Positions 1 through 64,000 of a stretch of DNA of 64,000 bases are shown piece by piece; the first letter of the stretch is position 1; every line of letters starts with the position of its first letter. The notes beneath the pieces are model-generated. The model saw only the letters and a list, made by a program, of their open reading frames with translations, did no database searches and was not told where the DNA came from. This DNA comes from Corythucha ciliata (Eukaryota > Arthropoda > Insecta > Hemiptera > Tingidae), in NCBI GenBank assembly GCA_038030265.1, contig CM075937.1, positions 23,932,001 through 23,996,000 on the forward strand, read 5' to 3'. The translations under genes were made by a program, and so were the position numbers.

Positions 1-3
1 CAG

Positions 4-600
4 GTGCGAAAAACAGGAAACAAGCTAGAAGCTCTGCTGAGTTACAACACTGAGGTTCACACTGTTCTTGCTCAGAAAGTAGCACCACATATCCCAACAT
101 TTCACGTTCTTGAACAGATCTGGAATCGCCATAAAAATTTCACGGAGTATCAGCGTGATGGAAACAGCTTTGCAAAAGAAGACGGATGGTGTCAACATGT
201 TTCTCAGGTAAGCATAACTGAATCAGAAAACGACATCAGTGCATAGCGTGGAATTTCCTGGGCTGCCCATCATGCAAATAATGTAGTTATAGAAGGGCTT
301 AATTCAACAATGACCACGTCCACAGCACTACTTCCTCTCTCACGCCATGATCATTATTCGAAAATTTATCGACGTGTTGAGTCCGGGGCAGACTCCAGTT
401 ATAACTTTCGATCAACCTCTGTTCAAAATCGCCAAAGATATTCATTGGAATTGGCCAGAAGCCTACAGTGAGGACAAGGAGGAGGAGGAGAGTGGTTATG
501 TTGGGTGGACTAGCACACATTAAGATGGCCCTACTGAAAACACTTGGCGATATGATCATGATGCGCAATATCATGGAAATTCCAACAAAACGCGCATGAC
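4..600 (+). pseudogene. Decayed fragment of a recurrent uncharacterised invertebrate multicopy protein
   Basis: Three reading frames on the + strand each give a piece of what looks like one protein. The first (4-246) holds residues such as KLEALLSYNTEVHTVL and QIWNRHKNFTEYQRDG. The second (about 248-410) reads GISWAAHHAN and then STALLPLS. The third (about 378-510) reads LSPGQTPVITFDQPLF then IHWNWPEAYSEDK, and after another frame change VVMLGGLAHIKMALLKTLGD. The order WAAYHA, ALLPLF, LxPGQTPVxTFDQPL, QWNWPxxYGED, MxGGLHIEMAxLKxLGD is one I remember from unnamed multicopy proteins in cnidarian and arthropod genomes. That identification is from memory and no function is known to me. Frameshifts and stops at about 246, 410 and 485 show that the copy is dead. 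The left end is cut by the window, so its full extent is unknown. Confidence 0.5.
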
Positions 601-2120
601 AATGATAGAGTGGGGGGGGGGGGAGTATTCTAACTAGGATCTTAAGTGACCCCTTGGAAAAGCCAAATGTTTCCTCAAATTATTTCTGAATTAGTCATGC
701 ATTAATACTTCGATTCTTTCGTTAGAAAATTCAATATTGCACATGAAGGAGTTTTACTTGAAGCCCGACAACGACAATGTTTGACTGGAGACACTTATTT
801 ACGCTAGTCGCGAGCGAGAAATAGGTCGGAAACGTATAAAATATTGTAATTATTGGAAATCAGCTCGAATTACGGCCGCCATATTGGTTTTATGGATCGG
901 CTCTGAACCACAAATTACGCCCTCATATGTGAGAGACACGTTCATGAAAAAACCTTGCGCAAATCGGGGATCCTCAGCCCTTGAAAGGAAGTTGAACACG
1001 GGGCATAGAATACCTTTGTAGCTCCACCAGCTAGGGGGCGATTTGGGGTTTGAGACGAAATTTCAGCTGTAGACACTCTAGGACAAGGGTGGAATGCAAT
1101 GGACTTGAAAGAGATGCCCTTAGTATCCAAATTCGGCGAGCGTGGAAAATCATTTTTTATGTAAAGATGCGTAAAAGAAGCTGCTGCATGACCCACGTGC
1201 GGGATTAATTGATCGCTCCAATAGTTGTTTTCGAACTCAGGACAGTGCAATGTAGTTCTTAACAGCGCTTCAACCCGGAATGAGTTTGAAAAAAGCGCTG
1301 AAACGGCGGAAATACTAAAATTTCCAACGGCTATCTTGAATAAAAGCCGTCCTATGCGATGTCGCGATTGCCTCCAATCTTAAAATCAACTCATCAGCCA
1401 TCTAGAACACACCTGTAAAGTTTGAAAGCTCGACTCAAAAGTGCACGATTTTGCTATTTTTCTTGAATCTGCTCCTGGACTAGAAGGAAAAAAGTCAGAC
1501 ATTGATACCAAATTGATAAATTCATCCAAAAAACAACGGATAATTATGTGAAAATGGAGATTTCTGGCTATTTTCCGTCGTTCGGCCCATGAACGTTTCA
1601 ATTAAACGTAGCAGACTTCAACAGATTTGTCGAGCAAGCGGGTTTTCGTTTTCCTGGTTGAAGACGCGTTTTGAGAAAGGACGGCCTCCCGGTCCTAAAT
1701 CCAAAAATAGGAATCATACCAAGGGTAACGATGAGTGGATTGTAGGGTAAATAGGAAAATATTATCATGTTGGCTTACTCACTTCGGCAACTCAGCCGCA
1801 TAGCTTCAAAAGGTATTTCACAAACAATGAAATCCATGGTACGTTTAAATATCGACCCATCCACCGAATGACCGAACGAAAAGTGAAAAAGTTTAGTATT
1901 TGAGCACGAAAAATAAGAACTCCTGACAAAATTTAACAAATCAAAACAACTACCAGCTTTTATCAGAAAGATCAGTGAACCGCGATCCCCGAGTGACAAG
2001 AAGTTTCAAAAGTTAGGAGGTAAACGGCTGTACAATGGAAGGGGTAAGGGGAAGCTCTCAGTGAGAACTTTGGTGGAGATCAAGGTGGAGATTCGATGTT
2101 CTTCAATCTTTGGCTGGGCC
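601..2120. other. Intergenic stretch without a recognised gene
   Basis: No exon or transposon end that I can support was seen here. It starts with a 12-base G run at 612-623. Open frames in this stretch are short and have no recognisable motif. Confidence 0.5.
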
Positions 2121-2477
2121 ATTCGGGGCGGGCAGGTGGACCGGAGCGCACTCAGGCGGATTCAATTGAAGGAGTCCCTAGGAGATTGAAGGTTTCGGTG
2201 TCATAGGTTTCCCATACAAATTGTGAATAGTAACGTGGTTGATTGCTCCATATAGTGGTTTTTTATTTATTAATTAGGCCTAGTTTTCATTTGCTCGAAT
2301 GGTGTTGTAAAAGGATGACAATCAAGTCTTGATGTGACCTGTATCTAAAAGGAACGTTTCGGTTGACGGAATCAGGTAGGATTGATGTGTTCTTGGTTGC
2401 CACTTGGGAACGAAGGATGGCGTCAACCTTCACTCGTAAATTGATAGTTGAGCGCAGTTTCTAGAGAAAGAATAGTG

Positions 2478-2620
2478 TAAGGCCCCGTTCACAAGCTCTA
2501 TGTTTGTTTTGTGTGGTGTCTATGCAAACTATAAAAATGCTTCATTTTTCGAGGGAGTAAATCTGTTTGGCTGCATAGACTCCACAGAACGTAAACATAG
2601 ATCTTGTGAACAGGGCCTTA
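2478..2620. mobile_element. 143-bp MITE with TAAGGCCC ends
   Basis: The left end TAAGGCCCCGTTCACAAGCT is matched in inverse orientation at 2592-2620, giving about 28-bp terminal inverted repeats. The middle contains AAAATGCTTCATTTTTCGAG. A second, inverted and incomplete copy lies at 2763-2898, so the family duplicated inside the composite element. Confidence 0.65.
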
Positions 2621-2762
2621 AGCTCGGTGCACACGATGCATTTTTTTGAAGCATGATGGCCTGCCTGTTCTAAAAAACATCCGGTCACTGATGGGGATCA
2701 TATGTTTTTTTTCACCATGCAAGTAAACATGCTTCGAAAAATGCATCGTGTGCACCGAGCTT
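2621..2762. mobile_element. TA-flanked MITE, family C, copy 1
   Basis: The ends AGCTCGGTGCACACGATGCA and its inverse form terminal repeats of about 35 bp, with TA on both outer sides. Two other members occur at 48,902-49,048 and 53,189-53,330. They share the cores GCACACGATGCATTTTTTGA and ACCGG next to GATC. The TA target is proven by the copy at 48,902. A TA duplication and lack of coding capacity fit a Tc1/mariner-type non-autonomous element. Confidence 0.75.
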
Positions 2763-3513
2763 TACACTATACTTTCTGAGGAGTCTATGCAGCCAAGCAG
2801 ATTTACTGCCTCGAAAAATGAAGCATTTTTATAGCTTGCAACAACACAAACACAGAGCTCAGCAGAGCACAAACATAGAGCTTGTGAACAGGGCCTTACA
2901 CTATACTTTCTCTAGAAACTGCGCTCAACTATCAATTTACGTAACGGTGGTCCGACAAGCATATTGAAGGAAGTTCAAAAATGAATTATTTGAAATTAAT
3001 GTAAGTCGCAACTCATGATTTAGTAGCAGCTAGCTAGAGCCAATGGCTATAAAATTCGCAATAAACACTAATTTTTCAGGCGAGGGAAGTTGAGAAGGTT
3101 GACGCCATCCTTCGTTCCCAAGTAGCAACCAAGAACACATCAATCCTACCTGATTCCGTCAACCGAAACGTTCCTTTTAGATACAGGTCACATCAAGACT
3201 TGATTGCTATCCTTTTTCAACACAATTCGAGCAAATGAAAACTAATTAAAAAATAAAAAACCACTATCTAGAGCAATCAACCACGCTACTATTCACAATT
3301 TGTATGGGAAACCTATGACACCGAAACCTTCAATCTCCTAGGGACTCCTTCAATTAATTCCACCTGAGCGCGCTCCGGTCCACCTGCCCGCCCTCAATAG
3401 TAAAAGGTTCGTTCGTTTGTCGTCCGGAGCTGCTCTGGACTGCACGAACAGTCCGAAAAGCGTTATTTTTTAATCCCGAACTACACTGAAAGCGTTCGTT
3501 TGTCAAAAGACTG

Positions 3514-4105
3514 TTAACCCTCCTCTGCTACGGTGCGGTGGTATCACTCATGAGCTACGGTGGGTCAAGTATGACCCATTAAGTTTTTTATGCTTCCGGA
3601 AGACAAAAAAATATATACGAATTTGAACGGACACCGGATTCGTGTTCAAGAGGTTCTGAAACGTGAAAAAATGCATCGTGACCCCCACCCCCCACTGTGA
3701 GGACAAGCGCAACATTGCATTTTTTGAATGAAATGGACTAAAATTCAAAATAGGGGGGGGGGGGGGTAAGAAAACCAGTCGTTGAATATAATTATGAGGT
3801 GGAAAATATCCTCTTCATCATTCTGTTCGCCGCAACACAATCGTCAATTTCCGATTAGCTACCATAATCTTCGTCCATTTCTCGCTCGAGTTCTTCATTG
3901 AGCACTTCAGAAGTCCAAAATTTTCTTTTAGACGCCATTTGCCACTGTGAACGATATGATCTGATGGCTAACACACCTGTCAAAGAAATTGGTAAGTAAG
4001 ACGTAATAAAATATGGTTTTTATTATTGCGTAAGTAAAAAAAACTGGAAAGTTTCAACTGAATTTTTGGTAATTATTTGCTACCCTGGGTCAAATATGAC
4101 CCGAG
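3514..4105. repeat. Repeat region with TTAACCC start and two GGGTCA..TGACCC palindromes
   Basis: TTAACCCTCC at 3514 resembles the end and target of piggyBac-type elements. Palindromes GGGTCAAGTATGACCC (about 3562) and GGGTCAAATATGACCC (about 4086) lie near the two sides. Positions 3614-3745 match 51,900-52,025 in the order GGATTCGTGTTC, GGTTCTGAAACGTGAAAAAA, TTTTTTGAATGAAATG. A 14-base G run sits at 3753-3766. I do not see a clean right terminus, so the boundaries are approximate. Confidence 0.4.
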
Positions 4106-5412
4106 TGAACTTTCAGTCGGCTCAAACATTGGGCGGTGACAAGTGACTGCAGTCAAGAGCTCCGGCATCTAGCTTCTTCTTGCCGTCGCTCAACAGTAAT
4201 AATAATATCTGACAAAAATCTGTTACTTGTACTCTTAGGACCACTTATGTTTTCCCAACGATTTATTTATTGATTTAGTTTCTTTTATATCCTTGAAACA
4301 TAAGCGCGAAAGAGACAAAAATTTCAAATGATTTTTGCTTCAAGTCGTTCAATGAAAAAAAACGTTTCCCTCGTTTTTTAACTCGTTTATACAACTCTGA
4401 AGCTGTGATAAAAGTCATTAAGAGAGAGTCTTGTTTTTCATTTAGCACTGAGCACTTGAGCATTCGTCTAGCCCCAGGATATTCCGTACCTTTTGCTGGG
4501 AACATCTCTTTTACAACAGCTACATTCGCCTTGGAACTTCCTAACAAATAATTCAAGTGAATGTTGGGTGTCACTGGAACGGTCACTGTAAAAAGGAACG
4601 GTTCCTTCTATGGAACAAAAACGGTGACAGATTTTCTCAGGAACGTCACACACCTAAGGGTAAGAGCAGAACGCGGAGGTCGGAGGCTCGCTTGAGGGTG
4701 AGGGTCGATGGCGATGCCTATCGAGATAGCTATCCACACAAACAAGAACGTTCAATAGTGTGGGACTGCACAGAACAAAGAGGCAGGAGCGAAGCTAATG
4801 GGCTCGCTGTGGGGTCGATGATTTTGTTTTTCAAACTTATTTGGTCCTAGGAGGTCGCGGTCGCTAGCTCATCCATGCATCCTCATTCCTGATTGAGCCG
4901 TTTGAAAGGCGTTACCCTCAACTTGTTTTTGCTCCCGTTTTCTCCTGAGAGGAGAGACCACTCTACAAAAATGCACTTGGATTTGGAGCCAAACAGATGC
5001 CAGGGTAGGGCAACTATATAATTGCCTAGTTGCAGTGAACGCATCGTCCATCTTGAGGTAAGAATATTGATAAAATTGTATGCGAATAGAGGTGGAAATA
5101 CTGTCGAGAAGCCCAGCCCTACCTATAGCCCAAAAAGGCGGTGAATTCACTTGGTTTTCAGGTTCTCTAGCCGGGGAGAAAAGTTCTGGGCCGAATCTGC
5201 CATCTATAAATTCATGAACACGCCGAAGTGACCGTCCCTACCATTGAGTTGAGAGAGAGCGAGCTTCACCTTCCTGGGCTTATAGATTTGAGAATATATT
5301 TTTTAGAGCTTCTTTCCTTTCTTTTTCTTGCATATTCCCGTATTTTCAAAGAAAAAAGTGCCGAAATATGCATCATAATAGAAGAAACATTAGGAAAAAT
5401 CATCTAAATAGT
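4106..5412. other. Intergenic stretch without a recognised gene
   Basis: Short open frames overlap on both strands at 4275-4850 without recognisable domains or splice context. I see no support for a gene. Confidence 0.4.
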
Positions 5413-5662
5413 ATGCAATTACATATGCAGAATATGCATTTGCATAAAATCCGGCCTACACGTCTAATTGCGTTTTCTATTTACATAAAATTCCGCTCTG
5501 GAGCCGAGCATTTCCACCCGTCTACTCCGTTACCACATGATATAATTCAGAGAAGACGGGTGGAAGTGCTCGCCTTCAGAGCAGAATTTTATGGAAATGG
5601 AAAACGCTATAAATATGCAATTACATATGCAGATATGCATTTGCATGTAATCCGACCTTTAA
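5413..5662. repeat. 46-bp direct repeats with octamer-like motifs flanking a small inverted repeat
   Basis: The sequence ATGCAATTACATATGCAG followed by ATATGCATTTGCAT and TCCG occurs at about 5413-5458 and again at about 5616-5662. Both contain ATTTGCAT, the POU-domain octamer. Between them lies an inverted repeat with arms at about 5468-5522 and 5554-5608 sharing CATTTCCACCCGTCT and ATAAAATTC. This looks like a MITE between two direct repeats, but a regulatory role for the octamers is only a possibility. Confidence 0.55.
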
Positions 5663-5774
5663 GTAGTACATTACCAGGATGCAGCAAGTCTCATTCTCAC
5701 ACTCACAGCGTTCAGGACCTAGTTTAGTGTTTAGAAGAACCCGAAGCTACTTAGCGTTAGCGCTAGCGACCGCC

Positions 5775-6121
5775 GCGTTCTGCGTAGCTCTGGTAAGAGG
5801 CCGGATGACTTGCCCTCGATGGTGTAGTATCGCTTTCCCCGCTCTTATGCTCTTACCCTAAAAGTGTAGCGAGTGTAGGGCGTTTGCGATGAGTTCAGAG
5901 CTACTCCGCGCTGCCCGAAGTTACTCCATTTTTTTTTTAAATTGATAACTCTTATCTAACATGCACAGGAGTGAGAAAATATCACGACTGTTATGAATTT
6001 ACACTGGCTGCTCTGAAAGCGTTGGCGTAACAAAAAAATCCTCGCTGCCCTCGCCTACACCAGCTACCCCAACCTGCCCTACACTACACTACCCTACACT
6101 TTTTCTCCGCGAACAGACATA
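5775..6121. mobile_element. Non-autonomous element of the GTCTGTTCGCG family, copy 1
   Basis: The segment with GTGTAGCGAGTGTAGGGCGT and GACTGTTATGAATTT ends near CCGCGAACAGAC. The same ordered blocks appear at 7937-8441 and, in inverse orientation, at 47,210-47,838. No coding capacity is seen. The left boundary is uncertain. Confidence 0.5.
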
Positions 6122-6577
6122 AGACGCGAAAACGAGATACGCGAATACAAGATTTCTGATAAAGAAAGACACTCGTGACGTCACACTCCGATAACACTGA
6201 TATCCAAACTGGCTTGTCAAAGTTCCCCCTCCACACAACCGTTTTTATCGGGAGCGGACACGAATATCTAACCTTCACTGATAAGAGTGAAAATTCTAAT
6301 TTGGTGGGCAGCTTGCTCTGTCTTCGTATAGAGAATTTTAAGAAAAAGTCATTTTTCTTATTATAAAGTTCCCTCCTGTGACTTTATATTATTATTTTGA
6401 AGTGAAATGGACCCCACAAAGCTAAGCTCATACGCTGAAAGCCTTGTCGATGCTCTCCGAGAGCGTTACCACGCCAAAATAACTGCACTTGGTGTCGACC
6501 CACTTGTAAGATTGTAAGCTCCTTATTTATTGAATTATTGTTGATGGAATTAGTTTTTCCCCTATTCGTTCGTATTC

Positions 6578-6768
6578 AGGGGCCTTGGATCAGTCTTCCA
6601 CTGGAAGCGTTTTTGAGCGACGCTACAACGAGCGTTCATCCCAAAGGCTCAAATTGGATGCGACATCGTCCACTGCAGGCTTAGCTGCAGTCATTTCAAT
6701 TTAAGGCTTCGAGATGTACGCTCGTTGTAGCGCCGCTCGAAAACGCTTCCAGTGGGCGACCGGCCTTA
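6578..6768. mobile_element. MITE with about 50-bp inverted repeats
   Basis: Left arm 6578-6634 contains CCACTGGAAGCGTTTTTGAG and GCTACAACGAGCG. Right arm 6721-6768 contains the inverse, ending ACCGGCC. The interior (about 85 bp) is unrelated. It is a short non-coding inverted-repeat element. Confidence 0.7.
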
Positions 6769-7191
6769 TTCAAAGACCTTATTATGGAAGCTTAAGGCTT
6801 AAAATTAAGGCAGAGCTATTTGATAGATATTGGGGTCTGTGCTTGAAAGGCCTCTACGCTTAAGATGGATAATTCGATAAAGGAAACTTTCAGATTATTT
6901 CCCCTAAATAGGGCTTAACGTTCCTTTACAAGTTTGATCGGAGATCGTGGGGTAATTGCAATTTTCAAATTTTTGTTCAAAGAATTGATGATTACTCCTC
7001 GGATGAACGTCACTTTCCTCCTTTAACATGGACTTCGTCAATTATTTGGTCTTCGGTGTGAGTGCTTATACGATGGAGCATCACAAGAGCTACAAAACCT
7101 TGGAGTCCTACACCAATTTCAAATCGGGGTTCGTAAAATCCATCGGACCCGTCATAATGAACAATCTCATTGTTGTCACCGGTAAAGTAAA

Positions 7192-7476
7192 TTAGCATGA
7201 TGTGATTTCTGCAATTTGACACTTTTCGACGTCTATAGGGTTTAATTGGTTTACCCCCTTGGTGAAAGGAGGTACATAAACTTCAGCCATGTGACGGTTG
7301 ACCTGATCATGTATGTGAAAACCACGATCGCCCAGCAGTAAGTCTCCCGGAATTAGTTGATCAAGGATGCTGCAATTTTCAGCGATAATTTTTTCACTGG
7401 AGTGGCCTTCGTATGCTTCGGACTTAATCATAACGGATCCTTGAGTAACGATTCGTACAAGGAATTCAGCAGTCAT
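7192..7476 (-). pseudogene. ISL2EU/IS4EU-like DDE transposase remnant
   Basis: The minus-strand frame reads a stretch typical of the DDE_Tnp_4 family: a glycine/serine-rich segment, then ENCSILDQLIPGDLLLGDRG, then AEVYVPPFTKGVNQLNP and a terminal IAEI. In this family the Asp of the LGDRGF motif is a catalytic metal ligand and the PPF..G.QL block follows it. Only about 95 residues remain; the first Asp region and the final Glu with the RIHVERAI block are missing, and the frame breaks near 7195. It is a dead fragment of a DNA transposon. The assignment rests on motif recognition. Confidence 0.6.
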
Positions 7477-7936
7477 TTGGAAATATGTTGGAAGGAGGCT
7501 ACCTTGTTAGACGGATTTTGACAAAAAACTTCGAAGCAATCAATAAATAAATAAAATCGTGAGATATTTTACGCAGAGAGAGTTAACCCGAGGCCACAAA
7601 GAGCGATTTGCTAGGAACTTTCGAAAATAATGGCAATATCTACGACTCTAAAGGCCTAAAAACCAATAGGACGTAGCGTTACAGTTACACGATTTCTCAA
7701 AATGTAAGCACTCAGCGACACTATTTTAAAGCGATTTATTAATTCCGGCGAATGCCCACCGATCTCCAAATATGAGAAAAACCCAAAATTTACGCGAAAT
7801 AATAGAAAAACAGCAATACCGGCTATGCATTTCCATTACGATACCACAGTCAATGGCCCACCAAGTTAGAATTTGGAGGTAATATAACCCAACTCTTTTC
7901 TCGCGTCCGTTCCCGATTAATTTCAGGAAAAGTAAA

Positions 7937-8441
7937 AGGTCTGTTCGCGAACCTGCTCTGGGGCGCACCAGGGTGCACTAGTGCGCACCAGAGCACCCTA
8001 AATGCTTTTCCTGAGAAATGAGTGCAGGCTTGAACAAGCTGGTGTAGCGAGTGTAGGGCGTTCGCGATGAATTCTGTGCTGCACCAGCCTGCTCCAAGTT
8101 ACTCCAAGTTTTTTGATAAATGTAACAGTCCCGTTACCTTCTTTCCTTCTCATTCTTGTTCACTTCATTCAATCTTGGCGTTTAGGCCGGTAGTAGTAAT
8201 TTGAATAAACTTCTTCAATTCGAGTTAATCAAAACTATATGTACGTTGTATGCCGTATGTTGTGTTGGGTGAGCCTCCGTCTTGTCTGTTTACCAAGATA
8301 AAGAGAAGGCAACAAGACTGTTATGAATTTGCACCAGCCTGCACTGAAAGAGAAAGCGTTCCCGTGAAAATTCTCCTGCCCCAGCTTGCCCTGCCCTGCA
8401 CTACACTGAACTTTTTTTTCGCGTACAGACAAAGCTTTTCT
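7937..8441. mobile_element. Non-autonomous element of the GTCTGTTCGCG family, copy 2
   Basis: It starts AGGTCTGTTCGCGAACC and ends near TTCGCGTACAGAC, giving imperfect inverted ends. Inside are imperfect reiterations of CACCAG, GCTC and GTGTAGCGAG-like blocks shared with copies at 5775 and 47,210. No protein is encoded. Confidence 0.55.
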
Positions 8442-8507
8442 TATTTTGTGCAAGCAATTTTCAAAATCCGGTAATCCATATCACTCAAAAAATGGAAAAA
8501 TCCATGC

Positions 8508-9230
8508 AGGGGGCTTATTCTGTAAAACATCGAAGCTTTTACACGTTGCCTAGAAAGCAATGTTGCTACGGTAGAACTGTTGAAATCTGTGTTTTGCCTT
8601 TCCGCATTGCAATTTCAGAGAATACCGATTTAGCAACATTGGAAATCGACTTCGGAATAATAACCATAGAACTATACTGGAGGAGACCAAGCCATTAAAT
8701 ATGCACTGAAAGAAAATAAACTACGCATTTGAACGTCTGTAAATTCAAATTAAAATTGCCTTTATTGCTATCGAATAATAAATTATATGGAATTGCCAAC
8801 AGCTTGTTATTCATATCGTTAAGGGAGAGTTCAAAAATGTAAATAAGGCAGCAGTGAGGATCATATCACGGAGCACGTCTAAACGTGCGGTTTCTTTAGT
8901 CTATAGCGGGGGCGTACTATGAATCCTCACGCCCAAGTAGCCACGAAGAATCAAGCACTAGTAGCTAGAATCTACCCGAGTAATGTGGGAAATCAGCAGC
9001 GTGCCTCTTCACGACGATTGAGAGGCGAGGATCGACGATCGAGGAAAATTCCCGAAGATGAGAGAATGTCATGGATGAAAATGCGGACATGCTGACGTCT
9101 AAACCATTCACGGCAGGACTAGCGGCTTTCTCGACCACACAACACTCACATCTGACACTTCGAGCTAGAATACTTCTCGCTGTGGGCTGATCCTCCACAA
9201 GCTGCTGCGCCGGAAGTCAGAATGGCGAAG
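8508..9230. other. Intergenic stretch with no supported gene
   Basis: The stretch begins with GGGGGCTTATTCTG, which resembles the ends of the 33-bp palindrome at 22,975 and of a segment ending near 9757. It may be part of another MITE family, but I cannot pair the ends. Confidence 0.35.
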
Positions 9231-9269
9231 ATCAGCAGCGCGAGTAGAGAACCTACAATCAGACAGGTA

Positions 9270-9410
9270 AAATCATAGACGCCATGTTCGCTCTTATCAA
9301 TTATCAGCCTTGTAAAATCCACCTTTTGTTCATGTTTTGTGAATGTCAACAAACCACCCCCAACCTATCTTATTAAACTGATAAGAACGAACATGGCGCC
9401 GTATGCGTCT
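9270..9410. mobile_element. Short inverted-repeat element
   Basis: AGACGCCATGTTCGCTCTTA at about 9270 is matched inversely by TAAGAACGAACATGGCGCC at about 9382-9400. The interior is about 70 bp. It is probably a MITE. Confidence 0.5.
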
Positions 9411-10082
9411 ACTCGTCTTTAAAGGTTCCTTAGCGCGAGCTGAGATAATAAACTTTCGACGCTCTTATCCCATGACAGACATGAATAAAAAAGCTAGCCC
9501 GAGAAAAGTTAAAATTCACAATGATAACGGGATTTGATAAAGATGAAAGCAACACTGCAATCGAATTTGTTGATATAGCAACAGAGTCTGGTGGTGCTTC
9601 TATAATAACCTACTAAAGAAGTACTCCTTAGCAACGTTGCTTCAACTTCATTGTTTCTAAAATTGCAGAATGCCGAATAGCAACGTTTCTTTGATAGATA
9701 GCAACATTGCAATCGAAATTTGATTGCTATCGTGTTAGAGAATAAGGCCCCAGTTCTCGGATGATGTCAAGTTCCCAATTGTGACAAAAGAAAAAATGAT
9801 TCGACGCAAAATTCAATGCTTTTCAAAACGTGAGAGGGGAACATTTTCCGTAGAATGCGTCATGAAGGAGTTAGAAGCAAAAACTGTAAAAAATGCCAAA
9901 GAATAGCAGTTTTTCGCAATTTTTTTCAAAATCACAAGGAAATTTCGTTGGATCTCTTCAGGTTCGTGTTCTTGACCCCAAAAAACATAGAATAAAGTGA
10001 AAGAAAACGTCTGCTAATGATTGTAGCACAGTGCTTCCTCGCGTCACCCCCTCCTCCTTGTACGATTTTGACGAAATTGATA

Positions 10083-10190
10083 GGGGACCCTCTGCTAGCC
10101 AACACATATATTCCCTGAAAATTTCATCAAATTCGGATAAAAACTATGGAAGATATGCTTGTTACAAGGATTTGCGGACAGACAGACAGA
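10083..10190 (+). repeat. Possible LINE 3'-end-like repeat fragment with GACAGACAGACA
   Basis: The text TTTCATCAAATTCGGATAAA followed by GGACAGACAGACAGACAC resembles a block that recurs near the 3' ends of dispersed repeats in many invertebrates. I cannot name the family. Confidence 0.3.
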
Positions 10191-10603
10191 CACGAAACCG
10201 AAATTGTTCAGGAAGGTATAAAACGTGAAATGCAAGTAGAATTTTCGATTTTAATGAAGAAGAAAAAAATACTTCCTAAAAGTGAAAACAATGCTTCCGT
10301 AGCTCGGAAGCAATAGAAGACAAGATTTCTGACCACGAGGAACTACCGTTTGACTGGACTATGTAAACCCGCGAAACTATAGCAGCTAAACGCGGAATTC
10401 GCCAATTTAACACTTCACACGCGATATTTTTCGTTCCTAAAGCTGCGTTTACATTTGAGAGTTTTTTGCTCTCGAGAGGTTAACTCACCAGTCTAAACGG
10501 GCCAGAGAGTTTTCGGGAAGGGCATCCTGACCCTCTCAGGGAGTTCAACTCTCGAGAGTTACTCTCACGTATAACGGTGTAACTGCACCATACCTCAAAG
10601 GCG

Positions 10604-10820
10604 CTTTCACACTTGAGATTCCGGAATCCGATTCCCGAAGCGAGGATACTGAAAATACGGTTACGGCAACCGCGTTCATTCACACTTAAGATTCCTGCAT
10701 CGGATACTAAAAGTATGCGATTCCGGAATCTAAGTGTGAAGGAGTGCCTTGACTGTAGGGTAATTTTAGTATCCTCGGTACGGGAATCGTATACCGGAAT
10801 TTCAAGTGTGAAAACGGCTT
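10604..10820. mobile_element. MITE with CACACTTGAG ends and an inner related copy
   Basis: The ends GGCGCTTTCACACTTGAGAT (about 10,606) and TTTCAAGTGTGAAAACGGC (about 10,799) are inverse. A second pair, CACACTTAAGATTCC and GGAATCTAAGTGTG, lies inside at about 10,680-10,740, suggesting nesting of two relatives. A comparable imperfect hairpin sits at 10,440-10,590. Confidence 0.55.
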
Positions 10821-13463
10821 AAAACCTAAATTTCCCTCCAGAAACAAACGTTTTACTCCAAAAATCACGATATTTCGACGAAAACCCGCGTAAACGGTAA
10901 TCTTCCCCCTATAATCTGGCAATATCCCCCTAGACCCTAAATGTTGAACATAATAATAGTAGAATTTAGCCTCTAGAACCTCTCACCCCCTAGGCGGGCT
11001 CAAGAATCCCTCAGGCCCCGTCCCACGTGAGCACGAGTCGCGCGATTTCAAAGTAACGTGTCTTGAGTGTATACAGCGGGAACGCCTGTAGTGTTTTACC
11101 TTAGCGATATGGATGATAATTGCATGACCGCTACAAACGCTACCCACTAAAATCGCACGGGTCCCGCCTCACACAGGACACAGGGTTACTTCCCCGCTTG
11201 TCGGTTCATGTACCCTGTTTTTTGGATCAAGGTGTGGAAAAAAAAGATTGTAGGCGTGCTAATACAATACAATTGGCATGCTAATCCTAATTTTTTTGTA
11301 GTATCGGAAAGATTCTTGAATGTCGGTTTTGGGAAGCCAAAGTACCGCACGGCTCAGCCAGCTTCCGCACTTACTGTGTTTCAACATATAGCTTGAAAAA
11401 ACAACATGTTTTTACCTGCAAACACAGGGTGAAATCCTCGCAACTGCAGCATTTCACTCTGATCCCGGCTGTATTGTCCACGCAGTAAGTACAAGTCACT
11501 GAACAGAAACTTCATTTGTGAGGAAAACTACGATTTTGTTAGTCGATGAACGGGTCAACTTACCAACAGAGGAAGTCATCTGAGGCCCACAATATTGAAA
11601 TAAACTTACCCGGCGGTACGAAAGACCGTCTAAAATTGCATAGACGAACTAAAGAAACGCATTCATTATGTGTTGAACGAGAAATTAAAACGAAAACAAA
11701 AACTGTTCCCGAAAAGTGATTAGGTAAACATGCTGTCACCTTCCCTTACGGCCCCACTCAGCACTCACTCCTATTTTATCGCGCCATCGGGCTTTAGTAT
11801 GTGGACCTGTGGGTAGCGGAAAAGCACAAAACTCAGACGCGAGTTATTATATTACGAGTTTTTTTTTCAAATAAGATTTTCTGGAAATAATAACGTAAGA
11901 ATGTTAATTTTTATATGTATTCTTTTCCTACGCTCATTATCTGTTGGTACCGTGAGTTTGACGACTTTTAAAAACGACAATTCAAGGGACTCAAATGCCT
12001 TGACATGACATTAAGTGGCGAAGCGTCAGTTTTGGTGCTTAATAGGCATGTCCTAGTTGATTATTTTAATTTTTTTGAAGAAACGGACAGCTCTAATTTT
12101 TAGTATTAATCCTCCTGTCCTGAGTGTATTAGCTTTTTCGTGCTTCCCCCAGTTGACAGAGTTCTGTAAAATCGGATGAAGAGTTCTTTACTTGTTTTGC
12201 TTATCTCTGAAATCTTAATGCTTGCTGACGCCGGTCATTTAATCGCGTTCGTGTTTAAATTGTGGATTTTCTAGTACATATTTATTTCTATATGAGTGCC
12301 ATGAGTTCCCCGTCAAGTCGTAGAGCTTGTGCAGCGACAGAATTAAGTAGACAATGTATAGATATTTATTCGTTTCAGCAATGTCGTGAAAATACGAGGC
12401 TCAGTGCTAGGCACTGGATAAGTGACACAGGGTGAACTTACGTGAACAGAATGTCCCGCCCTTGCATGTTTCTTGGAGCCGTTAGCCAAATTTAACAACA
12501 AGTTTACAGGAAGCGGCTTCGTTGTTCCAAGGTAAGTGTACCAGGAACCTAATTACAGTTTATTTTATAGGAATTGTTTGTCACGTTTTCTGTCAGTTTT
12601 GTCGTCGAGAAACGGGACGTAGTCTTGCATGCCCAATCACCGTCGTACTAGATTGACAGTTTCCTGACCAAGTACATACTAGAATTCTGGAGGAGTGGAA
12701 TGGTTTTGTTTTTTAAAGCGGTAGTAGCATTATTCAGGTTTTACAATTTGGAAAGAATTATCTGACTAAGGCTGAATAATTGAAAGTTGTGAGAACAGTT
12801 TGTCGCCTGGTCCAGATGAAGAAAGCGTAATCTGAAAGGGACAAACCTGCCCCCCACATGGTTGATATTTTATTTTTTGGGTTTTTTTTTCTTCTTCGTT
12901 TCCTGAGCTGAGTGAGGTGCTGTCTGTGATAAATCGACAGGTAGCCAATGTCTTATGGTGGGAAGTGGTTTGTTTGAAGAGCAGGAAAATTAAGCGGGAG
13001 CTGCAGTGTCTTTGAACCAGAGCAGAGTCTTTGAAAACCAGGATTGGGGCAGAAATAAGGCGAGAAAGTGTATCCGCCGAGAATCACCCGTGGAACTCCC
13101 CTTCATGTTATTTCCTTCCTATTTAGAGCGTTCTGTCGTTTAAGCTCTCTTGCTTCGCTAAATACGTTCAGATCGTCCTATCCTTTTTTTTTATAAGGAC
13201 AGGGCTTTTGGAGTAGAAAGGTGTGTAGGGGACAATCACAGACGGAGGACGAAAGGTCTCATATCTCCTATTTCCTCACAACTTTTTCAATGAGATTGGT
13301 TTGGGGCCATCAGGCAATTCGTTAGGACAAAGTCTATCGCACTTGATACTGTTTCACATAGAAATGTGACGAAAGGGGCGAATTGAAACGTGCGATGAGC
13401 GGAAACGTAATGCTGTACTCGAGCTTCTCGTCGGAGCCTCCAAAAGGATACTATGGAATGCTA
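10821..13463. other. Intergenic stretch without a recognised gene or element
   Basis: No open frame here has a recognisable domain, and I find no long inverted repeat. Untranslated exons of a neighbouring gene could lie here unseen. Confidence 0.4.
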
Positions 13464-13591
13464 AAGGCCCCTACACACGTTCCGATCCTACCGACCGACC
13501 TACCAAACTCTTCCAACAGTTTTTGCAGGACCCGGCTCTACACATTTTCCCACCATTTCTTCCGATTGTTATCATAATAATAATAATTATT

Positions 13592-13735
13592 GATGGCGGG
13601 CAGGTGGACCGGAGCTCGCTCAGGCGGATTTAAGTGAAGGACTTCCTGGGAGTTTGAAGTTTCGGTGTCAGAGGTTTCCCGTACAAATGAGGAAGTAACA
13701 CATTTTTCAAAATCATGGTTACCAAAACTAATGAA
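13592..13735 (+). mobile_element. Left end of the GGGCGGGCAGG family
   Basis: ATTGATGGCGGGCAGGTGGA followed by CGGAG, GGTTTCCCGTACAAAT and related text matches the left arm of the 2121-3397 element with substitutions. The matching right end was not found, so it is a partial or solo arm. Confidence 0.6.
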
Positions 13736-14297
13736 AACACGATCCGTTGAAATAAAATCAGGCCCTAATTTTTTTTATTAATTTTTAAAACTATTGGGTT
13801 GCGGGACCCATTTGAAATAGGCTAGATAGACTGATGACGTAATAACAGCATTCGCGTAACCTTCACAATAGCTTCCCACAAATCAAACAATGGGGACCGT
13901 GCAAAGATAAGAAAAAGAGCGCTCTAGGGCAAGAGCTGTAAGTTTAGGTACAATAACGAACGCCGGTAGTCATCAAGATTTCAATAGAGTTTGGTACGGA
14001 AACCGAAGAAAATCTCAGATTTAGACAATTTCCGATTATAAAATTCCTCCTGAAGCTATCAACGAGCTTTCGTAATGGAGTGTCTGTAATGTTAAAATTA
14101 ATTACAGAGTTATATTAGGGGAAAAGTTCGGAGAAAAAGGTTGCTATACCTGAGATCAGTTTTCTTTTCAAGAAGTATCAAGTAAGTTCATTGCAGTAAT
14201 GGCGTAGTGATCTTATTATCCCTTGAAATTGGTCAACAAGTATCATATTATCTTCCAGGTAGCCAGAATTATCTCTATCCAGTTTTGGAAAGTACAG

Positions 14298-14435
14298 GGC
14301 CGTATTCGTATAGTCGTCACTCAAGCTGAGTATTTGCTTAAACGGCTTCAATCCGGTCGTTCTAATTAGTGAGTCGTCTGTTTTGAATCGAAATAAGCAA
14401 ATACTCAGCATGAGTGACGACTATGAATGAAGGCC
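14298..14435. mobile_element. 138-bp MITE with GGCCgTATTCGTATAGTCG ends
   Basis: GTCGTCACTCAAGCTGAGTA with TTTGCTTA on the left is matched inversely by TAAGCAAATACTCAGCATGA on the right. The terminal GGCC is shared. The central 45 bp is unique. Confidence 0.7.
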
Positions 14436-14635
14436 AAATGTTTATAGTAGGGGACCGCGATGCCTATCTCACACTCACCTCAACCCTTATAACCCCTGCA
14501 AATTTGCCGTCGACTTACCAAATACCCTGTATACATTAGAAACAAAATTGCTAAGCAGAGAAAATTAATCCAAGCTTAATCGCTTGATCTTGTTGGGGGG
14601 GGGGGGTGAATAAAATAGTTTTGATTCTGATAGCG

Positions 14636-15067
14636 AAACTCGAATCGTGTTGGGCTATGCCCTTCCATCGTCGTCCGGATAATATCAGTTTAATTAATTT
14701 ACTAATTAAAATGCCGGCGACAGATTTATTCATTATATCAATCTAACAACATCTAGATAAGATTAAATTCGGCGTGGTTTACCGATCAGGAGAAGCGCCT
14801 AGAGTTTCGAGAAACAATGGACCTAGGTGGGGTTCGGCTTAGCTTATCCCTCGGAGTACGACTCCCATAGGCGTCTCCGTGGCGCAAATGGCAGCGTGCT
14901 GGACTGGTAATCCAGAGGTTGCGGGTTCAAATCCCGCCGGAGGGCCATTTTTTCTCGAAACTCGAATCGTGTTGGGCTATGCCCTTCCATCGTCGTCCGG
15001 ATAATATCAGTTTAATTAATTTACTAATTAAAATGCCGGCGACAGATTTATTCATTATATCAATCTA
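14636..15067 (+). repeat. tRNA-Thr-like repeat unit, locus 1
   Basis: A downstream module (CGAAACTCGAATCGTGTTGG ... CATTATATCAATCTA) occurs at 14,636-14,747 and again at 14,957-15,067. Between them are about 125 bp of leader and a tRNA-like sequence. The same arrangement, also with a period of about 320 bp, recurs at 55,184-55,812. Confidence 0.75.
14873..14944 (+). tRNA. tRNA-Thr(GGT)-like sequence
   Basis: The 72-nt segment folds into a cloverleaf: D stem GCGC/GCGT, anticodon stem CTGGA/TCCAG around CTGGTAA (anticodon GGT), T stem GCGGG/CCCGC around TTCAAAT, and a mostly paired acceptor with a G-G mismatch at the end pair. An A-box-like TGGCGCAAATGG and B box GGTTCAAATCC are intact, and TTTTTT at 14,949 could end Pol III transcription. 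GGT is an unusual threonine anticodon for a eukaryotic nuclear tRNA. Since the unit is dispersed with fixed flanks, a SINE-like repeat is more likely than a working tRNA gene. Confidence 0.55.
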
Positions 15068-15288
15068 AGAAGAAATAACTCAAGAAGGAAGAGAGCTCCT
15101 TTTGGTAGGATGTCGGACGCTACAGTCCTACACGCGCTCTGACGCGGCCGAGAAAGTGGTGGGGTGGTAGGATGTAGGAAGGTCTGAACCGTCCGACCAT
15201 CCTACAGTAGGACTGTAGGATGCACCTGGCTAGCATCGGACCCCCGGGGGGTTGAGCTAGGGCAGATCGGATCGTGTGTAGGGGCCTT

Positions 15289-15556
15289 AGCGCGCCGCGA
15301 TGGTGTAATGGATACCATGCTCGCTTCGCAACCCAGCGGGCCTGGGTTCGAATCCAGCCTTTGCCCATTACACTATAAGGCTGCGACGAGCTGTGACACG
15401 GCACACCCGGCTTCGTGTGGGCGTTCCCGGCGATGTGCGTTCAACAAACCGCGCACCGACCGAAACGCCCGCGTAGTACGGGTGTGAAGTGCCCAAGGGA
15501 GGCTTGGGCGCCTGCCGGGTTCAAAGCCCGGCGCCCCCGACAAAAAAAAAAAAAAA
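15289..15556 (+). mobile_element. tRNA-derived SINE with poly(A) tail
   Basis: A tRNA-like head (about 15,293-15,366) contains A-box-like TGGTGTAATGGATA and a perfect B box GGTTCGAATCC. It is followed by a GC-rich body and 15 A residues (15,542-15,556). The 13-bp sequence GTGTAGGGGCCTT occurs on both sides (15,276-15,288 and 15,557-15,569). That duplication lies in the right end of the 13,464 element, so the SINE inserted later. The GCTCGCTTCGCA segment recalls tRNA-Ala, but the anticodon arm is not intact. Confidence 0.8.
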
Positions 15557-15569
15557 AGTGTAGGGGCCT

Positions 15570-16554
15570 TTAGTACTAAGTCATTTCTCGAACCTTCCTT
15601 AAGTTTAAACTCCCTTACAAACGTATAATCGTGTGTTATTGTTAATTTTCCTGTTTGTGAGGAATGTTTGTAGTCGAGGTAGGCTTTAGGAACGACTTGT
15701 CATATGGGCGTTTTAATCGAAACGTGTGTAGAGTATGTGTGTAGCTAGGAGAAAGGATGAGTTTGACGGGATTGGACGTTGGGACAGGAACTTGGTAAGG
15801 GGCGTAGGTGCGGTGGTGAGCTGCAATGTAACGCGTGACCGGTGGGTCGGGCTGGTTATTGCATAACTTCGAGTGGTTCCAACCTTTTTTTATTTTATTG
15901 TAAGTTTAGGGCTTTGCGTTTCAAAAAGTATATAAATATAGAGTTTTCAATAAAAGTTTATACAAGAAAACATAAAAATTCAACCGTCCATCCATTACTT
16001 TGAAGCCTACCATGAGTGATTGTTATTAATTTATTATTGATAATAATAATAATAATAATTCATAGTTCTTAATAGTTTATTAATGCTATATTTCCCAATT
16101 TGACTTCTCAACTTCCTCCAACTGCAGGGTTAGTTCTCTGAATCTACTCGACCTTATTCATGTAGATCAGACGTTTGCAATGGGCTCATGGTTCGCGTTA
16201 AATTTTTGGCATCATCTAAACTGTTTTATACTTCGTGTTCAAAGGAAAGTGTAGGGTTTTTTCTTTTTTCCCTCCACACTAGTCGATGTCATTTTACACC
16301 GCGGTGGGTTGTGGGTGGGTTCTGTCTCGTAGGGGCAGGAGTTTCGATCGGTGGGTTGGTTAAAAGGAGGCGGTGAGATATCAGTCGTGAATGTGACGCG
16401 GAAAGTGATTCTCGAGCAAAAAAAAAAAAAAAATTGAAAAAACACAAATAAAACTTGGGCAAAAATAACTAAAAACACGGATAGGACGGAAAAGGTTGAG
16501 CTAGAAGCGCCATTTTTCTGTTTATTTTATTTTTTTTATTTTGTTAATTTTAAA
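15570..16554. other. Upstream region of the neurexin start codon
   Basis: This AT-rich stretch precedes the ATG at 16,555 and presumably holds 5' untranslated sequence. I see no TATA box at a convincing distance, and the transcription start cannot be placed. Simple repeats ATAATAATAATAATAATAAT (about 16,035) and a 15-base A run near 16,420 are present. Confidence 0.4.
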
Positions 16555-16799
16555 ATGGCGCTACCAACGACAACCCTTATCACCATCCTCGTCGTCCTTC
16601 CCGGAGTCGCGTTCGGTTTCGTCCTAGAAGGCTCGCAAACCTCATACGCGCAATTTCGTAAGTGGAACGCCGGTTTGAACGGTTCCCTTGAAATGGAATT
16701 TAAAACCGAGCAACCTAACGGTCTGCTTTTGTACACGGACGATGGAGGAACGTACGATTTTTTCGAGCTCAAACTAGTTGAAGGAGCGCTGCGATTGAG
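16555..16799 (+). CDS. Nrx-1: Neurexin exon 1: signal peptide and first half of LNS1
   Basis: Neurexin is a presynaptic single-pass membrane protein that binds neuroligins and other postsynaptic partners through LNS (laminin G-like) domains. The ATG opens a signal peptide, MALPTTTLITILVVLPGVAF, with a plausible cut after Gly21. The mature chain begins FVLEGSQTSYAQF and runs into LNS1 with the arthropod-typical TEQPNGLLLYTDDGG and YDFFELKLVEGALRL. The exon ends in phase 2 at TTGAG before a GTATAA donor at 16,800; reading on gives a stop within 13 codons, which supports splicing. The split Arg codon is completed by the first base of the next exon. This ATG is chosen because it directly starts the hydrophobic signal. 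Nothing upstream extends the frame convincingly. Confidence 0.9.
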
Positions 16800-18239
16800 G
16801 TATAATGTTTTCCGTTTGAAAAGAAGAGAAAAACACTAGAGGGTTGAGTTGAGAGAGGGCTAAATGTGTTTAAAATATCCGCCGTTTTAATTGCTGCACC
16901 TCCCTGCAGCAGGAAGGTGCTGCAATTATTTAATCTGCCCGACATATTTACCTGCAGTCACTTTTTTCTTATTTAACAATATTCTACCCCTTGAACTAGC
17001 AATAACGCGCTGGTTTCTAATAAACGAATATTACAATTTGGATCTTTGACAGGTGTTTCCGTCCTAGGGAAGCGATCAAATTAGGTCACGTGCGTAATTG
17101 CAATCCCTTGGTAGACGACACTTGCATTATGAATCGAATGAATTTGAGCGTGAATTTATCAATTTGGAGAGCGATAATAATATCTAATATGTCTGTCACA
17201 CGTAGAAATGATGCTTTTAAGAAGGGCAGAGGATGCAGTCAAAGTGTAGTATAACGAGAGGGGTGTCCAGTCATTCACACCTGTCCGCCGGTTTTGCGGT
17301 TTCTCTCATCCTCAGGAACGGTCTACAAACCGTCGTTGTAAACTGTTTCCTTCACATTTATTAAAACTAGGCAAGTTGGTTGACGTGTTAAGGTTGCCGT
17401 GGAGGTGTGAGCGAGTTTTTTTTTAAAGGACACTGGAAGTGCTCCATTTTTGGTTTTTTTCGGTAAATGCATAGCGAGACTGAGACCCGACGCCAATCGT
17501 TTTGCTGTGCTGCACACTGTATTTTTAATAAGTTGTTCTCGACGGATGACGTGAAAGTCCGTTGAAGGAGAAGGGGAGGGGCAGTTTGTTGAGTTCACGA
17601 CCTTTTGTACCGAGGTGTAACCTTTGGTGTTCGGTGGTTATATATGAAACCCACCCTATTACACTTCTTATACGTTATGTATAACACGTTACGGGGCAGA
17701 GGGAGGGTTAAGTGATACACGGAGTTTAAAAAAACGGAAAGGGGACCACTTACTACACTCGTTTGTTTTGTGTGGTCGATTCGTAGTTGTAAAACATTTG
17801 GGGGTTGATTAATCGAGCAATTGGGTTGCGGGAAACTTTTGAAGCTTTTAGCACTAATCGCTTTTCGTTGGGCGATAGCTTCCTTCAAATGCGGCTTGAG
17901 GAGCCTAATCTCCTCCCACTAGACTTACCTCCGCGTCATTCAATTATCATTACATGTTCTTGAAAAATCGTGTAGGTACTTCACCTTTATCAGAATCGTT
18001 TAGTCCTTCATCTTCGCAGACCTTCCATTAAGGTTTTATGTGAAAGCCATGAAAATAACGTGTTTTGACGGTTTGAGCTGGCTTTAATCCAAAATTGTCC
18101 AACATTCTTGACCTAGAGACCTGTTATTATCACAAGGTCAAATAAAAATTTCCAGAACTAGCAAAATTTCTTTTCGTTTGTGGAATGCCGCCTTCGCTGC
18201 CACCCTTAAAATATTTTGTTTTTGTCTTCTCATTCTCAG
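16800..18239 (+). other. Neurexin intron 1
   Basis: A 1.44-kb intron joins two halves of LNS1, with donor GTATAA and acceptor TTCTCATTCTCAG. I see no element or exon inside it. Confidence 0.75.
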
Positions 18240-18591
18240 ATACAATTTAGGCGGCGGCGCGCAAATACTGACCGTCGGACGAGATTTAAACGACGGTCAC
18301 TGGCACAAGGTAGAGGTGCGTCGCAGCGGTGAACGAACCCGTTTGACAGTCGACGGTGAAAGTCAATGGCGAACTTCGCGCGGCAAAGAGTTCCATTTTG
18401 GTCGTCTCGCGTCCAATTCCGACGTCTACGTTGGCGGCATGCCTTCGTGGTACAGTACAAAACTGACTCTTCTCGCTCTTCCTAGCGTCATTTTCGAGCC
18501 TCGTTTCGGCGGTGCCATACGAAATCTCGTCTACGCTGACGACGAGTCGCCACTGCCACGCCGTCAGGAGATTCGCATGAAGGATCACAAG
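18240..18591 (+). CDS. Nrx-1: Neurexin exon 2: second half of LNS1
   Basis: The exon starts right after TTCTCAG and completes RYNLGGGAQILTVGRDLNDG with the LNS signature HWHKVEVRRSGERTRLTVDG. It continues with FHFGRLASNSDVYVGGMPSW and ends FGGAIRNLVYADDESPLPRR followed by QEIRMKDHK, the usual end of the LNS1 beta-sandwich. Length is 352 nt; it ends in phase 0 with donor GTAAGG. The segment before the EGF domain corresponds to the region where vertebrate splice site 1 lies, so small alternative exons in the very long following intron are possible. None could be identified by eye. Codons are richer in G and C than the introns around it. Confidence 0.93.
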
Positions 18592-21500
18592 GTAAGGAAT
18601 TCAGAATCCCATTGATTGATTATTAACATGCACATTTTCTAAACTCGGTAATAGCGCTTCATGAGTGGTAGTTTACCCCGTTTATGATTGATGGGAGGGG
18701 GTCTGATGTGCCAATCGTGTCGCTTTACAGTCCGAAATAAATAGAAATGAGCGTCTGAGGAATTTCGTTTGAACACCCTCGCTATTGAGTACCTATCAAA
18801 ATAAAATTAATATTCCGTAATTGAAATTATTGATTTTCAGTTCGTTAAGCAGCTCTAAAAACTTTAAAAGAGAGGGTTCTTAATTAATCCGCATACAAAT
18901 TAGTAATCCCACTTCTGGCCCCATTCCCAGGTTATGTATTATTCACAATGATCGCTTAATACTCCTTCTTTTCCCCCTTTTACAAAAATAACTCATTTTT
19001 CAACATGTTTGTCTTTCTCATGCATTTTAATTTCGTAAACTGATTTTTATCTGACCTTTTTTATGGTGTACAGAATGATGAAGGGGTGAGGGGGAGCTTT
19101 GTTATAATATCCTCAATGCTGGCGAGTTCCCTCTGTGTTTCATACTCATCGCTAGTGGTAACCCCGTATCCTCGGCTTAAGACAAATACGCGAAGGGGAC
19201 GATGTTCATGAGAGCTGGGAATGAGAGTATTTTTTATAGACTGACGACTTAATAGCATCAAGTCCTGTTTGCCGTCCATTCCATCCGCAATCCTCTCCTC
19301 CCCATTACAGATTGGTGCGGCTGAGGGAGCTTGAACCCGTCCTTTAACTCACTCAAGTTAGAGTTAGGAAGAGGAGTGAAATGAGAAAGCAAAGGTGTCT
19401 TTTTTCTGTGACATAATTATTCAAAAAATTGATCCTTTATGGAAGGTATTTTTACGTAAAACGGATATTCATTTTATGAATATCGGACTTCCAAGATTGA
19501 AACGAACTGGTTTTTAGGATTTGGTCAGACGACTCTGGCCGTTTGTATCAACGGAGTTGAAGTGCGGAATAATATTCTAGTGCATATTAAATAAATTAAA
19601 TTATCTCTTAGGTTTTTTAAAACACGCTATAACTGTTTTTGAGTTACAGTGGGGAAAGATTTGTGAAACATTTTCATGATGAGATTTTAAAATACCTAGG
19701 AACGTTTTGTTCCTACAAATGGAAACTTATTCACCTCGGAATTTCATACGCTCTCTATCTTTCTTCCCCCCCCCCCCGCTCGTTCTCTTACTCTCATCTC
19801 GGTAAAGGAACGCTGGAATCACGCGATCTTGTGACAGATGTCAGGGAAAACAGGATGGGCGGAGACCCTTCTTCCTCCTCTCTAAAAAATTGGATGTGAT
19901 TTATTCCATCCGAGCCATCACGAAATAGGGCCGTTATCTTTCACAGAAAAGTTTTTAACCGCGGTTGACGGTGATGTATTTGGACGGTGGTGCGGGCAGA
20001 GTTGGAAAGAAAAATTATTTTTATTATTATTACTCTTTTTATATTCCATATAACGTCTCATAGCGCAATAATACACTCGTATTGCATGCATATGTGTTAT
20101 GCATGCCCACTTATTCGCATGAGCATGCTTTTGTTGGCTTTTCATGAACATTTTTAGGTATATGTAGTAGGGAAAGGAATGCACAGGGTGAGAAAGGTTG
20201 GAGGGTGGGTTACAATAAATTTTCGTTTTAGAAAATAACTGGGGTTTTTGTTTATTTTGTTTCGCTGGAGTAGAAGCCAAGCACCACAATTATTGCACTT
20301 TGAATTTTCTCCGACAAATTGCGATTACCAACCACTTTACACAGCTTGCCAATAGAATCAGACACTTTGGGGCAGGCCCGTCCAACCTAGCACATCTCCC
20401 CATCACAAGTTTTTACAGCTTCCTCCTAGAGATCCATAAACCCAATGCTGGTCCCAAACTGGTCGAATGGGAAGAAGAAGAAGAAGAAGAAGAAAAAAAA
20501 GGTTCTTGGGAAGTGTTGAAATCGATAAAAACCTTGGGCGTAAACTCTCTTTTTGACCGCTTTAAGAATCAAATTAACAAGAATGATTAAAAACTTGATA
20601 AGTGAGGGGGCGAAGCGATTTAATTATGCCCTTACTGTCCACGCCCCCTTTGTATGAATAATTCACGCTATGGGATATCGTTTGAAGAGGAGGAGGGAAA
20701 AGAGAGACTAAAAAACTTGAGAGTTGTTGACCAGAAAATGTCAGAAAACAGCTATATGTGTTATAGAACAAACGGACTTTTTTTCTTCGCTTCGATTTGA
20801 CCCTACAGTTTCCGAGCAAACAAAGATTTGTTATCCTACGGCGACAGGGCACGTTTTGGTGGAAAAAGACGCACACACTCACAAAAAAAGACGGAAAATT
20901 CACTCTTTTCTCTCTTCCCTATTTTCACAGCGTGGGATGTTTTTGACAGAAAAAGACGCAATCGTAGTTTTCTTCATTCTGAAATATTTCCATGGATACT
21001 TCTAACCCCCACCCTCACCAAGCCATTAAATTTAACCTCCGTTTACGAGATGACCGTGACTTCAGGAAAGTTTCTTGTTTTTTTCTTTATTATGACCATG
21101 CGATAAGCCCCCCCCCCCCTGGGTGGCTCCTTCCTCTTGGAGATTTTTATCCCCCTGAAAATTTACGAACAAAAGATACAGAAAATTCTCTGTACGCATT
21201 TGTTTCCTTAAAAACATGCCATTGGGGATTATACTTGTCTTAGAGTAAGAATTTGCCTACCAGCCACCTCATCTCATTTCCCTCTGGGCCCTCTACATAT
21301 ATTTGGAGTGGAACACGGCTAAAATGATCCCACTAAATTCATCGATTTATAATTTAAGTAGAACAATCCAATTCTACCTCATGGGGGGGGGGGGCATTAT
21401 ATAATTTTCAACCGCCGTAAAGACTTACATGAGCTTATTTAGAAACTTATTGATGAATTCAATTTGAAATCAATTACACTAAAGTGCCCGTCATTCACGG

Positions 21501-24500
21501 TTAAATTATGCGAACAATAGCAAAAATTTACAGAACTTGAATAATTAACGAAATACCGGAATAAATTAGCGGTTTCTACAGTCAACCGCGAAACTGATGC
21601 GTAGGATCCTCCCTCCCATTGCCCTTGTTTCCCGCTAAGCCGAGAAATTTATCGAGGTTTTTGGCTTGCGGCCAAAAACCTTACAATGCAGTTGGTTTCA
21701 TTGCGCAAACAAAAATAAAATTGCTTGCATTATTCAGACTCTGATTGTTCTAATATCACCTTTTTAAACTTCCTATCGAGCGTTTCGCCCAATCCGCGAT
21801 TTCCTTTCCTTTCGCCCTTGTGGGTCACTTTTTTTATGCGTGAATAATATTGCAACTGAGTTCAGCTTTTATTTTACATTTTCTCTCCAGACTTTTCCCT
21901 CTTGTTTAAACCCCTCGAGTAAATCTATTTACTCTGAAGAAAAAATAGAATTGTAAATGGTCGGAGTAAAAATGAACTTTCTTTAGAGTTTTTTTTTATC
22001 CCAAATTAAATGTTAGCTACCACGGGTTGGTGTGTAATAAGCGAGATAGAAATGAGGGGGAAGTGAAACTGAGTGCAAGGTCAATTGCTTTAAATATACC
22101 TCAGAAAAGTTTTGCGCTGCAAACCAAAAAAAAAAAACAACAGAGTATTACAGGGGCTCTGATCTGTACAAAGCAACTTTAGCGCACTATTTTACGAATG
22201 GTTAAGACGAGTAGTTGGGGGGGGGGGAGGCTTTGAAATGTTGGCAAAAGAAGGTCTGATTGAAATAAGTATACCTTTTACAGCAACGGGCCAAGTACGA
22301 ATGGAATCAAGACCTGCTGTATTGTTGAAACTCGTGAAAACTCCCCTCTCCTCGTCATCCCTGTGTGATTAGAAAATCCGCTAAGCTGAACCAACCTTTA
22401 AACTTAGCGCTGGCCCATAAAAACTTTCTAAATGGGTGCTTATTAGATTGCAAATAAATGAATCGATGTAGTTAAGTGCTTGGCTTTTGGGTGGCTAAGA
22501 GGGGGGGATGTGCAGATTTATAAAATCTAGACATTTTCAGAATACACATTATGGAAAAACAAAACGAAGAATAATGCGAGAGGGAAGTCACTTTCTCACC
22601 CTGTGTTTTCTGTTACAGTGCGGTGGATTTCATTGTGTTGACTCACCCATCACAATCAGGAGAAAAAAAGCTACAGTGAGTACATTTTTTATCGTTTTAC
22701 CATCTCTTTTTCCTTTCTCCGCGCACAGTTTTCTATCGATTTTCTTACTCGTTGTGTTGTGTTCCAACGTAGAAGCATTAGCCGTTATTATTGGGGAAAT
22801 TTTCTTGAGTGGAGCGCTGATTTCGCCGCTCAGGATCAAAATTTATTCGTGTACCTTAACAATTCTACTTGACGCTCTTGCCTTTTCCGTGGTCCCATCA
22901 GAATAAGGACGTGTATGCTGCCGTTACCTGATTCGTTTAGTTCAAGCGTCATCCTAAAAAGTTTAGGAGGCCTGGGGGCTTATTCTCTAATTTAGAGAAT
23001 AAGCCCCTGCATCTCTTTCGTAATGTGGCTTTGTTCAATTGAGCCAACTAACGTTCTATAAATAAAGAGTTTCCTACAAGGATTTTCCTTTCGTCTGGTC
23101 CGAAATCAAAGCATTAAATGACTCTTTGATTCTTTTGTTCTCCAATCTTGGTAAAAAGAGTTCCCCATGGATCGATAATTATCTTGTTTTGATGGATCGT
23201 CTGTTAAATGGTTAAGAATTGCCCTAAATTATTCTTGTCTTGTTGCCTGAAATGTTGAAAAAAATTGACGCTTGCCTTACTCCTTTTTAACGTGAATAAG
23301 TTTTTTTAATTGAAAATGCTTGTGGGTGGGCGTCGAAGTGACTGCTTCTTGTATCGTGGGGAGGTCATTGAGGGAAGAAAGGTGAATGGTGCCTGTTTGG
23401 AAACTAGGTTATACATTTTAACGCTAGATTCAACCCCTACTGACTACTGTATTTTGTTTGATCTTTAAATGCTGAATAAGGGAGACCTACCAAATATTGA
23501 CTTCACAAAATGTGACATTTTAAGGGAAAAGCTATAGGTGAATAAGTCGTCCAATTAAAGGTTAGGTAGTCGAACTCTAGTTGAGAGCCCCCCCCCCCTT
23601 CCGCTTTTGCTCTGGCGTGTTGGCCATGTGACTCTATACTACAGACTCGTAAAGGAGTAAGAATAGTGGATGGTTGGAGGTAGTGGGGGAGGGGGTATGA
23701 TGATGTTTTGAGAAAGAGAGGGTGAGATATCGTGGCGACGACGAGAGAGTTTCAAAACTGGCAGAGGAAAAGGTTATCGTTGGAGGGGTTTCGATCAATA
23801 TACGGCAGCCATCCGCCCCTGAACCACTGCCAGCCACTAGCACAACTCCCTCGTGGTACTCTGCGAAAAGGGGATAAAACGGAGCAGGCTTCCCTCCTCC
23901 CCGAGATATTCATCCAGTCCGTATCGCATTCCGTCTTGTTTCTCTTTAAACCCTCTACCCCACCAGCACCAACTACCGTCAATGTGTCTCTTGAATGTCC
24001 TCAATGTGGGTTGCACGAAGGGTCTTGGTAGTGGGGGGGGGGCGCAGACTTTATCTACAAAGGGAGAGAGTTAGAGGAAAAAAAAACAGAAGGACAAGGG
24101 TCGAGCTGAGGAATAAAATCACACCAATCGGGTGCTCTCCTTGAGAAAAGGGATAATCTTTTGTTTTATTAAACGTTGCAAAACGTGTTTTCCAAGGTGT
24201 ACCTGAAGAGATCATTCTGCAATACATTTGATTCTGGCTGTATGGAAAACCCCACTGTCTGGAGCTTAAGGTTTTTTTGAGCTACTGGGCACTTGGCGTT
24301 GTAATTCCTAGTCGACCTGAGATTGACTAGAATGCGACTGTGGCGCTACTTCATGATGCCAGATGCTATGGTGTTTTTTTAAGGGCTTTTGAACCTACAA
24401 GCTGCCTGGAGCTGGGTTTTTGGTGATTCAGTTCCAAGTTTCTGGTGGTCGATGGGAGGGAGGCTATGGGGTTCGCTGGATGCTTGGTATCTTCTGCTCG

Positions 24501-25903
24501 CTAATCAGTTAGACTTGGAACGGAGCAGTCCCATCCTTTTGTTTATACCTGTGGTGTTGCAGTTCAACTCCCCCCCCCCCGCTGTTGGCATGTTGTCTAT
24601 TGGGGCCAGTTTTTCCCCCGTCAGCAACTCCTTTCACTCCTTGAACTTCTTTTTTAGTTGTCAGCTCATTTTACGTTTCGCGTCAACGACGAACTCGAAC
24701 TGAAAGTTTATGAAGGACCTCCCGAATCTCTCAATATTTAACGTCAAGGGCTCTCACAACAGCAAAAAAATGACAGGTGACCTGATTGAAAATAGCTATA
24801 TACCCTCCCACGTTCTCGAAATAACTCCTTAATCCCCCCCCCCCAATAAAATGAACTTGTGAATTTCTCATCGCCCCGCCAATTTCCCCCGACCAGACCT
24901 TTATGAACGATTAGTTCTAGACTTGTCGTGCTTGTCATTCAATGGGTTTGGCGCGACCTCGTTGGCCTTTGAGAAGGATAATTATTGATTAAAAAACGAG
25001 GAAAATTAGCTTTGCCCCTACCACTTTTTCTATTTTCGATTGTGTTGGTATACTCAACGCTTTTTGCATATTATACGAGCAACATGCTGTTCGGGCATGG
25101 AAAGGCCGGTGAAGTTTTGTTTGGTAGGGTGGGGAAGCGGCATGTGATGTGAACCAACGGTATCTTGAGCTTAAGGTAGTACAAGTTTTGTTCGGGGATA
25201 GTCTTCCTTGCCCCGTGACTGAGGGTGTGGGAGAACATCTGACTTTGACGAGGGAAAAGTTTGTTTTAGTCATTCCAGGAAGATGAAAATCCTTGATGCC
25301 TGAATTAGGCTTAGGCCTACGCTAATTTAATCTACCTCTTTTTAGAAGGATATGAATGATTATACTGATGCTGTCGAGAGGGCACGAAAGTTGACTTGAT
25401 CCAAATAAACCTTACAAAACATTAATACATGAGTATAAAGACAGTATAAACTGAAACTGGTTTTTAGGCTAACCGAATGTCATAAAAGAGCGTATTAGTT
25501 CCATAAATTTAACTCTCAGTTGAATTGAAGCTTAAGGATCCGCGACATTAGCAATACGCTTGAAACCCACAATAGCGAGAGAGACTTACAAACGGCTTCA
25601 CCTTAACATTTGGAAAGCTCTTAACAGTATTCTCAAATGTCAAGACACGCTTCTCTCTCGTCGCTACTCCGTTCAAATAATCAGAGTTGAACATTTCGAG
25701 CTTGAAACTACTCGTCTACTTATGTGCTGACACAGACATAATAACTGCCGACGTGACCTGGCATGAGTAAGGGATAAGGAAGGAAAGGAATAAGAAAGGT
25801 TTACTTCGAACTTTCACCCTTTTGTGTAAGCCACTGATGCTTCTCATTTCTTTCTAAGAGAATATTGCACATTAGTGTGCGGCAGTGTTTCAAGCCAGGA
25901 TTG
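18592..25903 (+). other. Neurexin intron 2, first part
   Basis: Seven kilobases of intron carry no supported exon. There are G/C runs at 19,766, 21,108, 21,383, 22,217, 23,588, 24,033 and 24,570, a GAAGAA microsatellite at about 20,470-20,501, and a perfect 33-bp palindrome at 22,975. Open frames here lack known motifs. Confidence 0.5.
22975..23007. repeat. Perfect 33-bp palindrome
   Basis: Sixteen-base arms starting GGGGCTTATTCTCTAA surround one central base. Related ends occur near 8508 and 9740-9757, so the palindrome may be two MITE termini joined with loss of the interior. Confidence 0.6.
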
Positions 25904-25907
25904 TTAA

Positions 25908-26291
25908 GGGGGGGTTTCAGGCGGGTTCCCTCGACACGTCCCCAGTCGCCCCTCGCCTAAAAAGCGCACATAAATTTTGGCTCCATTTCTGCACCAATAT
26001 TCGATTTCAAATTCTAATTTTAATCTTCAGGAAGTTCTACAGTGACGTTAGATCTTGCTTTTTCAAATTTCATCCCTAAAATAACCCCAAAGCACTTCAC
26101 AATTCGAATGTGTTTTAAGGTAATTTCAGGGATGAAATTTGGAAAAGCAGGATCTAACGTCACTGTAGAACTTCGTGAAGTTTAAAATAAGACTTTGAAA
26201 TCGAATATTGATGCGAATATTGAATTCATGTGCGAAGTTTCGGCGAGGGGTGACTAGGAACGGGTCGAGGAAACCCGCCTGAAACCCCCCC
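25908..26291. mobile_element. TTAA-flanked palindromic MITE
   Basis: The element starts GGGGGGGTTTCAGGCGGGTT and ends with its inverse. Arms of about 170 bp (to about 26,080 and from about 26,125) carry shared text such as GTTCTACAGTGACGTTAGAT on opposite strands. TTAA stands on both sides (25,904-25,907 and 26,292-26,295), the target of piggyBac-type transposases. The end is G-rich, unlike the CCC start of known piggyBac elements, so the superfamily is uncertain. Confidence 0.65.
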
Positions 26292-26295
26292 TTAA

Positions 26296-29200
26296 AATAT
26301 GAGAAAAAACGTTTGGTCGTCAACGATTGTCAGAAAAGTGGATTTCGGTGGAAAAACGATGGTGAGGGAGGGGGAAGCCCTAGAAAAAAGGAACAAGTTG
26401 GGAAATATTGGTTCAGTGAATAAGAAGATATCCGAAGAAGAGGAGGAGAAGATTGCCCGACTCTCATCAATTTCTTTATTTGACAAACGAACCAACGCAA
26501 AACTCATGACGTATTCTAAACCTTCTACCTTCCTTTTCTCTGCCCTTTTTGTGTGAGAGTGTGAGCAAACTACGCTCCCTGGAGATATAATTCAATCGGA
26601 CTACGCCGTGGCACGTGCTTACACCCGGCCAGCTTTATAGATCTTGAAGCTTTTTCTGTTCCCTAAAGGGTATTTCTGTCTGTCTCTCTTTCAAACCCCA
26701 CCACAAGGAAACGATACCCAACCTCCTATTTTATCGTAAGGTTTAGGTTCTTACAGAGTGAGAAAGGCCAAATTTCACGGTGCGTTTGGGTGAGCGACTC
26801 ACGTTCCACTGCGGTCATGTGAAGTCGTGTGAAAGAACCAGGGAGTGGGAAAGAAAGAGCTGGAATACACGTTTTGATGATCCGCTGTAATGCACGGATA
26901 TTTGTTATTATTATTCAAAAGCAACGTGTACAAAGTTTATAAGCGGATGAAGGAATCTGTGCGCCAGTTTCATACCCGCACAAAATGATTTATCAAATGC
27001 AGTGAACCAAACGAGATTCCGAGCTTCAGGGACTTATTATTTAATTCCTTTCTTCCCGACCGCTTGATGCTATTGGCACCAAGGAAAAATTATGGTAGAC
27101 CCGTTAAGTCACCCCTACCCTTCACGTCTGTCCTAAAGAGTTTTTTTCTTCCCGAGAATGGTGTACCACAAAACCATAAATACTCTCTTTTCGACTTAGC
27201 TCTAAATCTGTAATTTCCACCACCTAATGGATATTAAAGGGCGTAGAATGCCACAGTCTTAATTGGTTCACATTTTATTCGCTCTGACTCCTTCCCTGCC
27301 GCCCTTTTCTTCTCATCTGAAAGCTCTTCCTCGAGTAATTAAATAATACCGGCAGTTAAACTTTCTATGGAGTTCCTTGTCTAGTGGGATATGCGGGGAA
27401 GAAGACATAAGAACGCACCACACGCCTCTTAAGCCCCCCCCCCCGCACCACCGTCATTCTCAGCCAACGAGAAAACGAGGAATTAATGGCTATGTCATAA
27501 TAGAAAGCTAAATCACAGCCACTGCCTACCTGCCACCCTTCCCTCCTTATAATATTATAAAGGAGGCGGCCTGTATGTATATCGCTGACATTTTTTATGT
27601 GCGTGCCGTATAGAACGCCTATTTAACGTTGAAATAAATTAGCGTTCCTCTTTCTCTTCCAAGACAATTTGACTTTCAAATTGACTACCCCGTCCCCACC
27701 ATACATTCGTTTCAAAGTTTTTGGACCGGAGAGACCCAGAAGGCTGAACGAGGAGGATGTTTCGTACACGCACGCGGGGTGATTAATGACTGATTCAATT
27801 TCCATTGTTCAGGGCCAGTAATCGCCTTTTAGAAAAGCGTTTTATTTTGAAATTCGGGAACTATAAATTGTGAATGATTTCGTCATTCTGTAATGTCACT
27901 TCAAAACGGTGTATGACGTCATAACGGGTCCTATTCAGGAGGCGATTATGCCAAACATTTTTTTTTTTGTGTGTTCATATCAACAGGTGTTGAAAATAAC
28001 AACTGAAGGGGGCTCAAGATAGGAATTAACGCGGGTGGTTTTTACTCGTCATTATTGTACCCCCCAATATTACACCCCTTGGCCAAAACAAAAAAGAAGT
28101 AAAAAGAATAGGTAATTACAACACTAACCCCTCCCTTAAAATCTCTTACCACCTCGCGAATTTGGTAGCTTTCGGTTGATTGATTGATTGTGTTACCCCC
28201 CTCTCCTTCACAACAGCACCACCATTTGCACCAAGGCCGTCAAATGACTTCTTTTGTGTGTAGAGTTCAGCGCCAGGAGTATGAAACCGAACAATTCAAG
28301 GCTCCCCCCTTCGTCTCACTCTTCAGGACGGTAATCAATACCTTTTTTTGTCTTTTTTTTTTTAATGGTAAGTGGAAAAAAGAAAGACATTTATTAGTTT
28401 ATCTGTTTTTTATTTCCGTCGGCCAAGGTCGGAATAATAAATGAAAATAGGCAGGGTACATAATTTTCTCAGAAATGCCCTGTTTTTTTCAAAGGGTCGC
28501 TTTTATCTTTCATTCACACTCCTCCCTCGCCACTTTGTTCCACCAAATCGTTCAAACCGTAGTGGACCAAATAAAACAACATTACCGAGAAGCGGACGTT
28601 AATTATTTTTCGATTGTTTAACGCTTATGTGGAGGGCCTTCATCAGGACTCACTACAGAAAAGGGGACTTGGACTGTCCAGAATAATAGTTGATGCATAT
28701 TTTATCGAACCCTATTCAAATAGTTTTGAAGAGAGACCTCAGCGTAAATCTTTAACATTATCAAAGCTCGGTGACGGTGGTGTGGTGGAAAACCGACGTG
28801 AATATTTCATCAGTTGGAAGATTAGCGTCCCTTTATATTCCCTGAGTAGACATTGGGAAGAGGGGATCATTAAACAAATTATAGATGGGACGATGGAAGT
28901 TCGAATTCGAACTCCTTTCCTGTCATCATTAACCGTTTCACGTGTATATGGTCGCAAAATGTCACCACTATTCTGGGGCAGGTCTTTTAAGTAGAAAACC
29001 AGTATGGAATCTCGCAGTTTTCCTATTGTTTACCACTGGAAATGTAAGAGAGGGACAGGAAGGTAAAGGCCCTGATTAACTGACCGAAACCCTGAGGGCT
29101 TTGTGGAGGGGATGTTTGAAAGGGTAAATCCGCTTATCTCGGGTTCTAACGTCGGCGGCTTAAAACCGATCCACCTCTTTTTGCACATTGCTCCCTTGCT

Positions 29201-30193
29201 ATATTTTCACCCTATGTTTGTTAGTCGGGTGATGCGATGGAGGGAGCGAGGTTGATTCCATAAATAATAAAGCTACCTATAGTACCTAGCATTTCTAACG
29301 CCTCTATTATGGTATGGTATTTTACTCAAGGCTTATTTCGTTATACATTTATTGCAAAGCCCGCTCCCTCAGCTTCGTCCAGTGATGGTCTTATTCATAC
29401 TGTTGAAGACTATTGCCCGTAATTATGAACGTTCCTTGACATTGGAACCCTTGAAATTCATTAGAACAGATGTTTTTATTGTGATTAAAACTGTTCTCAA
29501 CGGTTCCTTGGCTCAAAGAAGCTTCAAGGAACGTTCATTCATAGTCATCCCTTAAGGAAAATATTTCCTTGACTCGATTCATAGCAGATAATTCACAAAT
29601 TAGAATGACTGATTTGAACTGATATTTCCCTTAAGGGAATATTTTCCTCAAAGGACGACTACGAATTTTGGCCTGAAACTCGTTCTACGGTTCAAATTGA
29701 ATAAGAACACTCGTACAAATTTAATTGCCTTTCGCTTTTCTCTCCTTGATCGCATTGGCGTATCAATATTCAATTACTAAATTTTACGTGAAATCTTTTG
29801 AAAACTTCATAAAACGCACAAAATAGAGGAAGTTTGAAGTAAAGGTGTAAAGGCAATAAGGATAATTAAATGTATCAAGCACCCCTTGATAGTACAGCTG
29901 TACGGGTGACAACTCCATTACCATAAATAAACCCTTCAATGACACCCCCTTCCCCTCTGCTACTATCATCAAGGTTAATTTGAAACCCATCTCGTGGGGA
30001 GTCTACAACACGCTACTGTGTGTAGAATTCCACCCTCACTTTATCTCACTGTGTTCCTATTCTTCCCCTTTAATTCATTGTCTAACTTGCGTAGTGTGCC
30101 TTTCAAGTCTCAACGGAGGATATTTGAAGGCTGTGTAAAGTACGCTTTCAATAGCTGTACACCGTGCTTTTTGTTTCCCTTCGCGCCTTGAAC
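26296..30193 (+). other. Neurexin intron 2, middle part
   Basis: No exon is recognised. Inverted segments TGAACGTTCCTTGA (29,425) and TCAAGGAACGTTCA (29,524) mark a small hairpin. TACGAATTTTGGCC near 29,672 resembles the end of the 14,298 MITE family. A C run sits at 27,434-27,444. Confidence 0.45.
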
Positions 30194-30205
30194 TGATTAG
30201 GTTTT
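30194..30205. repeat. Left 12-bp target-site duplication of the Penelope pair
   Basis: TGATTAGGTTTT occurs here directly before the minus-oriented element and again at 37,000-37,011 directly after the plus-oriented one. Confidence 0.85.
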
Positions 30206-30281
30206 TAAGAGTTTTTCGTGAATGTTATTAATATTAAGTAATTAAAGATTATTTGAGTACAAACATTCAAATTTTATTAAT

Positions 30282-30325
30282 GGCCGACTAGTTTCGGAGT
30301 AGACTGCACTCCATTTTCGAGGCCG
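30282..30325 (-). ncRNA. Hammerhead-ribozyme-like fold, outer end of the minus copy
   Basis: This is the inverse of the 44-nt block described at 36,911-36,954, in the 3' part of the minus-oriented element. Confidence 0.4.
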
Positions 30326-30505
30326 AAACAACTAAAAGGAGACATCACAACAATCAACAAGAATTCTCAACAATTATTAAAAATCTAGCTTAACGTTTAC
30401 TCACATCTCTTTGACAAACGTCTCACGCAAAATTCCCAAAAATCCCGGCGACGGATGTACAAGGAAACTTGTTTCTGTACTAAATGATTTAAACCCTTTT
30501 ATCTT

Positions 30506-33124
30506 TCAAGACAGAGAGCCACACCCCCTCAACCCACTCCCATATCTGCTTTTTCCACCACTTCTCTTATACATTGCCAAAACGTTCTTATACGGTTCTA
30601 CTCCAACACTATCCAACTGAAAATTGACAGTTTTTTCCCCCAAATTTATATGTAATTTTTCCAAGACTTTTAATTTTTCGCAGTTGTTCTCCCGATCCAA
30701 TATACTAACGTCTTTAAAATTAAAAATATGCCCCGTTTTATTATGATGTTCACTAAGCCCAGTATTATTTTTTCTATTTTTAGTATCACAAACGTGTTGA
30801 GCTATTCTATTTTTTAACTTTTGCGTAGTCATCCCTATGTAGCAACCTTCACACCCCCCACAATTAATTTTATATACCACATTATTCTTTTGAGTAATAT
30901 TATCTTTGTCTTTAAAAGCTGGAAAAATAGTCTTAAGTGAGTTATTCAACTTGAAAGCTATATCTATATTATTGACTGAACAAAATTCTTTTAATAAGTT
31001 TTTAATCGTATACGAAATACCCTCTATAAACGTAATACCCATTTTACATCTTAAATTTGTATTCATAACCTCACTTTCAATATTATTAACCGACTTTAAT
31101 TTGTTAATTTCATTTTTAACAAGCTTTTTCACTAGTCCCGGAGGGTAATCGTTCTTTATAAACATATTTTCCACCTTTTTTATGTTATCTTGATGATAAC
31201 AATCTTCACTTAACAATAACATTTTTCTTGTTTGGTTCTTAACAATATTAACTTTCATGTGGTACGGGTGGTTCGAGTAATAATTCAATATTCTGTTTGA
31301 TGCAGTTTCTTTTTTGTACCAATTCGTTTTAATCTCACCATTTTCTAATCTAGTGAGCGTCATATCTAAAAAATTTAATTTATTGTTAATTTCACGTTCA
31401 GCCGTAAATTTAATATTAGGGTGAGCACAATTCAACTCGTTAATTAAGGGTATTATATGTTCTTTTTTAACGCAAGCTATGGAATCGTCAACATAAATTT
31501 TTAAAAAATCAACTTTTAACTTACTTTTCAGTAAAACGTCATTAATAAGCTTATCTACGTAAATACCAGCTAAAAGAGGCGATAGACAGCCTCCCATGCT
31601 TAAACCATTTTTTTGTTCATATATAGTTCCATTAAAAATAAAATAATTATTAAAAACACAGAAACGTAGTATATTAAAAAATAACTCTTTTGGAATTTTA
31701 GTATGCTGTTTTATGATTGACCATTTTGACTCGATGTATGCTAAAACCTCCGTTACCGGAATGCTAGGGAACATACTTTCAACATCTAAACTAACAAGCT
31801 CATCCCCTTCATCGACGTGTTTTCCTTTTAGAAAATTGCAAATCTCTTCTGAGTTTTTAATTGAAAAATTATGTTGGTTATTTAAGCACTGAAGGTGTTT
31901 TATAATAAATTTTGCCAAATTGTAATTTGGATTTGAAAACGTACAAACAATTGGTCTGAAAGCTTTTTTCTTTACTTTATACACCCCATACGCTTTTGGG
32001 ATAATTGCTGTATACGTGGTAAGCTTCCTCTTTTCCGCTTTATCAATTACTTTTATCTCTTCTAATTTACGAACAAGTTCATTATTTTTCCTAATTAGCG
32101 TTTCAGTGGGATCTTTATCAAGTATTTTATAAGCGTCAACATTTTTAAAAATCTCTTCCATCTTAACATTATAAAAATTCTTGTCAATAACTACTGTTTG
32201 TCTTGTTTTATCGGATTCTACTGCGATTATAGTATTGTTTTCTTTGAAAAATTTTTTAACCATTGAAGCATTCTTTAATATTGCTCTATTTTTTACATCT
32301 GTGCTTCCCGGTATCATAGGTACATTTTTTGCACAATTTTGTTTTATCAAATGGTTTGTAAGGGCATTAATTATTTTACATCGGCTTTCTGCAATAAGGT
32401 TTTTACATGTTCCTTCTTCAACTACGTTAAATACATTTTCGACATCCGCTATCAACTTTGGGACGTCTTTGAAATTATTTTGATATGGCAAATTAAATTT
32501 GGGCCCCATTTTAAGACAAAACATTACTTCTGGGGGGATAACTGTGTTAGTTAAGTTTATCACCCTTTCCACCCTTTCCGCATCCCCTACAAAGCTTTCT
32601 GGAAACTCTGTATCACTCACTCTTTGAAAGGCGAAGTGATTAATTTCAAACGATTGAGATTTTGTTTTCAGCCTTTCAAATTTTCCTTTCAATCTTTCTT
32701 TTTCTTTCAGTTTTACGGCAGATGCGACATTGGTGAAAAAGCTAACAACGTCGTTATACAGAATTGCTGAAACCTTCATTTTTAAACTTTTAAAATTTTC
32801 TTCCCCCACTTTTTTAAGCCTTTTAATTACTACATGCTTGTCTTTTATTTCTAAATTTAATAATTTGTTCGCATGAATAACATTATATTTGTTCAGATTC
32901 CTATACAAGCTGGGACTAATTAATTGTGACTTGTTGCTAAGTTTCAAAATATTCGCGATGTGTTTTGGAAAAACCTGAGAACTTCTACATTTCATTAGGA
33001 AAGTGAGTTGGCACTCTTGTTTAGTTTTACGTATTGTTGTTCTTTCAATGTTATTGAAAACCTTGAACTCCTCTAGGGACATCTCCTCCTTTATTTTACG
33101 GATAAGGAGAGCTTTTTCACTCAT
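30506..33124 (-). CDS. Penelope-like reverse transcriptase/GIY-YIG endonuclease, minus copy
   Basis: The 872-residue protein would copy the element RNA into DNA at a nick made by its own endonuclease. The reverse transcriptase lies at about residues 365-640: PKAYGVYKVKKKAFRP, then DVESMFPSIPV (about 446), NGLSMGGCLSPLLAGIY (about 506) and the catalytic YVDDSIA (544). The carboxy end carries a Cys-rich linker INCGGCEGC running into a GIY-YIG-type nuclease, CYIGMTTQKLKNRIAQH, followed by SEHHNKTGHIFNF. This order (RT, then GIY-YIG) defines the endonuclease-containing Penelope-like elements. The start is MSEKALLIRK, with 5' untranslated sequence and a pseudo-LTR upstream. No frameshift or stop is present, so it could be active. 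The roughly 360-residue amino-terminal part is Lys-rich and I recognise no domain in it. Confidence 0.93.
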   Translation of the reverse strand: MSEKALLIRKIKEEMSLEEFKVFNNIERTTIRKTKQECQLTFLMKCRSSQVFPKHIANILKLSNKSQLISPSLYRNLNKYNVIHANKLLNLEIKDKHVVIKRLKKVGEENFKSLKMKVSAILYNDVVSFFTNVASAVKLKEKERLKGKFERLKTKSQSFEINHFAFQRVSDTEFPESFVGDAERVERVINLTNTVIPPEVMFCLKMGPKFNLPYQNNFKDVPKLIADVENVFNVVEEGTCKNLIAESRCKIINALTNHLIKQNCAKNVPMIPGSTDVKNRAILKNASMVKKFFKENNTIIAVESDKTRQTVVIDKNFYNVKMEEIFKNVDAYKILDKDPTETLIRKNNELVRKLEEIKVIDKAEKRKLTTYTAIIPKAYGVYKVKKKAFRPIVCTFSNPNYNLAKFIIKHLQCLNNQHNFSIKNSEEICNFLKGKHVDEGDELVSLDVESMFPSIPVTEVLAYIESKWSIIKQHTKIPKELFFNILRFCVFNNYFIFNGTIYEQKNGLSMGGCLSPLLAGIYVDKLINDVLLKSKLKVDFLKIYVDDSIACVKKEHIIPLINELNCAHPNIKFTAEREINNKLNFLDMTLTRLENGEIKTNWYKKETASNRILNYYSNHPYHMKVNIVKNQTRKMLLLSEDCYHQDNIKKVENMFIKNDYPPGLVKKLVKNEINKLKSVNNIESEVMNTNLRCKMGITFIEGISYTIKNLLKEFCSVNNIDIAFKLNNSLKTIFPAFKDKDNITQKNNVVYKINCGGCEGCYIGMTTQKLKNRIAQHVCDTKNRKNNTGLSEHHNKTGHIFNFKDVSILDRENNCEKLKVLEKLHINLGEKTVNFQLDSVGVEPYKNVLAMYKRSGGKSRYGSGLRGCGSLS

Positions 33125-33217
33125 ATTCTAATTGACAAATTTTTAAGAGTTTCGTGAATGTTATTAATATTAAGTAATTAAAGATTATTTGAGTACAAAC
33201 ATTCAAATTTTATTAAT

Positions 33218-33261
33218 GGCCGACTAGTTTCGGAGTAGACTGCACTCCATTTTCGAGGCCG
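33218..33261 (-). ncRNA. Hammerhead-ribozyme-like fold, pseudo-LTR of the minus element
   Basis: Inverse copy of the 44-nt block at 36,911-36,954, placed upstream of the minus ORF. A transcript of this element would carry the fold at both ends. Confidence 0.4.
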
Positions 33262-33441
33262 AAACAACTAAAAGGAGACATCACAACAATCAACAAGAAT
33301 TCTCAACAATTATTAAAAATCTAGCTTAACGTTTACTCACATCTCTTTGACAAACGTCTCACGCAAAATTCCCAAAAATCCCGGCGACGGATGTACAAGG
33401 AAACTTGTTTCTGTACTAAATGATTTAAACCCTTTTATCTT

Positions 33442-33774
33442 TCAAGACAGAGAGCCACACCCCCTCAACCCACTCCCATATCTGCTTTTTCCACCACTTC
33501 TCTTATACATTGCCAAAACGTTCTTATACGGTTCTACTCCAACACTATCCAACTGAAAATTGACAGTTTTTTCCCCCAAATTTATATGTAATTTTTCCAA
33601 GACTTTTAATTTTCCGCAGTTGTTCTCCCGATCCAATATACTAACGTCTTTAAAATTAAAAATATGCCCCGTTTTATTATGATGTTCACTAAGCCCAGTA
33701 TTATTTTTTCTATTTTTAGTATCACAAACGTGTTGAGCTATTCTATTTTTTAACTTTTGCGTAGTCATCCCTAT
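33442..33774 (-). pseudogene. Carboxy-terminal fragment of the Penelope ORF
   Basis: It encodes the GIY-YIG end from about MTTQKLKNRI to the normal stop, with Glu to Gly in the ENNCGKL segment relative to the full copies. It lacks the GCYIG part and the whole reverse transcriptase, so it has no function as a protein. Confidence 0.8.
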
Positions 33775-33783
33775 CGTAGTGTA

Positions 33784-34111
33784 CTGTCTTGAAAGATAAA
33801 AGGGTTTAAATCATTTAGTACAGAAACAAGTTTCCTTGTACATCCGTCGCCGGGATTTTTGGGAATTTTGCGTGAGACGTTTGTCAAAGAGATGTGAGTA
33901 AACGTTAAGCTAGATTTTTAATAATTGTTGAGAATTCTTGTTGATTGTTGTGATGTCTCCTTTTAGTTGTTTCGGCCTCGAAAATGGAGTGCAGTCTACT
34001 CCGAAACTAGTCGGCCATTAATAAAATTTGAATGTTTGTACTCAAATAATCTTTAATTACTTAATATTAATAACATTCACGAAAAACTCTTAAAAATTTG
34101 TCAATTAGAAT
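33784..34111 (+). mobile_element. Short pseudo-LTR and 5' leader of the plus element
   Basis: From CTGTCTTGAAAG this repeats the untranslated 3' part of the plus copy (36,722-36,999) and adds TTAATATTAATAACATTCAC and AATTTGTCAATTAGAAT up to the ATG at 34,112. Unlike the minus side, it contains almost none of the ORF end. Confidence 0.8.
33973..34016 (+). ncRNA. Hammerhead-ribozyme-like fold, pseudo-LTR of the plus element
   Basis: Same 44-nt block as at 36,911-36,954, about 100 nt upstream of the plus ORF. Confidence 0.4.
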
Positions 34112-36730
34112 ATGAGTGAAAAAGCTCTCCTTATCCGTAAAATAAAGGAGGAGATGTCCCTAGAGGAGTTCAAGGTTTTCAATAACATTGAAAGAACAAC
34201 AATACGTAAAACTAAACAAGAGTGCCAACTCACTTTCCTAATGAAATGTAGAAGTTCTCAGGTTTTTCCAAAACACATCGCGAATATTTTGAAACTTAGC
34301 AACAAGTCACAATTAATTAGTCCCAGCTTGTATAGGAATCTGAACAAATATAATGTTATTCATGCGAACAAATTATTAAATTTAGAAATAAAAGACAAGC
34401 ACGTAGTAATTAAAAGGCTTAAAAAAGTGGGGGAAGAAAATTTTAAAAGTTTAAAAATGAAGGTTTCAGCAATTCTGTATAACGACGTTGTTAGCTTTTT
34501 CACCAATGTCGCATCTGCCGTAAAACTGAAAGAAAAAGAAAGATTGAAAGGAAAATTTGAAAGGCTGAAAACAAAATCTCAATCGTTTGAAATTAATCAC
34601 TTCGCCTTTCAAAGAGTGAGTGATACAGAGTTTCCAGAAAGCTTTGTAGGGGATGCGGAAAGGGTGGAAAGGGTGATAAACTTAACTAACACAGTTATCC
34701 CCCCAGAAGTAATGTTTTGTCTTAAAATGGGGCCCAAATTTAATTTGCCATATCAAAATAATTTCAAAGACGTCCCAAAGTTGATAGCGGATGTCGAAAA
34801 TGTATTTAACGTAGTTGAAGAAGGAACATGTAAAAACCTTATTGCAGAAAGCCGATGTAAAATAATTAATGCCCTTACAAACCATTTGATAAAACAAAAT
34901 TGTGCAAAAAATGTACCTATGATACCGGGAAGCACAGATGTAAAAAATAGAGCAATATTAAAGAATGCTTCAATGGTTAAAAAATTTTTCAAAGAAAACA
35001 ATACTATAATCGCAGTAGAATCCGATAAAACAAGACAAACAGTAGTTATTGACAAGAATTTTTATAATGTTAAGATGGAAGAGATTTTTAAAAATGTTGA
35101 CGCTTATAAAATACTTGATAAAGATCCCACTGAAACGCTAATTAGGAAAAATAATGAACTTGTTCGTAAATTAGAAGAGATAAAAGTAATTGATAAAGCG
35201 GAAAAGAGGAAGCTTACCACGTATACAGCAATTATCCCAAAAGCGTATGGGGTGTATAAAGTAAAGAAAAAAGCTTTCAGACCAATTGTTTGTACGTTTT
35301 CAAATCCAAATTACAATTTGGCAAAATTTATTATAAAACACCTTCAGTGCTTAAATAACCAACATAATTTTTCAATTAAAAACTCAGAAGAGATTTGCAA
35401 TTTTCTAAAAGGAAAACACGTCGATGAAGGGGATGAGCTTGTTAGTTTAGATGTTGAAAGTATGTTCCCTAGCATTCCGGTAACGGAGGTTTTAGCATAC
35501 ATCGAGTCAAAATGGTCAATCATAAAACAGCATACTAAAATTCCAAAAGAGTTATTTTTTAATATACTACGTTTCTGTGTTTTTAATAATTATTTTATTT
35601 TTAATGGAACTATATATGAACAAAAAAATGGTTTAAGCATGGGAGGCTGTCTATCGCCTCTTTTAGCTGGTATTTACGTAGATAAGCTTATTAATGACGT
35701 TTTACTGAAAAGTAAGTTAAAAGTTGATTTTTTAAAAATTTATGTTGACGATTCCATAGCTTGCGTTAAAAAAGAACATATAATACCCTTAATTAACGAG
35801 TTGAATTGTGCTCACCCTAATATTAAATTTACGGCTGAACGTGAAATTAACAATAAATTAAATTTTTTAGATATGACGCTCACTAGATTAGAAAATGGTG
35901 AGATTAAAACGAATTGGTACAAAAAAGAAACTGCATCAAACAGAATATTGAATTATTACTCGAACCACCCGTACCACATGAAAGTTAATATTGTTAAGAA
36001 CCAAACAAGAAAAATGTTATTGTTAAGTGAAGATTGTTATCATCAAGATAACATAAAAAAGGTGGAAAATATGTTTATAAAGAACGATTACCCTCCGGGA
36101 CTAGTGAAAAAGCTTGTTAAAAATGAAATTAACAAATTAAAGTCGGTTAATAATATTGAAAGTGAGGTTATGAATACAAATTTAAGATGTAAAATGGGTA
36201 TTACGTTTATAGAGGGTATTTCGTATACGATTAAAAACTTATTAAAAGAATTTTGTTCAGTCAATAATATAGATATAGCTTTCAAGTTGAATAACTCACT
36301 TAAGACTATTTTTCCAGCTTTTAAAGACAAAGATAATATTACTCAAAAGAATAATGTGGTATATAAAATTAATTGTGGGGGGTGTGAAGGTTGCTACATA
36401 GGGATGACTACGCAAAAGTTAAAAAATAGAATAGCTCAACACGTTTGTGATACTAAAAATAGAAAAAATAATACTGGGCTTAGTGAACATCATAATAAAA
36501 CGGGGCATATTTTTAATTTTAAAGACGTTAGTATATTGGATCGGGAGAACAACTGCGAAAAATTAAAAGTCTTGGAAAAATTACATATAAATTTGGGGGA
36601 AAAAACTGTCAATTTTCAGTTGGATAGTGTTGGAGTAGAACCGTATAAGAACGTTTTGGCAATGTATAAGAGAAGTGGTGGAAAAAGCAGATATGGGAGT
36701 GGGTTGAGGGGGTGTGGCTCTCTGTCTTGA
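34112..36730 (+). CDS. Penelope-like reverse transcriptase/GIY-YIG endonuclease, plus copy
   Basis: This is the mirror of the minus ORF and, as far as I can compare, gives the same 872 residues from MSEKALLIRK to the carboxy end SGLRGCGSLS. The YVDD codons start at 35,741, and the GIY-YIG region at about 36,385. The ORF is intact and ends just before CTTGAAAGATAAAAG, the start of the pseudo-LTR repeat. It is transcribed in the same sense as neurexin, so it could in principle be copied as part of the neurexin pre-mRNA. Identity with the minus copy means either a very recent origin, gene conversion or an assembly duplication. Confidence 0.93.
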   Translation: MSEKALLIRKIKEEMSLEEFKVFNNIERTTIRKTKQECQLTFLMKCRSSQVFPKHIANILKLSNKSQLISPSLYRNLNKYNVIHANKLLNLEIKDKHVVIKRLKKVGEENFKSLKMKVSAILYNDVVSFFTNVASAVKLKEKERLKGKFERLKTKSQSFEINHFAFQRVSDTEFPESFVGDAERVERVINLTNTVIPPEVMFCLKMGPKFNLPYQNNFKDVPKLIADVENVFNVVEEGTCKNLIAESRCKIINALTNHLIKQNCAKNVPMIPGSTDVKNRAILKNASMVKKFFKENNTIIAVESDKTRQTVVIDKNFYNVKMEEIFKNVDAYKILDKDPTETLIRKNNELVRKLEEIKVIDKAEKRKLTTYTAIIPKAYGVYKVKKKAFRPIVCTFSNPNYNLAKFIIKHLQCLNNQHNFSIKNSEEICNFLKGKHVDEGDELVSLDVESMFPSIPVTEVLAYIESKWSIIKQHTKIPKELFFNILRFCVFNNYFIFNGTIYEQKNGLSMGGCLSPLLAGIYVDKLINDVLLKSKLKVDFLKIYVDDSIACVKKEHIIPLINELNCAHPNIKFTAEREINNKLNFLDMTLTRLENGEIKTNWYKKETASNRILNYYSNHPYHMKVNIVKNQTRKMLLLSEDCYHQDNIKKVENMFIKNDYPPGLVKKLVKNEINKLKSVNNIESEVMNTNLRCKMGITFIEGISYTIKNLLKEFCSVNNIDIAFKLNNSLKTIFPAFKDKDNITQKNNVVYKINCGGCEGCYIGMTTQKLKNRIAQHVCDTKNRKNNTGLSEHHNKTGHIFNFKDVSILDRENNCEKLKVLEKLHINLGEKTVNFQLDSVGVEPYKNVLAMYKRSGGKSRYGSGLRGCGSLS

Positions 36731-36910
36731 AAGATAAAAGGGTTTAAATCATTTAGTACAGAAACAAGTTTCCTTGTACATCCGTCGCCGGGATTTTTGG
36801 GAATTTTGCGTGAGACGTTTGTCAAAGAGATGTGAGTAAACGTTAAGCTAGATTTTTAATAATTGTTGAGAATTCTTGTTGATTGTTGTGATGTCTCCTT
36901 TTAGTTGTTT

Positions 36911-36954
36911 CGGCCTCGAAAATGGAGTGCAGTCTACTCCGAAACTAGTCGGCC
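36911..36954 (+). ncRNA. Hammerhead-ribozyme-like fold at the 3' end of the plus element
   Basis: In order: CGGCC, then UCGAAAAU, a 5-bp helix GGAGU/ACUCC with a 7-nt loop, GAAA, C-UA-G, UC, and GGCC. This is the order of a type I hammerhead: helix I GGCC/GGCC, helix II, the conserved GAAA, a two-base-pair helix III, and cleavage after the C at 36,950. The box that should read CUGANGA is UCGAAAAU instead, so the key G of the core is missing. Penelope-like elements are known to carry minimal hammerheads in their pseudo-LTRs. This one is either decayed or a variant. Confidence 0.45.
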
Positions 36955-36999
36955 ATTAATAAAATTTGAATGTTTGTACTCAAATAATCTTTAATTACT

Positions 37000-37011
37000 T
37001 GATTAGGTTTT
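37000..37011. repeat. Right 12-bp target-site duplication of the Penelope pair
   Basis: TGATTAGGTTTT repeats the sequence at 30,194-30,205 and directly follows ...TTAATTACT of the plus element. Confidence 0.85.
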
Positions 37012-38555
37012 ATTTTTCGTTGTTTTATAAGCTTGTTCAAAAGAGATTGACTTAGTTGGAAACACGAGAAATGACTGGGGCTTCCTTTCGTCTATCTTAT
37101 ATACTTAGTACTTAGTAAATCTAAAATACTACGACGGTAATCTTCTTATATTGTAGTCGAGAAGAAGAGGGATAAAAATGAAATAATACGGGGAACCGTT
37201 GCCCAACATTTTGCATTGAAAAAATAAAAGACGAATTTCCGGGGAATTAGCGATAACAGCAATTCATAAGGATTGACACTTATCGCCCGGAAACTGAAAC
37301 TGAAACTGCTGGATTGGCATCCATTCACTGTTCTCATGCAGGAGCAATTATCGAAGAACCAACTAGGTTTAATCAAAATCCCATACACCTGCTGTAATAT
37401 CAAATTTGTGCTCCTTTTCATCTTTCTCCTACTAGGTCATCATTAAACGTCGTTTTTCGCGGATCAGGACTCATGTTTTTCTGGAAAGATAAACAGTGCG
37501 TTGATTGTGGGGGGAGGGGCGAGTGAGAAGGCATCGAGGAGGAATGGAAAGGAGAGAGAAATGCGATTATCCTCTGCTTGTCAGGGGGTTGTTGTGGTAG
37601 GGGCGTGGAGGTGCGTTCGGTAGTTAATGACTTTGTGTGTTGGAAGAAAATTCGCTCAAGATCTGATTCGGCTTTTCCTCTCACACTTGCCTTGTTCTTT
37701 CTTGGTGATTGATGAACCATGCCTCATTCCACCTTCTCCTTTCCATGGGTGAAGTTTAAGTACTCGCGGTAATTACGCGCGTAGGCGTTCGAAGAATTTC
37801 GAAAAAGGCGATGGCTCACAAGTAAACACTTCATTAGCGAGAGTTTATGTAAGTTCGAAAAACGGTTTACCTCCTGAATATTCAAATTAATTCGTAAGCG
37901 ACACTTTTAAAATCTAATTAATCCCATTGAAGTGCTGCGCGATCCTATTCTGCGAAGACAGAAACCCCCGGGTGAACAAATTGAGTTAGAATTTGAATGC
38001 TCTTCAGAGAAAATGGCGTTGATTGATCTGCTGTGCTATTGAAGAGGCATGGGGGAATAGTTGTCGTTGGCGTTTGAATCGATCGAGAGGGGGGATGGTA
38101 CTTCAACAAACGCCACCTAAATTAACCATTGGGTTTTGTGGGAAGGAACAAAAGCGTGAGTGCAAATATAGGCTCTAGTGAACGATAGTATCTTCATTCA
38201 AGCTTATATTTTCACGACACTCCCTTAAATAATGAAGCGCGGTTATAAAAACTATCGTTTTGAAAAAGTTATCGTTGGGCAGGGTTGAGGGTTGGGCCTG
38301 GAATGATTTTTTGTTTAAATGAGGCTTTTTTAAGTCAATGTTTTAATTTGCTGGGCTTTAGAAGTTTTTTCCCATACTTCATTGCCAGCCCTCTTTTTTA
38401 TTCTTTTAATTTCCCTTATGATGCACTTTTCCTCCTCACCATCAGGCTACTCCCTCTTTTTTATCAATTTATTTCATTACCACCGCTGAGATTCGAACGT
38501 TTCTCAATTGATGATCTAATAAATAGATACGCATATAAAACTAGGTAGTTTCATA
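37012..38555 (+). other. Neurexin intron 2, between the Penelope pair and a mariner-type element
   Basis: No exon or repeat end was recognised here. Confidence 0.45.
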
Positions 38556-38557
38556 TA

Positions 38558-40082
38558 CAGGGTGGTCGGTTTTGAGATGCAAAAAAAAAATTGGGTAATA
38601 GTACACCGAAAATGGAATAAAAAAGTCTTATTCGGATAGTGGCCTATCTCTTTTTGTTTTCGAGTAATAATTTTTTTAGTGATTTTTAGGCGCAACTGTA
38701 TTTTTCGCCGAAAAACTGTTATTTCTCAGCATCTACTTCACGTTTTTCCAAAAGTGATGGCAGTTTCGTAATCTACAGAAAATTTTCTACGGGATGAATG
38801 CAAAATCAATATTCTAAATTGTCATAAACGCCTGAAAACGTTACGTTTTCGTTGCGTTAATGCAAAAAAACCAAGAATTTGACTTCACAAAACAATTTAC
38901 TGTGTCACCAAAAATGTCTTCACACGTTGTCAAACGACATAAAAACTTCTCCGTTTTCCCAGCTTTCCAACGGTGTACTCGAAAGTGGAATTATCTCCCT
39001 CCTTCGACGAGAAAATTCGAAAAGAAGCGAAAAAGTCATACATTTTGGGCTAAAAATGTGAATAATAAGAGGTGCAAAAATTCATTTTTTTGGCTCTCTT
39101 TCTTGAGAAATCCAAGCTCTGGCACTATAAAAATTAAAATGTATTGCATTTGAAGAATAAACAACAAACAAACAAATTAATAAAATTGACGAAGAGGTGG
39201 GCGAATTTAGTGCGTCTGCTGGTTTTTTATGGGTCGGAGAGACCGATTAATAGGCCCACATTTCTTTGAAGGAACGGGGCAAGGCTACCTGCATTTCCTG
39301 CAAGTCGAATTGCCACGTCTTCTTGACGGAATGGACCCAGAGCTGAGGGAACAAATTATTTTCCAGCAAGACGGTGATTTCGGTCTCCGACGATCCCAGC
39401 CCAGACCCCATAAAAATCCAACAGACGCCCTAAATTCGCACACCTCTTCGTCCATTTTATTAATTTGTTTGTTTGTTGTTTATTCTTCAAATGCAATACA
39501 TTTTAATTTTTATAGTGCCAGAGCTTGGATTTCTCAAGAAAGAGAGCCAAACAATTGATATTTCGCACCTGTTATTATTGACATTTTTAGCCCAAAATGT
39601 ATGACTTTTTCGCTTCTTTTCGAATTTTCTCGTCGAAGGAGGGAGATAATTCCACTTTCGAGTACACCGTTGGAAAGCTGGGAAAACGGAGAAGTTTTTA
39701 TGTCGTTTGACAACGTGTGAAGACATTTTTGGTGACACAGTAAATTGTTTTGTGAAGTCAAATTCTTGGTTTTTTTGCATTAACGCAACGAAAACGTTAC
39801 GTTTTTAGGCGTTTATGACAATTTAGAATATTGATTTTGCATTCATCCCGTAGAAAATTTTCTGTAGATTACGAAACTGCCATCACTTTTGGAAAAACGT
39901 GAAGTAGAAGCTGAGAAATAACAGTTTTTCGGCGAAAAATACAGTTGCGCCTAAAAATCACTAAAAAAATCATTACTCGAAAGCAAAAAGAGATAGGCCA
40001 CTATCCGAATAGGACTTTTTTATCCCATTTTTGGTGTACTATTACCCAATTTTTTTTTTGCATCTCAAAACCGACCACCCTG
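38558..40082. mobile_element. Mariner-type element with about 680-bp inverted arms
   Basis: The ends CAGGGTGGTCGGTTTTGAGA and the inverse lie between TA dinucleotides (38,556-38,557 and 40,083-40,084). The arms (38,558 to about 39,237 and about 39,403 to 40,082) are highly similar throughout, leaving about 165 bp of unique centre. That centre holds a transposase fragment. The element looks like a foldback-type derivative in which one half of a Tc1/mariner relative was duplicated in inverse orientation. Confidence 0.8.
39229..39380 (+). pseudogene. Tc1/mariner (IS630-type) transposase fragment
   Basis: The frame reads RDRLIGPHFFEGTGQGYLHF then LQVELPRLLDGMD and IIFQQDGD. In insect mariner-type transposases, IGPxFF.G.L.G..YL.FL..ELP.LL is followed by the QQDGA motif with the second catalytic Asp. 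Only about 50 residues survive, beside the arm boundary, and no other part of the protein is found in the element. Confidence 0.75.
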
Positions 40083-40223
40083 TATTGAGGTTTGGTAAAC
40101 CAGACCTCAATATGAAGGCAATGCGAATTTCGATGTTTAATTTCTTTTTATTCATCCAATCAGTCTTAAAAGTATGTACCCGAATTGTTTTGCCCATGAT
40201 TTCCCGGCCCTTCGCTGGATATA

Positions 40224-41060
40224 CAGGGTGATTCCAGAGGAAATGCATACATATACTGAAGAACGTTGTAGTACTAAGTTTTTGCGACGAAAATCACCCT
40301 ATGAGCATAGGGTCGCAAATACATTTCTTCTGAGATACACATACAATTTTGTTTTTCCGGCAACTGCCTACTTTTTCTCCAAAAACTCGATTTCACGGCC
40401 CAACCGCTGGGCTTAGAAAAAAACTGTTGACGTTTTTAAAAAAAACACAAAATTTCCTTTCAGAAAACAGTGTTCCACATCGCTGTAAACGTACCTCAGT
40501 ATTTTTTATGATTTTCCATAAGTGACGAAAGTTACTTTTTTGAAATTTCTCCTATGATTCAGCGACGATTTCCGCCTTTACAATGCTTCCAATGTGGTCC
40601 GAATATCAGAAAAACTTGACCGTTTTGTGAGCTTTCCAATGAACTCCTCAAAATTTAAGTTAGTCCAATTTTGAGATAGATATCACACATAAAATCCAAA
40701 AAAAACAAGGTGTAAACGTGTAAAATCAGCAAGTTTGTCTCAGTAAAAAAAGTGTCCTTGCGTGCCTAAACAATTATTAGGCAATTATTGCTTGGCATTC
40801 AATCCGATAATATCTCTTTAGCGCAAAAAATTAAAACCCAGCCCCCCCCCACCATCTTTTTCGCAACCAAACATAGTGAGGGGGGGGGGGGTGATTAGTC
40901 GTTTTTTGCGTTATACAAAATAAGGCGTACAAAATAAGGCTAACGAAAATACAATAAGGCTGGACAATGTCAGCTTTGTACAGAAATACCTGGGCAATGC
41001 GGACACTGTACAATTCCGGGCTTTGCTCGTAACCTATGCATCTCCTCCTGAATCACCCTG
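40224..41060. mobile_element. TA-flanked element with CAGGGTGATTC ends
   Basis: CAGGGTGATTCCAGAGGAAA at the left is matched by the inverse of CTCCTCCTGAATCACCCTG at the right, about 25 bp in all, with TA on each side. The 837-bp interior has no transposase. Its right part (about 40,925-41,035) contains TGTACA-rich segments homologous, in inverse orientation, to 46,790-46,890. C and G runs occur at about 40,843 and 40,879. Confidence 0.7.
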
Positions 41061-41389
41061 TATATAAATGCTGCGATGGCAAAACGCTCGTAAACGGCAT
41101 CAATTTCTATAAAAGCCAGCCTTCGGGGGGGCAGGTTTCGGGTTGTATATTTCATGTAATCCTCGAAGCCTATCTCGTACTCTCCTGCAATATTTCCTCC
41201 TTTTTTATAAAGCGAATCCCTCCTTAAACTTTACGCCCTGGCTTTGGCCGGAAAACATTTTTATACGTTTATTTTGAACTCATTTGTGCTGTGATGGGGG
41301 GGGGGGGAATTGAATGGGAACGAAAATCATGGCTGAACTCCTCAAAAACTGTAAACTCTATTAATCAAAAATTTTGTTTTGTTTTTCAG

Positions 41390-41525
41390 GGCCTCAGGAG
41401 TAATTCGACAGACGCGTGCGAAGAACACGATCCTTGTCAACACGGAGGCATATGCATATCGACCGATTCGGGGCCAATATGCGAGTGTCGAAATCTTGAC
41501 TACGAAGGAATATTCTGTGAGAGAG
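41390..41525 (+). CDS. Nrx-1: Neurexin exon 3: EGF-A domain
   Basis: After the acceptor TTTTGTTTTTCAG the exon reads GLRSNSTDACEEHDPCQHGG then ICISTDSGPICECRNLDYEG and IFCER. Six cysteines in the order C-x5-C-x5-C-x8-C-x-C-x8-C form a standard EGF module, matching EGF-A between LNS1 and LNS2 of alpha-neurexins. Its presence shows that the gene encodes a long, alpha-type form. The exon is 136 nt, enters in phase 0 and leaves in phase 1 with donor GTATGT. The first base of the next Asp codon is at its end. The preceding intron is about 22.8 kb, largely because of inserted elements. Confidence 0.92.
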
Positions 41526-44500
41526 GTATGTCTCATTCAATTTACCGATAATTGATGGTTTGAAAGGCTCCGAGCCAGCTTCAGGAATGTGTTAATGTGA
41601 TAATTACTATTAGTGGGATCGTACATTACGCGGTGGTGGTTTTCTGCTTCTGGGAAGCAGAAAAACGCGGAATGTTTCATTAATGGTGCCATACGTTTTC
41701 TGTATTGAAACTTATTGGCATTTAAAAGCATCTAAATTATTTAACTCTAAAATTTTATCGTGAATCATTTCCATAAAAGCGAACCGAAGTGCTGCACTCC
41801 TCCCCTGTTGTGTTCCTGTAGGGTTAATTATAATTTGGATGTATAATCTTGTTCGTTTCCTCTTGTGTTAGAAACAGTGGTTGAATGTAACTGTCCTTTT
41901 TATTATTCGTTTTAGTTCTGTTCAAACGAAGGAAACAACAAACTTATCAACCTCCAGTCGATGCCACAAAAATCTATATTATTTGACAACGCTCTGATAT
42001 ATGACAAATAGATTCAGACAAAACAAAACAACCAACGGTATTGAAGTCCCCCTACTCGCCCTGCCAATCACTCACCTCATTCATAGCCATAATCCATACA
42101 TTATCAGAAAAGAGGCTGAACTCCTCACACCATTACCACAATCTGCCCATAAATAGTGTACAAGAGAGAAAATAATTAATGTTCAGAGTATGGAGTGTGG
42201 TGGTGAAGGGGGAGACTGTGAATTATGCCTTTGACAGCGTGTTAAGGGAAAGTGAGGAAGGAGTTGAGCTGAAATCCGATACTTTGCTAAGATTTCCTAG
42301 TCATCCCTCTCCCCTTCATGAAACATGCTTGCGCTTTTTAGAATTAATACGAAGGGAGAGTGAAAGGGTACATTTGAAAAGCCCAGAGCTCTATTTTGTT
42401 GGCATGTTTTATTTGTGTATTTCCGGTTTACTACTGCCACCCTAGCAGCCAATTCACTCATAACACGTGGTAGAGCTGGAAAACTGTGGAAAAAGGTTTT
42501 ATCGATTTCAAGTTTATCATTTCATCTAGGCCTAGAGTATAGAGGTTTTTACAATCCTGTTCAATCCTACTCCGAGTTGGCCAACCGGACAACTACCGTT
42601 GCGGGTGTTTCCCGCAATCCCGCATCACCATTCCAAATCGATGTGTACAGAGCCTAGACAACGTTGTGTAATTCAAACCCAACGCCCCCCTCCCTGCACT
42701 GGACCGAGTAGCACACTTCAACAATTTATTCCCTCGCTGGTTGGGTTTGTCTTCATTATTCGCTCTGTTGAAAAAACAATCGAGGAAAGGCGCGTGATTG
42801 CATTTATCTGATTTCTGAGTTAGCCTCGGGCCACCCGTTGCCTATTCAGGATGTTATGTTCTTGATTTTCAGCAGTTGGATTCTTCATGATAGCACCCCT
42901 CCTCAGACTTAAACTACCCTTTATAGAAAAGACAAAATTGCTGAATTATAATAAGCCTCGTTCAATTCATGAGTGGCAAAACGTCCAGCTTGTGTAAACA
43001 CGGAATAGGGCAATTATTCGTGCGTTAAAACGGTGAATAGGATTGGGGAGTTGAAACGAAGGGAACAAACGACAAAAGAAAAGGAAATGAAGGGTCAAGG
43101 AATTGGTTGCGCGGGGGGGGGGGTACTTTTTAGACCCTTGCTGAGCGATGGACTGATAAAAATGTCTGTGTGGATGTGAACTTCGAAGAAGGGAAAATAC
43201 CCGGGAAAAGGGCAGACCCTGTAGAATACAAAAGGTCAAAATGGGTGGAAGGGGATTGAAAAGAAAAGCACGCGAGGTAACCCATGTAACAAAATGAATA
43301 TCATTGGGAAATGCAAGGCTTGTCGTTCTAATTTGTTCATTAAGCGACACAAAACTATTTGAAACTTTCTTTCAGTTATGGGAGAGGAATAGTTTGGATT
43401 TTTTCGCGCCGCGGCTGTGATGAAAAGGTGGGGAGTTAATGCGTTTATTCGCTCAAATCAATCTGTACAATTAAGCTTGACGAGCGCTCTTTTTGAAATT
43501 GAAATGCACCTTTTCAAAGCGATGGGATTGATCAAATTAAAAAGGAATATTGAGGGGATAAAAATAAATTCGACGAAAAATCGAAACATGGAATCATTCA
43601 TTTTAATTAATCCCTTTGGGACGAGTGGGCAAGCCCATGATTGGAAGAATATCAAATTCATAAGCGGGGTATTGGGAAGGTCTCTTTCCACTCAGCTTGA
43701 CCATGAAAATTTGAAGGAATAACGCACAGCACATCGGCCACTCGAACCTCGTTGTTTTTTCCCCACTCATTTTGGTTCATGCGCAAAGCGTTAAAAAAAT
43801 ATTTTTTTATTCACCACTGTCAGCGGTTTTCTCGTTAGCCCAGGCTGTTTTAAAACTCCCGTGACACTGTAAACGACGGAAAAGAGACTAGCCCATAAAG
43901 AGTAAAGGTGGATTACTGTGTCAACTAAACCACTCCTCTCTACTTGCGCATTCCACGTGAAGGAAATTTTCCTTTTTAACGAAGTAACAATCGTCTAAAA
44001 AGCGTAAAGTTATTAGCCTTCTGCTGTAGAGCGAAGGTGAAATTTGGTAAGCAAATGTATACAGAACATTAAGATCGTTATCCACGATTGTGGTGGCTAT
44101 AGTGAAAAGTTAAATGAGAAGAAAAACGGGTTGGAGAGTTTCCTTGCTTCTTCGAAACTTCGAAAAGATTGTTATTGCTTACAATGAAAGTGGATATCTA
44201 CTTCACTGAACGAACCCGAAATGTAAAAATCGAAACGCACTCTAATCATAATGCGTAATGCGACTAAAAATTGAATGTAGGGGGGGGGGGGTTTGGAATC
44301 ATGGGATCTTTAAAAGGCAGTGGAACTCCTCCAGTTATAATGTTTCTTAAATGTTTTTATTCCTTTGCGGGATCCTCGCGATCTGGCACATGTCTCCAAA
44401 CAAGAGAAGCCTGATTTATCCTAGCTGAGATTATCAAGTTAGCGGATAAAAACGAACATCGATAAAGGAAAGAAGAAAGGAAAGCGGCTTTAAAAGAGAT

Positions 44501-44872
44501 TTAGACTTGTTTTTTTAGTGTGTGCGCTTGCGATTCCAATGTAATCAGTTTCTTTTGATTAAAAAGTAGAGTTACGTAAGCACAAAAGCTTTTAGATGTG
44601 AATCTTGCTCGAACAAAATCCCGCATAGCACTCTGTTTTAATCATTTACCTACTTTGGATCCTTCCCAAACAGTGTCTGTGAATAGAAATCACCACAACG
44701 TAATCTACCGTGCGATTCTGTTTTATTAGCCAGGCGTATTTTCACTTTCTTTAAACGCCTTCTCTCGCTATATTTCGACTTTCCAAACTGTAGCCAAAAA
44801 GACCGAGTTAGAGAAGAACCAGGTGCTTTCTGTGCATCCAGAATGCATTTCATTTACTTAAGGTTGTTGAGC
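41526..44872 (+). other. Neurexin intron 3, first part
   Basis: No exon was recognised. G runs occur at about 43,110 and 44,281. Open frames of about 100-130 codons (42,967-43,350 minus, 43,417-43,722 plus) show no domain. Confidence 0.45.
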
Positions 44873-45105
44873 GTGGTTCATACCTATCATGCATGATGCT
44901 TCCGATCCGATCATGCATTTTTAGATGGCGTGGGGACCGAAATAGGCGTTAATCCTGAATAATTGACGGCTATTACGCTTCTCAGCCCTCTCAGATTGTC
45001 TTTCCAACCCAATATGGTCGAACCGTTACGAAGGTTTCCACCACCTCCGATCCGACGTGCATGATCGGTTGTCGGATCGGAAGCGTAGATGATAGGTGTG
45101 AACCG
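44873..45105. mobile_element. MITE with GGTTCAtACCTATCAT ends
   Basis: GGTTCATACCTATCATGCAT at about 44,875 is inverse to ATGATAGGTGTGAACC at about 45,089. The inner part repeats ATCCGA and GATCGG-like text on both sides. The element is about 230 bp and non-coding. Confidence 0.6.
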
Positions 45106-46789
45106 GCTACGAGTACGTGTGGTGACCGGACATGAAGCGTAGAGCGTTCAAGAATTCCTAAATAATTTCAGCCCCAGTCTCTAAAACTGACTGAAAACAA
45201 ACAAACAAAAAACTGAACTTAGTGCGACTTCATTCAGTCTGCTAGAGATGGGACAGTATTAACCCGCATATTTGAATCTAAATAATAGGGAGTCAAATTT
45301 CGTCCATCTTCGGTGTAAACACTTCGACGATGAACGAAGTTAATGAGGTAGATTTGAAAAGACGCTGTCACTCTCACCCTGCCACCCTCTCACCCTGGTT
45401 TCTCGTTCGTGCATTAAAAGGTCAATTGACCTTAATCCATTTTCCTATTCATCGGCTGCTCTCGATTGATTAGTGAGGAACGATACGAGCCTATGGGTAG
45501 AAAGTGGTTGGGCTTGGTGAGAGGAGGGGTTGTGAAAGTGTGAGAGCAGGTGCTTGCCCAGAGGAGAGGATACAGCTTTTTGGTGATGATTCTCCCAAAT
45601 TAATCAGCAAACGAACGACTGGAGCGGGTGAACGGTTCTAGAGTTAAGGGGGCAGAGCCACATTTTGCGCTCTATTTAGCATTATATAAAGGGTAAAAGG
45701 GGGTTTGAAAGGGAGTAATTTTTGTTGGTGTGTTATCCCCCATTTGTCAGGATTCATTTCAAACTTTTGTCACAAGCAAAGAGGCTTTATTCTTCGCTTT
45801 TGAAGAGTTTGGTTCAAATGAAATACAAACGGGTTTTCGATGAGTGAAAACTTTCAACGTTTTCTGAACTGGCCAACATTTTAGTAAGCGAGAACAAAAG
45901 GGGAATTTAGTTTTCCGGTTCGTGAGCCGTTCGATTTTTAAATTGAAAGACTGGAAAATTGGTCTCACAATCACCCAATACTCAACCATCATAATGTTGA
46001 GCTTAGAAGAAAACGATGAGCCCTTATTCTTGGTCTGAATAAAACAACTCTGGGGAGGAAAAGCCCTAACAATGAAAATTTGTCACGCAAGACACAAAAG
46101 GGTTGTTAGTTGGGTATGATGCCTTCTTATATGAAAATGCCACTTCCACAGGCGGTGTTGTAGGGGTATGGGAATGAGGAGTAGGCCCTAGGGTTAAATG
46201 TCTGTAAATTAAAAAGAAGAGTTGATAAACGACCCCCAATATTTCATCTTAACGGACTTTCTGGGCAGTGCCAGAGATGAAGGGAGGGGGAATTAATTAC
46301 TTTCAAGACTGAACCTCTTCGTATCGTAGGTTGCTAACAAAAGACCCATAACAAAACGGGAACCAACTACTACTACATACTACTTTCCTACTTAAACCGT
46401 AGAAATCAATACACGTAGTTATTGATATCCAATTTATTACATTCTGTTTACCTTTGAACCACGGCCTTCTTAATTGCCCTTTTTAATTAGTCGAGCCAGC
46501 TTTGAGTGACATTCGAGAGCCGCACAATAAGTTATAGGAGCAGCTCTCTGACAATAATTACACACTCTGAGGCGTGAGCAATAGTATCACGGGTTTGAGG
46601 ATCCTGTCAAAATTGTTACTAAATAGCTAAATCGCTCGTATCAATGTGTAAATAAGGTTTTGACGCTTTGTCACCATCATGGTTTTATTTGGGTTATACC
46701 AACAGTAGAAATCGACTATTTTACGCGGTTCAACGAAGAGAGATTTAGTCTCTTAACGTGTTTACAGCCCTAAATAGACAGTGCAGATG
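45106..46789 (+). other. Neurexin intron 3, stretch without recognised features
   Basis: I see no exon and no paired repeat ends in this stretch. Confidence 0.4.
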
Positions 46790-46992
46790 TTACGGGCAAA
46801 GCCCAGAATCGAACAATGTCCGCATTGCCCAGGTATGTTATGTCTGTACAATGCTGACATTGCCCAACCTTATTGTACAAAGTCCGAAATCTTTGATGGT
46901 GTTTAACTCTGTACGGACAGAGTCCGAAATGACTAATAATTTCGGACTTTGTACGAATTGGCTTGGTCCATGTTATGACAATATGCACAACC
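46790..46992. repeat. TGTACAA/AGTCCGAAA-rich repeat
   Basis: The segment strings together short related blocks (TGTCCGCATTGCCCAGGTAT, TGTACAATGCTGACATTGCC, TTGTACAAAGTCCGAAAT, TTTCGGACTTTGTAC) in both orientations. The first 90 bp match the inverse of about 40,925-41,035, inside the 40,224 element. It looks like the interior of a related element. Confidence 0.55.
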
Positions 46993-47209
46993 TTTGATTT
47001 GTACAAAGTTCATTTATAAGCGAAGGTTAATATGTTTGTTTCGGTCGGTACAGTGAGGGATAGTGATTGATCTTAATTTTCAACTGCGATTGTTGTTATT
47101 TAACAAAAATGACAGCTCAGAAGCGACAGAAAGATAGTTTTTTACTGTGATTCGGACATTGTACAAATCGCCTAGAGGAAATTTCCGGACGTTGCACTTG
47201 GAGAAAATG

Positions 47210-47838
47210 AGAGTGTAAATTCATAACAGTCGTGATATTTTCTCACTCCTGTGCATGTTAGATAAGAGTTATCAATTTATAACAAAAAATTGGAGTAACT
47301 TCGGGCAGCCCGGAGTAGCTCTGAACTCATCGCGAACGCCCTACACTCGCTACTGTAACGGGGGGGATTTTTGGGGCTTTTTGGGACCGTTACAGGGGAG
47401 ACAGGACAAATTAAAGAATCACGAGTCACACTCTAAACTTTATTGACTTAACCAAGCAAACCCAACCCACTTATAATTTTAACTAAGAGACGACTGGGGG
47501 GGGGGGGACACGATGGTTCTCAGGGCACAATTAAACAGTTACACTTCCACGAGCCGGTGGCTGGCGAACGACTCTTTCATTTCGGCGCTTCGTCCACCTG
47601 GAAAACTCTGGATTGGGTAGGAGGGGAATTTAACCGGGTCGCCTATTGCGACACTTGCCGTGCCGTTCAAGTGAGCTTTGTACTCCTTGCTCAGCCCTCT
47701 GTCCCATGCCGTAATGTTAGGCAACCTTTGTCTCCCTTGCGTAGCGCACGTTACACTACACTAACTACACTCGTCTGCTCGCGAACGCTTTTCGGGCGTC
47801 CGAGTGTACCCTCGGGCAACCTAGTGTAGCTTCGCGAA
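47210..47838. mobile_element. Non-autonomous element of the GTCTGTTCGCG family, copy 3, inverted and interrupted
   Basis: The blocks TTCATAACAGTCGTGATATT to GCCCTACACTCGCTAC are the inverse of the copy at 5867-6000, and GCTTCGCGAACAGACC at the right end is the family terminus. About 370 bp of unrelated sequence (from about 47,355) separates the two parts, including TGTAACGG/CCGTTACA and a 12-base G run. Confidence 0.5.
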
Positions 47839-48901
47839 CAGACCTAATGCTATGCAATTTGAAGAGTTTAAAACAGCATCTACCGATTAATTAGAGGTAG
47901 GGAATATGGTTAAAAACTGGGTTTTCACTCTCACGCCCATTGGGCTTACAGCAACAAACTTTCAAGAGGATGTCATGTCAGTCCGATATCTCCCTTACGA
48001 CCTCATACTTTCAGCTACCAATGCTACTCGGTCTTCTTGGTCGTATTATCCCGGATACTGAGCCGATTGTGTAGCTGGTACACCGCTTCCCAGGGGGCAG
48101 AGGTGCTACTGCACTAAGGTCCTCGCTTCTGGCTCTGTAGCCGACTCGACATACCAAGAGTCGGGTTGGAAAATCGTTGAGCCGTGTCCTCGATATTTAA
48201 TTTAGCTATCCCCGTTGCAAGAATGAGAGAATGACGACCGCTACACTTGGCGAATATTCGTATTTCCCGTTCTAATCGGAGCACCCGAACACCGAATATT
48301 CGTGATTTGGCGAATAGCGAGCACCCATCCACACTATCGCATATTTGGGAAACATTTTGCTCGTTAATTGCCAAGTATCATATGTGTGGAAGAAGTTATA
48401 CAGGGTGTTAACGTTAAGGTCGCACCACCGGCCAGGGTTAGATTCTGCAACTCATTTGCGGCAAAAGTTGTCCTCCGCAAAAAAAATTGTCATCCCGCAC
48501 GAAGACCGACTTTTTTAACTTTTAAGATTTTTTTCGAGTTATAGACATTGCGTTACTAAAACGACTGTAACTCGCTCATTTCTGGCCGAAAATCAAATCT
48601 GAATACACCGTTGGAAAGAGCGTTAAATTTACCATCTTCCCAGTGCAAAATATTATTTTTAATGTAGGATTCAGGGGACGAAAAATGAGCCCGAGTAGTA
48701 AAATGTGAGAAATTACGAAAATTTTCAGAATTTTCAAACGTTTTCAACTCCGACTGAATCTATCGGTTAATCGTACACTGCAATCTTGAAAGTTGGTGTA
48801 GTGCCTCAGCTTTCTTTAGGTCTAGTCATTTTTTTAACTAAAAAATCGAATAGGTGAGAAAACCGCGTCTGATTGAAAAAATAGGTGTTTTTTTTATCTT
48901 A

Positions 48902-49048
48902 AGTCCCATGCACACGATGCATTTTTTGAAGGAGGATTACATGCAGGGTGAAAAAAAAACATAATTATGATCCCTGGTAGTGACCGGATGGTTTTTTAAA
49001 ACAGGCAGACAATCCTCCTTCAAAAAATGCATCGTGTGCATGGGGCTT
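48902..49048. mobile_element. TA-flanked MITE, family C, copy 2, with its empty site preserved
   Basis: Ends AGTCCCATGCACACGATGCA and the inverse are flanked by TA. The host element's other arm reads ATCTTACTCAA (inverse of 50,120-50,130) where this arm reads ATCTTA, the MITE, then TACTCAA. This shows directly that insertion duplicated TA. Confidence 0.85.
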
Positions 49049-49399
49049 TACTCAATTACTTAATGACTGCCAAATCTTCACAGTTTGGTGGAATAAGGGG
49101 TGGGATACGCCTGTTTTTTCTCGCTGAATCGAGTGGCGGTTGGCGCGCATATCACGCCAGCACTGAGTCGGGTGGTACATATGTGGCTCATGAAATAGGA
49201 GAGCTAGGGGAATAGGGGTAGTCTGGTGTTGTTTAAAAATGAATTTATTTTCCACTAAGGTTTACTATTTGTGGGAAAAGTCCGAGTATCTCTAATAACA
49301 ACGAGAGAACATGCGGGAAACGACGAACAAGAGCTACTTTATTCACCTCAGCATGATATTTTCTATGCGTCCGCTATTTTGGTTTAGGCATATGCGGCG

Positions 49400-49650
49400 A
49401 ACCTCACCTACTGCTCGTTCTGAAACCTCTGGATTCCGCCTTTCTTAGTCACTGCATGTGAATCCTATCCAGCACTTCCAGCAGATCATCGATCTCAGGA
49501 TGTTTTTCACCATAACTTTATAAAATCCTGTTTTAAGTCCCTCCACAAACGCTAGCCGAGAAGGGTAAGGTCCGGTCTTCTAGGAGGCCATAGAATTGGT
49601 CCTCTAAATCCAATCCACGTGTGAAAAAATGCATTCATTTGGGAGTGATA
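49400..49650 (-). pseudogene. Decayed Tc1/mariner transposase, carboxy-terminal part
   Basis: On the minus strand around 49,560-49,620 the frame reads WIGFRGPILWPPRRPDLTLL, the counterpart of the WxGRRGPxxWPPRSPDLxPLDF block of insect mariner-type transposases, where the Asp of PDL is part of the DDE/D catalytic triad. Several stops follow (after the LWRDLKQDFIKL-like segment), so it is dead. Confidence 0.65.
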
Positions 49651-50532
49651 AATCTCGTACTCTGACTACTCGGAGCGCTTTACTGTAACTGTAAACGCCG
49701 AGCATGATTACCTTGGAGCATAGTATATCAAATAGGTAGAAAGCCTTTCTAGAGGATCTGCTTGAGGATTAGCGTATTCGGCGATCAAATCAGGCAGAAC
49801 CATTGGGTTTTAGAACGGATAGTGGGGACCAACACGAAGGACACACCGAAAATATGCCAAAGTGAATAAAATAGCTCTTGCTTGTCTCTTCTAGATGTTA
49901 CCATCAGACGGTCTATTCCCGAATTGCGTCCCTTAGTAGAAACGGGATCCTTTTTAAAATATTAAACGTCGTATTACCCCTATTCCCCTTGCTCAACTAA
50001 TTCATGAGCATCGTTAGCACCACCATTCGATTCAGCCACAGAAAAAACAAACATAAAACAGGCGTATCCCACCCCTTATTCCACCAAACTGTGAAGATTT
50101 GGCAGTCATTAAATAATTGAGTAAGATAAAAAAAACACCTATTTTTTCAATCAGACGCGGTTTTCTCACCTATTCGATTTTTTAATTAAAAAAATGACTA
50201 GACCTAAAGAAAGCTGAGGTTCTACACCAACTTTCAAGATTGCAGTGTACGATTAACCGACAGATTCAGTCGGAGTTGAAAACGTGTGAAAATTCTGCAA
50301 ATTTTCGTAATTTCTCACATTTTACTACTCGGGCTCATTTTTCGTCCCCTGAATCCTACATTTAAAATAATTTTTTGCACTGGGTAGATGGTAAATTTAA
50401 CGCTCTTTCCAACGGTGTATTCAGATTTAATTTTTGGCCAGAAATAAGCGAGTTACAGTCGTTTTAGTAACGCAATGTCTATAACACGGAAAAAATCTTA
50501 AAAGTGAAAAAAGTCGGACTTCGTGCGGGGTG

Positions 50533-50577
<45 letters not shown>

Positions 50578-50898
50578 AGAGGACAACTTTTGCCGCAAAT
50601 GAGTTGCATAATCGAATCCTGGGGCCCTATTCAGAAAAATCGGGAGAAATGCCGCAAGTGTGGTTGCTATGGCGGGATAATGTTATTTCTTATTCGGAGT
50701 CCTTGGATCCCGCTTGCGGCATTTTTTCCCGACTGTTCGGAATAAGGCCTTTGGCCGGTGGTGCGACCTTAACGTTAACACCCTGTATAATCGAAACACT
50801 CGAATACCGAGCATCTCATCCACACTATCGTGTATTTGATAGACATTTTGCTCGTTATTTGGCGAATACCCCACATGTGTGGAGCCGGCTTAACAATA

Positions 50899-51319
50899 AA
50901 AAAAGTTTTGTTCCGACAGCAGCCTGTCGGGAAAAGTGCATTTCATTCATGCGACAATCGAGTCAACCTCATAAGTTAGAACTATATCAATTAATTATGA
51001 ATGACATTTAGACCGTGGTATAGAAAGTAAAAATCATAAAATCGTGTTTCTTTTTACCGCAGTCCCCTTTTTTGGCACCAACTGAGGGGGAACAAAATGA
51101 TGAAAATGAAAAATGAAACAGAGTCGCTTTGGTTGCCTTTACGATTTTATGGGAAGGTGGACTCTTGTTAGAGGAGTTATTTGCAATTAAAATATTTATC
51201 CAGGCCTAAATTTCATTCATAATTGATTGATATAGTTCTAACTTATGAGGTTTGACTCGATTGTCGCATGAATGAAATGCACTTTTTCCGACAGGCTGCT
51301 GTCGGAACAAAACTTTTTT
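50899..51319. mobile_element. Inverted-repeat element with AAAAAGTTTTGTTCCGAC ends
   Basis: Arms of about 105 bp carry GACAGCAGCCTGTCGG, TGCATTTCATTCATGCGACA and CCTCATAAGTTAGAACTATA on the left and their inverse on the right. The interior of about 190 bp is non-coding. Just downstream, GGGTTCGAATCCGAAAC followed by T9 (51,402-51,430) is a B-box-like, tRNA-related remnant. Confidence 0.65.
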
Positions 51320-51899
51320 CAGATTACGTTAATTTTCAGATCAGTTACATTAGGTTGAATGGTATGTCACTATTTCACCATTGCGAAATGCGAAGTGCCT
51401 GGGTTCGAATCCGAAACAATTTTTTTTTGTTCCTCCCTTTTTGGCCCACCTCAGGATTTTGTACTCAAGATTTATTAGGCTGTAGGCAAATAAAATAAAA
51501 GAGACGGCTCAAAATACAATGTCAGTGAAATTTTTTGGTAATTGGGTGGCCCAGTAAGGCATAGCGTTAATTTAATAGCTCCCCTCCGCCGAGAACTCCC
51601 CTGCCATATCAACAGATTTGGTTCACTAGGGTCTCATACGAAAGCGCGTTCATTTTTCATTACTCGAGTCAATTTTGGGGGCAATTGCAGCAACAGCCGT
51701 GCGGTAGCGAATTTTCAACTAATTCAACCCCCTCTTTCACACCGTTCCCGTGGGCCGATTCTACTGGATCACGAACTCGTCCGAGATATTCACGCTATTG
51801 ATTTTTAGACCAAATTTGGTTGCCCTAAGGCAAAAATTGCGACCGTGATCGTGCTAACAAGCGAGGGGCCATACATCTAAATATATATGTATATAGCAA

Positions 51900-52025
51900 A
51901 TCGAACCGACCTCGGATTCGTGTTCTAGGGGTTCTGAAACGTGAAAAAAAAAGTATCACAACCCATATGTGCGACCATCAGGGCGAGACCAATAGTGCAT
52001 TTTTTGAATGAAATGCACTAAAAGT
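51900..52025. repeat. Dispersed repeat shared with 3614-3745
   Basis: The ordered blocks GGATTCGTGTTCTAGGGGTT, CTGAAACGTGAAAAAA and GCATTTTTTGAATGAAATGC match the copy at 3614-3745 with a more divergent middle. Confidence 0.55.
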
Positions 52026-52035
52026 GTTAATTTAA

Positions 52036-52835
52036 CCCTGCGGAACTCGCGACCTGTGAGGTCAGCTCATTTTTAATGTTTTTGTCACCCTCTCTCGCGC
52101 TTTTGGTTGAGAGCGGTGAGGGTTCGCTGTTGCCTTCCTAACACTTCTATTAATGACCTGAGTTTGTTATTAATGTTTTCCGCGGAGGCCTCTAATTATC
52201 AAAGCCAATAAGACCTGGTGGGTCGGGTGCGCGTTCTCAGGTAATTCTGTCACGTTGTTGAGCAAATGGCATTTTTGTGAGAGTTGGTGTATTATTTGTA
52301 TTTATTGATTGATGTGCAAGCTGCCATAATTTGGAGGATATAATCAAAAAACAGAAAAATATCTAAAATGTCGAGGTTTTTGGAGCACCTCAAAACCTTT
52401 TTTGATTTCCAGACCTCACAGGTCCTTGCGCGCTCCCTAGGGTAAACTCTAATACTTCTTGTTAGCACAGGTCATTTGAATCTGCTAACTTGGTTTTACT
52501 GCACAAATGGAATCCATCTCTGGACAGCATCGCAAAAATTCAGAGATGTTTAATTTTTTGACCTCCGATGCCATAAATTACTGACCTAATGTTCATCTGG
52601 GTACCAGTTTTTGTTTAGGCCACAATTTTAAATTCGCGGATAATTTTTATTTGTACGATATTTTTTCGAACAAAACTCTCAATTATGAAAAGTTAATTGA
52701 TAATTTACTCCTTATTGTTAATTATCTCTTGGTTTTTTGGCCTTTGGGCCAAAAAAAAGTTTGGGTTTTTTGGTTTTTTATGGAAATCACTTTTTTGATT
52801 TCCAGACCTCACAGGTCCTTGCGCGCTCCCTATGG
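52036..52835. mobile_element. piggyBac-like TTAA-flanked element with duplicated right end
   Basis: After TTAA (52,032) the left end reads CCCTGCGGAACTCGCGACCT followed by GTGAGGTC. Inverse right ends GACCTCACAGGTCCTTGCGC occur twice, at about 52,411 and 52,805; the second is followed by GGTTAAC. TTAA targets and CCCT termini fit piggyBac-type elements. There is no transposase. Confidence 0.6.
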
Positions 52836-52968
52836 TTAACTCTAATACTTCTTGACTGCCGGGCGCTGCCGGGCAAAGGAAATTATGAAGCTTCAAACTT
52901 ACTCTATGCTTTGGAAAAACGAGAAAAAGTGTGGAACAAGTACACTTCCCGTGTAAATAGTCTTACAT

Positions 52969-53171
52969 TGCAGAGTGGCCGAGGTCTTTAGGGCGTCGAC
53001 TCTCATGTCCAGTTATCGTCTGCTGCGTGGGTTCGATTTCCACCAAGGCTGGATTACTTGAACAAAAAAAATATATGTCTCGCTAAAATAAGCAGGTACC
53101 TAAAGAGAGTGCTTTCGCCCTCGTCCACGACACCTGATGGTAGCTGGACGTAAAGCCCCGTTGGATTACCA
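52969..53171 (+). mobile_element. tRNA-Leu-derived SINE, copy 1
   Basis: The head GCAGAGTGGCCGAGGTCTTT followed by AGGGCGTCGACTCTCA resembles a leucine tRNA, with an A box AGTGGCCGAGG and B-box-like GGGTTCGATTTCC. The tail shares CTCGTCCACGACACC and GGACGTAAAGCCC with the minus-strand copy at 62,150-62,352. Confidence 0.75.
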
Positions 53172-53188
53172 CTCCAACTTATTTAATA

Positions 53189-53330
53189 AGCTCGGTGCAC
53201 ACGATGCATTTTTTGAAGCATGATGGCCTGCCTGGTCTAAAAAAACTACCGGTCACTACCGGGGATCATATGTTTTTTTTCACCATGCATGTAAACATGC
53301 TTCGAAAAATGCATCGTGTGCACCGAGCTT
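53189..53330. mobile_element. TA-flanked MITE, family C, copy 3
   Basis: It is close in sequence to copy 1 at 2621-2762 across both ends and the middle (CATGATGGCCTGCCTG, GGGGATCATATG), with TA on both sides. Confidence 0.75.
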
Positions 53331-53514
53331 TACATTGATAACATCTTGCCCTTCCAAGGGGCCAAGTCCAAGGTGGCTAAACTTTGCTATAGGTGCCGCA
53401 GATTTCCCCCTGCCAATCGGGCAGGAGGGGTTAAGACTGACGTCACCAGCAGTCCTTTGCTCCCGATTGCTCACCCTAGAGCAGCAGAGCAAGTTAATTT
53501 TGAAATTGAAGTTT

Positions 53515-53745
53515 ATGAACAGATACAGGTCACATCAAGACTTGATTGTCATCCTTTTGCAGCACAATTCGAGCAAATGAAAACTAATTAAAAAATAAAA
53601 AACCACTATCTGGAGCAATCAACCACATTACTATTCACAATTTGTATGGGAAACCTATGACACCGAAACCTTCAATCTCCCAGGGACTCCTTCTCTTAAA
53701 TCCGCCTGAGCGCGCTCCGGTCCACCTGTCCGCCCTCAATGGGCA
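53515..53745. mobile_element. Right end of the GGGCGGGCAGG family
   Basis: From GATACAGGTCACATCAAGAC to CCACCTGTCCGCCCTCAAT it follows the right arm of the 2121-3397 element at high similarity. The corresponding left arm is absent. Confidence 0.7.
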
Positions 53746-55165
53746 CTCCGACCAAGCGCTACATTGTTGGTCTTGCCTTGTATAGTCTAGATGAATTTTA
53801 TCTGCCCATTGACGTGAAATGGCGCTGATTTCCCTCCTACTAAGAATAAAGCGATGTTATGAAAACGAAGCCCTGCTGGTTTTTTTTATTTCATCCAAAG
53901 TGAAAGAGGTGCGTGAAAACCTGCAATATCATAAAATATAAAGAGGGTAATAAATTACGATTGTACTTTAAGCTGTCCTATGGTCCATTTTGTTGTGATT
54001 AACAGAGAGGATATTATTTCGAAAAACCGTGTAAAGATCGTAGATTGTACAGCTTCCGGGAATCAGAATTTTCACTCACGGTGTTGCCCGTTACTTGCTT
54101 TTATCTGCGAAAAACTAATAGAGAATATTTTTCTCTCCTAGAATATTGGCATAATCAACCACTGAATGGAACCAAATTGGTTCCGTAAGCCCACGCCTCT
54201 TCAATGAAAATGGGGAGGGGATTGTCAGAATCAACGTGGTATACAAAATGTACTCATTCTCTTTTTTTCTCTCTCTAAAAAGGAACCAATTAGGAAATTG
54301 TTGATAATTTACGCAGGAAAGCTAGAAAAAGAGAAATGTTTGCTGACGGAGAAGATTCTCTTTAACGTCTATAGCTTTTGTAGGAATGTTGTTACAGTAT
54401 AAATGATACTTTTTCGGGGGTTTTTTCTTCTCTTTTGACACATTCCTCCACCCCTCACACACACACCAATTGACTTACTCTTTTTTTTTTCTTTTTTCTC
54501 GGAGCGGAAGAGTTGTAATTCAGAACTCCCTCCTACTCCCTCTTGTCATTGACTTTGAAATAAACATTGAAAAAGAGTTGCTTTTCAGAAGGTAATCCTT
54601 GAGAGAAACCTTTTACTGAAGCCAGTTCAGCATAAATGCATTATTCAAAAGTCCCCCCCCCCCTCAGTTCCTTCTTCACCGACTTTCATTCTTCACGCGC
54701 GAACCATCTGACTTTACAGTCCCTATTCCAACTTTCCTATCCTAAAATTGGCGAACGAGGAGTTAGGGGAATGTTCTACTCATCCAACTACTTGCTTTGC
54801 CCTTGTGTTTGTATTTTGTCTTTCAATTTATGTTGCAAAGGCGGCGATAGTTGGTGAAAATAGTTGGAAATACAATTAGAATATTTCAAAATTATCTTTT
54901 CAGGGGCGGAGTCTTATGGTAGAAAAACAAAGCAATGAATTAAGGGTGAGTGGTGAAGAGGGTGGGTTCATTCAAAATCATACGCATGAACTCGAGGCTC
55001 GAGTTGTGCCAACTCAGCAGTACTTTCCTCTTTCCTAGATGACCAATAAAACTCATTTCATGGGTAAAAGCCCCCACCAACCCCACCCTACCGTCTTTTA
55101 TAAACAGCATGAAATACGTATAAGATATTTATAACACAACATTCGCTCCCTCCCTCTCCCATTTA
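53746..55165 (+). other. Neurexin intron 3, stretch without recognised features
   Basis: No exon was recognised. A C run sits near 54,652. Confidence 0.4.
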
Positions 55166-55296
55166 CTACTAAATTTCAATTAATAAATTAATTAAACTGA
55201 TGTTATCCGGACGACGATGGAAGGGCAGTTTCGAGAAACAATGGACCTGGGTGGGGTTCGGCTTAGCTTATCCCTTGGAGTACGACTCCCAAAGGT

Positions 55297-55368
55297 GTCT
55301 CCGTGGCGCAATTGGCAGCGTGCTGAACTGGTAATCCAGAGGTTGCGAGTTCAAATCCCGCCGGGGAG
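55297..55368 (+). tRNA. tRNA-Thr(GGT)-like sequence, mismatched copy
   Basis: Same fold as at 14,873, but with a mismatch in the anticodon stem (CTGAA/TCCAG) and in the T stem (GCGAG/CCCGC). TTTTT follows at about 55,373. The stem damage argues against function as a tRNA. Confidence 0.45.
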
Positions 55369-55619
55369 CCATTTTTCTCGAAACTCGAATGGTGTTGGGC
55401 TATGCCCCTTCATCGTCGTCCGGATAACATCAGTTTATTTAATTTATTAATTAAAAATACCGGCGACGGAATTATTCATTATATCCATCTAACAACATCT
55501 AGATAAGATAAAATTCGGCGTGGTTTACCGATCAGGAGAAACGCCTAGAGTTTCGAGAAACAATGGACCTGGGGTGGGGTTCGGCTTAGCGTATCTCTCG
55601 GAGTACGATTCCCAAACGC

Positions 55620-55691
55620 GTCTCCGTGGCGCAATTGGCAGTGTGCTGGACTGGTAATCCAGAGGTAGCGGGTTCAAATCCCGCCGGGGAG
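55620..55691 (+). tRNA. tRNA-Thr(GGT)-like sequence, better preserved copy
   Basis: All stems pair except the outermost acceptor pair (G-G). The D loop AATTGGCA and T loop TTCAAAT are canonical, and TTTTTT follows two bases later. Anticodon GGT. Confidence 0.5.
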
Positions 55692-56040
55692 TCATTTTTT
55701 CTCGAAACTCGAATCGTGTTGGGCTATGCCCTTCCATCGTCGCCCGGATAACATCAGTTTATTTAATTTATTAATTAAAAATACCGGCGACAGAATTATT
55801 CATTATAACCATCTACTAAATTTCAGTTAAAGGGAGCTACTAGTGAAAATTCATTCTATAACATGGGTAAGGTCTACTCACGTCAAAATGTTGGTGTGAC
55901 GTCAATTGGTACCTCCTCCTCTTCCACACATTTGTTTTTAGCAGTGATTTGTAGGTAAATTCAGGCTAACGGCAAGATTAACACGTTCATATAAGAACGA
56001 GGGGAGAAATAAGTTTTCGAAGCGACTTATGACCCTTCTA

Positions 56041-57332
56041 CAGGGTGTAACGGAAGTCTGGCATAAATGAAATGGGTGATTCTTGGTCACATTTGGAACC
56101 AAAATGACCCTATACACCATGGTCCGATTACTTATGGTTTTGGAGATAATCGTGGTTTTCCTAATTTTTAATGTACCCACGGTTTTCCTTAGTAAATCGT
56201 CTGTACCTGATGAAAAAATGGTCTCATTGAAATTTAAAAGAAGCCATTGGAAAGAGCACTAAATTCTCTATAGGATTGAATCCTTTCATTTCTAAATCGA
56301 TCAATATTTGTGTGCTTAAATTGCTGCTGAACAGCCAACTTCTTAGATTTCCGGAAAACTCCTAGTCTTTCAGCCAGCTGTCAATTTCTTTATGGCCCTC
56401 GTAAGAAGTGTAAAAAATTATTAAAAACTTCTACTGATTGTCAGCTTTCGAATGGCCTGCTTAGTTCTGGATTATTCTTTTTTTTTCCGAGATAGAAGCA
56501 AAAACGCGCAAAAAAAAGCCCCCAGAAGTATCCGTTTTTAAGCACGCCTTCAGGCAAGGCAATTGCTTCCACGAGCGCGCCCTCGGCCTCTTCAGTTAGA
56601 TACAAATTCCCGTTATGAGCTTGGGTGGAGCCTTGGGTTGGATTCCGCTATTATTGAAATAATAAAACAATAAAATAAATAATTCTTGTTTGTTAAGAAA
56701 TGTGATTGTGCAAATAAATAAATAAAAAATAAATAACACCCACATCTACCATCAACCGCATTACAATCACAATTAACTGGAGAGGCCGAGGGCGCGCTCG
56801 CGGAAGCGATTGTCTTACCTGAAGGCATGCTTAAAAACGGATACTTTTGGTGGTTTTTTCACGCGTTTTTGCTTCTATCTCGGAAGAAAAAAAAGAATAA
56901 TCCAGAACTAAGCAGGCCATTCGAAAGCTGACAAACTGTAGAAGTTTTTAATAATTTTTTACACTTCCTACGAGGGCCATAAAAGAATTGACAGCTGGCT
57001 GAAAGACTAGGAGTTTTCTGGAAATCTAAGAAGTTGTCTGTTCAGCAGCAATTTAAGCATTTAAATATTGATCGATTTAGAGATGAAAGGATTCAATCCT
57101 ACAGAGAATTTAGTGCTCTTTCCAATGGCTTCTTTTAAATTTCAATGAGACCATTTTTTCATCAGGTACAGACGATTTACTAAGGAAAACCGTGGGTACA
57201 TTAAAAATTAGGAAAACCACGATTATCTCCAAAACCATAAGTAATCGTACCATGGTGTATAGGGTCATTTTGGTTCCAGATGTGACCAAGAATCACCCAT
57301 TTCATTTATGCCAGACTTTTCCGTTACACCCA
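56041..57332. mobile_element. TA-flanked element with CAGGGTGTAACGG ends and about 550-bp arms
   Basis: Arms run from 56,041 to about 56,600 and from about 56,775 to 57,332, sharing CAAAATGACCCTATACACCA, CTTTCAGCCAGCTGTCAAT-like text and GAGCGCGCCCTCGGCCTCT on opposite strands. TA lies on each side. The centre of about 175 bp is AT-rich and encodes no transposase that I recognise. Confidence 0.75.
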
Positions 57333-58932
57333 TATGGCAACTTAGAAAGGGGAGCAAATGGGGATGCGCGAAATCCTTTCCTTTGATACTTTTTCCCGAA
57401 GTTATGTGAACTGTGAACTCTTCAATTTATTTCGAATTAATTCCATTTTTTGCCGCTTTAACTCTGGTTCTCTCTGACTTTTTCCATGGTGACGACGCCA
57501 AGATAATTACGTGAGCAATGTTGAACAGTTACCAAGGGTGCACCGGAATAGATTAATTTTCAAGAATCTCTTTGAAGAAGAAGAATGAAAAAACATTACT
57601 ATATAACTTTTTGTGGTCAACAAACTATAATATTGAGCCATTAATGTCTAGTGGGAATGAAACAGGATCAATCTCCCCGGCTATATTGGCCTGGGCGTAT
57701 ACGTTCTCTCCGTGGCCCTGTTTGCATTTTCCAATAACTTTTCTTCTCTGAACGTATATATATATTTTTTTTATTATTACGCACGTCTCTGGTAAGAAGG
57801 TGGAACCAATGGATATTTAATGGGATGAGGAGGGTGCACTGAGCCTAGGGAGGAATTATCTTGGAAATTATGAGAGCAGGAAGGATTTAAGAGGTTGTGA
57901 GAAGTCGAACTAAAGCGTTGGCCGGCCAGTTAAACTCAAGAAAATGACCACTACGATATTATGGTATGCCTAGAACCTCTGAACCTAAATCCCCCCCCCC
58001 CCCAGGCCACCAGGCTATATCTCCGGAGTAGCGAATTGTTCGGCCAGATACTTCATGTCTTTCGATAAATGTCTCTTTTATAACTAGTTGAAAAAAACAA
58101 AAAAGTGAATTAAATGTTTGATAAAAAGGAGATGACTGCGTTAGAGGGGTTCCACATCAAATCTAACTTCTCTCTGAACATTTGTTGAATCAATTCCTGG
58201 GTCCGAACTAACTCTGTGGTTGTTTTTAAAGGAAATTGAATTCTGGAAGACTTCAAATCAAATTCAGTTTGTTTCCACCCCTTCGCGTCACAACCTCTTT
58301 TTTATTTCTATTTTCTTTTTTTAGTTGTTACAATTTAATTTATTTGCATTTCACTTATATAATGGCGTAGTTAAAAGATAGGCTCTCCTCTTCAAAAGAA
58401 ATGAAATGTTTTCTTAAAAGTCAAAAAAGTCACTTTGCAGATCTTGAAAAAAGGTAATTCTCTGTTTTCTGTATAATGTGAAACGAGGGGTGGGCATTTG
58501 GTTTTTAGGAGTAAATACCCAATTAATTTTCCTCCCCCCCGGCCATCTTCTTAGTGTTCACCTCATAATCTTTACTCGTTGCAATTTTACTGGTCTCTAA
58601 TGGAACACATTTTCTGGGAAAAAGGGATGGATGAGCATAACAAATTCTCTCAATTTTGATGCTTCAAGGGCTATGAAAAGAATGGTGGTGAAGAGTAGTC
58701 GGAAGTGGGTATTGTTTTATGAGCCGCTTCTTTTTCCTTTGTTTGAAGGATGGTAAAAATTGTTTTTCTCGGAAATCAGAACTTGGCAGTGTTTCCTGTC
58801 AAATTGAATCTGAAAATTTCTTCAGCCGTGCAATAATTGCCAAATAGGACCAGCCCCCTACACATTACCAAGCTAATCTTCATGACGTTGTGTCAACAAA
58901 ATGGACTAAATTCTATCGCTCTCTGTCCACAG
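57333..58932 (+). other. Neurexin intron 3, last part
   Basis: No element was recognised. A C run lies at about 57,991-58,003. The last bases (CTCTCTGTCCACAG) form the acceptor of exon 4. Confidence 0.5.
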
Positions 58933-59082
58933 ACAAAGCACCATCGGAAGCTACGTTTCGAGGAGCCGAATACTTGTACTACGATTTAAGTCGCACCGGA
59001 GGAGAGCCAATTGTTTCCACTCAAGACTCGGTTTCGCTTTATTTCAAGACAAGGCATCCTTCGGGATTACTATTCTTTACTG
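58933..59082 (+). CDS. Nrx-1: Neurexin exon 4: start of LNS2
   Basis: Behind the acceptor CTGTCCACAG, the codon begun in exon 3 is completed as Asp, and the frame reads KAPSEATFRGAEYLYYDLSR, then GGEPIVSTQDSVSLYFKTRH and PSGLLFFTG. ATFRGxEYLxYDLS opens LNS2 in arthropod neurexins and F+TR.P.GLLFxTG is the laminin G first-strand signature. It enters and leaves in phase 1 (150 nt) with donor GTGTGT. A preceding intron of about 17.4 kb separates it from EGF-A. Confidence 0.9.
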
Positions 59083-59956
59083 GTGTGTATGACAGTTTAA
59101 TTAAGTTTTAATTTCTATCGTTTAAATAGATCATTTTCTATTCAATGGGTATATTAACGTGAGTGGTTGTGTGCAGAAGGAGGAGGGGAGGCCATTGATC
59201 CGCTCTTCAGGTTAATTGGACGATATCGTGTTTACAGATCTTAAGCCATTAATCGGTTCTGTAATTTAACGCGTACTTTTTTCAACTAAAAAATATCGTT
59301 AGAAAGATGCGTCTCTGTCGTCCACCACTTCTTACCACACGTTAAATATGGATTGGGCAGTAAAATGAAGAAAAAAGAAAAAGAAACAAACAATTGTTAT
59401 TGTTTGCTTTTCTTTGCGGAGTGTCTTCCGAACAAACACATTATATTTTTTTTTATTTCCACAATACTAAGCCAATGTGGAGGGTGGTGCAACCGCGATG
59501 TCTCATTCGGTGACACCCGCCCTCCGCCCGCCTACCAACCCGCGTCCAATCTAACGTCATGGTTTATTGTGTGTACATTGTGCGATTCGTCATAATTAGG
59601 TGGGACTTTTACAGCCCCCTTCCCCCCCCCCTCATTCTCTAACAACCGTATATACTGCCACCTTTCTCATTTCATGTTACCCCTAAGATATGTGCTCATT
59701 TATTACGTGCGATGGGTAATCGTGTATTATACGCGGCAACTTTTGGGTTTTTGAGTAATCTAATAAAACGTTGTAAGGAAGCAATTTAAGCTTACAGTTA
59801 GCAATACATATTTCTTCGGGGAACTGAATCACCTGTATCGAAAATGATAATGGTTTTTGTTACACGGGTGGTGGGGGTGGTGATGCGTTAAACTCCTGAG
59901 AAATTAACTCTATCATCTCTGTGATCTACAACGCTGTGATCTATTACGCTTTCCAG
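59083..59956 (+). other. Neurexin intron 4
   Basis: The intron is 874 bp, with donor GTGTGT and acceptor GCTTTCCAG. It contains a C run near 59,620; nothing else was recognised. Confidence 0.65.
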
Positions 59957-60117
59957 GAGATAATGGAGATTATCTGAACTTGGCCCTGAGAGAAGGAGGC
60001 GTGTTGCTAAGCATGAGCCTTGGGAATGGTAAATTAGATCTCCAGATTAAACCGAAACGGGTTAGATTTGATGACAATCAATGGCACAAGCTCACTATTC
60101 AACGGCGAGTTCAGGAG
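59957..60117 (+). CDS. Nrx-1: Neurexin exon 5: middle of LNS2
   Basis: It continues DNGDYLNLALREGGVLLSMS then GNGKLDLQIKPKRVRFDDNQ and WHKLTIQRRVQE. DYLxLxLxxGGVLLxxxLG and the D.QWHKLTIQR block are diagnostic of the LNS2 core. The acceptor is GCTTTCCAG; the exon is 161 nt and ends in phase 0 at CAGGAG before GTAAGC. Reading through the donor leads to a stop, via ATTTATTTA repeats, within about 45 codons. It ends at the place where vertebrate neurexins have splice site 2. Confidence 0.92.
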
Positions 60118-60198
60118 GTAAGCGAATGTTTCAATTTTTGGAAGGATATTCTTCTTATTTATATATTTATTTATTTATTCATTTATTTATTTGTTCAG

Positions 60199-60225
60199 AT
60201 TTCAGCCGTAACGAGCTTCTGCAGG
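60199..60225 (+). CDS. Nrx-1: Neurexin 27-nt microexon at splice site 2
   Basis: Between ATTTGTTCAG and GTAAGT lie nine codons, ISAVTSFCR, in phase 0 at both ends. They fall between RRVQE and LSLVVDD of LNS2, the position of splice site 2 in vertebrate neurexins, where short inserts sit beside the calcium and ligand surface of LNS2. A symmetric exon can be skipped without a frame change. I recall similar ITSFCR-like residues in other arthropod neurexins, but that is memory, not a search. Inclusion may be constitutive or alternative. Confidence 0.8.
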
Positions 60226-60288
60226 GTAAGTTCGATTGAAATATAGAAGTCGTCCTGGTAAAACAAAAGATTTTAAACAAATTTATAG

Positions 60289-60447
60289 CTGTCATTAGTC
60301 GTGGACGATGTCTACGCCGAGCATTCGAACACCGCCGGAGCTTTTACGATGCTGTCCTCATCGAGGGCCTACGTCGGTGGCGCTGATAATTCCGTCATGC
60401 TCAGTATTTCCAAAGTTCACAACAACTTCGTTGGTTGTCTTCGAAAG
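60289..60447 (+). CDS. Nrx-1: Neurexin exon 7: second half of LNS2
   Basis: The exon reads LSLVVDDVYAEHSNTAGAFT, then MLSSSRAYVGGADNSVMLSI and SKVHNNFVGCLRK. YVGG and NNFVGCLRKV are the last-strand signature of laminin G domains. The Cys in FVGCLRK is expected to pair with the one in DFMCQE of the next exon. Acceptor AAATTTATAG, 159 nt, phase 0 at both ends, donor GTGAAG. Confidence 0.92.
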
Positions 60448-60577
60448 GTGAAGTTTCCCCTTTTCCCCTTAAAGTTCAACCAAGAACGCGATGGAGAAAC
60501 TATAAGTTGTGAGTTTGAAGGCTAATTTACTGACGCTCTTCCGTCTCTCCCCCTTCCTCTCTTTCTGTTTTCTACAG

Positions 60578-60730
60578 GTTGAATTTAACGCTGATACCCT
60601 AAAATTGAATCTCGTCGAGTTGGCCCGAACTGGAAGTAAACTCGTCGGCATTTTGGGCAACGTGGACTTTATGTGTCAAGAAGTGGAAGCGGCTGATCCG
60701 ATTACATTCACAACTCCAGCCTCTCATCTC
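60578..60730 (+). CDS. Nrx-1: Neurexin exon 8: end of LNS2 and linker to LNS3
   Basis: The frame reads VEFNADTLKLNLVELARTGS, KLVGILGNVDFMCQEVEAAD and PITFTTPASHL. VEFNADTLxLNLxxLAxxGS finishes LNS2, and DPITFxTPxSxL is the strand that opens LNS3 in neurexins. Acceptor TGTTTTCTACAG, 153 nt, phase 0 at both ends, donor GTGAGT. The next exons, with the rest of LNS3, later LNS/EGF units and the transmembrane region, must lie beyond position 64,000 because no further match is seen. Confidence 0.92.
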
Positions 60731-60743
60731 GTGAGTAAAACCG

Positions 60744-60774
<31 letters not shown>

Positions 60775-63700
60775 GTACTTTTTCGGATTTACGTGCTTTT
60801 CCCTAACTTTCTTTCTCGAAATGCTTAATTCTTCTTTACATAACTAATGAAAGAGACTTCATTTTCTCAGCAGAGGAGGACTAGAGATAATGCTCATCCT
60901 TCCCCAACTCAACGTCAAGTTTCACTTTTCTACACGACCCTAACTTGTTCGAGACAGCACAATACCCTTCTGCCATCACCAACTGAGCTCCCTTACACTT
61001 AGAATCTTTCTGTCGTTTCTAATTCTAAATTAACGAGAAAAAGAAATGAGTTCTGCCCTAAAGAAAAAATAGCCTAAAAGGCCAAAGAAAAAACTGTTTA
61101 TTCTTCGTTAAAGGGTTTGCTCAGTTCTTGTCTCTTGTTGACAGGCGTCCCTTCACCTTTCATCCTTAACTCATAACTGCCAAACGTCTTCTACAACGTT
61201 CCCAGCCTTCTTAATTTGTCTCAAAACGTTTGGAAGGGGGGCTCTCAGGTTTCCTTTTATACTAAAGCTTTTCTCGGAAAAACTTTCCTTTTTTTTAAGC
61301 CCTAAGTTTGGGAGAAAGTGGAAATCTTTCATTTTTATTCCGCAAAATATAAAAGAAGCTGAGCGTTGAAAAGAGTTTGTCTGTAAATGCTGGTGAAGAG
61401 GGTGAATAACAATCCGAGCGAAAACGAGTAATAACTCGTTCATGAGGTAAAATTACAATAGTGGGACTTGATCCCTCTCTGCTTTATTTATTTATTTTTT
61501 TGTGGTGCGATGCCCCTATGAATTTCAGTTACTACGATTAATTAAATTTTTGTCCAACGCTTGTTTGGATACTCAGAAATCTCATGGCTGAGAAAAAATG
61601 ATGTAGGACAGGATGTTTGTTTGGCCCACGATTATCTGTTTCTCCTGTTTCTCACCGATACGCACGCCCACCAATCACCCCTCTAGCCCCTTTCCTCCCC
61701 TAAAAAAAAGTAGCACCACGAAGGCTTACTCGATCACCACAGGTTTGACGGAGGAGGGGAAAAGTTAGCTTTTCACTGACGCCTCTCTCCTCTGCTCGCC
61801 CGCCAAAAGCTTTAACAAACCAACCCTTTTTCCTCGGTCAACGAAGGTTCTAATGCTATTTTACCCGAGTTGCATGGTAATCAGAAGCATAAATAAGGCA
61901 ACTCACGAGCCCCACTCTACACTGCCGCTTTGCTATACTTTTACATTTTAACGAAGCGATGATAGGAAAGGATGGCAAGGAAGCAGAATAGTGAAAAAAA
62001 AGGTGCGAGGAAATCTCAAACGTGGGTTGTAATTGAATAATCTATTTGTGGTTGTTGTTGTTATGTGGTGGAGGGTGCTGGGGAAGATGTCCCGACAATA
62101 GATTGGAAGAGCTACGTGGTTTCCAAACAAAAAACAGGTAATATTGTGGTAAACCAACGGGCTTTACGTCCAACTACCTTTAAGGTGTCGTGGACGAGGG
62201 CGAGAGAACACACTTTACTTTTTTAACTTTTATACACGTAAGTTGACCTTTTTGCTCAAATAATTCAGCCTGTAGTGGGAATCGAAACCACTCACCAGAC
62301 GATACCTGGACCTGAGAGTCGACGCCCTAGCGACCTCGGCCACTCTGCTGGGCAGCCAATTTAATGTATAGTTAATAATCAATTAAGATTTGTCTCGTTG
62401 ATAAATAATAAGCATGCCCTCCGTTGGTAGGTGAACCCCCTCTCCTTTTTTTTGTAAGCCACAATTGAAGATAAGGTAGGCAAGAAAACGCACAACTTCT
62501 CGTGCAATGCAGGTTTTGCCCATTACGGTAACATGCCTACAAGGGCGAGCGCAAACTAAAGGCCCTCATATTAGACGACTGGCTCACCCCTCGCCAAGGC
62601 TGGCTTTATTCTCCCCAATACCAAGTGGTAGGAACAAATGCCCCCCACCCCCTTCCACCACAATCTCGACTGGACGGTGGAGTAACCCGGCGTTCGCCGA
62701 AAAACCAATAGAACGACGCGTAGTTTCCAAGAAAATGCGCACCCTACGATATTTAAGTAAATCGTATTTCAGAATAATCTTGTGCCGGGGAACTGAATCT
62801 CGGAAATTGCATTTTCTCTCTTGCTCAGCTTCATGTTTTCCTACCTATTCACCCTTATATTCCGCCGGAAATTCCGTGCGATGGTTATTTATTCTACAGT
62901 GATTTAATAGTAATAGGCCCAGACTTATTTATGTAGGTAGAAATAGAACCCAAAGTTTAAGAAAATAAGTGAATGAAATAAGTGATCGGTGTTGGAGGAG
63001 CGAAGGGAGAAGAGAGAGTGACGTGTAGGAGTATAGAACTCTGACACAATTGTGCCCTCCCGGGTCCTGGCGCTTACAGTAACTTTCCTTTTAGGCTCAT
63101 TACGGTTTAATCCCTTCCTCGGGGTACGACTCTCTGTACCCCGTAATAATTCATTAATTTATTTTCAAACTGCCCATGATGCACAAAATGACCCCTAACC
63201 CCACAGGAACTGTTAGTATGCCTTTAGGACTCTTTTACTTGTCTGCTAGACAACAAGGAAAAAGGTTAAAAAAAAACAACAGAAAATTAAGTTTAATCGC
63301 GATGCTGATGATATAGGCCGCTTAAACTTTGCCTGTCTACTTATTTTTATTTTGCCTCACACGCTGAAAAGAAATGCCACATTTTCGCCTTCTTCCTTTT
63401 CCCTCTGAAACCAACAGTAGCCGTCTCTGTTCATTTTTAACTGATCCGCTCTCTGCTCCCTTAAAACTAAAGAAGCCGTGAATTCTATTCAAGTAATTAA
63501 AATTAATGATGAATGGTGAGAGAGAAGCCCTTGAAATTATACTGCAATGGTGGGGGGGGGGCTGGATATAAATTGCGAGTTTTCTTTCTCCTCACCTTCT
63601 TTTCCTCGTGTTCTAAATGAGAAAACTTGGCGCCCAAAGCATCCCACCATTTTGGCGGGTTCGTGCGAAAGGGAAGAGGAGAAGTGAGGGCCTAACAATG

Positions 63701-64000
63701 AAATTCTTGTAAATAATTAACGTTCGTCGTTACTTTTGTTTTCGTAGCATTTCTTTTTCCTGAAAAAAAAAAAAAAAAAAAGTGAAATGGCTGTTTGGTT
63801 TGGCGTTTTTTTTTCAGCTCTGCATAATTCTTGATGTGAAGTTTCGATAAAACTTCTTCTGTAAACAGAATTATTACTGACAGGGTTTTCTAGTTGAATA
63901 TTTGATTTTTTCCCCCAGACGGAAAAATATGTGGCATGAGAGGGTAATGAACTTGAATCGCGCATTAAAATTGTAAATTTTCTTACAGGCCCTTTCTTTA
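60731..64000 (+). other. Neurexin intron 8, running off the window
   Basis: Apart from the SINE at 62,150-62,352, I see no exon. There is a T run of about 24 bases at about 60,750, an A run of about 18-20 bases near 63,763, and a G run near 63,551. Confidence 0.55.
62150..62352 (-). mobile_element. tRNA-Leu-derived SINE, copy 2
   Basis: On the minus strand it begins GCAGAGTGGCCGAGGTCGCT, contains GACTCTCAGGTCCAGG (CAG anticodon region of a leucine tRNA) and GGTTTCGATTCCCACT, and ends with GGACGTAAAGCCCGTTGG. The body is more AT-rich than in copy 1. Confidence 0.75.

What the first reader, a model, noticed from the sequence alone, without database searches (positions are those of the whole stretch)
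30194..37011. Two full-length Penelope-like elements in head-to-head orientation share one target-site duplication
TGATTAGGTTTT occurs only at the outer edges (30,194-30,205 and 37,000-37,011), and each intact 872-codon ORF has its own pseudo-LTR. The pair therefore entered as one 6.8-kb unit, not as two independent insertions. Penelope-like elements are known for tandem and inverted arrangements; a symmetric pair with both ORFs intact suggests second-strand priming or template switching during one integration.
Basis: partly seen in the sequence, partly recalled or inferred. Interest (0 to 1): 0.78.

Follow-up and report, generated by a model that had tools for sequence, protein, structure and literature searches.

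The report
Head-to-head double Penelope retrotransposon insertion
Two near-identical, apparently intact copies of a Penelope-type jumping gene sit head to head inside one shared duplicated target site in an animal genome, which suggests that both ends of a single DNA break were extended by copying the element's RNA.

Summary
An exact 12-bp repeat (30194-30205, 37000-37011) brackets a 6.8-kb insert with two 872-aa Penelope-type ORFs head to head; the proteins are identical and the genes differ by one silent base. The left unit carries an extra 5'-truncated tandem copy (33451-33779), the right unit lacks the last 31 nt at its outer end, and a short filler lies at the centre. One shared TSD, a partial tandem, a head-to-head inverted partner and an optional 31-bp "tail" at one inverted end are published Penelope anatomy (PMC3846280). 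There the inverted partner is typically a short pseudo-LTR; here it is full length with an intact ORF. In vitro, a Penelope-group protein cuts and extends both strands (PMC11167929). Snap-back self-priming fits less well but is not excluded. Sibling copies, empty alleles and reads could not be examined: the genome search did not complete (11 tries). A new variant of a known kind.

The parts
30194..30205 (+). left copy of the 12-bp target-site duplication TGATTAGGTTTT
   Evidence: 4 nt (TTTT/AAAA) can also be read as the end of the element
30206..30236 (-). 31-nt tail at the outer 3' end of unit A, absent from unit B
   Evidence: 31 positions present in A and missing in B in the alignment; ambiguous by 1 nt at one end and 4 nt at the other
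30206..30513 (-). pseudo-LTR L1 (3' pseudo-LTR of unit A, tail included)
30506..33124 (-). ORF A, 872 aa, reverse transcriptase plus GIY-YIG-like endonuclease
   Evidence: protein identical to ORF B
33140..33450 (-). pseudo-LTR L2 (5' pseudo-LTR of unit A), A-run of 3 instead of 5
33451..33779 (-). third copy, 5'-truncated, holding only the end of the ORF; partial tandem with unit A
   Evidence: one substitution (33614) against both full copies and a 1-nt insertion near 33775
33780..33783 (.). filler at the head-to-head junction (up to 9 nt, 33775-33783, if the match to A is taken without gaps)
   Evidence: CGTAGTGTA occurs once in the window
33784..34096 (+). pseudo-LTR L3 (5' pseudo-LTR of unit B)
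34112..36730 (+). ORF B, 872 aa; RVT_1 at residues 386-557, GIY-YIG-like region near residues 750-830
36722..36999 (+). pseudo-LTR L4 (3' pseudo-LTR of unit B), without the tail
37000..37011 (+). right copy of the target-site duplication

Best explanation
One insertion of an endonuclease-bearing Penelope-like retrotransposon, primed from both sides of the target. SHOWN: one 12-bp TSD around two outward-facing element 3' ends; head-to-head 5' ends with a short filler; two nearly identical full-length units; a 31-nt tail at one end only. INFERRED: the element's protein made a staggered break with 12-nt 3' overhangs. The left 3' end (...GGTTTT) primed unit A at the distal (tail) start site, where the element ends in AAAAA. 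The right 3' end (...CTAATCA) primed unit B at a start site 31 nt further in. Both reverse transcripts ran through the ORF into the 5' pseudo-LTR, A's also into an upstream tandem copy. The two cDNA 5' ends were then joined head to head with a few filler bases. Since both cDNAs cover the whole element, two RNA templates, or one used twice, are needed. In the typical insertion one side stops early and leaves only a short inverted pseudo-LTR; here neither did.
For: Single TSD at the outer edges and none at the centre. Both element 3' ends abut target DNA. The tail is at one end only and is 31 nt long, the length given for an A. vaga Penelope tail and within the 30-40 bp given for tails in PMC11167929. 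That paper reports cleavage and extension of both target strands, two internal start sites that match the tail boundaries, and a predicted dimer. Units A and B differ at 1 of 2,888 positions after the ATG. B keeps the five-A run of L1, not the three-A run of its would-be snap-back template L2. No palindrome at the junction beyond chance.
Against: One locus only; that the no-tail end is a recurrent start site of this family is not shown. In PMC11167929 start sites did not differ between the two strands and were not homologous to the cut DNA, whereas the left join here shares 4 nt with the element end. In the published cases the tail lies inside the start of the ORF; here it ends 15 nt before the ATG. 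Use of two templates is inferred. The window holds several other long inverted repeats, so other palindrome-forming processes may act in this genome. An assembly error was not excluded.
Confidence: 0.6

Rival explanations
1. Snap-back (self-primed) synthesis in one integration: a cDNA, or an antisense template as proposed in PMC3846280, folded back at its end and copied itself, giving the inverted partner.
For: Proposed for head-to-head Penelope inverted repeats in A. vaga, whose junctions contain palindromes. Would explain near-identity of the units and one TSD.
Against: Longest stem centred at the junction is 4 bp, reached or exceeded by 392 of 500 random places. The cDNA end matches the needed primer at 3 of the last 10 bases (no control was run, about 2.5 expected at one in four). 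B lacks the tail and the three-A run that a copy of A would carry; a later mutation or deletion could explain either.
Confidence: 0.2
2. Assembly or library artefact: a single element (or a normal one with a short inverted pseudo-LTR) was turned into a false inverted pair.
For: Inverted repeats are a known source of false joins and fold-back reads (titles and abstracts in the listing); no reads could be inspected.
Against: A fold-back copies flanks too and is symmetric; here both flanks are unique and carry the TSD, and tail, third copy, filler, A-run and one silent base differ between the arms.
Confidence: 0.1
3. A usual insert (full copy plus short inverted pseudo-LTR, one TSD) was enlarged later by recombination or break-induced copying between the inverted pseudo-LTRs.
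For: Gives the same TSD and near-identical arms; the pseudo-LTRs are inverted repeats of about 300 nt.
Against: Needs a second event; does not by itself explain the filler or the extra truncated copy at the centre.
Confidence: 0.08
4. Two independent insertions of the same element side by side.
For: Two complete units, each with its own pseudo-LTRs.
Against: Each would need its own TSD; no junctional repeat of 6 nt or more links the centre to either edge.
Confidence: 0.02

Closest known systems
Canonical Penelope inserts of Adineta vaga, such as Pen2a_Av (PMC3846280)
   Same: ORF of similar size (842 aa) between direct pseudo-LTRs, head-to-head inverted partner, one TSD around the whole insert, 31-bp tail optional at one inverted end, partial tandems
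   Different: There the inverted partner described for Pen2a is a pseudo-LTR of 181 bp; here it is a complete unit with an intact ORF. TSD 12 bp here, 9 bp there. There the pseudo-LTR and tail reach into the ORF start; here they end before the ATG.
Poseidon of Anolis carolinensis, PAc (PMC11167929)
   Same: RT plus C-terminal GIY-YIG endonuclease; tandem or partial-tandem units; two reverse-transcription start sites a tail's length apart; both target strands cut and extended
   Different: PAc has a hammerhead motif and starts inside the ORF; no hammerhead was found here. No head-to-head full-length pair is described in the parts I read (1-3 of 4).
Twin priming in LINE-1 (recalled; papers with the term were only seen in the listing)
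   Same: Both target ends prime reverse transcription and give inverted segments under one TSD
   Different: In L1 the two segments are taken to come from different parts of one RNA; here both cover the whole element.

Membership tests
Endonuclease-bearing Penelope-like elements | Reverse transcriptase related to telomerase RT | tested here: met
   RVT_1 above cut-off. Predicted model (mean pLDDT 79.0, pTM 0.62): the 12 best PDB matches are telomerases, E 2.7e-10 to 6.3e-07, but TM-scores are low (TMq 0.28-0.31), and other RTs and viral polymerases follow. By sequence profile, TERT ranks 4th and 5th of 21, after a maturase RT, an RT named only RNA-directed DNA polymerase, and a retron RT. No hit by the single sequence.
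Endonuclease-bearing Penelope-like elements | GIY-YIG endonuclease domain in the same ORF, C-terminal in canonical elements | tested here: met
   Weakly: Pfam GIY-YIG E 0.0067, 17.2 bits, below the cut-off of 22.6, none with the full protein at E 0.001. Y751, C755, C758, Y762, G764, R773, H777, H793, H799 and E822 are nearly invariant in an alignment with 9 of 16 homologues, one of which lacks this region.
Endonuclease-bearing Penelope-like elements | Pseudo-LTRs made by full or partial tandem units | tested here: met
   Direct repeats L1/L2 and L3/L4; truncated tandem copy 33451-33779
Endonuclease-bearing Penelope-like elements | Inverted partner and one TSD around the whole insert (typical, not universal) | tested here: met
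Endonuclease-bearing Penelope-like elements | Optional tail of about 30-40 bp at one end (not defining) | tested here: met
   31 nt, 30206-30236
Endonuclease-bearing Penelope-like elements | Hammerhead ribozyme motif in the pseudo-LTR (reported in PLEs, not defining) | tested here: not met
   No Rfam hammerhead in the window at gathering score or in 33770-34130 and 33780-34600 at E up to 5 and 10; no core-motif match in unit B by pattern. A degenerate form is not excluded.
Endonuclease-bearing Penelope-like elements | AT-rich target | tested here: inconclusive
   66% AT over the 12-mer and 10 nt each side, against roughly 58-61% in most 2-kb blocks outside the element
Endonuclease-bearing Penelope-like elements | Clade within the group (Penelope/Poseidon, Neptune and others; names partly recalled) | not tested
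   No named reference elements were on hand; the 16 homologues found are 23-33% identical and only two carry a name of any kind
Twin-primed L1-type insertion | The two inverted segments derive from different parts of one RNA | tested here: not met
   Both segments cover the whole element, so only the priming from two ends is alike

The most novel reading that the evidence does not exclude
The locus records symmetric, two-ended target-primed reverse transcription by a Penelope-like element: a dimeric protein carries two RNAs, each target strand primes one full-length cDNA at its own start site (tail and no-tail), and the usual short inverted pseudo-LTR is simply the case in which one of the two cDNAs stops early. 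One mechanism would then account for tail, inverted repeat and single TSD together.
Probability: 0.45. Interest if true: 0.65.

Novelty: new variant of a known kind. Interest (0 to 1): 0.42.

Why it matters
How Penelope-like elements integrate is still open: PMC11167929 leaves the steps after priming to be validated, and PMC3846280 proposed self-priming for the inverted repeats. A full-length, near-identical head-to-head pair under one TSD, with the tail on one end only, gives different predictions for two-ended priming and for snap-back, which can be tested by listing ends and junctions of sibling copies. It also offers two apparently intact ORFs of what looks like a young insertion.

Tried and rejected
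Independent insertions: rejected, no TSD at the centre. Hammerhead ribozyme: none found. Palindrome at the centre: 4-bp stem, reached by 392 of 500 random places. RNA structure of the pseudo-LTR: no stronger than shuffles, z -0.41, 31 of 100 shuffles fold as well. Relatives with genomic context: genome contigs gave 169 pattern matches and viral contigs 14, none confirmed as a relative; one scan of each. Further copies in the window: none outside the insert. Other copies in the host genome: the genome search 'own' was sent 11 times and never answered, so copy number, recurrent ends and empty sites are untested. Literature on a full-length inverted pair: ten searches; no listed title or abstract start named one, but most listed papers were not opened and four central papers are not held, so absence from print is not claimed. 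Passages of PMC8504770 and PMC12910113 and of PMC6431247 added nothing on such pairs. A comparison of the third copy with unit A was one base out of register; one search repeats it correctly (1 difference).

Full report
OBSERVATION. The 12-mer TGATTAGGTTTT stands at 30194-30205 and 37000-37011 and nowhere else in the window on either strand, one mismatch allowed. Two hits alone would be unremarkable (21 of 100 shuffles had at least 2), but both lie exactly at the ends of the insert. Random pairs of places in the window, with 0-3 nt of slack on each side, share a 12-mer in 4 of 200,000 trials. Between them lie two ORFs of 872 aa, 30506-33124 on the minus strand and 34112-36730 on the plus strand, with identical proteins. 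From the ATG to the end of unit B the two units differ at 1 of 2,888 positions, a silent change in codon 97. The '100%' given for the arms is rounded.

ANATOMY. Read on its own strand, unit A (minus) is: 5'-truncated copy (33779 down to 33451), pseudo-LTR L2 (33450-33140), ORF, pseudo-LTR L1 (30513-30206), TSD. Unit B (plus) is: pseudo-LTR L3 (33784-34096), ORF, pseudo-LTR L4 (36722-36999), TSD. The junction is head to head, with a filler of 4 nt (33780-33783), or 9 nt if A's match is taken without gaps. The 'symmetric pair' thus misses four asymmetries: the third, truncated copy; the filler; an A-run of three in L2 against five in L1 and L3; and a 31-nt tail (30206-30236) present at A's outer end and missing at B's. 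The truncated copy differs from both full copies at one base, 33614, besides a 1-nt insertion near its end.

WHAT THE PROTEIN IS. Pfam gives RVT_1 at residues 386-557. The C-terminal part matches GIY-YIG only below the cut-off (17.2 against 22.6 bits, E 0.0067). Residues expected of such an endonuclease (expectation recalled) are nearly invariant in an alignment with 9 of the 16 homologues found. The 16 are 23-33% identical; the search scored only the 7,993 candidates sharing most words. A predicted model (mean pLDDT 79.0, pTM 0.62) has telomerases as its twelve best PDB matches, with low TM-scores (TMq about 0.3), followed by other RTs and viral polymerases. By profile search of PDB sequences TERT ranks 4th and 5th of 21, after three other RTs; the single sequence had no hit. 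With the pseudo-LTR structure this fits an endonuclease-bearing Penelope-like element. No hammerhead ribozyme was found.

WHAT IS KNOWN. In Adineta vaga (PMC3846280; sections 6 and 11 and search passages seen) the typical Penelope insert has direct pseudo-LTRs, an adjacent inverted pseudo-LTR, a TSD around the whole (9 bp in the example) and a 31-bp tail optionally at one of the inverted pseudo-LTRs. Partial tandems occur, head-to-head is called the most frequent inverted arrangement, and some inserts have no TSD. The authors favoured self-priming, on an antisense template. In PMC11167929 (parts 1-3 of 4 seen) a purified Penelope-group protein cuts and extends both target strands; reverse transcription starts at two internal sites that correspond to the tail boundaries, with no evident difference between strands and no homology to the cut DNA; a dimer is predicted. 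PMC8969392 (passages) describes the pseudo-LTR as a 5'-truncated tandem second copy and mentions inverted pseudo-LTRs and short 3' extensions.

INTERPRETATION. The window shows this anatomy with one change: the inverted partner is complete. One event is the simplest reading, since neither unit has a TSD of its own. At the left, the TTTT 3' end of the target coincides with the AAAAA end of the element. At the right, the element ends 31 nt earlier, with about 1 nt shared. Two outward-facing 3' ends, at the tail and no-tail positions, are what priming from both strands would leave. Because both cDNAs cover the whole element, two RNA templates, or one used twice, are needed; that step is inferred. 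Snap-back from one cDNA predicts a palindrome at the centre, a copied tail and a copied three-A run, and none is seen. Each sign could be undone by a later mutation or deletion, so I put two-ended priming at 0.6 and snap-back at 0.2.

AGAINST. The published tails lie within the start of the ORF, whereas this one ends 15 nt before the ATG. The published start sites do not depend on strand or on homology to the target, so the 4-nt overlap at the left may be chance. The window has several other long inverted repeats, so this genome may form them in other ways.

LIMITS. One locus, no reads, no sibling copies: the host genome could not be searched (11 unanswered calls, listed in Tried and rejected). 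The host is taken to be an animal from a laminin-G exon at 18178-18615 (likeness to neurexin is my recall); the species is unknown. Near-identity of the arms may reflect youth or gene conversion between them. Whether a full-length head-to-head pair is already in print could not be settled, because four central papers are not held.

VERDICT. Real, and rightly recognised as a Penelope-like pair under one TSD, but not symmetric and not a new kind. It is the long end of a known arrangement, useful because its asymmetries discriminate between models of integration.

Noticed in passing
38555-39233 with 39407-40085; 56054-56485 with 56887-57318; 48479-48901 with 50122-50544; also 2119-3398 and 25904-26295: Other long inverted repeats (arms up to 679 nt, 86-97% complementary), possibly fold-back or MITE-like elements; the region is rich in them.
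   Followed up: no
14634-15071 and 55250-55818: Repeats of about 322-324 nt spacing that contain tRNA-Thr (GGT) genes or tRNA-like parts at 14873, 55297 and 55620; a small tRNA cluster unit or tRNA-derived repeat.
   Followed up: no
18178-18615: Exon-like ORF with a laminin-G domain (Laminin_G_2, E 1.1e-18); neurexin-like by recall. The insert may lie in an intron or beside this gene.
   Followed up: partly
52397-52461 and 52790-52854: 65-nt direct repeat at 97% identity, 393 nt apart.
   Followed up: no
3179-3398 and 53521-53740: 220-nt repeat at 94% identity, 50 kb apart, overlapping the inverted-repeat arms near 2.1-3.4 kb; a dispersed repeat family.
   Followed up: no
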